Origin: Paraglaciecola psychrophila 170
Lineage (GTDB): Bacteria > Pseudomonadota > Gammaproteobacteria > Enterobacterales > Alteromonadaceae
Direction: 5' to 3'
Length of the DNA: 64,000 nt
NCBI RefSeq assembly: GCF_000347635.1
Contig: NC_020514.1
Span: 5,146,001-5,210,000, forward strand
Part shown: piece after piece, positions 1-64,000 of the stretch
Position numbering within the stretch: position 1 is the first letter of the stretch
Layout of the letters: every line of letters begins with the position of its first letter
Position numbers and translations under genes: made by a program
Notes under the pieces: generated by a model
Seen by the model: only the letters and a program-made list of their open reading frames with translations
Told to the model about the DNA's origin: nothing
Databases searched by the model: none

Positions 1-86
1 GCATGAGCGTTTCTGGCCATCGCCAGTTCACTAAAAAGCGTATCGTGGTTGCGAATATGTTTAAAAAGTGGTCTGTGATTAAGCAT
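1..86 (-). CDS. N-terminal fragment of an unrecognised gene
   Basis: An ATG at 86-84 on the minus strand opens a frame that stays open to the left edge of the window. It encodes about 28 residues beginning MLNHRPLFKHIRNHD and continuing with LFSELAMARNAH. The fragment is charged, has no signal peptide and no motif I recognise. No strong ribosome binding site precedes the ATG. It would be transcribed in the same direction as the nfeD/qmcA pair but lies beyond their terminator, so it needs its own promoter. The only support is the open frame and plausible composition. Confidence 0.35.
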   Translation of the reverse strand, partial: MLNHRPLFKHIRNHDTLFSELAMARNAH

Positions 87-176
87 AAATTTCTATTATT
101 AGTATTGCTTGTTATTGGCTGCTGATTATTTATATGAGGTTGCAGAAAAGATTACAAGTAATGATCTTAAAACAAT

Positions 177-202
177 AAAAAAAGTCGGGATTAACCCGAC
201 TT
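177..202 (-). terminator. Rho-independent terminator after the nfeD gene
   Basis: On the minus strand an 8-bp perfect stem (AAGTCGGG paired with CCCGACTT, positions 202-195 and 189-182) with a 5-base loop is followed by a run of seven T (183-177). It lies 28 bases after the stop of the NfeD-family gene and would end the qmcA-nfeD transcript. Confidence 0.85.
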
Positions 203-229
203 ACATAACAGATACCTACAATCTAAAAG

Positions 230-682
230 CTAGCTAGCTTTGATATGGAATACGCCAACATCAGCTTGTGTGACTTCTACCTGAGTGCCAGCTACCAAAT
301 GTTCATTGGCCTTCAGCTTCCAGTCGATCCCTGAATAATGATATTCAGGGGTCAACTCAGGCGCCACATCTTCCACTAATATAAAACGGTGACCGACCAA
401 ATCGCCTTGTGCTTTTGTCTTGTCCACCTGCGTTTGCATGTTTTTTAAAGGCTTCCATAACAAAACAGCTGATAATCCAGTGAGTACGCCTGTACTCAAC
501 ATGGCCGACAACCAAGTATCTGGAATAATACCCACATACAATAAACCTGCGGTGACCACCGCAGCGCAGCCTACAAAAAACAGTGCGAAGGTTGAAAAAC
601 CCAACACTGCCACTTCAATCACTAATAAAAGAATGCCGAGAATGAGCAAACTTTCAGCTAAGTTATTGAGTGCCCAGTCCAT
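230..682 (-). CDS. NfeD-family membrane protein (QmcA partner)
   Basis: This 150-residue protein has an N-terminal hydrophobic block at about residues 9-75 that can form three or four membrane segments, then a charged linker. Its soluble C-terminal part (about 90-150) has the small beta-rich layout of the NfeD OB-fold (GHRFILVEDV, then VAGTQVEVTQADVG). NfeD proteins of this short type pair with SPFH/stomatin proteins and are thought to help organise membrane microdomains or membrane protein quality control. The gene starts 3 bases after the stop of the SPFH gene, so the two are cotranscribed, as in the E. coli qmcA-ybbJ pair. The biochemical role is not established, and I infer it from the pairing. 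Confidence 0.88.
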   Translation of the reverse strand: MDWALNNLAESLLILGILLLVIEVAVLGFSTFALFFVGCAAVVTAGLLYVGIIPDTWLSAMLSTGVLTGLSAVLLWKPLKNMQTQVDKTKAQGDLVGHRFILVEDVAPELTPEYHYSGIDWKLKANEHLVAGTQVEVTQADVGVFHIKAS

Positions 683-685
683 ACG

Positions 686-1621
686 TTACGCCTTATTCAA
701 CTGATTAATAATAGTCATCGCTTGGGCTACAACACTCGCAGCTTCGGTACTGCTATCAGGCAATAGCACCACAGAGGATTCTTTAGCAATCGCATGTTTG
801 GCCTCAATGGCCTTAGTCGCTAAATCTAATTGAATGGCCTTTTGCCCTTCTTCCGTGGCAGCTGCTTGACCTACTTGGCGTAATGCTTCTGCCTGAGCAG
901 TCGCAACAGCAACTATTGCTTTGGCTTCACCTTCTGCACGTAATACTTGTTCTGCTTTGTCGGCTTCTGCTGCTAAAACAACCGAAGCTTTCTGACCTTC
1001 AGCACGGTTAATTGCGGCCTGTCTGTCACCCTCCGATTCTAAAATTTGTGCGCGCTTGACTCGCTCGGCTTTCATTTGGGCTTCCATCGCTTCCATTACG
1101 GATTGAGGAGGCACAATATCCTTGATCTCGTAACGCAGTACTTGAATACCCCAAGGGCCAGCAGCATCATTAATCGCCATCACTATATTAGTATTTAGCA
1201 CATCCCGTTCTTCAAAGGTTTTATCCAGTTCCATTTTGCCTAACTCAGAGCGCATTGTAGTCTGTGCTAGTTGGGTTACGGCAAACACATAATCGTCCAC
1301 ACCATAAGTGGCTTTATAAGCGTCAAGCACGCGGAAATACAGCACCCCATCGACACTTAATGAAATATTATCTTTGGTAATAGCGCTTTGCTCTGGCACA
1401 TCCACTGCTTGCTCTTTTAGCGAGCGGTCAGCAGAAATTCGATCAATAAAAGGGAAGATGAAATTAAGACCGGCTTCTCTGCTCGATTGGAATTTACCAA
1501 ATCGTTCAATTACATAAGCACGGTTTTGAGGGACAAATTTAATTGAGGTTTTAAGTAACACCACCACAAATACTAAAATGAGGGTTTGTACAGTTAAAAT
1601 ATAATCAAGTAATACTTCCAT
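686..1621 (-). CDS. qmcA: SPFH/band 7 (stomatin-like) protein, QmcA type
   Basis: A 311-residue protein with one N-terminal membrane anchor (about residues 7-25) followed by a band 7 domain beginning at VPQNRAYVIERFGKF. Typical family segments follow: GLNFIFPFIDR, ISLSVDGVLYFRV, and TTMRSELGKMELDKTFEERD. After the domain comes an Ala/Glu-rich coiled coil (about 175-270, for example AEADKAEQVLRAEGEAKA) that oligomerises SPFH proteins, then a hydrophobic tail. Length and order match E. coli QmcA (YbbK), an inner-membrane protein. It is the first gene of a two-gene operon with the NfeD-like gene. A homopolymer-free, intact frame supports a functional gene. Confidence 0.93.
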   Translation of the reverse strand: MEVLLDYILTVQTLILVFVVVLLKTSIKFVPQNRAYVIERFGKFQSSREAGLNFIFPFIDRISADRSLKEQAVDVPEQSAITKDNISLSVDGVLYFRVLDAYKATYGVDDYVFAVTQLAQTTMRSELGKMELDKTFEERDVLNTNIVMAINDAAGPWGIQVLRYEIKDIVPPQSVMEAMEAQMKAERVKRAQILESEGDRQAAINRAEGQKASVVLAAEADKAEQVLRAEGEAKAIVAVATAQAEALRQVGQAAATEEGQKAIQLDLATKAIEAKHAIAKESSVVLLPDSSTEAASVVAQAMTIINQLNKA

Positions 1622-1707
1622 GACTGTCTTCCTTATTCAACACGGCTGAGTTAGCCGTATATCAATATGAGGCTAACTCAGCCACTTTTCAAGTTTTAAA
1701 AAGGTAA

Positions 1708-4035
1708 CTAGTTTAACCACGCATAACTAAATTTCATAAATACTGAGCGCTCATTTTTAGTCAACGACGTTAGCACATCATCTTGGTAAGCAGAGTCTGA
1801 ATACCCCACAAAAAATTTGGTCAGTGGATTAAGTTTATAAGAATACAATAATTGAGTGCCTAAACCTTTACTGCTGGCATCCACATCAAATGTGTAATTT
1901 TGTTGATTCCGCTCAATGTCAGAATAAACTAAAATCAGACGCAAAAACTGGCGCTGATTGAACTGATAGGTTGCACGAAAATCAGATAGATTCGCAGCAA
2001 ACAGCAGCTGACTGTTCACATCAAGGTTTTGATAGGTATGACGCAGTTTGAACTGTAAGCTTTTGCCTACGCTCCAGTTAATTGTTGGGCGCACAAACCA
2101 TTGTTTTCCTAAGCGGTTGTTGTCGTAATCAATATGATCACCATAACGCGCAAATGCACTGATATACCATGATGAACTGGGTCGCATTTCAAAATAAACG
2201 CTGCCCTGCTGCTCAGTAAATAAAGTGCTATTGTTGGTAATGCTCAGCTTGCTGGGATCATCACGCAAGCCCACTTTATCTCGCTTTTGCAATCCTATTT
2301 TAAAATACGATTGTAATTGACCGTTCATGCTTAAATACACTTCAGCTTCTTTTTCAATCAGCTCATTATTATCGTTATGGCTGATATCCCAATCACCGGA
2401 TAACCTAATCTTATTCCACCAAGTGTTTTCGCTGTACCAATTATAGCCTGCGCCTACTACAGACTGATGGCGGTCAGCCAAAGAACCAAAGCCCAAATCT
2501 GTGCGGATACCTGCTCCCTGGCTATTTCGATTTAAAAAAACATTCCAGTTACGCTCCTCATGATCATAACTAACACGATACGCTCTTCCACTAAAGGCCT
2601 CGGTTTTTTTTAAGCGAATGGCTGTCTCTGAATAATCCTCGTCTTGCTCACAATTGTCGTCACAAAACTCTTTGTATAGGTCTAAGGGATATTGTGTGTC
2701 AGAACGTAATATTTGTGCCCGAAAAGTATCGTTATCGGTTAGCTGATATTTAGCATCAATAGCATTGACGTAGTTGTAATACCCCTCGGCATCACGCAGA
2801 GTGCTGGTCCAGCCAACTGAAAGTTGCTCAGATAAATCATAGCGGTAGCGCAGAGCTAAATTGAGTGATTCCTGCTCGACATTAGCAATACTAGAGCCTA
2901 GATTACCCGGCACCAAGAAGGTTGTAGATTCATCATTGGCAACAAAAAAACCAAAGGTATGTTGTTCGATTCGCCCAGTCACTTTAGCACCATAATCAGG
3001 CGCGGCTACATTACGGGTATAAACCAAATTATAATTACTCGAAAAATAATCTGTGTTTTCTAAGAAAAACGTACGTTTTTCATCAAAAAAAGCGCAAATG
3101 TATCGTTAATACTCAACTGTGCCACATCAGCTTCCACTTGTGAAAAGTCTGGATTGAAAGTGGCTTGTAAAGATACTTCTGGAGTAACCCCCCACTTCAG
3201 GTCTAAGCCTACTTCTGTGTTATTAGAGTCTTGCCACTCTAGACTTTCTTCTGGGTCACGACTCTGCCCTTTTCCCAACACTAATGTGGGTATTAAGGCC
3301 AAATTTTTTGCCTTGTTTGGCTTGTTTGAATCCACCAATAGAGCCCATTTGACATAAATTACACGAGTTATTGCGATCTAGTGGCATATTCGAAATACGT
3401 AACCTATCTGCTCTCGGATAATAGCGCACCAACTCAGCCCCCCAATTTTTGGTTTCACTCCCCTCTTCAAAGTTTAAAATACGCAATGGAATAGCCATTT
3501 CGACCTGATATCCGTCAGCAACAATTTTACCTGCCGACTGCCAGATACCATCCCAACTATCACTTTCTCTACCCGTCATTTCGTTTTGAATCGAATCAGC
3601 TTGAATACCAAAGGGGTTAACAAAAAACTGATGGGCTAATCTGCTGTCGTTAAAGGTATCAAGCTTAATCCCAACTAAATCATCACTCCATATACCATCG
3701 CGATCGCGATAAAAAGCACTGATGTTTTCTACCTTAGGATCTTGGGCTATAAATGCCACATATAAGGTGTCGCCATTTTCAAATATTTTAACATTAGTGG
3801 TGACTGGTGGACGAGTATTTTCAAATGGACGAGTAACAAATTTGAGTTCCAACTGTCTTGCTTGCTGCCACTGAATATCATCAAGTTCGCCGTCAATCTT
3901 AATTTTTCCAGCTATGTTAGGAATGTCTAATTTAGCGAAATCATTTGAGATATTGGCTTTAGAAGTGGCTTGTTTGGCGTAAGTGAGATTAGTGTAGACA
4001 ACAAAAAACAATAAACAGATAAACGTTCGAGACAT
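1708..4035 (-). pseudogene. DUF5916 outer-membrane protein with CBM9-like domain, two frameshifts
   Basis: Three overlapping frames together encode one protein of about 775 residues. The first part (4035-about 3304) has a signal peptide (MSRTFICLLFFVVYTNLTYA) and a carbohydrate-binding family 9-like domain (PNIAGKIKIDGELDDIQW, RDRDGIWSDDLVGIKLDTF). The second and third parts are the DUF5916 beta-barrel-like region (LVYTRNVAAPDYGAKVTGRI, ending FMKFSYAWLN). The breaks are in homopolymers: six T on the plus strand at 3304-3309 (one too many) and seven A at 3085-3091 (one too few). Correcting both restores family-typical text such as FALFFDEKRTFFLE. The family is found in the envelope of marine bacteria and its function is unknown. 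It is either a young pseudogene or two sequencing errors; I favour the latter. Confidence 0.8.
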
Positions 4036-4402
4036 GAATAAAGGTTCCGATTAACAAAATTATAATCCAACATCAGGTTTGGATAATTTGAAAAAAGGGT
4101 AAACTAAATACGTAAATAAAAACATCTTTATGCGTTAAATCAACCCGTTAGCCAGACAAGTTGCATATGTACCTATTTATACGCAGAATGTTTGTTTTGA
4201 TCCTGCCTATGATAGCAATGCACAATTTATGACTAATTTATGTGTAAAGTCGAAGATGTATCACATAAACACTGAAGAGCCTTCGAGGCAATGAAACGCT
4301 GTATAATTTTGCTACTGGTGACAGCTCGTTTTTTAGTTTAAGTAAAGGCAAACACTAGCCTTTAACAGTGAACAGCTTTATCTAATTAGGTTTTAAAAGA
4401 CC
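4036..4402. other. Intergenic region between pepQ and the DUF5916 gene
   Basis: No convincing gene is seen in these 367 bases. It should hold the promoter of the DUF5916 gene near 4040-4150 and the end of the pepQ transcript. A weak hairpin (AAAGGC at 4344-4349 pairing with GCCTTT at 4358-4363) lies 40 bases downstream of pepQ but has no clear T run, so I do not call it a terminator. Confidence 0.5.
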
Positions 4403-5749
<1,347 letters not shown>

Positions 5750-5821
5750 TCATCAAAGAATATAATTGCATATTAACATAAGCTTAGGGCTCTTGGCCTG
5801 GCGTATATTGTAGAGAAGTAG

Positions 5822-7747
5822 CTAACTTTTTGGTTGTATTTCCATATTAGCTAATTTCTTAAAAAGGTTCTCACTGCCACCTAAGTGTTGGCTGTATATT
5901 TGCTGATATGCCAGCACCGCTTTAACGTAATTACGCGTTTCTTTATAGGGAATAGTTTCTATCCATAAGTCCAAGGGCATATTACCTTTTTCAGGTAGCC
6001 ACTGTTGCACCCTCCGCCAACCAGCATTGTAAGATGCCGTAGCCAAAATGGCATTATTATCCATCTTATCCATCAGATAACGCATATATTGTGTACCCAG
6101 TGCAACATTTCGGTTGGGATTTAATAAGCTATTTTTTCTGATTTTTTCTTGGCGAGATAGCGTGCCGTACCCGGCATTACTTGCATCAACCCCAAGGCAC
6201 CAGCATGAGAGGCAGCGTCTGGCATAAAAGAGCTTTCACGTCTGACAATGGCAAATGCCCAGGCTACATCAATATTATTTTTCTTAGCGTTGCTTTGCAA
6301 CTGACTGTCAAAAGGCATCGGGAAACGTCTGCTCAAATCATCCAGATAACCTGAATTGGAAAACCAAAATAGCTTGATCATGCCAACCTTGTTGGCTGGC
6401 CAGCACAGCTGCGGTTACCTTCTGTTTCTGAGTCAATTGAGTTTGCAAAAAGATCCACTCACGTCTAGCACTAAGATTGCGGCCTAACTTTCTGAATTCA
6501 AAAGCTCTTTGTGCAGCAGGCAAGGAAGCTACCTCGTCTATTATCTCTTTCGGGATGAGCAATGGATTATCATTTAAGCTAGGCATTTCAGACAACTTTC
6601 CGCTTGCCAAAAAACCGTAGTAATGACGCTGCTTGGCCAATTTATGTAAGCCCACGTCAGCTAATTCTTTGGCACCTACCTTCTCGTAAGCTTGGGCTTT
6701 CCAGTATTCAAACATGTTGTTGTCAGCTGATTCTGCGGGCACAAGGCTAATCACATCCAACGCATCTTGCCAGTTATTCTGCCTTAATACATGAGCTAAA
6801 TGCCAACGTAGTAATTCAGCATCAGGTTCAAAACTTGTGGCCTTTTCTAACCAAAATTCAGCTTGCTCGTGATCTGCTAGCGCTAAAAAAATAGCAAACC
6901 GATGCGATATTTGTTTTTGTTGTGATAGTGAAAACGCAAATCGGCTCGACAGCTTTTCCCAACTGCGTAATGCTAAATCCCTGTTATTACTGATAAGCCG
7001 TTTTAAACCGTATACCAAAATCTCAGTTTCTAGCTCTGGGTATTTGCCCAGAAAATTTGATAAACGAGAGACTTGGCTAGGTGAGCGCCGCACCTTTAAC
7101 CAGAGATCGCCTAAGTATTGCTGATCCTGTGGCATCAAGGTTTTTAAATACGGGATCAGCGTTTGATTGCCCCCATCAGCCGCCAAAGACATTCTTTTCC
7201 ATACTAAGTCTGATGAACGCTTGCCAGCCTTTTGCCACTTATTGAATAATTCATCACAATCATTAGGCTGGGATTGGCCTACTACCCACAGATTTTTTGC
7301 CAGCTCAAATGCCTGGGCGCTTGAGGGATCTTTTTGCAGTAACATATCCGCGTAACTACAGTTTAAAGTGACATTACCCATATCTCGATAAAAATGGCTA
7401 AACAGTTCGGGCTGATTTTGTTTATCTAAGTACAGTAACCACTTTTTGCGCAAAGGTCTGTCTAATGGAGAAAATTCATATTTAGCTAAAAAACGTTCTA
7501 TTTGTTTTTTATTCGCCATAAAAGGAAACTTACTTAAGGTCTTCAATTCAACGTAGGGCTTTAAGGGGTAACCCTCCAGTTGTTCCATTAATTTTTTAAA
7601 GGCACTGTTATTGGGGTTGTACGCAAGCCTCTCTGCTTGAATAAAAAGCTTTCGTTGTTGCTCAAGGCCTAGTTCAGGTGAGGCGACTGCCGTTTGAGTA
7701 AATAACACAGTAGTGATCACGATGCATAATAAGTAGCGAATAGTCAC
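5822..7747 (-). pseudogene. slt: Soluble lytic murein transglycosylase (Slt70 type), two frameshifts
   Basis: Three frames join into one Slt of about 640 residues. Slt cleaves the MurNAc-GlcNAc bond in the periplasm, releasing 1,6-anhydro-muropeptides. The first frame holds the signal peptide and the alpha-superhelical U/L domains. The second carries the catalytic Glu in VRRESSFMPDAASHAGALG and the following LMQVMPGTA. The third carries ATASYNAGWRRVQQWL. The breaks are one extra A in the plus-strand run at 6360-6363 and one missing T in the run at 6142-6147. Correction restores AKKKIRKNSLLNPNRNVALG. I chose GTG at 7747 because GGA lies just upstream and the signal peptide VTIRYLLCIVITTVLFTQ then starts normally; an ATG at 7801 would add 18 unusual residues. 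Sequencing error is likely. Confidence 0.85.
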
Positions 7748-7846
7748 AAATTCCAAAATAAAAAAAAGAAGCCAACAACATACTAGACTCGATACTAACA
7801 AACTTGCTTAGTTATTTAAGGGAGTATTTTGGATAATTCATACATT

Positions 7847-7863
7847 AACTGGCATGACCAGTT
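7847..7863. promoter_or_regulatory. FadR-like operator upstream of fadBA
   Basis: AACTGGCATGACCAGTT is a 17-bp near-palindrome. It differs from the symmetric FadR core (AACTGGTCnGACCAGTT) at only two positions in the left arm. It lies about 160 bases upstream of fadB, in the only intergenic space serving fadBA. FadR represses fad genes until long-chain acyl-CoA binds it, and FadR regulons are known in several gammaproteobacterial orders including Alteromonadales. The fadR gene is not in this window. The site is seen directly; binding is inferred. Confidence 0.7.
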
Positions 7864-8023
7864 GAATTGACTATATTAACCCACATGTAACAACTCATAT
7901 ATTTTTTGTTAAAAGTTAGGTTGCCCTTTCCAAGTCTTTTAACAACAATTCATATAATCTGTACTCGGAGGGCCATTGGCCTCTTCCCAACTTACGCTTT
8001 GGCGATAGCCACAGGAGATGATA

Positions 8024-11366
<3,343 letters not shown>

Positions 11367-11392
11367 CTAGCTCAACATCCTATTTTAAAAAG

Positions 11393-11423
11393 GCATTACT
11401 TCTAAAAAGTAATGCTTTTTTTT
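11393..11423 (+). terminator. Rho-independent terminator of fadBA
   Basis: A 9-bp perfect stem (GCATTACTT at 11393-11401 pairing with AAGTAATGC at 11407-11415) with a five-A loop is followed by eight T (11416-11423). It starts 27 bases after the fadA stop. Confidence 0.93.
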
Positions 11424-11458
11424 GGACCATTTTTGGAGATTTTATTTCGACTGTTAAG

Positions 11459-11980
11459 TTAATTAGTCTTTGGCATAGTTAAATTGCCTTCTCGAGTAAT
11501 GTGAATAGGCAGTGCAAAAGTGCCAACGTCCAATTTCACTTTCAGCGTATAAGCGATACGGGTCTTTCTTGGCTGCATGAGGTCAGCAAATAACCTAATA
11601 CCTCCGAACAAATCTGCCTGTACGTTTGACTTTACCTCTTCTTCGCCATAAGCAGGCACGATAGGCAGTTGATTCGCCACACCAGAAAATATCTGATTAC
11701 CTTCAATGCTAGCAGTGTATGCCATGCCTTTAAAATTTAAGGAGATACTATTGGGATTAACCACTCGCAAACCGATTTCAAATGTAGGATCTATACTACC
11801 GCCTGGCAGTATTTTAAAGGAATTAACGATTATTTCAGGCTTTTCAAAGTTAGAATTTAAAGTAGCACAGCTGGTGGGTATTAGAATAACCAATAGCGTA
11901 GTTAGACGAGATATGAGCAGTTTCAAAGTTTTATCCTTTACTTTTGTGGCAACATTAATCAGGAAATCGTTGTTGTACAA
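11459..11980 (-). CDS. LEA type 2 (LEA14/WHy domain) family lipoprotein
   Basis: A 173-residue protein with a hydrophobic N-terminal segment ending LLVILIPTSC, which fits a lipobox although Pro at the -3 position is unusual. The following about 130 residues have the WHy/LEA14 pattern, including FEIGLRVVNPNSISLNFKGM, QLPIVPAYGEEEVK and the strand LKVKLDVGTFALPIHI. Such proteins are small beta-sandwich periplasmic or membrane-tethered proteins, linked in plants to desiccation and with no proven bacterial role. The true start may be downstream of the annotated ATG, since the first 25 residues are charged and precede the signal segment. It converges with fadA and appears monocistronic. Confidence 0.75.
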   Translation of the reverse strand: MYNNDFLINVATKVKDKTLKLLISRLTTLLVILIPTSCATLNSNFEKPEIIVNSFKILPGGSIDPTFEIGLRVVNPNSISLNFKGMAYTASIEGNQIFSGVANQLPIVPAYGEEEVKSNVQADLFGGIRLFADLMQPRKTRIAYTLKVKLDVGTFALPIHITREGNLTMPKTN

Positions 11981-12489
11981 GTATCTACAGCTGCTAAAAA
12001 AGTATATGTATTAATAATCTCAGTTCGGGATAAGCCATACCGTCCAGTACCAGTATTATCGCGCCTATCTTCGTTAAACTTGCTCATATTAACGCGTTAT
12101 TCCCTCATAAGCTCGCCTCGATAAACGCAATAATAGCAGCACTGGTTGCGTTCAATGTCTTTGCAAACCAATTGGCAGCATCTAACATATTGTTTATATT
12201 GTAATGACCTCTAGGGACGCGGCAGGTCTTAACCCAAGTTCAGGTTAAATAGATTATTTTTCATCTAAGGATGTGCCCACCGAGGAACCTCGTATCAGGT
12301 CAAGTATATCTTATTGCTAATTGCGTGGATTTTTATCATATCTGGCATTAGGTTAGTTGTAATTCACGACACGATCAGTTTTAAAAATTGGCTCGTTGAT
12401 ACCAATAGGCCTGCTAGAGATTGGATCTGTTCTGACTTTAAACGTGGATAAATGTCAGGTTGATCTACTCACACGCCTTATTAAATATT
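11981..12489. other. Intergenic region without recognisable gene
   Basis: These 509 bases hold no frame I can assign. Short minus-strand frames occur, for example 28 codons at 12188-12105 (starting MLDAANWFAKTLNATSA), but none has a ribosome site or family signature. The sequence may be worn remains of an older gene or element; nothing specific supports that. Confidence 0.4.
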
Positions 12490-12711
12490 TTATTTGTAGA
12501 ATGCCGTTTTTTGTTTAAGCGCCTGCACTAAGCGTTGTTTAACCTGAGGAGTCAGGCCAAGGCTGACTAAAAATGATGAGAAAGCAAAGATGAATACAAT
12601 ACTTTTTAGAATTTTCACGCCAGTGAATAACATGGTCAGTACCAGTATTGCTGCATAAACCAAACCAATCATTCCCAAAAACAAGCACAGGCCTTTGATA
12701 TCTTTATTCAT
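12490..12711 (-). CDS. Small two-helix membrane protein, unknown
   Basis: A 73-residue protein starting MNKDIKGLCLFLGMIG. It has two hydrophobic segments (about residues 6-28 and 33-52) and a basic C-terminal tail (VKQRLVQALKQKTAFYK), so both ends are probably cytoplasmic. I use the ATG at 12711 because AAGGA lies eight bases upstream; an in-frame GTG 18 bases earlier overlaps that site. I do not recognise the family. It stands alone between gene-poor stretches. The clean ribosome site and amphipathic tail make it a credible gene. Confidence 0.5.
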   Translation of the reverse strand: MNKDIKGLCLFLGMIGLVYAAILVLTMLFTGVKILKSIVFIFAFSSFLVSLGLTPQVKQRLVQALKQKTAFYK

Positions 12712-12833
12712 TATTAATTCCTTATTCACTACTACTAATTCTAACTAATCATCATGACTTACCCTAGCTCTTAGATCACGATTAAAGATGTAACTGAATT
12801 TATCAAGCAACGCTGCAAAAAATGAAATCCACT

Positions 12834-13261
12834 CTACAGCTTCTCTCTCGAAGCATTTAAAGCACCGACTGAAAAACCTCTATCATAAAAATGTATCACC
12901 TCACCTTGGGAATTTATCAACAGCACACGGGCATTTTTAGCTTTAAACTGCCTGTGTATCTTTGCACCCTTTCACCATCTCTATAAACGATGATCACACC
13001 TTTCCATATTTCTTACGGGATCCCGTTACGCATAGAGTTGTCAAACGCTGTACTAAACATCTGTAGAAACATACCTTTAATCCTGGGGATTTCGTAAGCT
13101 GCAACCTGAATGTTAGTTTGCTCTAGTCCAATCAACCGTCGGGCGATGTCAATTTGTGACTTATGAATATAGCCAAACAGCAACAAGGTCTTGCGACCTG
13201 CAAATGCTTGAGGGACGGAGGTGGGTTGGCCCGCTAAGCTTTCTCCTGTAAATTTAATCAT
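12834..13261 (-). pseudogene. Degraded thioredoxin-fold (ATP10-like) protein
   Basis: From an ATG at 13261 with GAGGG upstream, the frame reads FTGESLAGQPTSVPQAFAG and TLLLFGYIHKSQIDIARRLI, then FDNSMRNGIP followed by TAA at 13018-13016. The frame continues with EIWKGVIIVYRDGERVQRYT, and after a further shift the rest appears as NARVLLINSQGEVIHFYDRG and FSVGALNASREKL to a stop at 12834. The pattern of an AhpC/ATP10-like thioredoxin fold without the CxxC is what I see. The in-frame stop replaces what is probably an Arg codon. One stop plus one frameshift suggests real decay. Family assignment is tentative. Confidence 0.55.
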
Positions 13262-13484
13262 TTTTTCACCCTCTATAACCTGACTGGGATAATCGTAATT
13301 AACGCAGACTTGCTGCAGCAAGTTTAATTAAAATACAGTGAAAAAATTCATAATACTTTTTAAGTCGGGGTTCGGTTAAAGCCAACACGTCTTACAGACC
13401 AAAATGAATTACAAGTAAAGATTAAAAAAGCCAGTGACATTAGCTGGCACTTAATTCAAAGATACACATTATAAGTAACAATAA

Positions 13485-14413
13485 TCAGGCTAAATGTTGT
13501 CTAAAAAATTCCAGCGTTCGCGACCAAGCAAGTTCAGCTGCTTTGGGATCATATCGACTAGTAGAGTCATTGTGGAAACCATGCTGAGTGCTAGGATAAA
13601 AATATGCGGTGTAATTAACCTTATTAGCTTTTAATGCTGCTTCATAATCAGGCCAAGTGGCGTTAACACGTTTATCATTTTCAGCGAATTGGATCATGAT
13701 TGGCGCTTTGACGTTTTTGACTAAATCGCCATTTACTGGCGTGCCATAAAATGGCACAGCTGCATCTATAAGTTCTGGTACTGTCGCTGCTAACATGTTG
13801 CTTACATAACCTCCAAAACAAAAACCAACTACACCTAATTTACCTGTACTTGATTCATGCATTTTCAGATAACGGGCCGCCGCTATAAAGTCTTGATCAA
13901 TTTTGTCTCTGTCCATGCTGCCCTGCATAGCACGACCATCATCATCATTACCTGGATAACCACCTAAAGGAAACAGCGCATCTGGAGCAAACGCGATAAA
14001 ACCTTGCTTAGCCAGGCGTCTTGCCACGTCCCGGACATATGTGTTAAGCCCACGGTTTTCATGTACCACTAACACACTCGGCGCTTTGCTATCCATGTTA
14101 CTCGGCACAACCAAATAACCTCGCCCATCTCCGTGACCATTAGGAGATTTAAATTCTTGATAGGTAGCTTTTATATCTTGATCGTTGAAAGAGATTTGTT
14201 CAGCTAATGCGTAATTTGGCGTAAGCGCACTTGTCACTGCGCCAAGGGTAAGCCCAGCAACAGATAATGAGCCTAAACGACTTAGAAAAGTGCGACGGTC
14301 TATATCACCATGGGCATAATCGTCATACCAATCAAAGGCTTGTTGTGGGATCTGTATTGGCGAAATATGTGATATAAGGCTCTCTGTTAGGTAATTAATT
14401 TATTCACAATCAT
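13485..14413 (-). pseudogene. Dienelactone hydrolase family protein, Tat-exported, N-terminal frameshift
   Basis: An alpha/beta hydrolase of about 309 residues. The catalytic Cys sits in GVVGFCFGGYVSNMLAA, the Asp region is ENDKRVNATWPDY, and the His is in STQHGFHNDSTSRYD, matching the Cys-Asp-His triad of dienelactone hydrolase. Upstream residues IDRRTFLSRLGSLSVAGLT form a Tat signal. The continuous frame lacks an ATG. ATG at 14413 reads MIVNKLIT and then stops. One missing T near 14389-14392 would join this to LTESLISHISPIQIPQQAFD, the usual start of this family. The break is another single-base indel, perhaps an error. Its substrate is not evident. Downstream on the minus strand, 13262-13484 holds no gene. 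Confidence 0.8.
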
Positions 14414-14724
14414 AATTGAAAAACACCAATAAAGATCATCTATGCTTTAACTTCAACAATGGGTAAACCAAAAATAGTTTAATTTCACTCATTCCTAGCA
14501 AATCCTAGATTGGTGACAAATTTATCCAACAGCACAGGAAACATCTTAGGTACAGCCTGTTTACAAAACCAACCAAAGTCGTAAAGTTTCCGCTACTGAA
14601 GCACTTAAACAACTAGCAACATGATCAGTCTGTTGACCTAACAATAGTAGGTGTAAATCTGTAAAATTGTAGTATCTTGAATCAGACAAATTCTCCAACA
14701 AATTAATGAGATAGAGGTAAAATA
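14414..14724. other. Divergent intergenic region
   Basis: These 311 bases separate the dienelactone hydrolase and yitT starts and should hold both promoters. Open frames here on the minus strand are low-complexity shadows. I see no clear operator. Confidence 0.4.
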
Positions 14725-15396
14725 GTGAATTTCCCAACACACAGATTTTATGAAGACGTATTGGCACTTTTTTGTGCGGGTGTATTGGTATCTTTTGGAG
14801 TGGTGTTGTTTGGTACACATAACTTACTGACTGGCGGCACTGCTGGTATTGCCATTATTGGCACACACCTTGTTGATATGAGCTTTGGACTATTGTTTTT
14901 TTTGGTCAATATCCCTTTTTACTATATTGCTTGGACTCAATTAAGTAAGCGTTTCGCTATTAATACGTTTATCTCAGTATCTCTGGTGTCGGTTATGACA
15001 GAACAAGTGCAGCATCTGATTAATATTGAAAGTATTCACCCAATATTTGCTAGCGTGGCTGGCGGTATGTTGATTGGGGTGGGACTGTTGATTATGTTTA
15101 GACATAAATCAAGCCTAGGAGGACTAGGTATTTTAGCCTTGTATCTTCAGAACAAATTTAATATTCGTGCAGGCAATTTTGGCTTATTAGTTGATTCTGT
15201 GATCCTGACGTCTTCGATGTTTATCTTTAGCATTGATCTGGTATTTCTATCTGTGATTGGCGCTATCACAATGAATTTACTTATCGCAGTAAACCATAAA
15301 CCTGGTCGTTATCAGGCTTATATTGAGTCTAAAAAGACTAAAAGCATTCACAAAGATGCAACCTTAGAGGAAAAACTATTAGGTGTGGTTGAGTAG
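14725..15396 (+). CDS. YitT family membrane protein
   Basis: A 223-residue integral membrane protein with about five or six hydrophobic segments. The N-terminal YitT signature GTHNLLTGGTAGIAIIGTHL is clear, as is SSLGGLGILALYLQNKFNIR. The family (DUF161) is widespread and its transport substrate is unproven. It is shorter than the Bacillus members because it lacks the C-terminal DUF2179 domain, which is usual in proteobacteria. Translation starts at GTG 14725 with GAGGT at 14715-14719. The gene stands alone and ends before a bidirectional terminator. Confidence 0.85.
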   Translation: MNFPTHRFYEDVLALFCAGVLVSFGVVLFGTHNLLTGGTAGIAIIGTHLVDMSFGLLFFLVNIPFYYIAWTQLSKRFAINTFISVSLVSVMTEQVQHLINIESIHPIFASVAGGMLIGVGLLIMFRHKSSLGGLGILALYLQNKFNIRAGNFGLLVDSVILTSSMFIFSIDLVFLSVIGAITMNLLIAVNHKPGRYQAYIESKKTKSIHKDATLEEKLLGVVE

Positions 15397-15481
15397 GTCC
15401 CAATCTAGTACTCTAGTTTATTAGCGCTTCTATCGAATTTCACATGCAGTTCTTAGGCTTACGGTGGGTAGACAGCAGTTG

Positions 15482-15521
15482 AAAAAAGGCCGAAGTGTAA
15501 TTATCCACTTCGGCCTTTTTT
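15482..15521. terminator. Bidirectional terminator between yitT and dps
   Basis: A 16-bp perfect inverted repeat (AAAAAAGGCCGAAGTG at 15482-15497, complement at 15506-15521) with an 8-base loop. The outer A/T runs give a T tail on both strands, so it can end both the yitT and the dps transcript. Confidence 0.95.
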
Positions 15522-15573
15522 GTCAACTTGAGCATCAATAAGTTTTATTGATGCATTTTATTTTAATATTTAC

Positions 15574-16041
15574 TTAACTCAAAGCTCTTAGCATCCATGC
15601 TGTTTTTTCATGAATACGCATTCTATCTGACACCAAGGCAGCAGAAGATTCATCGTCTGCTTGTTGCGCTGATGCCAATACCTTGCGGCATGTTTTAACC
15701 ACTGCTTCATGACCATTAAGTAATATATTAACCATTTCAATTCCAGAAGGTACACCGTCAACTTCTTTAATTGAACTTAGCTTAGCAAACTCTTTATAAG
15801 TTCCCGGTGCAGCCACATCTAAAGTACGTATCCGCTCCGCAATATCATCAACAGCCGAAGATAGCTCAGTATAATGCTCTTCAAACATGAGATGTAGTTC
15901 TCTGAACTGCGGCCCAGTTACATTCCAATGAAAATTATGTGTTTGTAAATATAGCGTATAAGAGTCTGCTAACAGGCACTTTAAGCCTTCAGCAATAACT
16001 TCCCTATCTTGTTCGTTAATACCGATATTAATATTACTCAT
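15574..16041 (-). CDS. dps: Dps family DNA-binding ferritin-like protein
   Basis: A 155-residue Dps/ferritin-like protein that stores iron and protects DNA under oxidative stress as a dodecamer. The ferroxidase ligands are in [20 protein letters not shown] and [17 protein letters not shown]. The four-helix length is typical. I start at ATG 16041 ([15 protein letters not shown]), which has AAGGGAA upstream; an ATG at 16092 would add 17 unlike residues. The short, non-lysine-rich N-terminus suggests DNA binding may be weak. It is monocistronic with a strong terminator. Confidence 0.94.
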
Positions 16042-16171
16042 TATTTGTTCCCTTGTGGGTTGAGAGTGTAAATAAATAATAAGCCTTATCACTCGTGATG
16101 GCTAATGAATATTATTAAACAGAACAATCGATTTACACAATCAATATAAAATACCTAATAGACTACTCACA

Positions 16172-16591
16172 TTAACTCGCAAATAATTGATGAATATCTT
16201 GAAATGCCTTAAATTCTAATGCATTACCGCAAGGATCCATAAAAAACATCGTCGCTTGTTCACCAGCTTGCCCTTCAAATCGTATGTAAGGCTCAATAAT
16301 AAAATCAATACGGGCGGTACTAAGCTTAATCGCCAGCGCTTGCCAATCACTCCAGTTTAAAACTACACCGAAGTGAGGAATAGGCACTGCATAGTTATCT
16401 ACTTGATTATGTTTGGGAAAACTTGGCATCTCAGTAACAAGATGGGTCACTAATTGGTGACCAAAAAAGTTCCAATCAATCCAGTCGTCAGACCGACGGC
16501 CTCTTTCACAACCCAGCAGGCCACCATAAAAGGCTTTAGCCTGTTCTAAATCTGTAACAGGTATAGCAAGATGAAAGGGTGTTAGCATCAT
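16172..16591 (-). CDS. VOC superfamily (glyoxalase/bleomycin resistance-like) protein
   Basis: A 139-residue protein with one complete VOC module pair. The opening is [20 protein letters not shown], with a metal-binding His in the first strand. The middle reads [24 protein letters not shown] sequence (here [15 protein letters not shown]), and the end [17 protein letters not shown] supplies the C-terminal Glu ligand. The arrangement is typical of dimeric metal-dependent glyoxalase or dioxygenase relatives. Substrate cannot be deduced. It stands alone about 130 bases upstream of dps on the same strand. Confidence 0.88.
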
Positions 16592-16677
16592 TTTTAGCCT
16601 ATAAATGTTTGAAAATCATAAATTAATTATCCGTAAAGGCCGATTCCGTAACGGCGCATAAAACCCCAAAGCTTTAC

Positions 16678-17049
16678 TTATTGAAAGCCTAAACGATGTA
16701 GTAAAGAGACTAAACTAGTCTGGGTGACAGGTTTAACCAAAAAACCTTCAGCGCCATCTTTGATTGATTGGCGAATATGATCTTCAGAGCTACTTACAGA
16801 ACACATTACCACTTTACTGTTTGGACTTTTAATACTTAGATGTTTGAGTAATTCTAAACCGCTCATCGCAGGTAGATTGATATCCAGTAGAATCAAATCA
16901 AAAACAACATGTAGGACTTTTTCTAATGCCACTTCAGCATTGTCAGCAGTTTCGACAAATTCGTACCCCATACGTTTAAGTATCAAACTGACAAACTTAA
17001 CGTATTGCCTCAAACTTGTCCAATGATAAGAATAATGTGTTTGATTCAT
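16678..17049 (-). CDS. Single-domain response regulator (CheY-like), N-terminus probably frameshifted
   Basis: A 123-residue receiver domain. The phosphoacceptor Asp is in FDLILLDINLPAMSGLELL, the Thr/Ser switch in VVMCSVSSSED, and the conserved Lys in GAEGFLVKPVT. The first 22 residues (HYSYHWTSLRQYVKFV) lack the acidic pair and hydrophobic first strand that the fold needs. In another frame the same DNA reads HIILIIG, a normal first strand. So the start is probably damaged by small indels near 17000-17040, or is an error. No output domain and no adjacent kinase are present, so its pathway is unknown. Confidence 0.75.
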   Translation of the reverse strand: MNQTHYSYHWTSLRQYVKFVSLILKRMGYEFVETADNAEVALEKVLHVVFDLILLDINLPAMSGLELLKHLSIKSPNSKVVMCSVSSSEDHIRQSIKDGAEGFLVKPVTQTSLVSLLHRLGFQ

Positions 17050-17947
17050 ACTTTTAAAGACTCGTGAGCATGTTATATTACAATTTTTATCATTGAAAGA
17101 GAGATGAAAAATTTTCTATCTATATTTTATCAGTCGCCTACAAATATCATAATAGAATCAATTATGGTGGTTCAGGCATATGCGAATCGAACTTGATAAT
17201 TGTATTTTTATTATTGGATTTCAAAACGTTGATTGACGTTTAATTGACGAGAGAGTATTAAACTTCGTTAAAAAAGGTAACTTTAATATACATCCATTTT
17301 ATAGACCAGATGTCACTCGAAGTTAGTTACGCTCTGCCGCTATAGTATTTAGCTAGGCAAATAATACGCTCTCAAATAAGAAACAAACTTTTACTTCTTT
17401 TAGTCTGTGCCTTGTTAGTTAACCTGAGATCTGCTTAAGCGATGACCATAGAGTTCAGCTCTACGTCAGTTAAATTAAGCGGTAAATGGCAGGTTGGGAT
17501 AATGATTACTTGCTGAAACTGCTACAAATATTTTAATACGATTGCCCTAGATTAACGGGTACCGGTCCGGTTGAGTATTTGCGTTTGTTGTAGCTGAAAT
17601 TGTGTGGACACAGGTCGTGATCCCAACAATAGGCAGCTTGGGTTAAACCTGAGTCACGCCCCAGCGGAGCTTCCTGCTTTAAATTTGATGTTGCAGTCGC
17701 TTTGTTTTGCTCATACATTTGTAATGAGGTAATTATGCAGCAGATTGCCCGTCAGAATAAGGACGTGGGTTTATTAAGCGCTTACCTAACAGATGTATAA
17801 GGGACGTCAATATGGCAAATATGAGACATTATGTGTTTTCATCTTATGAAAAATGATGTTTAATTCTACCTATTCAATACTCTATCAAGCGCAAGCTGAG
17901 CACAGTAAAGGGATTTCAGGTGGGTGTGCATTGATACCAACGCTTGA
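17050..17947. other. Gene-poor region with IS982 scrap
   Basis: About 900 bases without a convincing gene. It contains the 55-base IS982 end at 17421-17475. A 61-codon minus-strand frame (17718-17533, with segments SGLTQAAYCWDHDLCPHNFS) and two short plus-strand frames near 17735-17860 are open but unlike any family I know. The mixture suggests remains of past insertions. Confidence 0.5.
17421..17475 (-). mobile_element. Terminal remnant of an IS982-family element
   Basis: The plus strand here begins AACCTGAGATCTGCTTAAGC and continues through GATGACCATAGAGTTCAGCT to CAGTTAAATT. It is nearly identical, as reverse complement, to the right end of the IS982 copy at 31692-31746, covering the inverted repeat and the last codons of the transposase. 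Similarity stops abruptly beyond 17475. No other part of the element is nearby. It marks an old insertion that was later deleted. Confidence 0.85.
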
Positions 17948-19153
17948 TTACTTGATCCATACACCTGATTTGTTATTTTTGTAACCTAATGTCAAATAAG
18001 CAGCATCCACTAGGCTCTGGCCGCGATCGTTGAGTAATAAGCCATTGCCCATTTTGGTCATCGTATAACTAAAAGCCAAACCACACTCGGGGTCAGCAAA
18101 ACCAATAGATCCACCCGCCCCCACATGGCCAAAAGCTTGGTCGCCAAGAATAACGGACTGTCGACTTGCCGCAGAGTGCATCTGACGATTATCTAAAGAC
18201 TTCATAAAACCTGGACCAAACCGTGTTGGAAGTAACAGTGTAAAATCTTGTTGGGTTGCTGTAGAGACCAGACTCATATTTTTAAGGCATTCGGGCGACA
18301 CAAGACTGCCGTCATTCTTAGCTAAAGGTTCATACATGGCAACCTGACCACGGGCATTAGAAATTCCGCCAGCGCCACCGATTTCGGCACGATAGCTTTC
18401 AGGATTATCCGCTCTCCATCCTCCGGTGTTCAAAAATGATAACGCTTGAACAGACGTTGGGTCAGCCATCAACTTAGCGCCGAAATCAAGTACTATGTCG
18501 TCAGGTATAGGTGAATATGGGATCATTGGTGCTATGGGATGAGAAAAGCTGTCTGGAATACCGATCCAGAAATCAGCACCTGTTGGCCCAGCGACTTCGT
18601 CAGCAAAAAAAGTGCCTAGTGATTTTCCTGATACTCTTCGCACCAGTTCACCAACCGTCCAACCAAAGCTCACCATATGGTAACCATTACGTGTACCCGG
18701 CTCCCAAAATGGTTTCTCATTTTCAAGCCGCGAAATCATGTAGTCCCAATCATTGAAGCCACCTAGTTTTATCGGTTCACGAAATGCAGGTACGCCACTT
18801 TCATGGTTGAGCATCATCGCTACTGTAGTGTTGTCTTTCCCGTGTTTACCATACTCAGGCCAGTAATCAGTGACTAGTCCGTGTAAATCAAGCAGCCCCC
18901 TATCGATTAGAATATGCGCACAAAGAGCGGTAGCAGCTTTGGTGCATGAAAAAACAATGGATACTGTATCTCTTTCCCAGAGTTCGCCTGTTTTTTGGTT
19001 AGCCACTCCCCCCCACAAATCCACCATGGTTTCGCCGTTAACACTAAGGCAAACCGACGCACCAGACTCACCTCTATCGGAAAAATTACGTTCAAATTCG
19101 GCTTGCAATTGGACAAATTTCGGGTCGAACTGACCTTTTACTACTGTGGGCAT
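17948..19153 (-). CDS. Serine hydrolase, class C beta-lactamase-like esterase (family VIII)
   Basis: A 401-residue protein of the EstB/class C beta-lactamase fold, cytoplasmic (no signal peptide). The Ser-x-x-Lys motif is SCTK at residues 69-72 (SIVFSCTKAATA), and a candidate catalytic Tyr is in NGYHMVSFGW (about 158). The glycine-rich HVGAGGSIGF near residue 340 replaces the KTG motif. Family VIII enzymes hydrolyse short esters. It is on the same strand as, and 643 bases downstream of, the SDR/Baeyer-Villiger operon, so it may hydrolyse the ester or lactone made there; that link is inference. The long gap suggests its own promoter. Confidence 0.87.
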   Translation of the reverse strand: MPTVVKGQFDPKFVQLQAEFERNFSDRGESGASVCLSVNGETMVDLWGGVANQKTGELWERDTVSIVFSCTKAATALCAHILIDRGLLDLHGLVTDYWPEYGKHGKDNTTVAMMLNHESGVPAFREPIKLGGFNDWDYMISRLENEKPFWEPGTRNGYHMVSFGWTVGELVRRVSGKSLGTFFADEVAGPTGADFWIGIPDSFSHPIAPMIPYSPIPDDIVLDFGAKLMADPTSVQALSFLNTGGWRADNPESYRAEIGGAGGISNARGQVAMYEPLAKNDGSLVSPECLKNMSLVSTATQQDFTLLLPTRFGPGFMKSLDNRQMHSAASRQSVILGDQAFGHVGAGGSIGFADPECGLAFSYTMTKMGNGLLLNDRGQSLVDAAYLTLGYKNNKSGVWIK

Positions 19154-19796
19154 TTGTTGTCTCGATTAATCTAGTTAAAAGAAAAAATGAAGAGCTCATG
19201 AACAACACAAAACCTTGATAGTCAGTCGCTTATAAATAAAACTTAGCGATAAAAAATTTAACCCCATCAAGGATAGAAGTCAGGCATTTCAATTGATGAA
19301 TTTAAAGTGACCATAGCCTTTTTTTTGTGAAGAAATAATTTTATACTTTCTTTACAATTCGGCTAATAATCACCAATGATTTAATGTTACAAGTTGCCAA
19401 ACGCGGATGACATCAACACACCATAACGTTTACCCTAAAAGACATATTCGCGGTTTTTATTTTCGAGTTAAATAAGCCTAGTAGATACTTAGTTAATTAA
19501 TATTCAAAGATTTTAAACTCTTGTTTATTAAGTGACGTAAACGTTTCCATGTATCTAGCTTTACAATTTTCCGTAACACGTTCAACTCTATGAACAATAA
19601 CCATAATAATAGAGTAATCGGTATTCTCGGACGATCCTCAAACTCAACAGAGACAGACATCGCAACGACTGTATCTGCGGTACAATTTTACATTTATACC
19701 TTTGGTTGAACACGCCATAAATAAATTACCTAAATTAGCAGTAAAACGATTATGAGTTAACAGTTCGCTTTGCTGCTAGATACTAGTTTAATGTAA
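19154..19796. other. Intergenic region upstream of the esterase gene
   Basis: These 643 bases hold no frame of note on either strand. The region must carry the esterase promoter (near 19160-19350) and the end of the SDR operon transcript, but I see no clear terminator hairpin or operator. Confidence 0.45.
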
Positions 19797-20579
19797 CTAT
19801 TTAGGTGGCATTCTCAAACCACCATCGATACGAATAGTTTCCCCATTTATATAGGTATTTTCTGCGATATGTAATACTAGATTGGCAAACTCTTCAGGCA
19901 AACCTAAGCGTTTAGGATGCTGTACATGACTTGCCAATGCTGACTGCACATTTTCAGGCATTGCCAGTAACATTGGCGTCCCCATTATGCCCGGAGCGAT
20001 TGTATTTACGCGAATACCGACAGCAGCTAAATCTCTAGCCATAGGTAAAGTTAAGCCAATGATGCCGGCTTTACTCGACGCATAAGCGGTTTGCCCAACT
20101 TGTCCTTCATAACCAGCTACCGAAGCAGTATTGATAATCACTCCTCGGGAATTATCTTGGTCAATTGAGTTTTTTTTAGCCATAATGGCAGCGGCAACTC
20201 TTGCTACATTAAATGAGCCGACGAGATTAATGTTTATCACGTTAGCGAAATCCGCCAATGCCATTGGCTCACTATCTCTATTTAATGTTCGTTTTGCAGG
20301 TGCGACGCCTGCGCAATTGACTAATAAACGTATATTGCTTTGTTTTGTTTTTTGTTGGAGCCTTTCAAATGCGAGTTCCACACTTCCGCTAGATGTAACA
20401 TCAGCAAATTCATAATGACAGTTTGACGCGCTCAGCTGAGACGCGATTTGATCACCATTATCTTTATTTACATCAAATATACACACATGCCAACCTGCGT
20501 TGATTAAAGCGGTAGCGGTGGCATATCCAAGCCCTGAACATCCGCCTGTAACTATTGCTAATGAATGTGGTGAAGCCAT
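19797..20579 (-). CDS. SDR oxidoreductase, HSD10-like 3-hydroxyacyl-CoA/alcohol dehydrogenase
   Basis: A 260-residue classical short-chain dehydrogenase using NAD(H). The cofactor motif is TGGCSGLG (11-18), the structural NCAGV at 88-92, and the catalytic Ser153, Tyr166 and Lys170 (YASSK). The stretch EGQVGQTAYASSKAGIIGLT with RDLAAVGIRVNTIAPGIMGTP and the end NGETIRIDGGLRMPP are characteristic of the HSD17B10 group. Those enzymes oxidise 3-hydroxyacyl-CoA and also cyclic alcohols. It is the last gene of a six-gene minus-strand operon, 44 bases after the Baeyer-Villiger gene. It could act before that enzyme (alcohol to ketone) or after CoA activation. Confidence 0.9.
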   Translation of the reverse strand: MASPHSLAIVTGGCSGLGYATATALINAGWHVCIFDVNKDNGDQIASQLSASNCHYEFADVTSSGSVELAFERLQQKTKQSNIRLLVNCAGVAPAKRTLNRDSEPMALADFANVININLVGSFNVARVAAAIMAKKNSIDQDNSRGVIINTASVAGYEGQVGQTAYASSKAGIIGLTLPMARDLAAVGIRVNTIAPGIMGTPMLLAMPENVQSALASHVQHPKRLGLPEEFANLVLHIAENTYINGETIRIDGGLRMPPK

Positions 20580-20623
20580 ATTGAGTCCTTATTTTATTGC
20601 TTGATTCGGTTTAATTCTCTCAA

Positions 20624-22555
20624 TCAAGTATTAACATCGAACACATAGTTACTTTCGTCTATTTCTCTGGTCATTCGCCAGAAATCATCATTACGCCATG
20701 GTGTAATCGCAACTACACGGCCTCTTTTATTGCGATACCAATTAGTGGTGCCTTTGTGCGTCCAGATCATCTTCGCGTGTGCACTGTCCACTTTTTGATT
20801 GTATTCTTCGAATACATCACGACGAACTTCAATTGTACTACTATGATTTTCAAACATTTTTTCCAATAATAATAATACGTAATTAATTTGTCGCTCTACC
20901 ACGGGTATAATGCTTCCGCCATGACCAAGCCCAGTATTAGGTCCAAGTAAAACAAACATGTTCGGGAAGTCAGGTACCAATGTCCCCATATAGGCTTTAG
21001 GATTATCTGTATCCCAAACTTCCTTCAAGTGCTCCCCTTTAGAACCTAAAACGTCAAGAGAAGATAATATCTCTGTGCTTTTAAATCCTGTTGCCATAAT
21101 TAAAATATCAGCATCAATAGTCTCTCCGTTATCCGCAACAAGAGTAGAGCCTTTAACCTCTTTAAGTCGGTGTGGAACTAGCTTCACATGAGGTTTTGCT
21201 ACCGTGCGATACCATCCATTATCAAGCAGAATTCTTTTTCCGTAAGGCGGATAATCTGGAACAAGATCTTCCAGTAAATCTTGTCTATCACCTAATTCGG
21301 TTTTGATATAATTGAGGAATATATCGCGATGACGATTATTGGTCGCATTAATGGAGTGTTTTTTATCTGTCCAGTCTGGGTCACGCTGCAAAGCACCGTG
21401 TAGACGATCATTAAATGTCCAAGCCAGACGCTGACGATACCAAGCCTGGTAAAGTGGCACTTCTTTCAATAGAAAGCGTATGTCTTCAGGTACTTCTTTC
21501 TGAAATTGCGGAAAGGGAGCTGCCCACTGTTTAGAGCGGGCATAAATCGTCAATTTTTTCGCTTTATCAACGATGGCCGGAGCTACCTGCATGGCACTGG
21601 CGCCGTTACCAACAATGGCTACCTTTTTATCGGTTAAATCCAAGTCGCTAGGCCATTGTGCTGTGTGACACACTCTACCTGTAAAGGTATCTAGTCCAGG
21701 GATATCAGGAACAAAAGGTACACTTAACAACCCAACTGCACTTAATATCACATTACCAATTAAGGTTTGTTGCTGACCGTCTGGCCCAACAATTGTTACG
21801 TGCCACTTCTTTGTAGCTGTATCAAATTTGGCCTGTAGCACAGTCGTTTCAAAGTGTGTATCTTTAGATAATTGATAGTCCATAGCGACTGCTTCAATAT
21901 AGGCGACTATTTCACCTCGTAATGCAAAATAGCGAGTCCAATCGTTAGGCGCAAATGAAAAAGAATATAAGTGGTTAGGTGTATCAACACCTGCTGCCGG
22001 ATACTGGTTTTCTTTCCATGTTCCGCCAAAGCCAGAATTTTTCTCGATGATAGTGAAATCAATACCATGCTCTTGAAGCTTTATTCCAGCGCATATACCA
22101 GATACACCACCGCCAATAATTATCGCATTAAAATCATCAGGTACCTGCCCTGAAAACGTATTGCCATTTTTGCGAGGGATCGATGGTAATAATTCTGCCT
22201 CAATGATCTCACCATAGTTCTCAGGAACGGTTTCCCCAGTTGATATGCTAATCATTCGAGTGAGCAAGTCTGCCGAGGGTTCAGAAATAGAAACAGGCTT
22301 GCCTTTTTTCCATTCAATCACCGCATCTGCAGCAGCTGTGCGAACTTTTCGCTGAATATCTTCAGGTAGTCCGCCGCTGTCGTTATCATCCAAACCACGC
22401 GCGCGGCTTGGCATATATGGTGCGGCTAACCAACTTTGGTCTCCGGTCAATTGAACAAGTACCATTAACAACGTAGGTATATTAGCTATAGAAATTGCTT
22501 TGCGGAATCGCTTCTCAAGTTCAAGATCTAACTGAGTATTTATAGCGTCTGACAT
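20624..22555 (-). CDS. Type I Baeyer-Villiger monooxygenase (HAPMO-like)
   Basis: A 643-residue FAD/NADPH flavoprotein that inserts oxygen next to a ketone, giving an ester or lactone. The FAD motif is GGGVSG (148-153), the Baeyer-Villiger fingerprint FTGRVCHTAQWP lies at 291-302 (FxGxxxHxxxWP), and the second dinucleotide motif VGNGAS is at 315-320. The about 140-residue N-terminal extension (ANIPTLLMVLVQLTGDQSWL) is like that of 4-hydroxyacetophenone monooxygenase, not the shorter cyclohexanone enzyme. It sits between the TonB receptor and the SDR with 44-55 base gaps, so it is cotranscribed. The substrate could be an alicyclic, aromatic or terpenoid ketone; sequence alone does not tell. 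Confidence 0.93.
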   Translation of the reverse strand: MSDAINTQLDLELEKRFRKAISIANIPTLLMVLVQLTGDQSWLAAPYMPSRARGLDDNDSGGLPEDIQRKVRTAAADAVIEWKKGKPVSISEPSADLLTRMISISTGETVPENYGEIIEAELLPSIPRKNGNTFSGQVPDDFNAIIIGGGVSGICAGIKLQEHGIDFTIIEKNSGFGGTWKENQYPAAGVDTPNHLYSFSFAPNDWTRYFALRGEIVAYIEAVAMDYQLSKDTHFETTVLQAKFDTATKKWHVTIVGPDGQQQTLIGNVILSAVGLLSVPFVPDIPGLDTFTGRVCHTAQWPSDLDLTDKKVAIVGNGASAMQVAPAIVDKAKKLTIYARSKQWAAPFPQFQKEVPEDIRFLLKEVPLYQAWYRQRLAWTFNDRLHGALQRDPDWTDKKHSINATNNRHRDIFLNYIKTELGDRQDLLEDLVPDYPPYGKRILLDNGWYRTVAKPHVKLVPHRLKEVKGSTLVADNGETIDADILIMATGFKSTEILSSLDVLGSKGEHLKEVWDTDNPKAYMGTLVPDFPNMFVLLGPNTGLGHGGSIIPVVERQINYVLLLLEKMFENHSSTIEVRRDVFEEYNQKVDSAHAKMIWTHKGTTNWYRNKRGRVVAITPWRNDDFWRMTREIDESNYVFDVNT

Positions 22556-22610
22556 TACGGATCCTTATAAAAAATAGGCTGCAGCGGCCAAGACACACTG
22601 CAGTACAAAA

Positions 22611-24851
22611 TTAGAAGTTCATATCTAAAGTGACACCAAATGTTCTCGGCGGTCGAAGCGAGCCAACACGCGAAAAGCTATATAGTGGTGCTGCAGTGAT
22701 ATTATTCGCTACGACATATTCATCCGTTAGATTCCGGGCCCACAAAGAAAAAGACCACCTATCGCTCGCAGGAGTAAATTTCATACTTGCATTAATGTTA
22801 ATGAATCCCTCTTGGTAAGCGTCACTATTATTAAACTCAGTAAAATAAACGTCATCTTGATAATTGGCACCAATAGAAAAATCCATCTCGCCTGAATTTC
22901 CTAAAGTTAGATAATAATCAGCAAAAATAGCCAGTGTATATTCAGGTGCATTAGGCATTTGATTACCAGACAAATCACTTATGGTAGGGTCTGTAGGACA
23001 CGTTACAAACTGTCTTTTTGATGGAACCCCTGCAGCATAGTACCCATTACAGAAGTCAGTAAATTCTGTATTAAGGTATGTTGCAAACGCACGAACTGAA
23101 AGGTTTTCGGTAACAGGAAATGAAGCGTCTAACTCAATACCCCAAATTTCTGCAGATGCCGCGTTTATAGTTTCCACAAGACTCTCTGCATTTACAAATC
23201 CAACTTGTAAATCGGTATAATCATAGAAGAAAGCCGCACCATTTAAGATTAAACCAGTTTCTTTATCGTGTAATTTGAAGCCAGTTTCATAACTCCAAAT
23301 AAATTCAGGTTCAATTATAGGATTAACACTTCCAACATTTATCACGCCACTTTTAAAGCCTTTCGTTATCCCTGCATATAACATCAAGTCATCACTGAAA
23401 TCATATTCCATCATGAATTTTGGGGTAAATGCATTCCAACTTTCTGCTTTGTCAGTTTCGACAAAAACACCAAATGGGGAGAAAGTAAAATCACCTTTTC
23501 CTTCACGTTTTTCGTGATTATAGCGCCCGCCAGCAGTTAATCTAAATTCTGGTGATACTTCATACGTTGTCTCAAAAAATAAACCTACGGCATCGGTAGT
23601 TATAGAACCCTTTTGACGAAAAATTCCGTCAGGAATAACTCCTGGGGGTTCGCCAAAAATAATAGTGCCGATATTATTTAAGAGTACTAGCACCTCACCA
23701 TCAAGCTCTTCATAAACATATGACGCGCCGCCAAGAAATGACCATTCATCAACGCTGTAGCTCAGGGTGAGGTCTTGTGTAAAAGCTTGGCTATTTTCGG
23801 TGTAGTTATTTTGTCCAAATGCATCGACGTCGGTTACATCTAGATCATTCCGGTTAAAACGTTCGAATTGACGATAAGATGTTGTTGATTCAACCTTCAA
23901 TTCACCGGGACGCCAGGTGATTACACTTTGCAATCCCACCCCTCTTCGATCATTTATTGCATCTTGATCTGAATTGATATCACGGGTTTCAGGGTTATCT
24001 GTCAAATCATAAATAGTCTGCCCGCCAAAGACTGGTCCAGGTAAGAGTTCCTTTTCAATAATAGATGGTCCGAGATCATGAAAAGCGTAGTTGAAATCAT
24101 CTTCTCGAAAAAAATCACCAACCAATAAAACTTCTAAATCATCACTCACGTCATATAGAAGTGACCCACGTATAGCATAGGCTTTACGGTCATCAACAGG
24201 ATTACCTGTTGCTCGATTGGTACCATATCCATCTCGACTCTCGTATTCACCCGCAACACGATACATCAACTTGTCATTAATCGGCCCTCCAATAGCACCT
24301 TCTAAGTTTGCTGTGTTGTAATTACCGTAGGTAATACGACTATATCCTTCCAAATCACTAGAAGGTCTAGTTGTCACCATATTCACAACTCCACCAGTTG
24401 CTCCACGTCCGTACAAAGTTCCTTGCGGACCTCTAAGTACTTCGACCTGTGATAAATCATAGAAACCAGCAAGCTGCGCTGCAGGACGGGTAATGACAGA
24501 GCCATTTTGTAGAAAAGCGACTGCGCCATCTGCACCAAGATCTATACTATTAAAGCCAATTCCTCGCATGAACGCACGGTTTACACCAAATTGTTCACCC
24601 ACAGAAAAATTAGGAATTTCTATAGCCAGATCAGAAGAAGTTTGAATACCGCCTGGACCAATATCTTTGCCAGAGACCACGTTCAATGATCCTGCTATAT
24701 CTTCAAGTGCAGCACTTTTTCTTGTTGCTTGAACAATAATAACTTCAACGTCGTCTACGGACTTATCTGCGTTTTCTTGTGCCCAGGATTGATATGGGAG
24801 TACAGCGATACCTATTGCCACAGCAGCAGCAATTTTATTTTGCTTTATCAT
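22611..24851 (-). CDS. TonB-dependent outer-membrane receptor of the catabolic operon
   Basis: A 746-residue receptor with a signal peptide ending near SWAQE, a TonB box-like VEVIIVQATRK, a plug domain (GGIQTSSDLAIEIPNFSVG, QVEVLRGPQGTLYGRGATGG) and a 22-strand barrel ending in the aromatic TLDMNF. The plug and barrel resemble the Caulobacter/Sphingomonas-type receptors for organic compounds rather than siderophore receptors, and no iron gene is near. Its location inside the operon, 52 bases after the CoA ligase gene and 55 before the monooxygenase, argues that it imports the pathway substrate. That substrate assignment is inference. Confidence 0.93.
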   Translation of the reverse strand: MIKQNKIAAAVAIGIAVLPYQSWAQENADKSVDDVEVIIVQATRKSAALEDIAGSLNVVSGKDIGPGGIQTSSDLAIEIPNFSVGEQFGVNRAFMRGIGFNSIDLGADGAVAFLQNGSVITRPAAQLAGFYDLSQVEVLRGPQGTLYGRGATGGVVNMVTTRPSSDLEGYSRITYGNYNTANLEGAIGGPINDKLMYRVAGEYESRDGYGTNRATGNPVDDRKAYAIRGSLLYDVSDDLEVLLVGDFFREDDFNYAFHDLGPSIIEKELLPGPVFGGQTIYDLTDNPETRDINSDQDAINDRRGVGLQSVITWRPGELKVESTTSYRQFERFNRNDLDVTDVDAFGQNNYTENSQAFTQDLTLSYSVDEWSFLGGASYVYEELDGEVLVLLNNIGTIIFGEPPGVIPDGIFRQKGSITTDAVGLFFETTYEVSPEFRLTAGGRYNHEKREGKGDFTFSPFGVFVETDKAESWNAFTPKFMMEYDFSDDLMLYAGITKGFKSGVINVGSVNPIIEPEFIWSYETGFKLHDKETGLILNGAAFFYDYTDLQVGFVNAESLVETINAASAEIWGIELDASFPVTENLSVRAFATYLNTEFTDFCNGYYAAGVPSKRQFVTCPTDPTISDLSGNQMPNAPEYTLAIFADYYLTLGNSGEMDFSIGANYQDDVYFTEFNNSDAYQEGFININASMKFTPASDRWSFSLWARNLTDEYVVANNITAAPLYSFSRVGSLRPPRTFGVTLDMNF

Positions 24852-24903
24852 CGTTTAAATCCTTCAATATTTATCTGAATACTTAGTTTTATATTTATAT
24901 TCT

Positions 24904-26547
24904 TCAGTTTTGCCCTAAAACTTCTCGGCTAAATCGTAAACCGGATTTGTCTCGATCCCAGGTATCAGATGTTAAGCCTTCTATCCTAAGTTGAGATTTC
25001 TGCACTTTTTCAGTAGGTGTTTTTGGCAGCGCATCTACGATCCTGATATAACGCGGCACCATGTAATATGGCATTCGATTAACCAAAAATTCACACAATG
25101 CTTTGAGGTCTATTTCTGCGCCCTCTACAATGGAAATTATCGCCATAACATCGTCTTCTGTTGCTTCGCTAGGTACCCCTATCGCTGCTGCTTCTTTTAC
25201 TGCTGGATGACTACAAATTTCAGCTTCCACTTCAAAAGAAGAAATATTTTCTCCTCGTCGACGGATAGCATCCTTGATACGATCGACAAAATAGAAATAT
25301 CCGCTTTCGTTCTGACGAAAAGCATCACCGGTATGAAACCATCCATTGCGCCATGCCTCAGCTGTAGCTTCACTATTTTTGTAATAGCCACTATTCATAC
25401 CCCAGGGTCGGTCGGTGCGGACTATCATTTCGCCGACTTGTCCTACAGGAACTTCACAGTCATTGCTATCAACCAATCTCACTTCAACTCCAGGTCGCAC
25501 TTTTCCACACGTGCCTCTAACCGACGGGTTAGGTTCCGATACAATTGGTGATGAGATTTCAGTCATATTAAAAATCGTATAAATATCAATCCCAAAACGC
25601 TCATTAAAGGCAAGCGCATCGTCAGATAATGGAACCATAAACGCTTTTTTCACTCCGTGTTTTTTGTCATGTTCACTTTTGGGTTGCTTCATTAAAAATG
25701 TTGCCATTACACCTAAGAGGAAAACTACGGTAGCTTTCGATTTTTTTGCCGCAGCCCAAAATTTATCGGTTGAAAACCCACTTAATAATGCAAACGATGC
25801 TCCACGCACTAACATTACAAATGGAGGCGCCATTCCGCCGATGTGAAAAAGAGGAGCTGCGACCAAATATCTATCTTCGTGGGTTACCATTGGCCAAGTT
25901 TCAGGACCTGCGTTACTAAACATATGTAGGTATGATGACAACACGCCTTTAGACGGACCTGTTGTTCCTGAAGTGTAAATAATAGATTGCGGATCCCAAG
26001 GGTCAATTGGTCTAATCAACGGGGTTAGTTCATTAGTTGAGTGCTTTAAATCATCAAAAAAGTGACTTTTTAAACCAGTATCCACATCACTTCCCCCACC
26101 ACTAAGTATTTGAACCTTTAGGTTAGCTAAATCAATCTCAGTCAATCTAGGAACTAAATCTTTGTGTACAACGATAATGCTAGCATCGGAGTTATCGATA
26201 ACATGGCGTAACATGTTGCCTCGATAAGCAGTATTAAACGGGACGAAAATCGCACCGATATAATTTAAAGCATAAAATGCGAGTAATGCATCAGGTCCAT
26301 TTGGCAACCAAACAGCAACGGTTTCGCCCTGCTTCACTCCTTGCTTTTGGAACCCTGCTGCGACTCGAATGACTCGTTCTTTCAATTCAGCGAAAGTCCA
26401 AGCATCCCCATCTTCAAATTGGACATATACTTTATCTGGGGTTTCTGCTGCCCAGCGGTCAATTAAATATCTAACCACACATTTATCGCGATCCGGTATT
26501 CTGTAATCATAAAAGTCACTTTGTTTCATTAGATTCTTAGCTCCCAT
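24904..26547 (-). CDS. AMP-dependent acyl-CoA synthetase/ligase (CaiC-like)
   Basis: A 547-residue adenylate-forming enzyme that activates a carboxylic acid with ATP and CoA. The P-loop-like motif IIYTSGTTGPSKGV is at 189-202, the A5 region IYTIFNMTEISSP follows, then the hinge GWFHTGDAF and DRIKDAIRRRGENISSFEVE. The catalytic Lys lies in PKTPTEKVQK near the C-terminus. It is closest in style to crotonobetaine/carnitine-CoA ligases, but this subfamily is broad. Two in-frame ATGs (26547 and 26529) are possible. It sits 23 bases after the TetR gene. Its likely role is CoA activation of an acid released in the same pathway. Confidence 0.9.
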   Translation of the reverse strand: MGAKNLMKQSDFYDYRIPDRDKCVVRYLIDRWAAETPDKVYVQFEDGDAWTFAELKERVIRVAAGFQKQGVKQGETVAVWLPNGPDALLAFYALNYIGAIFVPFNTAYRGNMLRHVIDNSDASIIVVHKDLVPRLTEIDLANLKVQILSGGGSDVDTGLKSHFFDDLKHSTNELTPLIRPIDPWDPQSIIYTSGTTGPSKGVLSSYLHMFSNAGPETWPMVTHEDRYLVAAPLFHIGGMAPPFVMLVRGASFALLSGFSTDKFWAAAKKSKATVVFLLGVMATFLMKQPKSEHDKKHGVKKAFMVPLSDDALAFNERFGIDIYTIFNMTEISSPIVSEPNPSVRGTCGKVRPGVEVRLVDSNDCEVPVGQVGEMIVRTDRPWGMNSGYYKNSEATAEAWRNGWFHTGDAFRQNESGYFYFVDRIKDAIRRRGENISSFEVEAEICSHPAVKEAAAIGVPSEATEDDVMAIISIVEGAEIDLKALCEFLVNRMPYYMVPRYIRIVDALPKTPTEKVQKSQLRIEGLTSDTWDRDKSGLRFSREVLGQN

Positions 26548-26570
26548 TTACTTCGGCTTCTAATTTGAAC

Positions 26571-27278
26571 TTACTGTTTGGTAATTTTATTTTTCTCTAA
26601 TTCGGACATTTTTTCTGCACCAATTAGTTTTAATCCGGCGCTCACAAAACTCAAGAGAACATCATGCTGTGATAACGTCCCATTTAACGAGAACCAAACA
26701 GGCAACCAAGTGATTAAGCCACCAATCCAAATGACATCCATTTCATGGGCACTCAATTCAAACTCGCCAGCACTTGCCCCACAATTAATCAACTTAGCGA
26801 TATTGTGATCAAATTCATGGCGTTTCAGCAGAATACGCTGGCCATCTTGTGGATTTAGTTTTTTGATTTCTCTCAGATACGTAACGATGCAGGCTTGCCG
26901 TTTTATAACGACATTCCCTACCTGCCAGAGAGTTTGAATAAAAATATCTCGGTAAGAACCATCAGTTGATAATGCCTTTTGCAAAACCTCTAATGATTCA
27001 TTGACTCCAGTTTCACAAACGGCTGCCAATATCGCTTCTTTGTTCTTAAAGTAGCTATATATAAAAGGTTTGGTTACTTGCAGTCTTTTTGCAATTGCGT
27101 CAATTGTTGTACCCGCATAACCTTGATCAAAAAAAAGTATCGTTGCCTCCTCCAGAATTCGATTTCGTTTTAATGAAAGCAACTCACCCTTCAGGTGACC
27201 CAGAGTATGTTTTGTATCATCACTTTGATTTTTAGAATTTTCTGAATTGTTATCAGTTGTTGAAGTCATCAAAATCAC
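26571..27278 (-). CDS. TetR/AcrR family transcriptional regulator of the catabolic operon
   Basis: A 235-residue regulator. The helix-turn-helix is typical: RILEEATILFFDQGYAGTTI, DAIAKRLQVTKPFIYSYFKN, KEAILAAVCE. The C-terminal ligand domain (about 95-225) is divergent, with tryptophans in IWIGGLITWLPVWFSLNG. Its ATG overlaps the stop of the dehydrogenase gene by four bases (ATGA), so it is translationally coupled inside the operon. It most likely represses this operon and the divergent ligase gene by binding the inverted repeat at 28601-28622, with a pathway acyl-CoA or ketone as ligand; this is inference. Confidence 0.9.
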   Translation of the reverse strand: MILMTSTTDNNSENSKNQSDDTKHTLGHLKGELLSLKRNRILEEATILFFDQGYAGTTIDAIAKRLQVTKPFIYSYFKNKEAILAAVCETGVNESLEVLQKALSTDGSYRDIFIQTLWQVGNVVIKRQACIVTYLREIKKLNPQDGQRILLKRHEFDHNIAKLINCGASAGEFELSAHEMDVIWIGGLITWLPVWFSLNGTLSQHDVLLSFVSAGLKLIGAEKMSELEKNKITKQ

Positions 27279-28459
27279 ATCGCCATTTTAAGGATTTCTT
27301 TAATACTGTTTGCATCCACTATAGGTCTCGGATTTGTGCGTCCCCATATATCCTCTAATGTCAAATCAGCGACCATATCAAACTTATCTTCACTCACTCC
27401 GACCTCAGTCAATGTGCGAGGCATACCAAGCATCCTAATCAATTCATCAAGCGCCTCAGAGGCTGTTTTTTCACCCGCTCCCAATGCTTCACAGATACGA
27501 ACCTGACGAGATTCATCATGTGCTCTATTCCATTCCAATACATAAGGGGACATTACACAGGACGTATAACCATGAGGAACATTGCAAGCACCACCTAAGA
27601 TATGACCAATAGCGTGACTAGCTCCCATAGGTACGCCGCCTATAATTGGTACCATTGACTGCCAGGCACCCATTTGACATTTCAGGCGCGCATCGAGATC
27701 CTGAGGATCCGTTTTCATTTGTTTCAAACCTTCTGACAACATACGTAAAGCATTGGCAGCCAAACCATCTGCAAAATCATTAGATAAGTGTGAAGCTAGC
27801 GTTTCGACACAATGGTCAATTGACCTTACTCCTGTAGAGATCCAGAGCCATTCAGGTGTGTGCACAGTTATTGCCGGATCAAGAATGATCGCTTTAGGTG
27901 CCATTTCACGGTGGGAATATGCTTGCTTATGGCCGCTTACTTCGTCTGTTGCTCCTGATAGTGGGTTGAACTCCCCACCAGATAGCGTTGTTGGTACACA
28001 AATAATCGCTATATCAGGACCAGCATCAACCATATTATCCAGAGGGTTAACCATTTCGCCAGTTTCAGTCATTGTTATCCGCAATGCTTCCATTTGACTG
28101 GAATCAGTTACATTGTGCTTAACAAGTAGTGCGGCAATTTTACCCGCGTCGGTTACTGATCCGCCGCCAACGGTTACGACTAGATCTGCATTTACTGAGC
28201 GAATTGCGTCTGTAACCTTAATCACATCAGCTCTTGGTGCATGAGGCTGTATCCCGTCAATAGTTGCAGCATGATGGCGCCCAAGCGCTGCTTCTATATT
28301 AGAAATTTCACTGGTGTTTTCGTTGAGAGATTTACTAGCCAATATTAAAACTCTCTCAAATTTATATTGTTTAACTAATTCTTTTATACATTCACTAGCG
28401 GGACGACCAAACATGACTTGTTCCGTCGCAGCTAAAGTTACTTGATACTTTCCAGACAT
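27275..28459 (-). CDS. Iron-containing alcohol dehydrogenase / maleylacetate reductase-like
   Basis: A 394-residue group III (Fe-dependent) dehydrogenase. The NAD-binding GGGSVTDAGK is present, and metal ligands are seen in GVRSIDHCVE (Asp/His region), GASHAIGHILGG and NVPHGYTSCV. It could oxidise an alcohol, or reduce a keto acid as maleylacetate reductase does. I start at ATG 28459 (MSGKYQVTLAA), which has AGGGAAAA upstream; an ATG at 28528 would add a hydrophobic leader of 23 residues with no purpose. It is the first gene of the operon, and its stop overlaps the TetR start. Confidence 0.88.
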   Translation of the reverse strand: MSGKYQVTLAATEQVMFGRPASECIKELVKQYKFERVLILASKSLNENTSEISNIEAALGRHHAATIDGIQPHAPRADVIKVTDAIRSVNADLVVTVGGGSVTDAGKIAALLVKHNVTDSSQMEALRITMTETGEMVNPLDNMVDAGPDIAIICVPTTLSGGEFNPLSGATDEVSGHKQAYSHREMAPKAIILDPAITVHTPEWLWISTGVRSIDHCVETLASHLSNDFADGLAANALRMLSEGLKQMKTDPQDLDARLKCQMGAWQSMVPIIGGVPMGASHAIGHILGGACNVPHGYTSCVMSPYVLEWNRAHDESRQVRICEALGAGEKTASEALDELIRMLGMPRTLTEVGVSEDKFDMVADLTLEDIWGRTNPRPIVDANSIKEILKMAM

Positions 28460-28947
28460 AATGATTTTCCCTATTAATAAACCAAAAAAATTAACTATAA
28501 AGGCTCTGATTGATAACAATATTTTCACATACTACTATTACCATTTACATACCGCTACTTTTTTTTATACTAAATAAATAATTTAATACCTAAGTAATTA
28601 AAATATACTCGTCAGTATATTTATCAACAATATAGTGAAAATCAAAAATCATTAGAATGTTTGATGACAAGAAATAGAGTAAATTTGGCGATATATGTCC
28701 GAAATATACTAAGGCTGAGACTTGTTACTCCGATTTATAAAAGTTTTATCATTTGTAGTGAGAACATTTTTGAAGATTAGGAAATAAAGTTGGTTGTTAA
28801 CTATTGTTAACATAACGTTAAAAAATGGGCGGTAAGTCAGCTCAAGGCTGTATCTTTGCTTCAACAAAATTTATGCAGCGTAAACACAAACGAAAGCTAC
28901 TCAAGATTATTGGTCACACAGTAGAAAACTTATTAAGGAACTTAGCC
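28460..28947. other. Divergent promoter region of the catabolic island
   Basis: An AT-rich spacer of about 490 bases between the Fe-dehydrogenase operon (minus) and the acyl-CoA synthetase (plus). It carries the inverted repeat at 28601-28622 and an isolated copy of its left arm (AAATATACT) at 28702-28710. GTTAAC occurs twice, at 28796-28801 and 28806-28811. A plus-strand frame from ATG 28825 is continuous with the synthetase but its first 41 residues look non-coding. Confidence 0.6.
28601..28622. promoter_or_regulatory. Perfect inverted repeat, candidate TetR operator
   Basis: Nine-base arms AAATATACT (28601-28609) and AGTATATTT (28614-28622) are exact reverse complements around CGTC. Length and symmetry suit a TetR dimer. 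It lies 141 bases upstream of the Fe-dehydrogenase ATG and 326 bases upstream of the synthetase TTG, so one site could control both directions. The arm is repeated at 28702-28710. Binding by the operon's TetR protein is inferred. Confidence 0.6.
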
Positions 28948-30591
28948 TTGCTCGATAATAATAACGCCTACAAAAAGCATCTAGATAAGAAATCCGCAAA
29001 TTTCACGGCACTTTCACCATTAACCTTTATTGACCGGACTGCCAAAGTATACCCAAACCATACCGCAGTTGTTCATGGCAATATCCGCAGAAATTGGGCT
29101 GAAACCTATCAACGCTGCCAACAAATGGCTAGCGCCTTAAGTAAATATGGTATTGGTGTAGGCGATACAGTATCGCTCATTGCGCCAAATATCCCGGAGC
29201 ATTTTGAATTGCATTTTGCAGTCCCTATGTGTGGCGCAGTGCTTAACTCGATCAACACTCGACTCGATTCTGAGAGTTTCGCCTTTATCCTTGAACATGC
29301 CGAAGCCAAAGTATTGTTTGTTGATAAAGAATTTAGCGGCATGGTTACCAAAGCGCTTGATATGTTGCCTAATGACTTTTTGGTCATCGATATAGATGAC
29401 GTTAATTGGCAGGATGGGGAGTTGATTGGCTCTACAGATTACGAAGCTTTTCTAGAAACTGGTGACCAGCATTATAACTGGCAACCCCCGAGTGATGAGT
29501 GGGATGCAATTTCTCTAAATTATACCTCAGGCACAACCGGTGATCCTAAAGGCGTGGTCTATCATCATCGAGGGGCCTACCTTAATGCTGTGAGTAACGC
29601 AATGTCTTGGGGTATGCAACAGCACCCTGTTTATCTTTGGACGCTCCCCATGTTCCATTGTAATGGGTGGTGCTTTCCATGGACTGTGGCATTGATGGCT
29701 GGAGTGAATGTTTGCCTACGCCATGTGCAAGCTGATGCGATATTCGATTTAATCAAGTCAGAAGAAGTTAATTATTTCTGTGGTGCACCAATCGTATTGA
29801 ATATGCTAAATCTAGCCGATAGTTCATTAAAGTCGGGAATCGAACATAAGGTTAAAGTGATGACTGCTGGCGCTCCACCACCGGCCCAGGTTATAGAAGG
29901 AATGGAAGCACTCGGTTTTGAAGTGACACATGTATATGGTTTGACCGAAACCTATGGTCCTTCAGTCGTGTGTGCGTGGCATGACGATTGGAGTAAACAA
30001 TCCCCGAAAAATCAAGCTCGATTAAAATCTCGCCAAGGGGTTCGAGCACCCATGCTTGACGGCCTGATGGTTGCCGATCCGGATACCCTCATACCCATTC
30101 CACAAGATGGAAAAACTATAGGTGAAATCTTTATGCAGGGAAACCTTGTGATGAAGGGTTATCTAAAAAATCCTAAGACTACTGAAAAAGCCTTCAAGGG
30201 AGGTTGGTTTCAATCAGGTGATTTGGCAGTTTGGCACCCAGATGGATATATCGAAATTAAGGATAGGTCCAAAGATATAATCATCTCTGGAGGGGAGAAT
30301 ATTTCAAGTATAGAAATTGAAGATGTGCTTTACCGTCATCCATTAGTCCAAGAAGCAGCAGTAGTTGCGATGAAGCATGAAAAGTGGGGCGAAACACCTT
30401 GTGCCTTCGTTACCTTGAAATTAGCAGAAACCTGTACTGAGCAGGATTTAATTGACTTCTGTCGCGCTCATATGGCGCATTTTAAGGCCCCTACACGAGT
30501 TGTTTTTGGCGAATTACCAAAAACCTCAACAGGTAAAACTAGAAAGTTTGAACTGCGTGAAATAGCAGATAATAACACAGCCTCAGAATAG
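28948..30591 (+). CDS. Fatty-acyl-CoA synthetase family protein (AMP-binding)
   Basis: A 547-residue acyl-CoA synthetase. The motif NYTSGTTGDPKGVVYHHRGA binds ATP, then VYGLTETYGPSVVCAWHDDW (A5), GWFQSGDLAVWHPDGYIEIKD (hinge) and the catalytic Lys in ELPKTSTGKTRKFEL. This family (medium/long-chain type) usually begins a few residues before ALSPLTFIDRTAKVYPNHTA. I therefore start at TTG 28948, which has AAGGA eight bases upstream; the ATG at 28825 would add 41 atypical residues. It is divergent from the six-gene operon. A hairpin without T run at 30611-30643 may end the message. The role is probably activation of an acid product or side chain. Confidence 0.88.
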   Translation: MLDNNNAYKKHLDKKSANFTALSPLTFIDRTAKVYPNHTAVVHGNIRRNWAETYQRCQQMASALSKYGIGVGDTVSLIAPNIPEHFELHFAVPMCGAVLNSINTRLDSESFAFILEHAEAKVLFVDKEFSGMVTKALDMLPNDFLVIDIDDVNWQDGELIGSTDYEAFLETGDQHYNWQPPSDEWDAISLNYTSGTTGDPKGVVYHHRGAYLNAVSNAMSWGMQQHPVYLWTLPMFHCNGWCFPWTVALMAGVNVCLRHVQADAIFDLIKSEEVNYFCGAPIVLNMLNLADSSLKSGIEHKVKVMTAGAPPPAQVIEGMEALGFEVTHVYGLTETYGPSVVCAWHDDWSKQSPKNQARLKSRQGVRAPMLDGLMVADPDTLIPIPQDGKTIGEIFMQGNLVMKGYLKNPKTTEKAFKGGWFQSGDLAVWHPDGYIEIKDRSKDIIISGGENISSIEIEDVLYRHPLVQEAAVVAMKHEKWGETPCAFVTLKLAETCTEQDLIDFCRAHMAHFKAPTRVVFGELPKTSTGKTRKFELREIADNNTASE

Positions 30592-30747
30592 CAACATATA
30601 TCAATGATTAGTTCGCTGACTGAGAAGTTAATAGTCAGTGAACGTCTTCTAGTTTCAAATAATTCCCTAAAATCGCCTGATGTTGGGCAATAACATTTAT
30701 ATATTTCGATAAGTGCGGAAAGAGACAGTTGTGAATTTTTGCTATTT

Positions 30748-31746
30748 AACCTGAATCCTGTTGAAGAAACTAAACTAAATGCCTGTTCCAAGATCCGATC
30801 TTTCGACAAAAAGAGATGAATCTAAAAAGGAACAGGCATGAGTAAATTAGTTGAGTTGTTTTGTGATGTCGATTATTTTTGCAAAGTATTTATTCTTCAA
30901 TGGCGTAAACAACTGCTCGAAGACGCAACGCGAAAACGTCAAAAAGAAGGGCAAAGAGAAGGGCAAATGACCACATATGAAATTATGACGATTGTCGTCA
31001 GTTTTCATATGTCACATTACCGTGATTTCAAAAACTACTCTCTTGGGTATGTATCTCTTGTGTACAAAAATGCGTTTCCAAATTTATTGAATTACACACG
31101 ATTCTACCGGTCATGCCTAGAGTTACCGTGCCCATGTGTGCCTACTTCACATCACTTAAAGGAAAGCCATCAGGACATGAATTCATTGACTCTACAAGCA
31201 TCAAGGTGTGTCATAACATCGAATACCTAGACATAAAACCTTCGACGGTATCGCTCAACGAGGTAAAGGTACTATGGGTTGGTTTTATGGCTTCAAGCTC
31301 CACTTAGTCGTCAATCATCACGGTGAAATTGTTGCTGCGAAAGTCACAACCGGCAATGTGCATGACACTCAACCCATACGTGAATTAGCAGAAGGTTTGA
31401 CTGATAAATTGTATGGAGACAAAGGCTATTTGAGTAAAGATTTGGAAGCGGATTTATTAGACAAAGGTGTAAGTCTCATCACAACCGTTCGCAAAAATAT
31501 GAAAGCAAAAGCTATATCGTTGTGGGATAGGGCCATGCTTTCAAGGCGCTATATAATTGAAACAATAAACGACCAACTTAAGAATATTTCTTATATCGAA
31601 CACTCAAGGCATCGGAGTATGAACAGCTTTATGCTGAATTTACTCGCGGGATTGGTCGCTTATTGTTTAAAAGAAAATAAGCCAAGCTTCAATTTAACTG
31701 ACGTAGAGCTGAACTCTATGGTCATCGCTTAAGCAGAACTCAGGTT
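30748..31746 (+). mobile_element. IS982-family insertion sequence
   Basis: About 1.0 kb bounded by imperfect inverted repeats: AACCTGAATCCTG at 30748-30760 and the complement of AACCTGAGTTCTG at 31734-31746. It contains one broken transposase. I cannot see a convincing target duplication, and the exact outer base is uncertain by a few bases. To the right it abuts the remnant of a chemotaxis receptor gene. A 55-base piece of the same element is at 17421-17475. Confidence 0.87.
30838..31732 (+). pseudogene. IS982-family transposase, two frameshifts
   Basis: Three frames together spell an IS982 transposase of about 297 residues. Frame one runs MSKLVELFCDVDYFCKVF to about 31110, including MTTYEIMTIVVSFHMSHYRD. 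Frame two covers VPMCAYFTSLKGKPSGHEFI and DSTSIKVCHNI, including the first DDE Asp. Frame three holds MGWFYGFKLHLVVNHHGEIV, LYGDKGYLSKDLEADLL (second Asp) and RYIIETINDQLKNISYIEHS (Glu region). Breaks near 31105-31115 and 31215-31225 each look like one or two missing bases. As written, the protein could not be made, so this copy is probably immobile unless the breaks are errors. Confidence 0.88.
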
Positions 31747-31747
31747 A

Positions 31748-32062
31748 GCTAAACTACAAAAAGAAGCGGATAGCGTGATACAAGCAATAACTCAGGATAA
31801 AGATCAAGCTGTAGCCAGTTTATCTCAAATCAAAAAATCACAGGAATTTGTTGATTCATTAAACCACGTCATTCTTAAAATCAATAATTTGCACGGCGTA
31901 ATCGAAAAAGAAATAGATGACTAGTTACAACAAACCGATACCACCAATCAAGCACTCTCTAATATTGAACTGCAAAGCACGCAATCGCAGCAGGAAGCCG
32001 AAATGATGCAGGAAACATCACACAAATTATCTGATATCTGTATATCTCACACTACATTTTAA
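31748..32062 (+). pseudogene. C-terminal remnant of a methyl-accepting chemotaxis protein
   Basis: Directly after the IS982 right repeat, 105 codons read as the end of an MCP signalling coiled coil: AKLQKEADSVIQAITQDKDQ, then AVASLSQIKKSQEFVDSLNH, and after an in-frame TAG at 31922-31924, LQQTDTTNQALSNIELQSTQ and ETSHKLSDI. The TAG stands where a Gln is expected. The N-terminal sensor and membrane parts are not found to the left of the IS, so the gene was truncated by a rearrangement as well as mutated. A terminator follows at 32101. Confidence 0.8.
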
Positions 32063-32100
32063 CACAGACTAGCACGCAAAGTTTTTTTACAAATCATAAG

Positions 32101-32126
32101 AAAGGCCGCAATCTGCGGCCTTTTTT
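32101..32126. terminator. Terminator between the MCP remnant and purA
   Basis: AAAGGCCGCA (32101-32110) pairs perfectly with TGCGGCCTTT (32114-32123) around a three-base loop, followed by T to 32126 on the plus strand. On the minus strand, 12 bases after purA, the tail is CCTTTCTT, weaker but probably usable. Confidence 0.85.
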
Positions 32127-32137
32127 AATTAATAAAA

Positions 32138-33514
<1,377 letters not shown>

Positions 33515-33556
33515 TTATAATCAATTGTATAATGGCTAACAAATACATGCCTGAGA

Positions 33557-33751
33557 CTAAAGCAAGAAAATCAAACTAACGACGCCAATAGTGACCAAAA
33601 TACCTCCCATCGTGCGTAATTGAGTAACTGGCTGCTGCGAAATTTGTTGCAGGAAATGTTGCCATTTGTTGGCAAATAACATCGGCCCAATCCCTTCTAC
33701 AATCAAAACAATGGCTATCGCCATCAGGATTACTTCGCCAAACGAATACAT
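33557..33751 (-). CDS. DUF2065 family small membrane protein (YjeT-like)
   Basis: A 64-residue protein with two hydrophobic segments (about residues 5-25 and 46-64). The family text is clear: MAIAIVLIVEGIGPMLFANK and then QLRTMGGILVTIGVVSLIFL. DUF2065 proteins lie between hflC and purA in many gammaproteobacteria; hflKC is absent here but the purA link is kept. Function is unknown. The gap to purA is 120 bases. Confidence 0.9.
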   Translation of the reverse strand: MYSFGEVILMAIAIVLIVEGIGPMLFANKWQHFLQQISQQPVTQLRTMGGILVTIGVVSLIFLL

Positions 33752-33938
33752 TGATAAAACCTCGAATTAGATAAAATATAAGCTAGGATAATACGCCGGT
33801 TGGCTAACGCAAATAAACTGACAAATAATTATTTAACTATTCTCACTCCCCTAAAAATTAGATTTATGAAAATTAAACTTTTAATGAACAGTCCAACACG
33901 CTTTGTTCTATCTAAGTGAGCTTTCTTAAGCGCTTGAG

Positions 33939-34469
33939 TTAATCTGCGTAACTGCTGCCTAGTGCGCGAAATGGTAACTCTAATCCCAATTCGGGCACTT
34001 CTAACCCCACCCATTGAGGAAATGTATTGCTATTAGGGCCAGGAAATAATGTGTATTCATTTGCCCAAGGATAGCGAGCTACAGCGTCTGCAATTCGCGG
34101 AATAAGCTTATTGGCCTTTGCTCCAATAATGGACAACACTTTTTCGGGTTTGGCACCATACCAGTAAGTATCAGGTGTGGTCGTTTTATATTCACGAAGT
34201 GCAGGCAGGCCACTGCTTACTCGCCAACCCACTACTTCGTAAACTGTATACTCGGCCGCATTTTGTGGTTTAACCGCTATCCAAGTGTGAACTGCAAACC
34301 AACCTCGCCAACTAAACGCATCGGCTGCATACACCTCAATAACAGCACTTTTCTCAATTGTTGGATCAGCAGCCATACCAGCAGGCTCACGACTTGCGTC
34401 ACGCCAATTAGTATTGGTACAACCCACCAACAATCCAAAAACTAAAATAACCACAACAATTTTATTCAC
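33939..34469 (-). CDS. DUF3750 domain lipoprotein
   Basis: A 176-residue predicted lipoprotein with signal and lipobox VILVFGLLVGCTNTNW. The mature part matches the DUF3750 pattern: VEVYAADAFSWRGWFAVHTW-like sequence (here VIEVYAADAFSWRGWFAVHT), then YPWANEYTLFPGPNSNTFPQ and ELGLELPFRALGSSY. The His and the invariant GPNSNTF suggest an enzyme-like site, but no activity is known. The Dabb gene lies 24 bases upstream on the same strand, so the two form an operon. Confidence 0.85.
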   Translation of the reverse strand: MNKIVVVILVFGLLVGCTNTNWRDASREPAGMAADPTIEKSAVIEVYAADAFSWRGWFAVHTWIAVKPQNAAEYTVYEVVGWRVSSGLPALREYKTTTPDTYWYGAKPEKVLSIIGAKANKLIPRIADAVARYPWANEYTLFPGPNSNTFPQWVGLEVPELGLELPFRALGSSYAD

Positions 34470-34493
34470 AATTCACCTCAATGACGCAATTCT

Positions 34494-34895
34494 CTAAACT
34501 GTAATAGAGTCTTTGACAGATACTTTTGACCACAAATGGGAACAGTTTTTAACAAAGGCTTGATGAATAGGGTGAGCTTGATATTCACTCTGTCCAGCTA
34601 AGTCATCAAACATCATTAATTCAGATACCTGAAAGCTATTATCAACTACATCACGTTTTTCAGTGGTAGCAGGCAGACCTATGTGTAACGCTTTAACCGC
34701 TGGGACTTGTCTTAGTGTTTGTAGGCCCGCAATCAATTGATCGCGGTCAGCCACAGAGTCTGAATTTTTTAACCAAAAATAGGCCGTATGGATCAGTTGT
34801 GTTTTTGTTGTCATCAATTGTTCTCCTTTTGCGACACTCGCAACTAAGCTTGCACCTGTTAATGCGATAAATTGTCTTCTATTTAATGTTCTCAT
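34494..34895 (-). CDS. Dabb (stress-responsive A/B barrel) domain protein with Tat signal
   Basis: A 133-residue protein. A twin-arginine signal opens it (LNRRQFIALTGASLVAS), so it is exported folded. The mature part is a ferredoxin-like Dabb domain: LIHTAYFWLKNSDSVADRDQ, LHIGLPATTEKRDVVDNSFQ, and HPIHQAFVKNCSHLWSKVSV. Dabb proteins are small dimeric barrels, a few of which are cyclases; function here is unknown. It is the first gene of a pair with the DUF3750 lipoprotein, implying a common periplasmic role. Confidence 0.85.
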   Translation of the reverse strand: MRTLNRRQFIALTGASLVASVAKGEQLMTTKTQLIHTAYFWLKNSDSVADRDQLIAGLQTLRQVPAVKALHIGLPATTEKRDVVDNSFQVSELMMFDDLAGQSEYQAHPIHQAFVKNCSHLWSKVSVKDSITV

Positions 34896-35061
34896 TTTAA
34901 CTCGTCTTCTTTGCCTAAAGTACTCATTATTGTTGATCGGGCTTGGTAGTCACACGTTTATGTAGGCGTTCTCAATTTGTTCATGTTCTTTTTTACAGCC
35001 TACAGTTTAGCGACAATTTGAATTGCAAAATATTATCATTATTGATTAAGAACAACTCTCA

Positions 35062-35322
35062 TTAATCAGGCAAATTAATCAATCTAAGCTGTTCGAGAAG
35101 TTGCTTCTGTTACTAATTACAAATTTTGACACCATTTAAATCAATTCTACGAGGATCCAAACCATTCAATTCTGAATAACTTAAGTTACAACCTTGCAAA
35201 TGAAACTGACTCTAGCAATCTTCTGAAAATTCCCCCCGACTCCAATCGACCACTCTTAAGGGAGCGCCATATAGATTGGTACCAATCCATCTATTTACAA
35301 ATAGGTCTGACCTGGTCAACCT
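35062..35322 (-). pseudogene. Remnant of a Qnr-like pentapeptide repeat protein
   Basis: One minus-strand frame over 87 codons reads RSDLFVNRWIGTNLYGAPLR, VVDWSRGEFSEDC, then TAG, SQFHLQGCNLSYSELNGLDP, RRIDLNGVKICN, TAG TAA, QKQLLEQLRL and stop. The pentapeptide rhythm (A/C-x-L-x-x) and the ending around SELNGLDPRRIDLNGVKI correspond to the C-terminal coil of chromosomal Qnr proteins, which protect DNA gyrase from quinolones. Three stops, two of them at expected Trp codons, show real decay. The 5-prime part is cut off at the IS3 boundary near 35322. Confidence 0.75.
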
Positions 35323-36482
35323 AATACGACTACATCAGTTTAGCTACTTTTTGTAATTCATTGTTTTGTGTTCAAAAGTATTTAGGACTTTGGTAATCCA
35401 AGTACGAATGCAGTCTATGGCTGTTGTACCACATGGTCATGTAATTCAAGATGTCTTGTTGGGCGCTAAATCGTGAAGAGTAATTACGCCAATGCACCCG
35501 TTCTTGCTTTAGACTCCCGAAGAAGCTTTGCTTGCATATTGTAAACCTTGGTCTGAATGCACAATCAATCTTGCTTTGGGTTGTCGTTGCCATATTGCCA
35601 TGGTTAATGCGTCACACACTAAGCTGGCCTTCATTCTTGAACTCATACTCCAACCCACGACTTTGCGTGAATATAAATCAATCACCACCGCTAAATACAA
35701 CCAGCCTTCTGATATCTAAACGTAGGTGATATCCTGCACATAATGCACATAAGCTTGGTCAGGCTTTTGTGCTGCAAAATCTTGCTTTAGCTCATTGTCA
35801 TAAATGGGCTTTTTATGGTCACTGTTGGTGGTGGCTTTATATTTCTTTTTATACCGCACCCACACGCCTGCTTCTTTCATCAATTGAGCTGTTTTCCTGC
35901 GACTCACTGGAAAGCTCAGCGTATTCAATACTTTTTGAATGCGTCTCGCCATAGGTATTATCGCTGAACCTGGCGATATCTTTTACCCCTTCCAGCATCT
36001 CTTGATGCGTTAAACCATCAGGTTTATCCGTTTGACGCTTCTGGTAACGGTAATAATTGTTACTTTGTACACCGAGTAGTCTGCACATTAAGCGCACAGG
36101 CCAGGTCTTCTTATATCGGGTAATAAACGAATACTTCACTTCTTTTTTTTGGCAAAGAAGACCGTCGCTTTTTTTTATATCTCACGCTCCATTTCGAGAC
36201 GCTTGACTTGCCCCTTCAAGCTGCGGATTTCGGCTTGTTCGGGTGTCAGGGTGCCATTACCTCGAAAAGCATGACCATTATCATCTTCGGCCTCTTTGAG
36301 CCAACGACCGAGTATCTGAGGACTGAGGCCTAAATTCCTAGCCGCCTCTACACGACTGTATTTTTGCTCTACCACCAATGCGATGGCATCCAATTTAAAT
36401 TCTTTTGAATATTTCTTACGTGCTGTCATTACCTATCTCCAGTTAAGGGTATTATGTCTTAACTTAGGTAGTCGGATCTATT
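35321..36482 (-). mobile_element. IS3-family insertion sequence
   Basis: About 1.16 kb with two transposase frames on the minus strand. Imperfect inverted ends share CGACTACMTMAGTT (35328 region on plus; near 36471 on minus). CAACC stands just outside both ends, but the distances do not match exactly, so I give the borders as approximate. To the left is the Qnr-like remnant and to the right the truncated DUF885 gene; neither continues on the other side, so deletion or recombination accompanied the insertion. Confidence 0.75.
35372..36429 (-). pseudogene. IS3-family transposase OrfA/OrfB, broken
   Basis: OrfA (36429-36175) is intact to its stop: RKKYSKEFKLDAIALVVEQK, a helix-turn-helix, then a leucine-rich SLKGQVKRLEMEREI. 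OrfB is scattered over at least three frames: YKKTWPVRLMCRLLGVQSNN, then RKTAQLMKEAGVWVRYKKKY, VQDITYV followed by an in-frame [23 protein letters not shown] (first DDE Asp and strand), [15 protein letters not shown] (second Asp) and [20 protein letters not shown]. The stop and several shifts mean this copy is dead unless the shifts are errors. Confidence 0.85.
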
Positions 36483-37425
36483 CAACCACGTCAGATTGAT
36501 CGTTTCTTGGTATCTGAGTTGATTAATAACAGCCTGCATCTCTCCACGAATACGTTTAACCTCACCTAATCCTAAGGAATGAATATCAACAACTGACATT
36601 TGAGTTGTAGTATAAAAATTACTACGGTTTTGATAGTAGGCTGTGCCGTTTGGTAAGGATATAGCAGCAATGTTAGTTTTACTCTTAGGAATATATTCTA
36701 AGACTAGAAAATCGTAAAAATTTTGATGCGCTTTAAAACATGCTTCGAAATGATTTTTGCAGCTTGTTCAGTTAATTTTTATTGTTGAATGGAATCAACG
36801 CTATTAGCCAAAAGATCATGAAAGGGTGCATAGTATATACTATCTTCAGGTGAGTCATGAATAAAGGCTTTGACTGGATCTTCAAACCTTGCAAAACAAC
36901 CTTAAGTTGAATGAACCCGGTTCGTATACCTTTTCTCCATCAAATTAACCTGTTGCTCAAAATAAGATGGAAACTGTTTAAGTCATGCTAAATAATTTTG
37001 ATAATCCAAGACGGTTCCAAAGCGACTAGAGTGCGGTAAAAAAGCTAAACTACTGTGGAAGCTAGATTCTGATGTAAGCGGCATATAATGCGCATTAAAA
37101 CTGTATTCATCTATATTTTTTTGCAAATTTCTTTGTTGAATTAACAAACTTATTTGCTCAGTTCTGTTTAATTCGGCTGTATCTATGAGAGATGGTTTTT
37201 TAAAAATTCACGAAATTGAGAGTCTTGGTTCAACAGAGCATCAGGGGAAATGTCAGCAAGTTTATTATCAAAATCATGAACCCCTTGGCTTGTTGCGAAG
37301 GTAGGGCTAATGGATAAATTATATTGCCAAATTTCATCAAGCAATGGCTGTAACTTACTTGAACCTGTAGCAGAACATATATAGGATAAAAGACTCAATA
37401 TTAATAAACAGTATAACTTTTTCAT
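36483..37425 (-). pseudogene. DUF885 family protein, truncated and heavily mutated
   Basis: The start (37425) has a signal peptide MKKLYCLLILSLLSYICSA and LLDEIWQYNLSISPTFATSQ, GVHDFDNKLADISPDALL. After a stop near 37183 the sequence goes on in other frames as LNRTEQISLLIQQRNLQKNI, MPLTSESSFHSSLAFLPHSS, and close to the IS3 edge LPNGTAYYQNRSNFYTTTQM, GLGEVKRIRGEMQAVINQLR. These are successive parts of a DUF885 (putative metallopeptidase-like) protein. There are at least three in-frame stops and several shifts, and the C-terminal half is missing. Unlike the single-indel genes, this is clearly a decayed pseudogene. Confidence 0.85.
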
Positions 37426-37450
37426 ACTTCTGCCCTAGTCTCAATAAACG

Positions 37451-37783
37451 CTATTTAAAAGTGTTTTTAGGCGTATAAATTGGAGTTGGAAAAGCTGCGA
37501 CCTTATCCGATAGTGCAGTGATCTTTGAAGTGCCTTGTTTCTTCACCTCATCGATACGTAATACACTGTGCATAGGTACGTATGTGCGCGTGACGTCAGC
37601 AAATTCATCTTTTAACTTTTCGTGACTAGGATCTAATACCAAACTGGTGTGGGTATCCCAAACAAAATTTCCAATCTCGATAAATCCAAACATACTTCCT
37701 TGGCAAACTTCTCGCACATAAAGTTCATAACGTTCACCGTTAGCGATAAATTGGATGCGGAACAAATGTTTTTCACTAGACAT
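37451..37783 (-). CDS. DUF1820 family protein
   Basis: A 110-residue soluble protein with the DUF1820 pattern: HLFRIQFIANGERYELYVRE, VCQGSMFGFIEIGNFVWDTH and TYVPMHSVLRIDEVKKQGTS. This small conserved gammaproteobacterial family has no known function; the N-terminal half looks like a small beta-barrel. It stands just upstream of the DUF885 pseudogene (25 bases), and may have been in one operon with it. The frame is intact. Confidence 0.88.
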   Translation of the reverse strand: MSSEKHLFRIQFIANGERYELYVREVCQGSMFGFIEIGNFVWDTHTSLVLDPSHEKLKDEFADVTRTYVPMHSVLRIDEVKKQGTSKITALSDKVAAFPTPIYTPKNTFK

Positions 37784-37995
37784 AATTACTACTCAATATA
37801 TTAAGCTGCTATCCCAGTTACAATAAACAGGGTTACAAATAGGCATGTTATAGATTACCTATCAATGGAGATGGTCTGACTAATAGCAAGGCTTATCAAA
37901 GCTTGTTCTGGCATATTTTTATCGACTAGTGACTGCATGAGCTATTTATCAATAACTAACAAAAAATCCATGTGGGTTGCTCGTTTAATAACGCA

Positions 37996-38571
37996 TCACT
38001 GTTTAATAGCTAAAGGGCCTAATAAAGCTTGCGTGGCTAACTGTAATTCATCAGTATCACCAGCCAAAATGGCATTAACGGCGAAACCTTGGACATAACT
38101 TGTCAGCTGTAACGCGGTCGATTCGATATTAATATGAGTGTGCACTTGTCCTAGGCCTTGGGCTTTTTCTAAGCACCCAATAAAGTCAATCTGTAAACGA
38201 TCAAGATAATGGCGGCCAATTTCTTGTACTTTTAGATCATCGAAGCCTAATTCGGTAATACAGTTTATTAACAAACACCCTTTGCCTTTGATATGTTCAA
38301 CGTAGTCAGAAAAAAATGCGCTAATAGAATCAAGCCCGTGATTAGACTCCAAATGTTTCATTAACTTGTTTAGTTGGGTTGTTTGATAATGCTTTAATAC
38401 TATGTATAGGAAGGTTTGTTTGCTACCAAATTCGATATAAAATCCCCTTCTATTGAAGTCGGTTCGGGCGATAATTTCATCCATAATGGCACCGTGATAA
38501 CCATGCTCTAAAAACACGTCAATGGCTTGGCTTAAAATGGAATCAACGTTGTATTGGGCTTTACGAGGCAT
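37996..38571 (-). CDS. TetR/AcrR family transcriptional regulator
   Basis: A 191-residue regulator with an N-terminal helix-turn-helix (SILSQAIDVFLEHGYHGAIM, DEIIARTDFNRRGFYIEFGS, KQTFLYIVLKHY) and a C-terminal domain (HIKGKGCLLINCITELGFDD) like that of the NemR/AcuR-like TetR_C group. The Cys pair in GCLLINC may sense redox or electrophiles, but that is a guess. I use ATG 38571; the TTG at 38580 adds three residues. No obvious target gene is adjacent: upstream is an IS30 copy that may have displaced the regulated genes. Confidence 0.87.
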   Translation of the reverse strand: MPRKAQYNVDSILSQAIDVFLEHGYHGAIMDEIIARTDFNRRGFYIEFGSKQTFLYIVLKHYQTTQLNKLMKHLESNHGLDSISAFFSDYVEHIKGKGCLLINCITELGFDDLKVQEIGRHYLDRLQIDFIGCLEKAQGLGQVHTHINIESTALQLTSYVQGFAVNAILAGDTDELQLATQALLGPLAIKQ

Positions 38572-38686
38572 TGCTATCAACTTGTGTTGGCAGAATATAT
38601 GTTCTTAACAGGGTAGCCGAGTCAAATTGTCTGTCAAGGTTGTAGTCGCCGTACATCTCGCTTAATCTGAAAAATTATAAAAGGCA

Positions 38687-39781
38687 GATTCAAGTTTGAA
38701 GTGCATAACCTCTAAGCAGCTATAGCCACCATGTGTTCAGCCATCAATTTGGCTGGCGTTTTATAATTTAGTTTCTTTCTTGGTCTGTTATTGAGATTGA
38801 CTATTACATCTTGAACGGCTGATTGCGATACCTTTTTAAAGTCTGTTGATTTCGGCCAATATTGTCGTAATAGACCATTGGTATTTTCATTCAAGCCTCG
38901 TTGCCACGAACAATAAGGGTCTGCAAAATACACATCACATTTCAATCTTTCAGTCATCTGTTCATGGTACGCAAACTCTTTACCATTATCCGCTGTAATC
39001 GTGAGTACAGCGCTTTTAAACGGCGCTAACAAGGCGATGGTGGCTGCTGTGAATGTTTTTTCTGACTTGTCATCTACACGTCTCGAAACGGTAAAACTCG
39101 TTTTGCGCTCTACAATCGTGACCAGTGCGCCACTGTGACCTTTGCCAATAACGAGGTCAATTTCCCAATCACCCATTCTACTTTTATCATCAACAACGTG
39201 TGGACGCTCATCGATACTTATACGGTTCTTAATAAACCCTCTGCCAGCTTGTTTATCCTTACTACGTGATTGATAAGCTTTACCTTTCCTACGTAAATGT
39301 TGGAATAAATAACCACCATTTTTTTTGTCAGACCAAATGTGCTGATAAATAGTTTCATAACTAATGTCGATGCTCTGGTCCTCCCTAAGCCACCCAGACA
39401 CCTGCTCTGGACTCCATTTCGTAGTAAGTTTGACTCAATTAATGCAATGAGTGCTGTTGTCATTTTAATGGCTTTACAGCGACTAATCGGCGTGTGTCTG
39501 TCGATGTTTGAGCTTGCTTAAAACGATAGCCTCGTTTGCCTGTATTACGGGAAAACTCCCTGCTAATGGTTTATTGACTAACCTTTAATTGTTTGGATAT
39601 TTTATTTTGGCTCATTCCTGTTTTACTTAAAGCATAAATCTGGCTTCGTTGTTCATAGGTCAGTTGTTTACATGTTTACATGTTTTCAATGTTGCATCTC
39701 TTGCCGGAGAAAAAGCGATTAGCATATATTCAGCTGACCGTTTTTTCTACCCGTTCAAGTTATGCACTTATTATTTGAATC
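38687..39781 (-). mobile_element. IS30-family insertion sequence
   Basis: About 1.1 kb bounded by imperfect inverted repeats: ATTCAAGTTTGAAGTGCATA from 38688 and the complement of ATTCAAATAATAAGTGCATA ending at 39780. One broken transposase lies between. No clear target duplication is seen. It stands between a TetR gene and a TonB-dependent receptor gene. Confidence 0.85.
38712..39675 (-). pseudogene. IS30-family transposase, stop and frameshifts
   Basis: The N-terminal part (about 39675-39500) reads QLTYEQRSQIYALSKTGMSQ, NKISKQLKVSQ, then TAA and TISREFSRNTGKRGYRFKQA: an IS30 helix-turn-helix with an in-frame stop. After one or two shifts the catalytic part (39401-38712) is intact, with SRMGDWEIDLVIGKGHSGAL (first Asp), LTITADNGKEFAYHEQM (second Asp) and YCSWQRGLNENTNGLLRQYW (Glu). 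The stop and shifts make it non-functional as written. Confidence 0.88.
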
Positions 39782-39870
39782 CAAGTCCCAATTAAACGTA
39801 TCCTCCCGGGGAAGTTACCTTATCAACCTCCTATTAAAAGTAGAAATCGATAAGGTGGCTATGGTTGCTT

Positions 39871-41991
39871 TTAAAAAGTACCTCTTATCCCTAAGCTAAG
39901 TGAACGCCCAGGTAAAGGCACTTCATCTTTTATATAAGAAGAATGCACACGGCCTTCTTGATCGCCTAGATTTTCGCCTTTGAGATAAATCGTCATATCT
40001 ACATCGTCTAACTCAAGATAGTAATTAGCTGAAGCCGACAACATAGTATAGCCATCTGTTTCAGTCTCGTTGTCCGCTATTTTATCTTGCTTACTATTAC
40101 GGACTACTTCCACCTCAGTATGCCAATTTCCAAATTCATAATGGAGTGACGATCCAAATCTCATGGGTGGCATTCTTGGTACATTTCCGCCTGGATTCAA
40201 TTTAGCACGTGTATAATCTGAGAATATCTCTACACGCCAATCATCACTAAAGTGCCAATCGACTTGGGCTTCATAGCCATACAAACGAGCATCTTTTTGT
40301 GCAAAAACAATTATAGGTAGCCCATCTGTTTCTTCTTCGCCTTCACCCTCAGTTCCTACTTGGATCGCAAAAGCTTCTGATGTAATAAATGCGTCATCAC
40401 TTATCACTAAGTCTGTAAAATTTTCAAATATATAATTATCGATTTGATTATTGTACAAACTAAAGCTTGCACTCCATGTATCTGTATTATAACGATAAAT
40501 CAGGTCGATATTGTTTGAGACTTCCTTATACATATTTTCATCTGTTTGTAATACAGTATATAGACCATCGTTTTCATCGATCTCAAATTCACCACCTACT
40601 TCATAGGTTCCCGAGCCAATATGAGGACCGTACGAGTACATTTCTGATGCCGACGGTGCCCGTTGTGAATAAGCATAATTGAAGGCTAGTGAGTGATTCT
40701 CATTTAAGCTCCATACAACTCCTGCGGAGCCAGAAACAGCTGTGTAGTCTTTTTTATTAAACGAAATAACATCTGAAGAACTAAATTCTGAGAAAAAGTC
40801 GTTATCTACATCTTGAGTTACTTGCTCTACACGGGCTCCTAACTGCCATAACAGGGAGTCGACTTGTTTCTCTTCCATGACAAACGCTGCCAGGCTATCG
40901 GTTTTAGTTGGAGGGGTGAATGCTTCTTCACCGATAGCTTGGAAATCACTATTGTTGTAGTGCACACCAAGAACCCCCTTCCATCCGCTAATTGGGGTAT
41001 GTTCAACCCATAGCCGCGACTCTATACTTTCATTTTTGAAGGTAGTACCTATTTCACCGCCTTCTATTTCAGAGTGCTGGTAATCAGTATAGGCATTTTG
41101 CGAATGCACAGACGAGATGAAGCCATCAAGGTTATTCCAGTCGACAACACCTTGGTAACGGTCTTGCTTTAATCTTATATACACACCTTCTTCACTTGGT
41201 AAGCCATATTCTGAATCCATATGACCGTATGCAAATGCGGCGCGAGTATCATCAGTTATCCAACCAGCGCCTAAATTGTAGCCACTCGCATCAATGGCTG
41301 AATTTGTTAAGGTACTGCGGCCACCTTCTTCATTTATATTTGCAGGTACAGGAATATCATAGTCATCCGTTTTTCGATTGTAGGCATCTAGATGAAAAGC
41401 GAAATCACCTGAACCCATGTTTAAATTTGTTGAAACTGTTTTTCCATTTGAAACACCATCATATTGAGCAAATACCTCACCATTGAACTCATCTTGCCTT
41501 GCTGTGGGAAGCCTTTCATCCACTACATTTACAACACCACCAATAGCACCACTGCCATATAAAAGTGTGGCAGGACCTCTAAGTACTTCTATTTGAGTGG
41601 CGGTGGAGGTTTCTGTTGATACTTGATGATCAGGCCCTACCCGAGATGCATCAGATGCGCCTAGTCCATTTTGAACGATTTTCACACGAGGGCCATCTAA
41701 ACCACGAATAATCGGACTACTTGCAACAGGCCCATAGTACGAGCTATGTACTCCAGGTACGTTTTTCAATGTATCGCCAAGGGTTGCGGCTTGATTTTGA
41801 TCAAGTTCTTCGCCTCTAAGAATACTTACAGGTGTTGCAGATTCTAAAACAGTACGCCTTAACGGTGATGCTGTAATTATTACTGTTTCAATATCATTTT
41901 CGTCTTTTTGAATGGTTTTATCAGCAGCATATGCATGGCTGCTTAAGGCTGTTAATAGTGCTAAAGCCAAAGGTGAATAGTTGTTTTTCAT
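39871..41991 (-). CDS. TonB-dependent receptor, ZnuD-like
   Basis: A 706-residue outer-membrane receptor. It has a signal peptide (ALALLTALSSHAYA), TonB box-like ETVIITASPLR, a plug with SPIIRGLDGPRVKIVQNGLG, ASDASRVGPDHQVSTET and IEVLRGPATLLYGSGAIGG, and a barrel ending SLSLGIRGTF. The RVGPDH segment and plug layout are those of the ZnuD group of zinc receptors, although the His-rich loop of Neisseria ZnuD is not obvious. The small Cys/His protein gene 69 bases upstream supports a zinc role. I found no Zur box. Substrate is therefore probable, not proven. Confidence 0.87.
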   Translation of the reverse strand: MKNNYSPLALALLTALSSHAYAADKTIQKDENDIETVIITASPLRRTVLESATPVSILRGEELDQNQAATLGDTLKNVPGVHSSYYGPVASSPIIRGLDGPRVKIVQNGLGASDASRVGPDHQVSTETSTATQIEVLRGPATLLYGSGAIGGVVNVVDERLPTARQDEFNGEVFAQYDGVSNGKTVSTNLNMGSGDFAFHLDAYNRKTDDYDIPVPANINEEGGRSTLTNSAIDASGYNLGAGWITDDTRAAFAYGHMDSEYGLPSEEGVYIRLKQDRYQGVVDWNNLDGFISSVHSQNAYTDYQHSEIEGGEIGTTFKNESIESRLWVEHTPISGWKGVLGVHYNNSDFQAIGEEAFTPPTKTDSLAAFVMEEKQVDSLLWQLGARVEQVTQDVDNDFFSEFSSSDVISFNKKDYTAVSGSAGVVWSLNENHSLAFNYAYSQRAPSASEMYSYGPHIGSGTYEVGGEFEIDENDGLYTVLQTDENMYKEVSNNIDLIYRYNTDTWSASFSLYNNQIDNYIFENFTDLVISDDAFITSEAFAIQVGTEGEGEEETDGLPIIVFAQKDARLYGYEAQVDWHFSDDWRVEIFSDYTRAKLNPGGNVPRMPPMRFGSSLHYEFGNWHTEVEVVRNSKQDKIADNETETDGYTMLSASANYYLELDDVDMTIYLKGENLGDQEGRVHSSYIKDEVPLPGRSLSLGIRGTF

Positions 41992-42060
41992 GTTCTTATC
42001 TCTAAAAATACATCATAAAACTGACCAGTTATCTGTGGATAACTAGCTATTAAAAATAGT

Positions 42061-42372
42061 TTAAGGTTTAGTGATAGATAAAAACGGAGGGCCTCTAATG
42101 TCTACAGCGGTAACAAATATGCCACTAAAGCTCACCTTGATAGGCGAAATAAAGAAATAGGTATTTTGTTCGGGTTCAAAAAGTGCAGTTTTACTAGGGA
42201 TGGAATGCTCTAAGTCGGCCTCACTTAAACATAACTGACAATGTTGCTCTGCTTTTATAACATGAGAGCTATTATGCCAAGTTGTCATTACACTAAGCAG
42301 CACAATTACCACTAGAATATATTTTACTAGTGGTGATTGGTATTTAGGGAGAAGTAAAGTCGAATATGGCAT
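42061..42372 (-). CDS. Small Cys/His protein upstream of the ZnuD-like receptor, putative zinc chaperone
   Basis: A 103-residue protein with one N-terminal membrane segment (about 16-32, YILVVIVLLSVMTTW). After it comes HNSSHVIKAEQHCQLCLSEA, a His/Cys cluster suited to bind a metal, then a beta-rich tail ending DIRGPPFLSITKP. Similar short genes precede ZnuD-like receptors in several marine gammaproteobacteria and are named zinc chaperones by association. No function has been shown that I know of. It forms an operon with the receptor. The frame is intact. Confidence 0.65.
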   Translation of the reverse strand: MPYSTLLLPKYQSPLVKYILVVIVLLSVMTTWHNSSHVIKAEQHCQLCLSEADLEHSIPSKTALFEPEQNTYFFISPIKVSFSGIFVTAVDIRGPPFLSITKP

Positions 42373-42613
42373 CTCTACTATTATATGGCGTTACCAAACA
42401 ATAATGTCGATGGTTAACTCATTTTTGAGTTGTTTGGCCTCATTTCCATTTCCCTTTTGTCTAGATTCTAGATAAATGTGTGCTACTTATTTCTGATGTG
42501 GCTTAATAGGTCACATCTCATGTTAGGTGAAAAATAGCTTTATAGACCCTTTAACAATGAGGCGCGGCCATCTCATTATTGCTAAAATCGCTGCTTTGGT
42601 GCCTTAAGTAAGT

Positions 42614-43571
42614 TCAAGAACACAAAGTATTAAAGTATAAGTCCAACAAAGCTTGGCTATCTACATCAACACATATTTGTTGTGTGGGTTGCTGCTGCCA
42701 GCCATCTATGGGAAAGGCTTTTTTCGGTTGTTTTACACAAGGCCATGCCAATGGCTGGGCCTTCACAGACTACCCGTATTGGCCCCCGCTTTACTTTGAA
42801 TAATTCCGGAGCTAGTAAATAGGCTACCGCCGATGAGTCGTGTACATAAAATCCATCTAATCCAGCGCTTTGTTTATGAAAGTCGCTGTAAAAGCGACTG
42901 ATTTGATAGATAAATTCACCGTACTTAGCGGACTGTTCTCTGAGAGTTTGTATGTAGGCATTACTCATAATGCTTTGTTGGGTGACATCTAGCCCTACTA
43001 CTGTGACTGACCATTTTTGAGTAAATACAATGTCGGCCGCATGAGGGTCACCTATGATATTGGCTTCTGCATAGGGGCTAACGTTACCTGTGTGGCCGTT
43101 ATGGTCAAAGGCGCCCCCCATCACGATTACTTCTTTTACTAAGTTTGCTATGTCGGGTGCTTTTTGTATGGCTAAGGCTAGATTAGTTAAGCGCCCTACT
43201 GCCACAAGTGTGACTTCGTTTGGGTTGTTACGCACCGTTTCGATTATAAAGTCGCAGGCTGAGCGGGAGTCGGCTTTTAAAGGTTGTGTATCGGGTAAGT
43301 CGATATCCCCTAGCCCGTTCTGGCCATGTACAAAAGTGGTTGGTTCACCAGCAGGAACGACTAATGGGGTGTCAGCTCCTACACAAACAGTTGTGGCAAT
43401 TGCAAAGCGCTGTTTTAGATACAAAGCGTTGCGGGTGGCGTTTTCAATGCTTGCGTTGCCAAACACTGTAGTGATCCCTAATAGGTCTATTTTACCACTA
43501 GCATGGGCAAATAGTATGGCCATGGCGTCGTCGATACCCGGGTCAGTATCAAAAATGACTTTGTTTTTCAT
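42614..43571 (-). pseudogene. Inosine/uridine-preferring nucleoside hydrolase, C-terminal frameshift
   Basis: A nucleoside hydrolase of about 318 residues once corrected, splitting ribonucleosides into base and ribose. The calcium/ribose motif is VIFDTDPGIDDAMAILFA, followed by VIVMGGAFDHNGHTGNVSPY and AEANIIGDPHAADIVF, with the base-site His in FYVHDSSAVAYLL. The raw frame ends at 42666 with the unlike tail SLSHRWLAAATHTTNMC. One base fewer in the six-T run at 42719-42724 gives KAFPIDGWQQQPTQQICVDV and a stop at 42614. The active site is untouched. It is the last gene of a nucleobase operon, 19 bases after the MFS gene. Confidence 0.85.
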
Positions 43572-43590
43572 AAGGTTTGTCCCTGTACTT

Positions 43591-44778
43591 TTATTGTTGA
43601 ACGGCTTTTTGTTCTAGCAGTAAACATGTGGATATTAAGATTGCCACTAGTACAAACCCAATCACTGTCATCAACATGGCACTACTCACACCAAAGTTTG
43701 CTACGACTAAGGCCGAGAGTGCGGGTGCCACTGTGCTACCCACAGTAGCTGAACACAGTAAAAAAGTGACTAATATGGGTGGGGCGTTTTTTATTTGCTG
43801 AGAGCCTACGGATATACCTAATTTAAAGATACAGGAGGTCATAAACCCTAAGCCTAAGGTAATAGTTAAAAACCAATTTGGATCTTCAGTGGCATACAAC
43901 ATGCTAGCTAATATAATTGCGACCGCTATTACAGTAAGCAATAAAGGTCGAGTCGGCACTTTTATGACCAATAGGGTAACAATAAGCAAGCCAAATATAG
44001 ATGGACCCCAGTAGTTACCAACGGCGCCAGCGGCTTGGTTGGCATCTAGGCCAAGTGCTTGCTGTAAATAGCTTGGTGCCCAGATTAAAAATGTGGTTTG
44101 TGTGGTTAAGTAGCAACATAAGGCCAAGGCAACAATAAAGACTCTTGGGGTCCATATGTCGGCTTTAGGTGCCGATCCGTTTGACTGAGTTTCTTGTTTG
44201 TTGGCTGTGCTTTGATCTGGAAATTTTAAGGTGAAGCAAGCTAATAATATGAGTATTGCCAGTACCCCAACTGCTGCGTAGCTCAATGTCCACAGTTGGT
44301 TTGCTGACAGCAGCACGACCGCTAAAGATGGAAACACAAAGCCCGCTAAACTGAAGGAGCAATCTGTAGCTAAGAATGCAGAAGCTCTTTTTTGTTCGTT
44401 GTATAAATTAGCAATTAATACCGCACCGCCGGCTAAGCCTACACCGCAACATATGCCCAGTGTAAATAAGTAAAATGATACCACCCATTGTAAGCGACTA
44501 TCTATTGTCACCATTAATATAAGTAACCCAATAAAAGCGAGATAATTCACCTGAAAAATACGCTTTGTAGGAAAACGTCCATACACCAACATGGCTATAA
44601 ATGTCCCGGCAAAGGTGCCGCCTGTTAGCAATGAAAACATTGAGGCTGCATGGGTAATGCTGACTTCAAGGTAATCAGCTAGAGGAGAAATTAATACGCC
44701 TATTTGCGTTAAAAGGCCAGACATTACCATGTAGGTCATAAAAGCCACTATAGTTAATAACGCTTTGTTCATCTCCAT
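43591..44778 (-). CDS. MFS transporter of the nucleoside cluster
   Basis: A 395-residue inner-membrane transporter with 12 predicted helices in two halves. The first half opens NKALLTIVAFMTYMVMSGLL, and the loop after helix 2 reads MLVYGRFPTKRIFQ, a variant of the MFS loop motif. I start at ATG 44778 (MEMNKALL), after the stop of the amidohydrolase gene (44807); an ATG at 44838 would overlap it. It resembles the TsgA/YitZ-like MFS group. Being cotranscribed with a nucleoside hydrolase suggests nucleoside or base transport; substrate is inferred. Confidence 0.85.
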   Translation of the reverse strand: MEMNKALLTIVAFMTYMVMSGLLTQIGVLISPLADYLEVSITHAASMFSLLTGGTFAGTFIAMLVYGRFPTKRIFQVNYLAFIGLLILMVTIDSRLQWVVSFYLFTLGICCGVGLAGGAVLIANLYNEQKRASAFLATDCSFSLAGFVFPSLAVVLLSANQLWTLSYAAVGVLAILILLACFTLKFPDQSTANKQETQSNGSAPKADIWTPRVFIVALALCCYLTTQTTFLIWAPSYLQQALGLDANQAAGAVGNYWGPSIFGLLIVTLLVIKVPTRPLLLTVIAVAIILASMLYATEDPNWFLTITLGLGFMTSCIFKLGISVGSQQIKNAPPILVTFLLCSATVGSTVAPALSALVVANFGVSSAMLMTVIGFVLVAILISTCLLLEQKAVQQ

Positions 44779-44806
44779 TTTGTTTCCTACTATTTTTGTT
44801 GTTTTG

Positions 44807-46180
44807 TTATGGTTGATAGAGTGCGTTTTTACCACCACCAGTGCTGTCTAACCAAGCTTGGCGACGGGAAAATAAGGCTGGTGCGGCTTGATTAACCTGT
44901 TCGATAAGGTGCTGTATATCATGTTCTAGTAATCGGCCGTTATCTACCAATACTTTTCCTGCGACCATAGTCATATCTACATCTTGTCCCTGTACCGCAT
45001 GGACCAAGTTGTAATGAATATTCATCAATGGGCCTGAATCGATAAGCGGAGTCATGCGAGGAGTGTCACACCTGATGGCAATCATGTCTGCGGATTTCCC
45101 CACTTCAAGTGAGCCTGTTACATGGTCGAGCCCTAGCGCCTTTGCACCACCAATTGTAGCCATACGGCATATATCCCAAGCATCAAGGGCGGCAGCATCT
45201 AAACTAGAAAATTTGGCGAGTAATGACGATACTTTCATTTCTTCAAACATGTCTAGATTGTTGTTTTCTTTTTCGCCGTCTGTCCCTAGCCCCACGTTTA
45301 CGCCTGCCTTCAACATGGCAACCACAGGTGCGGCACCCGAGGCAAGTTTCATATTACTGATAGGGTTATGGGCAACACCAATATTGCCCTGTGCCATAAG
45401 GGCTATTTCATTGTCATCAGTCCACACACAATGAGCTAAGAGTGTTTTAGGGGCTTTGAGTAAGCCAAATTTTTCGAGGGCTTGAATAGGTCTGGTTTTG
45501 TAGCGTTCAAGGGTTTGTTCTACATCAAATTGACTTTCGTTGCTATGGGTGTGAAAGCCAACTTGGTAGTCTTGGCATAGGTCAGCTATACGTTTCAATG
45601 CTGGTGGTACGGCATAAAACAAATGCTCAAGGCCCACCCATACTTGTATTCGCCCATCCGCTTCTTGATGCCATTGATTAATCAAAGCTTCGTTACTGTC
45701 TAAGGTTTCAAAGTAGTCATGCTCAGGATGTTCGGCTACATAGGGTACTAAGCATGCTCTAATACCAAGCTGTTTGGCCGCCTCGGCACTGCCTTCCATA
45801 TAACGCCACATATCCACTATACAAGTGGTACCTGATAGCAGGGCTTCGGCATAACATAACCATGACGATAAACTGGCATCTTTGGGAGTTAATACCCTAT
45901 GCATGGGATCAATATATTGTTGCAACCAATCCCATACTGGTAAGCCTTCAGCCGTGCCGCGCAACATGCCCGAGTGGCAATGTGTATTGATTAAACCCGG
46001 CATTAATATGCGATTAGCATAGGTTTTAACGGTGACATTGGGATGTTGGGGGAGTAGCTCACTCGCTTTACCTAGTTGTTTGATTTTACCTTGCTCTACA
46101 AGTACCGCACCTTGTTTGATTATGGTGTTGTTACTGTCCATGGTGACTAGGTAGTCTGCTTGGTAAAGTGTTGTTGTCAT
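44807..46180 (-). CDS. Amidohydrolase of the TRZ/ATZ deaminase family
   Basis: A 457-residue metal-dependent hydrolase. The metal motif is LINTHCHSGMLRG, with further ligands in VGFHTHSNESQFD, LLAHCVWTDDNE and GLGTDGEKENNN. The family includes 5-methylthioadenosine/SAH, guanine, 8-oxoguanine and isoxanthopterin deaminases and triazine hydrolases. The neighbours (NCS2 nucleobase permease, nucleoside hydrolase) point to a purine or pterin ring as substrate. The exact one is not readable. It starts 6 bases after the permease stop, so it is tightly cotranscribed. Confidence 0.87.
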   Translation of the reverse strand: MTTTLYQADYLVTMDSNNTIIKQGAVLVEQGKIKQLGKASELLPQHPNVTVKTYANRILMPGLINTHCHSGMLRGTAEGLPVWDWLQQYIDPMHRVLTPKDASLSSWLCYAEALLSGTTCIVDMWRYMEGSAEAAKQLGIRACLVPYVAEHPEHDYFETLDSNEALINQWHQEADGRIQVWVGLEHLFYAVPPALKRIADLCQDYQVGFHTHSNESQFDVEQTLERYKTRPIQALEKFGLLKAPKTLLAHCVWTDDNEIALMAQGNIGVAHNPISNMKLASGAAPVVAMLKAGVNVGLGTDGEKENNNLDMFEEMKVSSLLAKFSSLDAAALDAWDICRMATIGGAKALGLDHVTGSLEVGKSADMIAIRCDTPRMTPLIDSGPLMNIHYNLVHAVQGQDVDMTMVAGKVLVDNGRLLEHDIQHLIEQVNQAAPALFSRRQAWLDSTGGGKNALYQP

Positions 46181-46186
46181 GAGGTA

Positions 46187-47554
46187 TTAACCTTTTTTCG
46201 TTTGTTCAGGTGAGGGGCTAAAAATGGCATTAAGCAGAATAGCGGTACATACGCTTAAGATAATGCCACTGTCGGTAAAGATGTGGCTCCATAGTGGTAA
46301 ATATTGAAAGTAGTCTGGGGCTATCATAGGGATTAAACCAATGCCTAAGCTTGCGGATACCACCAATAAATTAGAACGGGACTCAGTAAAGTCTACCTCA
46401 CTTAAAATGCGCACCCCCATCAAGGCAACGGTTCCAAACATCACCATGGCCGCAGCGCCTAAGGCATATTGCGGTATTGAAGCAATAATAAATGCCATTT
46501 TAGGAAGGCAACCTAAGGCAATTAAAATAAAGGCTCCGGCGGCGGCCACGTAGCGGCTTTTGACTCCACTTATGGTGACTAAACCTATGTTCTGGGAAAA
46601 AGAGGTGTAAGGAAAAGCGTTAAATAAACCACCTAATAAGGTCCCTAGTCCGTCGGAGCGTAAGCCTCTTACTAGTTGTTTTTGGTCTACTTCTTTATCT
46701 ACTAATTTACCTAAAGCTAAAAACATCCCTGTGGATTCAACCATAGTTACCAACATCACTAGGGACATGGAGCAAATGGCTAAAAAATCGAAGGTGGGCA
46801 TTCCTAAACTTAAGGGTTTGATGAGGGCAACCCAAGGTTCGTCATTTAAGCCTTTAAGTGAAATATCCCCTAGTAACCAAGCAGCAATAAACCCAGCTAG
46901 CATGGCTATCAGCACTGATACATTACTCAAAAATCCTTTAGCAAAACGGGTGATAAGTAGGATTAAGATAAGCTGGAGTAGGCTAACCAGTAAATAAATA
47001 GGTTTACCAAAATCAGGGTTAGTTGAACCATCGACAAGAGTAGGGCTACCACCTGCAGACCATTCAATGCCTACTTTCATTAAACTAATGCCAATAACCA
47101 GCAATACCGAACCTGTTACCACAGGTGGGAAAAACCGCATTAAACGGCCCATTATTGGCGCAAAGAGTATGCCGAATATACCTGAAACAATAATCGCTCC
47201 ATAAATCCCTGGTAAGCCTAGTTCCGGGTTAACACCAATGGCAATCATCGGGGCGATTGAAGTAAAGGTTACGCCCATCATTATGGGTAGCTTAATGCCA
47301 AAATAACGGTTGCCAAAACACTGTACTAAGGTAGCCAATCCCGCTGCAAATAAATCGGCATTGATGATTAAAGACAAGGTTTCTTTAGGCAGCTGCAGAG
47401 CCGCACCTAAGATTAAGGGCACTATTATGCAGGCCGAGTACATCACTAGTACATGTTGTAAACCAAGCAACACAGTAGGTGCAAGTGGTAAACGTTGATC
47501 TACAGGGTGAATGCCGCTGCTTTTTGTCTCTGAAGGTGTGTCAGTAAGAGGCAT
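46187..47554 (-). CDS. NCS2 family nucleobase permease (xanthine/uracil type)
   Basis: A 455-residue permease with 14 predicted helices. The opening LGLQHVLVMYSACIIVPLIL and the central signature NAFPYTSFSQNIGLVTISGV are characteristic of the NCS2 (nucleobase:cation symporter 2) family, the latter close to the xanthine/uric acid subgroup. The motif GTLLGGLFNAFPYTSFSQN carries the substrate-site polar residues. It is the first gene of the operon and divergent from the LysR gene. Purine uptake is a well-supported family-level call; the specific base is not. Confidence 0.9.
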   Translation of the reverse strand: MPLTDTPSETKSSGIHPVDQRLPLAPTVLLGLQHVLVMYSACIIVPLILGAALQLPKETLSLIINADLFAAGLATLVQCFGNRYFGIKLPIMMGVTFTSIAPMIAIGVNPELGLPGIYGAIIVSGIFGILFAPIMGRLMRFFPPVVTGSVLLVIGISLMKVGIEWSAGGSPTLVDGSTNPDFGKPIYLLVSLLQLILILLITRFAKGFLSNVSVLIAMLAGFIAAWLLGDISLKGLNDEPWVALIKPLSLGMPTFDFLAICSMSLVMLVTMVESTGMFLALGKLVDKEVDQKQLVRGLRSDGLGTLLGGLFNAFPYTSFSQNIGLVTISGVKSRYVAAAGAFILIALGCLPKMAFIIASIPQYALGAAAMVMFGTVALMGVRILSEVDFTESRSNLLVVSASLGIGLIPMIAPDYFQYLPLWSHIFTDSGIILSVCTAILLNAIFSPSPEQTKKG

Positions 47555-47623
47555 AACTTTTCACTTAACAAGCAAGGCGATAAGACTAATTTACTCTGCT
47601 GGTTTTAATGTGCAAAATGGGAA

Positions 47624-47642
47624 CTATTAAAATTTTTAATAG
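47624..47642. promoter_or_regulatory. Inverted repeat with LysR-type T-N11-A pattern
   Basis: CTATTAAAA (47624-47632), a central T, and TTTTAATAG (47634-47642) form a perfect 19-bp palindrome. It is 69 bases upstream of the permease start and 13 bases upstream of the lysR ATG. Size, symmetry and position fit a LysR-type operator controlling the divergent pair and its own gene. Binding is inferred. Confidence 0.6.
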
Positions 47643-47655
47643 AACTTAGCTATTT

Positions 47656-48540
47656 ATGCATTTATCTCTAGAACAATTAACTGCCTTTTGTGCCGTGGCA
47701 AGTGAGAAGTCATTTTCAGCTGCAGCTCGTAAGCTGGGTAAGTCACAATCTGCATTGAGTATTGCAGTGGCAAATTTGGAGATTGATTTTGGGGTGAGCT
47801 TGTTTGATCGTAGCGGGCGTTATCCAATTTTAACTGCGCATGGGCAGTCTTTACTTAGGGATGCAGAAGCTATATTACATCAGTGTTCGTCGATGGAGAA
47901 TCGTGCCAACAGTTTGGCTGCAGAGCTAGAAAGCCAAGTGACTATTGCCATTGACGAAACTATCCCTTTTCAAATATTGAATCATAACCTTGCTGGCTTC
48001 GCGGAATATTTCCCTCCTGTGGATTTAAATATATTGCACCCGTCTTCTCAGTATATTCAGCAGTTGATCGAACAAGGCGACGCATCTTTAGGAATAATGT
48101 GTGCCGGTGCCCACTATCCTAAAAACATACATTTTAAAAGGCTTGGTAATATAGCATTCGCCAATGTAGTGCACCGAGACCATCCTTTAGCTAATTTACC
48201 TCAAGTTAATTTCGAGCAGTTAAATCAGCATAGACAGCTCGTTTATTTGCCCTTACTGGATAAATTGCCTACTAGTGAATACTTGAGCGGCACCAACCAA
48301 TGGCGAATGGCCAGTTATCTGACATTGATGAATACCCTATGTGCAGGAATGGGATGGGCTACCGTACCAAAGCAACTGGTTTTGGACTTGCAGTTGCAAG
48401 AGCAGTTATGCGAATTACAATTAACGTCATATCCTCATACCGAATGGGAGGTGGGTGTGGATTTAATTTGGTCTTCTAGCGAGCGATTGGGTAAGGCAGG
48501 AAGCTGGCTTAGAGATGCTTTTGGTTTGACGCCGATTTAA
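47656..48540 (+). CDS. LysR family regulator of the nucleobase cluster
   Basis: A 294-residue LysR-type regulator. The winged helix-turn-helix is in LEQLTAFCAVASEKSFSAAA, RKLGKSQSALSIAVANLEID and FGVSLFDRSGRYPILTAHGQ. The remaining about 200 residues form the periplasmic-binding-like effector domain. It is divergent from the NCS2 operon with a 101-base gap containing a palindrome, the usual LysR arrangement, so it very probably controls permease, deaminase, MFS and hydrolase genes in response to a purine-related effector. Confidence 0.92.
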   Translation: MHLSLEQLTAFCAVASEKSFSAAARKLGKSQSALSIAVANLEIDFGVSLFDRSGRYPILTAHGQSLLRDAEAILHQCSSMENRANSLAAELESQVTIAIDETIPFQILNHNLAGFAEYFPPVDLNILHPSSQYIQQLIEQGDASLGIMCAGAHYPKNIHFKRLGNIAFANVVHRDHPLANLPQVNFEQLNQHRQLVYLPLLDKLPTSEYLSGTNQWRMASYLTLMNTLCAGMGWATVPKQLVLDLQLQEQLCELQLTSYPHTEWEVGVDLIWSSSERLGKAGSWLRDAFGLTPI

Positions 48541-48632
48541 GGATATTTTGAGAAATACCCTTTGCTTAATAACTATTAGTGTTTTAACTAATGGCTCTGG
48601 ATGTATATATCAACATTCTATAACACCAAGCA

Positions 48633-51068
48633 TTATATCTGTTGCAAACGTTGCGCTATCTCAGGCTCAATAAGGTTAATGACATCTATTTTTAAAGCCT
48701 CGCTGAGCTCTGAATGGCGCAATTGGCCATCTTCATCTGCTTCAATTAAGGCATTTTCTTTTAATGCTTGGATAAATGTAGCCAAAACCTTCTTATCAAA
48801 AAATTCTGGTGAGTTGATGCCATGCAGCGCGGCTAATCTCTCAGCAAATTGAGCGCTTTTCTTTTCCAGTACCGCGCGACTGACTCTTTCTTGTTTTGAT
48901 AATAACGTTAACACTACCGCATAGCGGTGTAAGGTTTCTTGAATGCTGCGGTTGAGCAACCAAGCTGAGTAGAATTCTTTACTATTGGCTGCGGGTGTCT
49001 TAATTTTGTTTTCATTGGTCTCGAGCAAACCCATTGCCAACATCTTAGTAAGCAGTGATTCAGTGTAAGATGCTGCTTGTTCTGTACTCATATACATAAA
49101 CAACTCACGTTTGAGTAAGGGGTAGAGCTTAGCTACCAACAGCAATATTTGTTGCTTGGATACACTTTTATTGGCAAACACGATGGCCGCAATCAGGCCG
49201 GGTAAAGCAAATAAGTGAAGAATATTGTTGCGGTAATAGGTTAGCGCCACAGCATTTTTGCTTTTTAGTGAGATTATTTTTCCAAAACTATCTTCGGACA
49301 CGCTAAATTTATTCAGCTTGAGGGTGTTTTCTAATAATTTTTTACCCGTTATTTTTGGCAGGGTGGCAAGTTCACTGTAAGGCGAGTCACGCAATAATTC
49401 TAAAAAGTGGTCAATGGCTTGTTCTAATTCAGACTCAGCCATAGCGTGCTTTTTAGCCGATAACAAACAGATGGCACAAATTGACATACCACTAACGGCT
49501 GCCGTTTGGTTTATTCTGCCCATCACATCTGTAGCAAGTTTATTTACTACTGGGGTTAGCCATTTGGGTTTCTTGTCGCCATTTTTTTCTTGATCCTCTC
49601 TCCAATTAGGCACTTGTAGATCAAGGTAGTTAGTTAAATTTATGGGTTCTCCAAAATTCAGAAAACCGTAACCGTAATTTTTGAGTTTTTTAATGGCTGA
49701 AAATATTTGAAAGAATGATTCTTTTTCCTTGCCTGTTCCGTTTAATTCCTTGAGGTAACTGGACACTTCCATCACATGTTCATACCCAATATAGACTGGA
49801 ACTATACTCACTGGGCGATTAACACCTTTTATTAGCGCCTGTAAAGTCATCGCTAACATACCGGTTTTAGGCGGCAATAAACGTCCGGTTCTGCTGCGCC
49901 CCCCTTCAGGGAAATATTTGACTGAATAACCTTTATTAAATAGCAATTCAAGATATTCACGAAAAACCGCAGTGTAGAGTTTGTTGCCAGCAAAGCTTCG
50001 GCGGAGATAAAAAGCGCCCGCTTTACGTAATATTCCGCCAACAGGACGAAAATTAAGATTAATACCAGCGGCTATGTGTGGGGTGACTAACCCTTCATGG
50101 TAAATAACATAGGTGAGCAATAAGTAATCCATATGGCTACGGTGACAAGGTACATAGATGATTTCGTGGCCATTCTGTGCCAAAGCTCTTACTTTATCGG
50201 CATGTCGAACTTCTATACCGTTATAAATTTTATTCCAAATTTTAGTTAAAATTTTCTCGACCAATCTGATCATGCCTGGGCGGTAATCGGCAGCAATTTC
50301 ATTGACGTATTTTTTTGCTTGTTGTTTGGCTTGTTGGTGACTTAATTTTTTGGTGCGAGCTTCTTCAACAATAGCTTTACGTACCGATTTTGCACCTAGA
50401 ACACTATTATATAGTTGATGGCGCTCAAGGATGTTGGGACCTGTTAATGTTTGATGGCGACGATAAAAATGTGTACCCGCAACACGGATAAGTTTGTGGG
50501 CGATTTCTTCGTCACTACCTTTTAATTCCAGCATTTTCCTTGAAGATACGGCTTTGCTGTAACAGACAAAGTTATCTCTGCCTAAAAACAACACAATAAA
50601 AAATTTACGCAGCCAGCTAGGAGAAACTTGGTTGGCGATGACGTCTGACCAGCCTGAGGTATTTTTATCTGGTGCTCTACCCCAAAGTATAGAAACGGGT
50701 ACTATCTGAATATCGAGGTCTGGATTTTTTCTGTGAAGACTAAATAGTTTAGCCGCATCTTCTTGAATCGAAGTCGCTTTTGTTTTGCGGTTTAATACTG
50801 ATTTTGGTTTCTGTAAAAACAGGCAAGAAGAATGGTGTTGATCCCCAATAGTCAGATTTAGTGTGGGTTTAGGTAAGCCTAATGCCACCGCAGACATCTT
50901 TAGTACTATTTGATCTGTAACCGAACGGGTGCGCAGCAAATAAACAATAGGGCGGGTTTTATCTATGCCTAATTCAGCCTCAAGGTCGCTTGGAGTGCTG
51001 TTCACTTTTACTAACCATTTTACCGGTACCGTCACTATTGCTAACAGCAATTTATGCAGCCACAACAT
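48633..51068 (-). CDS. plsB: Glycerol-3-phosphate 1-O-acyltransferase
   Basis: An 811-residue inner-membrane-associated enzyme making lysophosphatidate from glycerol-3-phosphate and acyl-CoA/ACP. The four acyltransferase blocks are present: VPCHRSHMDYLLLTY (His and Asp catalytic), GAFYLRRSFAGNKLY, YFPEGGRSRTGRLLPPKTGM and VSIVPVYIGYEHV. Length agrees with E. coli PlsB (807). It is divergent from lexA as in E. coli, although the dgkA gene found there is absent. The frame is intact over its whole length. Confidence 0.97.
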   Translation of the reverse strand: MLWLHKLLLAIVTVPVKWLVKVNSTPSDLEAELGIDKTRPIVYLLRTRSVTDQIVLKMSAVALGLPKPTLNLTIGDQHHSSCLFLQKPKSVLNRKTKATSIQEDAAKLFSLHRKNPDLDIQIVPVSILWGRAPDKNTSGWSDVIANQVSPSWLRKFFIVLFLGRDNFVCYSKAVSSRKMLELKGSDEEIAHKLIRVAGTHFYRRHQTLTGPNILERHQLYNSVLGAKSVRKAIVEEARTKKLSHQQAKQQAKKYVNEIAADYRPGMIRLVEKILTKIWNKIYNGIEVRHADKVRALAQNGHEIIYVPCHRSHMDYLLLTYVIYHEGLVTPHIAAGINLNFRPVGGILRKAGAFYLRRSFAGNKLYTAVFREYLELLFNKGYSVKYFPEGGRSRTGRLLPPKTGMLAMTLQALIKGVNRPVSIVPVYIGYEHVMEVSSYLKELNGTGKEKESFFQIFSAIKKLKNYGYGFLNFGEPINLTNYLDLQVPNWREDQEKNGDKKPKWLTPVVNKLATDVMGRINQTAAVSGMSICAICLLSAKKHAMAESELEQAIDHFLELLRDSPYSELATLPKITGKKLLENTLKLNKFSVSEDSFGKIISLKSKNAVALTYYRNNILHLFALPGLIAAIVFANKSVSKQQILLLVAKLYPLLKRELFMYMSTEQAASYTESLLTKMLAMGLLETNENKIKTPAANSKEFYSAWLLNRSIQETLHRYAVVLTLLSKQERVSRAVLEKKSAQFAERLAALHGINSPEFFDKKVLATFIQALKENALIEADEDGQLRHSELSEALKIDVINLIEPEIAQRLQQI

Positions 51069-51199
51069 ACTTTTCGCTCGCAGATATTAAATCTGGCGCA
51101 GGATACCACAGACATTCCTAGCAGTTTAACTTTGATAAAAATGATTATAGTTTGTTTGCCGTTTTATTTTAGACATATCACAGCAAGCATAAAACAAAT

Positions 51200-51227
51200 T
51201 TGAGATTTAAGTATAACTGTATATAAT
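51200..51227 (+). promoter_or_regulatory. Sigma-70-like promoter of lexA
   Basis: TTGAGA (51200-51205), a 16-base spacer and a perfect TATAAT (51222-51227). The -10 box lies inside the first LexA half-site, so repressor binding would block polymerase. Confidence 0.65.
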
Positions 51228-51251
51228 CATACTAACTGTATAAAAAAACAG
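51217..51251 (+). promoter_or_regulatory. Tandem LexA (SOS) boxes
   Basis: The second box, CTGTATAAAAAAACAG (51236-51251), is a perfect CTGT-N8-ACAG site. The first, CTGTATATAATCATAC (51217-51232), keeps only the left half well. Two tandem boxes in front of lexA also occur in E. coli and give autoregulation. The second box ends seven bases before the ATG. Confidence 0.85.
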
Positions 51252-51258
51252 GCTGTTT

Positions 51259-51882
51259 ATGCGTCCACTAACTGCTCGACAAGAAGAAGTACTTCAACTA
51301 ATTAAAAATACAATGTTGAATACCGGTATGCCGCCTACCCGCGCTGAAATTGCCCGGGAATTAGGTTTTAAATCTGCTAATGCAGCGGAAGAACATTTAA
51401 AAGCGCTAGCGCGTAAAGGTGTAATAGAAATTTTACCTGGTACATCTCGTGGTATTAAGTTAAATACACCACTTGAAGACCAACTCGAAGAGTTAGGTTT
51501 GCCTTTGATTGGTCGGGTTGCTGCGGGCGAACCTATTCTGGCTCAAGAGCATATTGAAGGTCATTATCGGGTGGACCCTAGTTTGTTTAAACCCAGTGCT
51601 GACTTTTTGCTCCGAGTAAACGGTATGAGTATGAAAGATATCGGTATCTTGGACGGCGATTTATTAGCAGTACATCGCACTAGTGATGTACACAATGGCC
51701 AAGTGGTAGTCGCAAGAGTCGATGACGAGGTTACTGTAAAGCGACTCGAGAAAAAAGGCAGGCAGGTTTTGCTGCATGCTGAAAACGAAGCGTTTTCTCC
51801 CATTAAGGTTGATTTGGCGACTCAGCCATTTAATATTGAAGGCATTGCAGTGGGGGTTATTCGAAACGCCGACTGGATGTAA
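51259..51882 (+). CDS. lexA: SOS response repressor LexA
   Basis: A 207-residue repressor and S24 self-cleaving protease. The N-terminal winged helix is [20 protein letters not shown] and [20 protein letters not shown]. The autocleavage Ala-Gly is in [10 protein letters not shown], the nucleophile Ser in [15 protein letters not shown], and the general-base Lys in [12 protein letters not shown]. RecA filament triggers cleavage after DNA damage. The gene has tandem SOS boxes and a strong terminator, and is transcribed alone. Confidence 0.97.
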
Positions 51883-51892
51883 TTTTTGCGAG

Positions 51893-51920
51893 GCGCATTA
51901 TTCTCTATAATGTGCTTTTT
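51893..51920 (+). terminator. Rho-independent terminator of lexA
   Basis: GCGCATTAT (51893-51901) pairs with ATAATGTGC (51907-51915) with one G-T pair, a 5-base loop and five T (51916-51920). It begins 11 bases after the lexA stop. Confidence 0.85.
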
Positions 51921-52188
51921 CATATTTATCTGTTTTTTCCTCTTAGAATCCCTTTTCCCTCTTTCATTTGCATTTTTTAACAACTTTGTGTTTAAAAAAT
52001 AATCAGTTGGTTGTAACTTAGGCAAAAAAGCTAGACTAGTCGCTATTAAATGAGCGACCCTTAACATCCCAGAAGTAAAAAATAACAATAAATTAACTAA
52101 ATATTAACTAAGATGGCAGTTGTTTCTATTCTGATGTTTATGTTTCAGTGAAAAATAAAAAGTACGTTTGACGTACATGAGGTGCTAT
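51921..52188. other. Spacer and probable promoter region of the cox operon
   Basis: AT-rich, with no frame of interest. It should hold the coxB promoter, but I see no clear -35/-10 pair or regulator site. Confidence 0.4.
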
Positions 52189-53343
52189 GTGAAGAGAATT
52201 TTTTTCAGGACTGGAACTATGCTATCTGCATTGATGACAGCGCCGGTATTTGCTGAATCGAAAGATCAAATTGAGCAATACCAGTTAAACATGACTAAAG
52301 GCGTGACAGACATCAGTGCTGGTGTGTATGACATGCATATGTTGATGTTTGTTATTTGTGTTTTGATTGGCGCCGGCGTATTTATCGCTATGTTTATTTC
52401 TATGTATTTCCACAGAAAATCTAGGGGTGCTAAGCCTGCAAATTTTCATGAAAATGTAAAAGTTGAAATCGCTTGGACAGTGATCCCCTTTATTATATTG
52501 GTTGTGATGGCTGTTCCCGCCATGAATCTCCTAATTGATATGGAAGATGCCAGTGAGCCTGATGTGTCCATTTTGGTGACAGGTTCACAGTGGAAGTGGC
52601 ATTACAAGTATATGGATAATGACGTTGAGTATTATTCGAAATTGGCCACTCAGGCTGACCAAATCTCTGGAAAACTGCCTAAAGGTGAAAACTACTTACT
52701 TGAGGTAGACAGACCTCTCGTTATTCCTACAGGCCAAAAAGTCCGCTTTCTTATTACTTCAGACGATGTCATCCATTCTTGGTGGGTGCCAGATTTTGGG
52801 TTCAAGCAAGATGCTAATCCCGGCTTTATCAATGACGCTTGGACTAAGGTCAATGATCCTGGCGTGTATCGTGGTCAATGTGCCGAGCTTTGCGGCAAAG
52901 ATCATGGTTTCATGCCCATTGTAGTGATTGCCAAAGAGCCTGCTGAATATGCTGAGTGGATTTCAGAACAAGAAGCTGTACAGCAACAAGCAAAAGCAGA
53001 AGAACAAAGGCTGTTAGCCATGAATATGACAATGGATGAAGCGATGGAGCAAGGCGAAAATGTCTACAACGCCAACTGTGCTGCTTGTCATATGCCAAAT
53101 GGCGAAGGTTTACCAGGTGTTTTTCCCGCATTAAAAGGCAGTCAAATCGCTGTTGCAGATCAGCCTAAACACATCGATATATTGATAAACGGTGTCACAG
53201 GCAGTGCTATGCAATCTTATGCGAAACAATTAACTATGTCTGAAATTGCTGCTGTTGTGACTTACGAGCGTAATGCTTGGGGTAACGATACTGGTGACTT
53301 AGTTCAAGCCAAAGACATCAATTCAGCAATGAACGGACAATAG
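52189..53343 (+). CDS. coxB: Cytochrome c oxidase subunit II with fused cytochrome c domain
   Basis: A 384-residue subunit II. It has a signal peptide (VKRIFFRTGTMLSALMTAPV), two membrane helices (about 50-125), and the CuA cupredoxin domain with SWWVPDFGFKQDANPGF and YRGQCAELCGKDHGFMPIVV (the two Cys, His and Met ligands). After a linker a cytochrome c domain has the haem motif CAACHMPNGEG and a distal Met in GSAMQSYAKQL. This is the caa3-like fused form, common in Alteromonadales. I start at GTG 52189 with GAGGTG upstream; TTG 52168 or ATG 52177 lack a ribosome site. First gene of the oxidase operon. Confidence 0.93.
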   Translation: MKRIFFRTGTMLSALMTAPVFAESKDQIEQYQLNMTKGVTDISAGVYDMHMLMFVICVLIGAGVFIAMFISMYFHRKSRGAKPANFHENVKVEIAWTVIPFIILVVMAVPAMNLLIDMEDASEPDVSILVTGSQWKWHYKYMDNDVEYYSKLATQADQISGKLPKGENYLLEVDRPLVIPTGQKVRFLITSDDVIHSWWVPDFGFKQDANPGFINDAWTKVNDPGVYRGQCAELCGKDHGFMPIVVIAKEPAEYAEWISEQEAVQQQAKAEEQRLLAMNMTMDEAMEQGENVYNANCAACHMPNGEGLPGVFPALKGSQIAVADQPKHIDILINGVTGSAMQSYAKQLTMSEIAAVVTYERNAWGNDTGDLVQAKDINSAMNGQ

Positions 53344-53355
53344 GAGAAGGTGACC

Positions 53356-54960
53356 ATGACAACAACAACTGATGACACACAGCATGATTCTCATGCAGAT
53401 GATCACCATGAACATCATATTCCATACGGCATAAAACGTTGGTTATATACCACCAACCATAAAGATATCGGTACTCTATATTTGTGGTTTGCTTTCATCA
53501 TGTTTCTAACTGGTGGCGCAATGGCTATGGTAATACGAGCTGAATTGTTTCAACCGGGATTACAAATAGTAGAGCCTCACTTTTTTAATCAAATGACCAC
53601 TGTGCACGGCCTTATCATGGTATTTGGTGCGGTTATGCCTGCCTTTACGGGACTGGCCAACTGGTTAATACCTATGATGATAGGTGCGCCAGATATGGCT
53701 CTGCCTAGAATGAATAACTGGAGCTTTTGGATATTACCTTTTGCTTTTTTAATTCTGTTATCTTCATTATTTCTAGAAGGTGGCGGTCCTGCTTTTGGTT
53801 GGACCTTCTACGCACCTCTGTCAACAACATACAGTGCCGACAGTACGGCATTGTTTGTGTTTGCTGTGCACATCATGGGCGCTTCATCCATCATGGGTGC
53901 AATTAACGTCATCGTGACTATTTTCAACATGCGCGCCCCGGGTATGACTTGGATGAAGATGCCTTTGTTTGTTTGGACATGGTTAATTACAGCGTTCTTG
54001 TTGATTGCTGTTATGCCTGTACTGGCGGGTGCGGTAACGATGGTGCTGACCGATAAATTCTTTGGTACCAGTTTCTTTGATGCTGCCGGTGGTGGTGATC
54101 CTGTCATGTTCCAGCATATCTTTTGGTTCTTCGGGCACCCCGAGGTGTACATTATGATACTGCCTGCATTTGGTATCATTTCACAAATTATACCTACTTT
54201 CGCTCGTAAGCCGCTATTTGGATATGCCTCTATGGTTTACGCCACGGCTTCTATCGCATTGTTGTCATTTATTGTATGGGCACACCATATGTTCACGACA
54301 GGCATGCCGGTGGCAGCGGAGCTGTTTTTCATGTTCGCGACTATGTTGATATCGGTTCCCACAGGGGTGAAAGTCTTTAACTGGGTGGCGACTATGTGGC
54401 GCGGTTCGATGACTTTCGAAGTGCCTATGTTGTTTGCAATCGCCTTTATAGTGTTATTTACCATAGGTGGATTATCTGGACTAATGTTGGCCATAGTACC
54501 AGTGGACTTCCAATATCATGATACTTACTTTGTAGTTGCGCATTTCCATTATGTGTTAGTAACCGGTGCTATATTCTCAATTATGGCTGCGGTGTATTAC
54601 TGGCTACCTAAGTGGACTGGTAAAATGTTCCATATTGGTTTGGCGAAATGGCATTTCTGGTGTTCATTAGTATCGGTTAACGTGTTGTTTTTCCCTATGC
54701 ACTTTGTAGGGTTAGCGGGTATGCCACGTCGTATTCCAGACTATGCGTTACAGTTCGCAGACTTTAATAAGTGGATCAGTATTGGTGGTTTTGCCTTTGG
54801 TCTATCGCAGCTGATTTTCTTAGTCTTGTTGGTTAAGGCTTGTAAGAAGCAAGGCGACCCAGTATCTGCCCAAGTGTGGGAAGGAGCTGAAGGTTTAGAG
54901 TGGGAAATCCCATCTCCAGCACCTTATCACACCTTTGAAACACCGCCGGTTGTGAAATAA
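53356..54960 (+). CDS. coxA: Cytochrome c oxidase subunit I (aa3 type)
   Basis: A 534-residue, 12-helix catalytic subunit of a type A haem-copper oxidase. Haem a ligand His is in [18 protein letters not shown]. The CuB His and the cross-linked Tyr are in [17 protein letters not shown], the other CuB His pair in [11 protein letters not shown], and the haem a/a3 His pair in [13 protein letters not shown]. An N-terminal His-rich stretch precedes the first helix. I use ATG 53356, which has GGAGAAGG at a good distance; GTG 53350 lies inside that site. It follows coxB by 12 bases. Confidence 0.96.
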
Positions 54961-54980
54961 CCTAATAGGAATTAATACTT

Positions 54981-55550
54981 ATGAGCGCAAACCTAAATCA
55001 AACAAAAAACAATAAATTGGTGTTGAAGCTGGCTGCAATTGTCATTGGTATGTTTGGTTTTGGTTTTGCGCTGGTGCCCCTTTATGACGTACTTTGTGAT
55101 GCATTGGGTATCAATGGCAAGCCATCAGATACAGCGGCCGCATACGTGGCTGTTGAAATCGATGAGAGTCGTTTAATCACAGTGGATTTTATTACGCGTG
55201 TAAACACCGGTATGCCATGGGAATTTAAGTCTGAAACTAGACAGGTTAAAGTGCATCCTGGACAACTCAATCAAGTCAATTTTTACGTGAAAAACCCTGC
55301 CAAGACTGCAATTGTCGGTCAAGCTGTGCCATCGATATCTCCTGGCCCGGCGGCGTTATATATGAATAAAACTGAATGTTTTTGTTTTGAACAACAAACA
55401 TTACAAGCAGGGGAGGAACTGTTGATGCCGATGCAATTTTATGTCGACCCTCAACTCCCTGAAAATATTACTTATTTTACTTTGCAATATACTCTTTATA
55501 ACGTCACTGCTAACGTCACTGCTCCGGCTGATGTTGTGGCAATGAATTAG
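54981..55550 (+). CDS. ctaG: Cytochrome c oxidase assembly protein CtaG (Cox11)
   Basis: A 189-residue protein with one N-terminal membrane helix (about 14-38, AAIVIGMFGFGFALVPLYDV) and a periplasmic immunoglobulin-like domain. The copper-binding Cys pair is in MNKTECFCFEQQTLQAGE, and the first Cys in PLYDVLCDALGINGK. It inserts copper into the CuB site of subunit I. The gene is located between coxA and coxC, the usual order in proteobacteria, with a 20-base gap after coxA. Confidence 0.96.
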   Translation: MSANLNQTKNNKLVLKLAAIVIGMFGFGFALVPLYDVLCDALGINGKPSDTAAAYVAVEIDESRLITVDFITRVNTGMPWEFKSETRQVKVHPGQLNQVNFYVKNPAKTAIVGQAVPSISPGPAALYMNKTECFCFEQQTLQAGEELLMPMQFYVDPQLPENITYFTLQYTLYNVTANVTAPADVVAMN

Positions 55551-55566
55551 GGTAAAGGAGAACACA

Positions 55567-56452
55567 ATGTCAGAAAAAGAATACGAAAAGTACTATGTTC
55601 CCGCAGAAAGCCCATGGCCCTTTATGGGGGCTGTTGCGTTATTTTTGATGGCTGTTGGGGCTGGCAATTTTGTGATTGAAAGCACACGTGATAAAGAGGG
55701 CTATGGCGCTTACATTTTTAGGCGCAGGTTTTTTTAGTTTTAATAGTGATGTTATTTGGTTGGTTTAGAAATCAAATACATGAGTCAATGAGTGGGTTGT
55801 ATAGTGCTCAGTTAGGACGCTCGTATCGTCAAGGTATGGCATGGTTTATTTTTTCTGAAGTGATGTTTTTTCGGGGCTTTTTTTTGGCGCTTTGTTTTAT
55901 GCCAGATTTATATCAGTGCCTTGGCTAGGCGGAGCTTCAAATAACGACATGACTGGTGAAGTGTTATGGCCTGCGTTTGAAGCCATATGGCCTTTAATAA
56001 CAACGCCTGGTGGTCTTACGACAGAAGCCATGCCTTGGACTGGTCTACCTTTGATTAATACATTTATACTGCTTACTTCGTCGGTCACTTGTCACTTTGC
56101 TCATGTTGCACTGGAACAAAACAACCGCGGAAAACTTAAGCTTATGCTCGGATTGACCGTGCTGCTTGGTGCCATCTTTATGGTAATGCAGGTTGAAGAA
56201 TATATTCACGCCTACACAGAAATGAATTTGACTTTACAGTCTGGTATTTATGGAAACACTTTCTTCCTATTGACAGGATTCCATGGATTTCACGTGTCGC
56301 TAGGTGCAATTATTCTGTTTATTATGTTACTAAGAATTATGAAGGGGCATTTTACGCCCGATAATCACTTTGCTTTTATGGCAGCTAGCTGGTATTGGCA
56401 CTTTGTTGATGTAGTTTGGGTAATACTCTTTGCAGTAGTGTATATCTTTTAG
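55567..56452 (+). pseudogene. coxC: Cytochrome c oxidase subunit III, four single-base insertions
   Basis: The ATG at 55567 has AAAGGAG upstream and starts SEKEYEKYYVPAESPWPFMG. The rest is intact in three other frames, including FRNQIHESMSGLYSAQLGRS, YRQGMAWFIFSEVMFF, ISVPWLGGASNNDMTGEV and GFHGFHVSLGAIILFIMLLR, ending WVILFAVVYIF (7 helices). Removing one G at 55705-55706 and one T from each run at 55729-55735, 55866-55871 and 55878-55885 gives ALTFLGAGFLVLIVMLFGWF and MFFGAFFGALFYARFISVPW, an ordinary CoxC of about 294 residues. Loss of one subunit in an otherwise complete operon is unlikely, so these look like sequence errors. Confidence 0.9.
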
Positions 56453-56469
56453 CAAAGCTATTATTAGGG

Positions 56470-56500
56470 AAAAGAGCCGCTGTATTGCAGTGGCTCTTTT
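56470..56500. terminator. Bidirectional terminator between coxC and the DUF2909 gene
   Basis: AAAAGAGCCGCTG (56470-56482) pairs with CAGTGGCTCTTTT (56488-56500) with one G-T pair and a five-base loop. T/A runs at both ends allow it to stop coxC transcription and the convergent DUF2909 transcript. Confidence 0.85.
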
Positions 56501-56506
56501 CATTGG

Positions 56507-56716
56507 TTAGTGTGGTGTTGGATTTGGAGTGATGAGTCCAGTTGCTACAGCGAGCAGTATAAGGCCAACAATAATGGCTGATGTTAAAACCCTTCTTCCA
56601 ATAAATTTACTCATGGGAGGACTATTGGGGTCGTCTTTAAGCATAATCATCATGGCTTTAAATAAATTGAATACCATAAACAATAATAACCCGCCAACAA
56701 GTATTTTGATTAACAT
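56507..56716 (-). CDS. DUF2909 small twin-transmembrane protein
   Basis: A 69-residue protein with two membrane segments (about 3-25 and 44-62): LLLFMVFNLFKAMMIMLKDD, then FIGRRVLTSAIIVGLILLAV. The pattern is that of DUF2909 (twin transmembrane) proteins, which occur in cox gene clusters. Its start has GGAG upstream. It runs against the operon between coxC and surf1, and its start is only 31 bases from the surf1 start, so its promoter must overlap surf1 or be very compact. A role in oxidase assembly is suggested by location only. Confidence 0.85.
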   Translation of the reverse strand: MLIKILVGGLLLFMVFNLFKAMMIMLKDDPNSPPMSKFIGRRVLTSAIIVGLILLAVATGLITPNPTPH

Positions 56717-56747
56717 CTATTTACTCCTAAAGATTTTTTGAGCTGTT

Positions 56748-57470
56748 ATGTGGAATTTTATATCACGTTTACCCTTTATAGCTACCTTAGTAACTTTTGT
56801 GTGCGTTGTCATTATGTTTGCTTTGGGTAATTGGCAATTACAAAGGGCTGAACAAAAAAACCAGCGCTTATTAGCTGTTGAGATGGCTGCCAAAACAGCT
56901 CAAGTCGATTTACAACAAGTTTTGCGCAGCAATATAAATGACATGTTGGATATGCCGGTTAATTTTGATGGTGCAGCAGATGCAACACGTTATTTTTTAT
57001 TGGATAATAAAATCCATAACGGGCGTGTGGGATACCAAGTATTGACGCCGATGCAAACATCTTCAGGCACTGTTATTGTAAATTTTGGTTGGGTCGCCGC
57101 TACCAATAGCAGAGATATTTTGCCCAGTATTAAGATTGATACAGAAACTGCACTTTATGCAGGAGTGATATCCTTGCCGCTAAATAACGCCATGATAAAA
57201 GAGACAGCTGTGGTTGATGGTGATTGGCCAAAGGTTTTGCAGCAGACCGATCTCAAGGTTATTCAACAACACTATAACCAAGATTTACTACCTTTTGTGG
57301 TGTTATTAAATGCTCAGGAAACCTCACCTTTTGTTAGAGATTGGCAACCTGTAGTGATGGCCCCAGAAAAACACCTTGCCTATGCCGCACAATGGTTTTT
57401 ATTGGCATTTGCTGCATTAGTAATATTTATTATTGCTCAAAGAAATAAGTTAAAAAGGAACAAAAAGTGA
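56748..57470 (+). CDS. SURF1 family cytochrome oxidase assembly protein
   Basis: A 240-residue protein with the SURF1 arrangement: N-terminal helix (PFIATLVTFVCVVIMFALGN) with W in NWQLQRAEQKNQRL, a periplasmic part (YFLLDNKIHNGRVGYQVLTP and VIVNFGWVAATNSRD), and a C-terminal helix (YAAQWFLLAFAALVIFIIAQ). SURF1 delivers or stabilises haem a in subunit I. Its stop overlaps the following GTG by four bases. It fits the cox context. Confidence 0.93.
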   Translation: MWNFISRLPFIATLVTFVCVVIMFALGNWQLQRAEQKNQRLLAVEMAAKTAQVDLQQVLRSNINDMLDMPVNFDGAADATRYFLLDNKIHNGRVGYQVLTPMQTSSGTVIVNFGWVAATNSRDILPSIKIDTETALYAGVISLPLNNAMIKETAVVDGDWPKVLQQTDLKVIQQHYNQDLLPFVVLLNAQETSPFVRDWQPVVMAPEKHLAYAAQWFLLAFAALVIFIIAQRNKLKRNKK

Positions 57471-58030
57471 GTACCACTAAAAAAAATAAATTAATGATGT
57501 TGCTACTAGCTTCGGTTTTTATACTGCCTGTATTACTGGCTAAACTTGCTTTAGATAATGGCTGGTTTAATCAAGCCGCGACGAATAAGGGAGAGTTACT
57601 TTCCCCAATCGTCGATATGAGTGAATTGCGAACCTCTGACCAAGATCCTAAATGGAAGTTACTCTATGTTTTGCCAGAAGTGTGCACTGTTGAATGTGAA
57701 AACGCGTTATATAGTATTTCTCAAGTTCGCAGTGCGTTAGGTAAGGAAAGTGACCGTGCTGAAATCGTGGTTATTACCCATGAAAAAAGTAATATCGCAC
57801 AGCTTGCATTGCTCAAAGAAAAGCAAAACATTCGTTTGTTAAATGCAAATTTAAAAAGTCTGCAACAGATGTTTGAAGATGAGAGTACAGATGCTATTTT
57901 CATCGCTGATACTCTGGATAACATAATTTTACGCTATCCATTACAACTCGATAAGAAACAGGCTGTGCTGCACAGTCGTGATATTTTGTCAGATATGCGC
58001 AAGGTACTTAAACTGTCGCGTATCGGCTAG
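57467..58030 (+). CDS. Conserved cox-cluster protein with one Cys-x3-Cys, function unknown
   Basis: A 187-residue protein with one N-terminal membrane helix (LMMLLLASVFILPVLLAKLA) and a periplasmic domain. It has KWKLLYVLPEVCTVECENAL, a Cys-x3-Cys after a hydrophobic strand, as in the copper-binding SCO fold, then a Rossmann-like alternation (AEIVVITHEK, AIFIADTLDNIILRYPL). It may be a degenerate SCO/thioredoxin-like copper or redox protein. It starts at a GTG overlapping the surf1 stop, so coupling with surf1 is tight. The same gene position, between surf1 and ctaA, is often an unnamed protein in related bacteria. I cannot assign a function. Confidence 0.7.
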   Translation: MSTTKKNKLMMLLLASVFILPVLLAKLALDNGWFNQAATNKGELLSPIVDMSELRTSDQDPKWKLLYVLPEVCTVECENALYSISQVRSALGKESDRAEIVVITHEKSNIAQLALLKEKQNIRLLNANLKSLQQMFEDESTDAIFIADTLDNIILRYPLQLDKKQAVLHSRDILSDMRKVLKLSRIG

Positions 58031-58041
58031 AGGATACTTAA

Positions 58042-59022
58042 ATGATGAAGAAGTTGGTGTTGCTAAGCATTCTATTAGCTATGGTAGTAATAGTACTTGG
58101 TGCATACGCACGCTTGACTGATGCAGGATTAGGTTGCCCTGATTGGCCAGGTTGTTATGGTCATCTGAGTTTTTCTAAAACCACTGAAAATATAGAAATC
58201 GCGCAACAAGCTTTTCCAGAACGTCCATTTGAAGAGCACAAAGCTTGGAATGAGATGATCCACCGTTATTTCGCCAGTGCTTTAGGTTTTTTGATACTGG
58301 TGATATTTATAAATAGCCTATTTAACAAAGCATATAACAAGCCAGTAAAATTGCCGCTGTTTCTGGTGTTTTTAGTCTGTTTTCAAGGTGCACTGGGGAT
58401 GTGGACTGTGACCCTCAATTTGCTACCTGCAATTGTAATGGGGCATTTATTAGGTGGATTCACTGTTTTATCGTGTCTGTTTTTATTGTATCTAAGGTTG
58501 CTCAATTACCGTATCCCTGGCGGTGATGCCGGGATGCGTCAGTTTGGTAAATATTCAATTTTGGGTATCATTATTTTGACTGGACAAATTGCTTTAGGTG
58601 GTTGGACATCGGCAAATTATGCAGCACTAGCATGTACTGAGTTACCCCTTTGTGAAGGTGCTTGGTTCGAGCGTTTAGACTTTGCGGGAGCTTTTAGTAT
58701 CCCAGTGGCAGAAAATTATGAGTTTGGTGCCCATGATTATGCTGAGCGTATGACAATGCATATTGTGCACAGAATTGGCGCGTTAATTACTTTTTTGTAT
58801 TTATGTTGGTTTGGAATCAGGTTGTATGCTGCAGCCCATTCAAGCTTACTTAAAAAGTTATCTGTCATAATGGTTTTGGTACTGGGCGCTCAAATTATGT
58901 TAGGCGTGAGTAATGTAGTGTACAGTTTACCCATCGCTGTTGCAGTGATGCATAACGCTGTTGCCGCGTGTTTAATGTTGGTGTTAGTTACCATCAGTTA
59001 CACGCTGTATCGTAAAACTTAG
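58042..59022 (+). CDS. ctaA: Haem A synthase (CtaA/COX15)
   Basis: A 326-residue membrane protein with eight helices, oxidising haem O to haem A. Ligand His residues are in EMIHRYFASALGF and MTMHIVHRIGALITFLY, and GHLLGGFTVL and MHNAVAACLM carry the others. Extracytoplasmic loop Cys are in LGCPDWPGCYGHL. The N-terminus LVLLSILLAMVVIVLGAYAR is typical. It precedes ctaB by 9 bases, the normal order of haem A synthesis genes. Confidence 0.95.
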   Translation: MMKKLVLLSILLAMVVIVLGAYARLTDAGLGCPDWPGCYGHLSFSKTTENIEIAQQAFPERPFEEHKAWNEMIHRYFASALGFLILVIFINSLFNKAYNKPVKLPLFLVFLVCFQGALGMWTVTLNLLPAIVMGHLLGGFTVLSCLFLLYLRLLNYRIPGGDAGMRQFGKYSILGIIILTGQIALGGWTSANYAALACTELPLCEGAWFERLDFAGAFSIPVAENYEFGAHDYAERMTMHIVHRIGALITFLYLCWFGIRLYAAAHSSLLKKLSVIMVLVLGAQIMLGVSNVVYSLPIAVAVMHNAVAACLMLVLVTISYTLYRKT

Positions 59023-59031
59023 GAGAACAAT

Positions 59032-59943
59032 ATGAGCAAGGTCGTGGCTGTAGAGCAACAGAATAATCAATTTAATTTATGGTCTACTTGCCAAGATTAT
59101 TATGAATTAACTAAGCCCAAGGTAGTGTTATTGTTATTGTTAACTGCTTTAGTGGGTATGTGTTTAGCGAGTGATACTTGGATCAGTTGGCAAATTCTGA
59201 TTGCCGGATTAATAGGTATTGGTTTTCTATCGTCTGCTGCAGCTGTAGTGAACCATGTTGTTGATAGAGAAATAGACGGTAAAATGGCACGCACATTTAA
59301 TCGCCCGGTAGCTAAAGGTAAAGTGACCCCGCAAAAAGCGCTAATGTTTGCTGCGGCATTAACAGTTGTGGGCTATGTGATCCTTGAACTTTGGGTCAAC
59401 CGTTTAACGGCAGTATTAACATTCGCAGGTTTATTGGGATATGCGGTGGTATACACCATGTATTTGAAACGAGCCACACCACAAAATATTGTTATCGGCG
59501 GTTTAGCGGGTGCTATTCCTCCATTACTTGGCTGGACAGCTGTAACAGGAGAAATTCACGCCCATGCATTATTATTGGTATTGATTGTGTTTATTTGGAC
59601 ACCACCACATTTTTGGGCTTTAGCGATTCATCGCGAAAAAGACTATGCCAAAGCCAAAGTACCTATGCTGCCTGTGACTCATGGTATTGATTTTACTAAA
59701 ACCTCTATCCTGTTGTATACGGTTTTACTCTGCGTGGTGTGTTTGCTTCCTTATTTAGTGGGCATGTCTGGTCTTATCTATCTTATCGGCTCATCTTTGT
59801 TAAATGCAGGCTTTTTGTACTACGCATGGAAATTGAAATTTACTGCAACTGAACAAACAGCTATGAAAACTTTTAAATACTCCATTATTCATCTGATGGT
59901 GCTGTTTGTAGTGCTTTTAGTTGATCATTATGTGCGGTTTTAG
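59032..59943 (+). CDS. ctaB: Protohaem IX farnesyltransferase (haem O synthase)
   Basis: A 303-residue UbiA-family prenyltransferase with about nine helices, adding a farnesyl group to haem B. The Asp-rich motif is [20 protein letters not shown], and the second motif [20 protein letters not shown]. The typical start [20 protein letters not shown] is clear. It provides haem O for ctaA. It starts 9 bases after ctaA and ends 2 bases before sco. Confidence 0.95.
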
Positions 59944-59945
59944 GT

Positions 59946-60593
59946 ATGAGTAGATTACAAGCCGGCCTGATTGCTTTTGTTGCCTTGGTTATTGGGGTCT
60001 ATGCAGCCATTAATATTGCTCCTCCTAGCAACATTAATAAAACACAACATGTAAGTACTTATCCGCAGGCTAGAGCTCTGCCTGATTTTCAGTTAGTAGA
60101 TCATAATAACCAAAGCTTCACACCAGAGAATCTGATAGGACATTGGAGTCTGGTTTTTGTTGGTTATACATATTGCCCCGATATTTGCCCGACTACCTTG
60201 GCAGAGTTAAAAAGTATTTATCCAGAGCTACAAAAAATACCCACGGATTTTCCTATTCAAGTGGTGCTGATGTCTGTTGACCCTAAGCGTGACACCCCAA
60301 AACGGTTAAACGAATATATTCACTTTTTTCACCCTGACTTTATTGCGGTCAGTGGAGAACATGTACAATTATTTCCATTAGTCAGAGCGATGGGCATGAT
60401 GTATTCGATGTCTGAGAGCACAGACAACCCTAACTACTTAGTTGATCATAGTTCATCTGTGGTGGTCGTGAATCCAAAAGCCCAAGTGGTAGGACGCTTT
60501 AAGCCAGATTTTGCGGTAGGCAAGTTGCCGATTAGTGAAGGACAAAAAAATACTGGCCGATATGCCGGCAATTATGTCCCAATAAACGACTAA
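59946..60593 (+). CDS. SCO1/SenC family copper chaperone
   Basis: A 215-residue protein with an N-terminal membrane anchor (FVALVIGVYAAINIAPPS) and a thioredoxin-fold domain. The copper ligands are the Cys pair in FVGYTYCPDICPTTLAEL and the His in YLVDHSSSVVVVNP. It loads CuA in subunit II. It is 2 bases after ctaB and 3 before the GNAT gene, so it is near the end of the cox operon. Confidence 0.94.
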   Translation: MSRLQAGLIAFVALVIGVYAAINIAPPSNINKTQHVSTYPQARALPDFQLVDHNNQSFTPENLIGHWSLVFVGYTYCPDICPTTLAELKSIYPELQKIPTDFPIQVVLMSVDPKRDTPKRLNEYIHFFHPDFIAVSGEHVQLFPLVRAMGMMYSMSESTDNPNYLVDHSSSVVVVNPKAQVVGRFKPDFAVGKLPISEGQKNTGRYAGNYVPIND

Positions 60594-60596
60594 GGA

Positions 60597-61214
60597 ATGA
60601 ATTACAGAACGGCTAATAAGAATGATGCTTGCTTTTTGGCGCCATTAATTTTTAGTTCTGCAGCTGTTACATTAGCCGCTACTTTTGATGTTAACGACGA
60701 GTTGTCGTCGTTAAATTTCCTACATTCAAATCTTTTAAACTGTGACGGTCAATTCGGTTATGGTAATCATTGGGTGGCAGAAATCGACAAGCAAGTCGCC
60801 GGCTGTGTAAGTGCATGGCACAGTGATTTATCAGATTCCTTCCATCAGGCCACGTTTAACAACTTAACGAGTTTTTATGGCATTGCCCACGCATTTTCTG
60901 TGTTGCAAGCTAGCCAAGCTTTGCATGATTGTATTCCAAAACCTAAAAAACATGAATTATGTATTGGACATTTTGCTGTGCTTGCAAAGTATCAAAGACA
61001 AGGTGTAGCAACTAATTTGTTAAAGTTTGCACAACAAAAAGCGATAGACTGTGGTAAATCTGCCCTATGCCTCGATGTTGAAAGTACCAATTCACAAGCA
61101 ATAGATTTTTATCTAGGGCGGGGCTTTATTCAGGAATGTGAATCAGGTATTAGCCAAAGAATGCGAACCTTGGGTATAGGTTCGCACCGTCATCTTAGCA
61201 AAAAATTAGTCTAG
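60597..61214 (+). CDS. GNAT family N-acetyltransferase
   Basis: A 205-residue protein with a complete GNAT fold. The acetyl-CoA loop is LCIGHFAVLAKYQRQGVATN, with LLKFAQQKAIDCGKSALCLD and the late motif NSQAIDFYLGRGFIQECESG. The start is only 3 bases after sco and has AAGGA upstream, so it is cotranscribed with the cox genes. The substrate amine is not predictable. Its 3-prime end overlaps the opposite polysaccharide deacetylase gene by 9 bases. Confidence 0.88.
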   Translation: MNYRTANKNDACFLAPLIFSSAAVTLAATFDVNDELSSLNFLHSNLLNCDGQFGYGNHWVAEIDKQVAGCVSAWHSDLSDSFHQATFNNLTSFYGIAHAFSVLQASQALHDCIPKPKKHELCIGHFAVLAKYQRQGVATNLLKFAQQKAIDCGKSALCLDVESTNSQAIDFYLGRGFIQECESGISQRMRTLGIGSHRHLSKKLV

Positions 61215-62261
61215 CCACTTCCCCTCAGCTGTTGGCATAAAAAAGGGTTGTGAAAACCAATAGAACCTACCTTTTTCGCTAATACTGGGAGCCGTGCAAT
61301 TCAATCTATGTCTTCCTGGCTTAGTGATGGGTGTTATAGCCACGGAAACAGTATTTCCGTCAAGTGACTTGTTTAAAGCCTGTCCATTTTGAAAGCAGTT
61401 AATTTGCGGTGGCCTTAAGTCTTCAGTTTTTACATTAAACGAAAGGTGTTGATTGTAAGAAGGTAATTCGATCTTAGGATCGCTTGGATAAACGTTATCA
61501 ACAGGCATCGCCAAGCTGTTTAATTTAACCATCAAGCTTTTAATATTACTGTATATGCCTGCAGACGGATAACGTGGCAAGGCAGAAAAGTCGCTGTGAG
61601 AAGCAATGGCACCGCTATGTTGGGCAAAACTAATATAGCCCTTGGAGCTTAGTCTCGCTTGTAGTTTTGAATCAAACTCCCCATAAGGATAAGCAAAGTA
61701 TTTCAAGCTGTAACCTAAGTTATCTTTGAGAATAGTCTCAGCGTTTTCTATTTCTTGAATACTGCGCTGCAACCAACTTTCATCCGATTCACTGTCACCT
61801 TTTGTCAACATATGGGTATGTTGACTACCATGATTAGCAAAGCTTGCGCCTTCATTCGCCATTGTTTTAACTTGTTGCCAATCAAGTTGATAACTCACAT
61901 TGCCAATCAGCGGCGGGTTAATAAAAATGGTATAGGGAAATGAAAATTCTTTAAGGATAGGATGAGCATTGTCATAAATATTTTCATAACCGTCATCAAA
62001 TGTAATTACCACTGCTTTGTCAGGCAAAGGTTGCTTGTTTTGCAGGGTTTCTATTACCTCTTTAAGCGGTAATACCTGATGATGGTCGGTTAAATATTGC
62101 ATGTGTTCTCGAAAAGTATCGGGTGAGACTGACGTCACCTTGGGAGTACTATCACTGACGTGGTGATATAGCAGGATAACTGCATTGTCTTTTGCCCAAG
62201 TGTTTATGCTTAGTAGCGCAGATGTTATTGTCAACGCTATAATACCCCGTGTTTTTCTCAT
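61206..62261 (-). CDS. Polysaccharide deacetylase family protein (exported)
   Basis: A 351-residue protein with signal peptide (IIALTITSALLSINTWAKDN) and a NodB domain. The metal-binding motif is VVITFDDGYENIYDNAHP and the His pair NHGSQHTHML, and YPYGEFDSKL provides the later motif. The about 120-residue C-terminal part (from LSFNVKTEDLRPPQINCFQN) is a beta-rich accessory region. The family removes acetyl groups from cell-wall or exopolysaccharides such as PNAG; the target here is unknown. It is divergent from the MATE gene with 26 bases between starts. Confidence 0.9.
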   Translation of the reverse strand: MRKTRGIIALTITSALLSINTWAKDNAVILLYHHVSDSTPKVTSVSPDTFREHMQYLTDHHQVLPLKEVIETLQNKQPLPDKAVVITFDDGYENIYDNAHPILKEFSFPYTIFINPPLIGNVSYQLDWQQVKTMANEGASFANHGSQHTHMLTKGDSESDESWLQRSIQEIENAETILKDNLGYSLKYFAYPYGEFDSKLQARLSSKGYISFAQHSGAIASHSDFSALPRYPSAGIYSNIKSLMVKLNSLAMPVDNVYPSDPKIELPSYNQHLSFNVKTEDLRPPQINCFQNGQALNKSLDGNTVSVAITPITKPGRHRLNCTAPSISEKGRFYWFSQPFFMPTAEGKWLD

Positions 62262-62287
62262 GCATTTCCTTCATAAATGAAAACTAT

Positions 62288-63625
62288 ATGAATAATAACA
62301 ATACTCTATCAAACTTCTTTCAGATTAGTCTGCACCAAAAAATTATTGTTATTGCGATACCTATGATTTTAAGCAATGTCACGACTCCCCTAATGGGATT
62401 GGTTGACACAGCGGTGTTAGGTCATATGAAAGATGTGTATTTTCTTGCTGGCGCCTCGGTAGCAGCATTGATTATTACTCAATTGTACTGGTTATGTGGC
62501 TTTCTAAGGATGACCAGTACAGGCCTTAGTGCACAGGCAAAAGGCAGTAAAGATAATAATCAACTTAATCAAAGCCTGTTTCAGGGCATATTGATTGGCT
62601 TTTTGTTAGGTTGCCTTTTGTTATTAATGCAAGATGGTATTTTAGCCTTGGGTTTATACTTCGCCGATGCTACGCCCGTTATTGAGGGGGTTATAAAAGA
62701 GTATTTCTCTACGCGTATCTGGGGTGCGCCTGCTGCTATAGTTAATCTAGCCTTGGTTGGTTGGCTGATAGGCCAGCAAAAAGCCAAACCGGTGTTGCTG
62801 ATTCAGGTGTTCGCAAATTTATTGAACTTGGTACTCAACCTCTGGTTTGTGTTTGGTTTAGGGCTGGAGGTGTTTGGAGTGGCGCTGGCCAGCGTCGTTG
62901 CTGATTATTCAATTTCAATCATAAGTATGATTGTTGCGTTCAACATTATTGGTAAGCCAATAATACAAAAAAAATGGTTCTCAGGTGTCTATCTACGTCC
63001 ACTATTATCCCTTAACGGCAATACGTTTTTTCGAAACCTTATATTACAAGGCTGCATCGCATTCCTTATTTTTAAAGGCGTAGGATTTGGGTCTACGTCA
63101 GCGGCAATCAACGCCATATTAATGCAGTTTTTCACCTTAATTGCCCTTGGATTAGACGGTGTTGCTTATGCAGCAGAAGCATTAGTAGGTGAACAAAAAG
63201 GACAAAAGAGTGTAAATGGCATTATTCATGTCACTTTACATGGATTGCTGTGGTCTACCTTTGTTGCTGTCATTTACTCATTGGTTTTTATTGTATGGGG
63301 AACTGAGATTATTAGCTTAATAACAAACCAAGCGACTCTTCAATTAGAAATGAAAGACTACTTAATTTTTGTATATTGTTTGCCCGTCATCGCTCATTGG
63401 TGTTTCTTTTTAGATGGTGTGTTTGTGGGGTTAACTCGTGCAAAAGCTATGCGAAATAGTATGCTGTTGTGTGGGTTAACTGTTTATTTTCCGGTTATTT
63501 GGATATTGACAGATTATGCAAACCAAGGTTTATGGATCGCGATGTTACTTTTTTTACTGTCTCGCGGAATAAGCTTGGGTGGTTACTTTATTTATCTCTG
63601 TCGAACTGGGAGGGTGGCGGTTTAA
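62288..63625 (+). CDS. MATE family efflux transporter (DinF-like)
   Basis: A 445-residue, 12-helix exporter. The opening IVIAIPMILSNVTTPLMGLV followed by DTAVLGHMKDVYFLAGASVA is the DinF-group signature, and LGLDGVAYAAEALVGEQKGQ is the matching repeat in the second half. MATE proteins exchange Na+ or H+ for cationic drugs. I use ATG 62288; an ATG at 62249 would overlap the divergent gene. In E. coli dinF lies next to lexA; here it is 10 kb away and has no SOS box. Confidence 0.9.
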   Translation: MNNNNTLSNFFQISLHQKIIVIAIPMILSNVTTPLMGLVDTAVLGHMKDVYFLAGASVAALIITQLYWLCGFLRMTSTGLSAQAKGSKDNNQLNQSLFQGILIGFLLGCLLLLMQDGILALGLYFADATPVIEGVIKEYFSTRIWGAPAAIVNLALVGWLIGQQKAKPVLLIQVFANLLNLVLNLWFVFGLGLEVFGVALASVVADYSISIISMIVAFNIIGKPIIQKKWFSGVYLRPLLSLNGNTFFRNLILQGCIAFLIFKGVGFGSTSAAINAILMQFFTLIALGLDGVAYAAEALVGEQKGQKSVNGIIHVTLHGLLWSTFVAVIYSLVFIVWGTEIISLITNQATLQLEMKDYLIFVYCLPVIAHWCFFLDGVFVGLTRAKAMRNSMLLCGLTVYFPVIWILTDYANQGLWIAMLLFLLSRGISLGGYFIYLCRTGRVAV

Positions 63626-63842
63626 AACTGGGCGTCATACGATGTGCCAAAATTCCAAGGTAGCCTCTAAAAGAATATAAGCTACCAACTGCCAATAAAA
63701 CTAGCCCAGGAATTTGGATTATAGGCGCATATTTTGCGCCTATTAATACGGCTACTGCGCCTAAGCAAAATATACCTAGGCCACGTTTGAAAAAAGTCCA
63801 ACTTTTACTTGGGTCGTTTGCTAAACGTTGTAACCAGTTAAT
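63588..63842 (-). CDS. Small membrane protein between nfuA and the MATE gene
   Basis: An open minus-strand frame of 84 codons reads NWLQRLANDPSKSWTFFKRG, LGIFCLGAVAVLIGAKYAPI and LVLLAVGSLYSFRGYLGILA, ending PPPSQFDRDK. Two hydrophobic segments flank a short loop, so it is a plausible inner-membrane protein. There is no ATG; the best start is ATT at 63842-63840 with GAGGA about seven bases upstream. The 3-prime end overlaps the MATE gene by 38 bases. It is 36 bases after nfuA, likely cotranscribed. I do not recognise the family. Confidence 0.55.
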   Translation of the reverse strand: MNWLQRLANDPSKSWTFFKRGLGIFCLGAVAVLIGAKYAPIIQIPGLVLLAVGSLYSFRGYLGILAHRMTPSFKPPPSQFDRDK

Positions 63843-63878
63843 ATTGTATCCTCACCGAGATGGTATTGGAGAGTAACT

Positions 63879-64000
63879 CTAGTAGTAAGAGTGCTCGCCT
63901 GCTTCATGTTCAGTGGCGTCTTTCACAGCTAATAATTCACCAGGAAATTGTTCAAGCATTTGTTTTTCGACGCCTTCTTTCAAGGTGAGATCTACTTGTG
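63879..64000 (-). CDS. nfuA: Fe-S biogenesis protein NfuA, C-terminal end
   Basis: The last 40 codons of a gene that runs off the right edge read [20 protein letters not shown] and [16 protein letters not shown]. This matches the end of NfuA (E. coli ends with TEHQRGEHSYY), the carrier that delivers iron-sulphur clusters. The Cys-x-x-Cys lies just outside the window, so it could not be checked. Confidence 0.88.

What the first reader, a model, noticed from the sequence alone, without database searches (positions are those of the whole stretch)
17948..30591. A Baeyer-Villiger-centred catabolic island with import, oxidation, cleavage and CoA-activation steps
One block holds, on the minus strand, an esterase, HSD10-like SDR, type I Baeyer-Villiger monooxygenase (FTGRVCHTAQWP at residues 291-302), TonB receptor, CoA ligase, TetR and Fe-type alcohol dehydrogenase, and, divergently, a second acyl-CoA synthetase. 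This order of functions (alcohol to ketone to ester to acid to CoA thioester) parallels the cyclohexanol (chn) and cyclopentanol (cpn) pathways, but those lack a TonB receptor and CoA ligases and have an aldehyde dehydrogenase. The N-terminal extension of the monooxygenase is HAPMO-like, so a bulky or aromatic ketone is possible. I know of no described system with this exact set. The substrate is unknown.
Basis: partly seen in the sequence, partly recalled or inferred. Interest (0 to 1): 0.8.

Follow-up and report, generated by a model that had tools for sequence, protein, structure and literature searches.

The report
Mobile ketone-degradation gene island
A block of genes in a sea-ice bacterium looks like a switch-controlled kit for importing a water-repelling ketone or alcohol and breaking it down to fuel; the same kit, which I could not find described, recurs in other marine and freshwater bacteria.

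Summary
The genome length equals that of Glaciecola (Paraglaciecola) psychrophila 170T. The block looks like a mobile island: it lies between genes that are neighbours in two congeners, is bracketed by IS982 ends, and its monooxygenase and CoA ligase have no ortholog in 21 congeners.

It is a conserved unit. The Baeyer-Villiger enzymes that travel with this CoA ligase and Fe-ADH-family enzyme form one clade (CoA ligase nearby in 42 of 50 relatives inside, 0 of 33 outside). The co-encoded TetR has a candidate operator, AATATACT-N4-AGTATATT, found once in 5.41 Mb, before the first gene; related sites precede unit genes in alphaproteobacteria.

Most likely chemistry (inferred): secondary alcohol, ketone, lactone/ester, hydroxy acid, keto acid, CoA thioester, beta-oxidation, in the order of carveol/limonene breakdown rather than chn/cpn. 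The substrate is unknown; a cyclic terpenoid-like ketone is my first guess, an aryl ketone less likely. The divergent acyl-CoA synthetase is peripheral. My searches of an open-access library showed no description of this unit. New variant of a known kind.

The parts
17415..17476 (.). IS982 end remnant, left border of the island
   Evidence: 62 bp, 97% identical to the reverse complement of 31691-31752
17948..19153 (-). family VIII (PF00144) esterase, proposed ester/lactone opening
   Evidence: SxxK in 19 of 19 aligned; orthologs beside BVMO in 18 loci
19797..20579 (-). SDR, proposed alcohol to ketone
   Evidence: orthologs in 2 loci, decayed remnant in Glaciecola
20624..22555 (-). type I Baeyer-Villiger monooxygenase with N-terminal extension
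22611..24851 (-). TonB-dependent receptor, proposed import
   Evidence: orthologs in 25 of 50 clade loci
24904..26547 (-). acid-CoA ligase, proposed CoA activation
   Evidence: orthologs in 42 of 50 clade loci
26571..27278 (-). TetR-family regulator
   Evidence: orthologs in 28 of 50 clade loci
27275..28459 (-). Fe-ADH-family dehydrogenase with Arg at the usual Asp metal ligand; start moved from 28528
   Evidence: orthologs in 38 of 50 clade loci
28602..28621 (.). candidate TetR operator AATATACT-N4-AGTATATT
28948..30591 (+). divergent acyl-CoA synthetase, peripheral; start moved from 28825
30747..31752 (+). IS982 copy with transposase in two frames, right border (left end judged by eye)

Best explanation
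A horizontally acquired, TetR-controlled catabolic island. A hydrophobic ketone or secondary alcohol enters through the TonB receptor. The SDR oxidises the alcohol to a ketone, the BVMO inserts oxygen to give a lactone or ester, and the family VIII esterase opens it to a hydroxy acid (a metallo-beta-lactamase-fold hydrolase probably takes this step in most sphingomonads). The Fe-ADH-family enzyme oxidises the hydroxyl; if it is secondary, a keto acid forms and no aldehyde dehydrogenase is needed. The CoA ligase makes the thioester for beta-oxidation. TetR sits on a palindrome before the first gene and releases on a pathway ligand. Shown computationally: gene content, conservation, co-inheritance, island borders, operator conservation. 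Inferred: every reaction, its order, the ligand and the substrate; first guess a cyclic terpenoid-like ketone.
For: Unit: a BVMO clade of 51 rows (SH-aLRT 95) holds all 43 rows with this CoA ligase or Fe-ADH-family gene nearby; CoA ligase in 42 of 50 loci inside against 0 of 33 outside; distances of partner proteins correlate, 0 of 500 permutations as high for each of 7 pairs. CoA-ligase-anchored search: 8 of 10 stretches with the ligase at 60% or more carry BVMO at 50% or more. L130 keeps the order FeADH, CoA ligase, TonB receptor, BVMO, SDR, esterase, TetR with BVMO, SDR and esterase from distant branches. Regulation. Hydrolase step: esterase ortholog in 17, MBL in 21, both in 0, of 46 loci. 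No aldehyde dehydrogenase found by one query in the 64-kb window nor in 44 of 46 clade loci. CoA to beta-oxidation: L124 has FeADH, CoA ligase and TetR near thiolase, FadB-like and acyl-CoA dehydrogenase genes. Step order as in carveol breakdown (PMC4097962, passages). Island.
Against: No substrate or activity evidence. SDR orthologs are rare (2 of 50 loci plus the window) and the gene is decayed in Glaciecola. The Fe-ADH-family enzyme lacks the usual Asp ligand and resembles maleylacetate reductases, so its role is unsure. Loci were collected by BVMO pattern (best 80 of 193), which biases counts. The esterase/MBL and TonB/TRAP splits follow lineage in part, and L044 has a PF00144 protein and an MBL protein, both below my identity cut-offs. 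The 18 Rhodobacteraceae-type loci lack the orthologous TetR. Eleven of 33 TetR-bearing loci show no operator at 3 mismatches. The esterase lies 643 bp beyond the SDR with no operator copy before it.
Confidence: 0.55

Rival explanations
1. Aryl-ketone pathway of the HAPMO type: an acetophenone-like compound is turned into an aryl ester, cleaved to a phenol or hydroquinone, and the maleylacetate-reductase-like Fe-ADH-family enzyme acts after ring cleavage.
For: N-terminal extension as reported for HAPMO (PMC10028610 and PMC5407406, passages); some relatives are named 4-hydroxyacetophenone monooxygenase by a source; nearest solved chains of the Fe-ADH-family enzyme include maleylacetate reductases. 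Two single loci have aromatic genes 10-12 kb from the BVMO: catechol ortho-cleavage genes in L099 and a protein annotated as 2,4'-dihydroxyacetophenone dioxygenase family in L098.
Against: Relatives of those two ring-cleavage proteins were found only in the loci they came from, among 50 stretches searched; a CoA ligase is not needed; the extension is general to this BVMO group.
Confidence: 0.15
2. The CoA ligase acts first and the BVMO oxidises a CoA-bound keto acid, as in the second ring of camphor.
For: Camphor precedent (PMC4097962, passages); TRAP transporter genes nearby in 11 of 18 Rhodobacteraceae-type loci suggest an acidic substrate there; OTEMO chains are among the structural matches.
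Against: Other type I BVMOs rank higher; TonB and P450 context in sphingomonads suggests a neutral hydrophobic start compound.
Confidence: 0.15
3. Subterminal alkane or methyl-ketone oxidation: alcohol to methyl ketone to acetate ester to shorter alcohol and acetate.
For: BVMO plus a beta-lactamase-fold esterase recalls acetone/methyl acetate systems (AcmB is a weak NCBIfam hit of the esterase, far below its cut-off; pathway recalled); L130 has a short, 31% identical BVMO instead; PMC4320567 (passages) speaks of many Pyr_redox_3-type putative alkane hydroxylases in this very strain, and the window's BVMO, which matches that Pfam family, may be among them.
Against: A primary alcohol product would call for an aldehyde dehydrogenase, found near only 2 of 46 clade BVMOs; lactonase-like MBL hydrolases fit lactones better.
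Confidence: 0.1
4. Loose assembly of mobile catabolic genes without one pathway.
For: IS982 borders; synthetase, CoA-transferase and SDR come and go between lineages.
Against: Clade partition 42 of 50 against 0 of 33, correlated divergence, shared operator.
Confidence: 0.05

Closest known systems
Carveol/dihydrocarvone (limonene) breakdown in Rhodococcus erythropolis DCL14
   Same: Same order of functions: alcohol dehydrogenase, ketone monooxygenase, lactone hydrolase, oxidation of the hydroxy acid, CoA activation, beta-oxidation (PMC4097962, passages). Many sphingomonad loci add a P450 and an MDR-type reductase, which would parallel limonene hydroxylation and carvone reduction.
   Different: TonB receptor, Fe-ADH-family enzyme and TetR operon here; orthology to the DCL14 enzymes was not tested; substrate unknown.
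Cyclohexanol (chn) and cyclopentanol (cpn) pathways
   Same: Alcohol, ketone, lactone, hydroxy acid logic (recalled).
   Different: They use an aldehyde dehydrogenase and no CoA ligase, and ChnR is AraC-type (recalled); here a CoA ligase, TetR and TonB receptor.
HAPMO (hapE) pathway of Pseudomonas fluorescens ACB
   Same: BVMO with N-terminal extension (PMC10028610, passages); maleylacetate-reductase-like enzyme (hap gene set recalled).
   Different: No ring-cleavage gene recurs among the neighbours that I annotated; CoA ligase and TonB receptor present.
Camphor pathway (camF, camG/OTEMO)
   Same: CoA ligase and BVMO in one pathway (PMC4097962, passages).
   Different: There the BVMO acts on the CoA ester; gene content otherwise different (recalled).

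Membership tests
Type I Baeyer-Villiger monooxygenase | FxGxxxHxxxW(P/D) fingerprint | tested here: met
   residues 291-302; F, G, H, W invariant in 84 of 84
Type I Baeyer-Villiger monooxygenase | two Rossmann GxGxx(G/A) motifs | tested here: met
   GGGVSG at 148-153 and GNGASA at 316-321
Type I Baeyer-Villiger monooxygenase | second fingerprint (A/G)GxWxxxx(F/Y)P(G/M)xxxD | tested here: inconclusive
   GGTWKENQYPAAGVD: one position is A instead of G/M; several relatives in the same alignment have G there; motif as given in PMC5407406 (passages)
Type I Baeyer-Villiger monooxygenase | catalytic arginine | tested here: met
   R441 aligns with R329 of Thermocrispum CHMO, invariant in 84 of 84; that this Arg is catalytic is recalled
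HAPMO group | N-terminal extension | tested here: met
   80 of 80 loci match from residue 1-27 on; helical in the model, residues 11-122
HAPMO group | hydroquinone ring-cleavage gene neighbours | tested here: inconclusive
   none in 17948-30591 nor among the recurring families annotated; aromatic-cleavage genes 10-12 kb away in two single loci; not filed as a hap pathway
HAPMO group | close identity to HapE and activity on 4-hydroxyacetophenone | not tested
   HapE sequence was not at hand
chn/cpn cycloalkanol pathway | aldehyde dehydrogenase for the oxo acid | tested here: not met
   none in the window and in 44 of 46 clade loci by tblastn with one ALDH at E 1e-12
Carveol/limonene-type pathway | SDR, BVMO, hydrolase, dehydrogenase and CoA ligase encoded together | tested here: met
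   all five classes in 17948-28459; by class, not by orthology; no membership claimed
Carveol/limonene-type pathway | activity on p-menthane ketones | not testable with these tools
   needs enzyme assays
Classical metal-dependent Fe-ADH | Asp plus three His metal ligands | tested here: not met
   Asp position is Arg in 39 of 39, three His kept (ligand positions recalled); called Fe-ADH-family only
Family VIII esterase | SxxK motif and class-C beta-lactamase fold family | tested here: met
   PF00144; SxxK and the following Tyr in 19 of 19

The most novel reading that the evidence does not exclude
A widespread, so far undescribed proteobacterial pathway, defined by one BVMO clade, a dedicated CoA ligase, a variant Fe-ADH-family enzyme with Arg in the metal site and a TetR with a conserved palindromic operator, degrades a common aquatic cyclic terpenoid or apocarotenoid ketone, and has moved as an IS982-bordered island from alphaproteobacteria into sea-ice Alteromonadaceae.
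Probability: 0.35. Interest if true: 0.7.

Novelty: new variant of a known kind. Interest (0 to 1): 0.55.

Why it matters
The natural substrates of most Baeyer-Villiger enzymes are unknown, as a survey of the family says (PMC4498894, abstract start and passages). This unit gives a defined gene set, regulator and candidate operator in culturable bacteria, so the inducer and substrate can be sought with a reporter screen. It would add a step to how marine and freshwater bacteria recycle hydrophobic ketones, and supply a BVMO from a sea-ice organism.

Tried and rejected
Considered and set aside: HAPMO/hydroquinone route (no recurring ring-cleavage genes); chn/cpn (no aldehyde dehydrogenase, CoA ligase present); chance neighbourhood. 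Compositional evidence for transfer was weak: GC of the block (0.38-0.45) is close to its surroundings (0.36-0.44); transfer rests on absence in congeners, the occupied site and the tree.

Literature searches for the gene set: (open-access library only). Searches returned nothing; others returned 1, 2, 54 and 36 papers, of which at most 25 were listed and I saw titles and abstract starts. None of those listed looks like a description of this unit by title and abstract start, but a mention inside an unopened paper is not excluded. I saw passages only of PMC4320567, PMC12997858, PMC10028610, PMC5407406, PMC4498894, PMC4097962 and PMC9836352. The last concerns anthraquinone; it has a luciferase-like BVMO and a second, type I BVMO beside a monoterpene lactone hydrolase, which I did not compare.

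Promoter and terminator scan was uninformative: 32 promoter-like sites against 39.1 expected, 14 terminator-like against 10.7. The BVMO model has moderate confidence (mean pLDDT 71.5, 17 sequences), so its matches only confirm the fold. No tRNA and no Rfam match in the window.

In one search I also left L041 (3.5-kb contig) and L043 out of the comparison group; L041 has a site with 3 mismatches, so with both the group would be 3 of 62 loci, not 2 of 60. Four contigs under 4 kb were left out of the 46 loci. The gene caller is crude and lists some antisense ORFs; counts rest on the homology scans.
Full report
What is there. On the minus strand the Fe-ADH-family gene, TetR, CoA ligase, TonB receptor, BVMO and SDR follow each other with gaps of -4, 23, 52, 55 and 44 bp; the esterase follows after 643 bp with no ORF longer than 55 aa between. 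The BVMO has the fingerprint at 291-302, two Rossmann motifs and Arg441, aligned with R329 of Thermocrispum CHMO. Its second fingerprint has A in place of G/M. The genome is 5,413,691 bp long, the length given for Glaciecola psychrophila 170T in the abstract of PMC3642286 (search listing); the identification is inferred from that.

A mobile island. At E <= 1e-40 three of 21 congeners match the BVMO, at only 31-32% identity; the CoA ligase has no match at E <= 1e-150 in 21 congeners. In the order, 2 of 394 genomes match the BVMO at E <= 1e-90, the window's own and G303, whose contig length equals that of Glaciecola pallidula L014. In two of four congeners examined, the glyoxalase gene (window 16172-16591) lies directly beside purA (window 32138-33478), about 126 and 69 bp apart by match ends; in the other two the glyoxalase was not found in the fetched stretch. 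In the window they are 15.5 kb apart. The block from esterase to synthetase is bracketed by a 62-bp IS982 end (17415-17476) and, in opposite orientation, an IS982 copy that ends near 31752. In the tree the BVMO groups with two Glaciecola and a Kordiimonas inside an otherwise largely alphaproteobacterial clade, which suggests transfer from that side; the outgroup branch is very long, so the root is unsure.

A conserved unit. One scan of the species-genome collection gave 193 BVMO relatives, of which the best 80 were kept. In Glaciecola sp. 33A and G. pallidula the order is synthetase, CoA-transferase, then divergently FeADH, TetR, CoA ligase, TonB receptor, BVMO, with traces of an SDR behind (the trace in 33A is weak, E 0.006). 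Kordiimonas is alike, with a synthetase remnant. Rhodobacteraceae-type loci have esterase (16 of 18), BVMO, CoA ligase (14 of 18) and FeADH (10 of 18), with TRAP genes in 11 of 18. The 29 sphingomonad-type loci have FeADH 25, TetR 25, CoA ligase 25, TonB receptor 22, CoA-transferase 21, MBL-fold hydrolase 20, P450 19 and an MDR-type reductase 14 (families, one annotated example). In the BVMO tree (IQ-TREE quick search, SH-aLRT only) all 43 rows with the CoA ligase or FeADH fall into one clade of 51 rows, support 95. Without the window, CoA ligase is in 42 of 50 clade loci and FeADH in 38 of 50, against 0 of 33 for each outside; four clade contigs are under 4 kb. Pairwise distances of partner proteins correlate (Spearman 0.57-0.84; 0 of 500 permutations as high for each of 7 pairs); shared ancestry of the hosts contributes to this.

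An independent anchor. Searching with the CoA ligase instead of the BVMO gave matches at E <= 1e-150 in 6 of 398 genomes of the phylum and 2 of 369 of the class (both counts include the window's own genome) and 10 of 246 of the order of G721 (including G721). All 16 other places were fetched with flanks. Ten have the ligase at 60% or more: 8 of these have BVMO at 50% or more, L130 has a 31% BVMO, L124 none. The 6 with ligases at 43-54% have no BVMO in the stretch, two of them cut by contig ends. L130 is telling: FeADH, CoA ligase, TonB receptor, BVMO, SDR, esterase, TetR in almost the order of the window (TetR last), with BVMO, SDR and esterase from distant branches (31, 22 and 24% identity). 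L124, from a genome of the window's class, has FeADH, CoA ligase and TetR near thiolase, FadB-like and acyl-CoA dehydrogenase genes.

Regulation. Between FeADH and the divergent gene lies AATATACT-N4-AGTATATT (28602-28621). Its 18-bp core is unique in the 5.41-Mb genome. With up to one mismatch the full site occurs once in G000, twice in Glaciecola (G303) and once in the Kordiimonas genome (G1146), each time at the unit or, for the second Glaciecola site, at the adjoining MBL gene; it is absent from two congeners without the unit (G005, G014) and from G1203, which carries the unit and has a site with 2 mismatches. The backwards control pattern is absent from the three positive genomes and occurs at one place in G014. 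In 33 loci with the orthologous TetR, 22 have a site with up to 3 mismatches (32 sites); in 60 loci without it, 2 (see dropped rows). The motif was read from the window and Glaciecola; without these three, 19 of 30 loci have 27 sites. Thirty of the 32 sites lie within -120 to +260 bp of a unit gene start, a generous range because ORF starts are approximate (FeADH 16, CoA-transferase 15, TonB receptor 5, BVMO 4, MBL 3, others 3; a site can count for two genes); the other two, in L130, are about 150 and 85 bp before the TonB receptor and FeADH ORFs. Of 100 palindromes of the same composition, none reached the 12 loci hit by the real one at up to 2 mismatches; the best reached 9, the next 2, the median 0. 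Eleven TetR-bearing loci show no site at 3 mismatches. The helix-turn-helix region is strongly conserved in 29 TetR sequences.

Mechanism. The recurring functions give a route from ketone to CoA thioester. Two hydrolases of unrelated fold replace each other: esterase ortholog in 17, MBL in 21, both in none, neither in 8, of 46 loci, as expected if both open the BVMO product. The split follows lineage in part; L044 has members of both families below my cut-offs, and the Glaciecola loci have an alpha/beta hydrolase besides the MBL. An aldehyde dehydrogenase was found near 2 of 46 clade BVMOs (L030, L038) and not in the window (one query), which fits a secondary hydroxy acid oxidised to a keto acid. 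The review PMC4097962 (passages) describes limonene/carveol breakdown in this order: lactone formation, hydrolysis, oxidation, CoA activation, beta-oxidation. The Fe-ADH-family enzyme is the least certain step: its nearest solved chains include maleylacetate reductases, and Arg replaces the Asp metal ligand in 39 of 39 members, as in chain 9ph0 named MAR1.

Against this reading. Nothing here measures activity. SDR orthologs are rare, the window has lost the CoA-transferase kept in Glaciecola, and Rhodobacteraceae-type loci use other regulators and importers. The N-terminal extension, source names, catechol genes near the unit in L099 and a dihydroxyacetophenone-dioxygenase-family gene in L098 keep an aryl-ketone route possible; the TRAP context keeps an acid substrate or a CoA-first order possible.

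Verdict. A real, conserved and probably mobile ketone-catabolic unit, of which I saw no description in the listings of my open-access searches. It works like the carveol/limonene route by gene classes, but membership in that or in the HAPMO or chn/cpn systems is not claimed.

Noticed in passing
window 27275-28459 and 38 related loci: A Fe-ADH-family branch with Arg in place of the metal-ligand Asp but all three His kept, in 39 of 39 sequences.
   Followed up: partly
L130 2732-12457: Nearly the same order of functions with a short, 31% identical BVMO and distant SDR and esterase: apparent swapping of three enzymes within one pathway frame.
   Followed up: partly
L122 about 9314: A three-mismatch operator-like site close to the start of a 45% CoA ligase in a locus without BVMO.
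   Followed up: no
L044 (Pseudomonas sp. ERMR1:02): A Pseudomonas version with FadL/TodX channel, DUF1302 and DUF1329 proteins, PF00144 esterase and MBL hydrolase around BVMO, TetR and FeADH.
   Followed up: no
window 16678-17049: Lone receiver-domain protein between the glyoxalase gene and the IS982 remnant; it had no match between glyoxalase and purA in two congeners.
   Followed up: no
window 38712-39401 and 39871-41991: Integrase-core fragment and a second TonB receptor to the right of purA.
   Followed up: no
G000:C1:4829984-4831363: A second, 31% identical BVMO-like gene elsewhere in the same genome.
   Followed up: no
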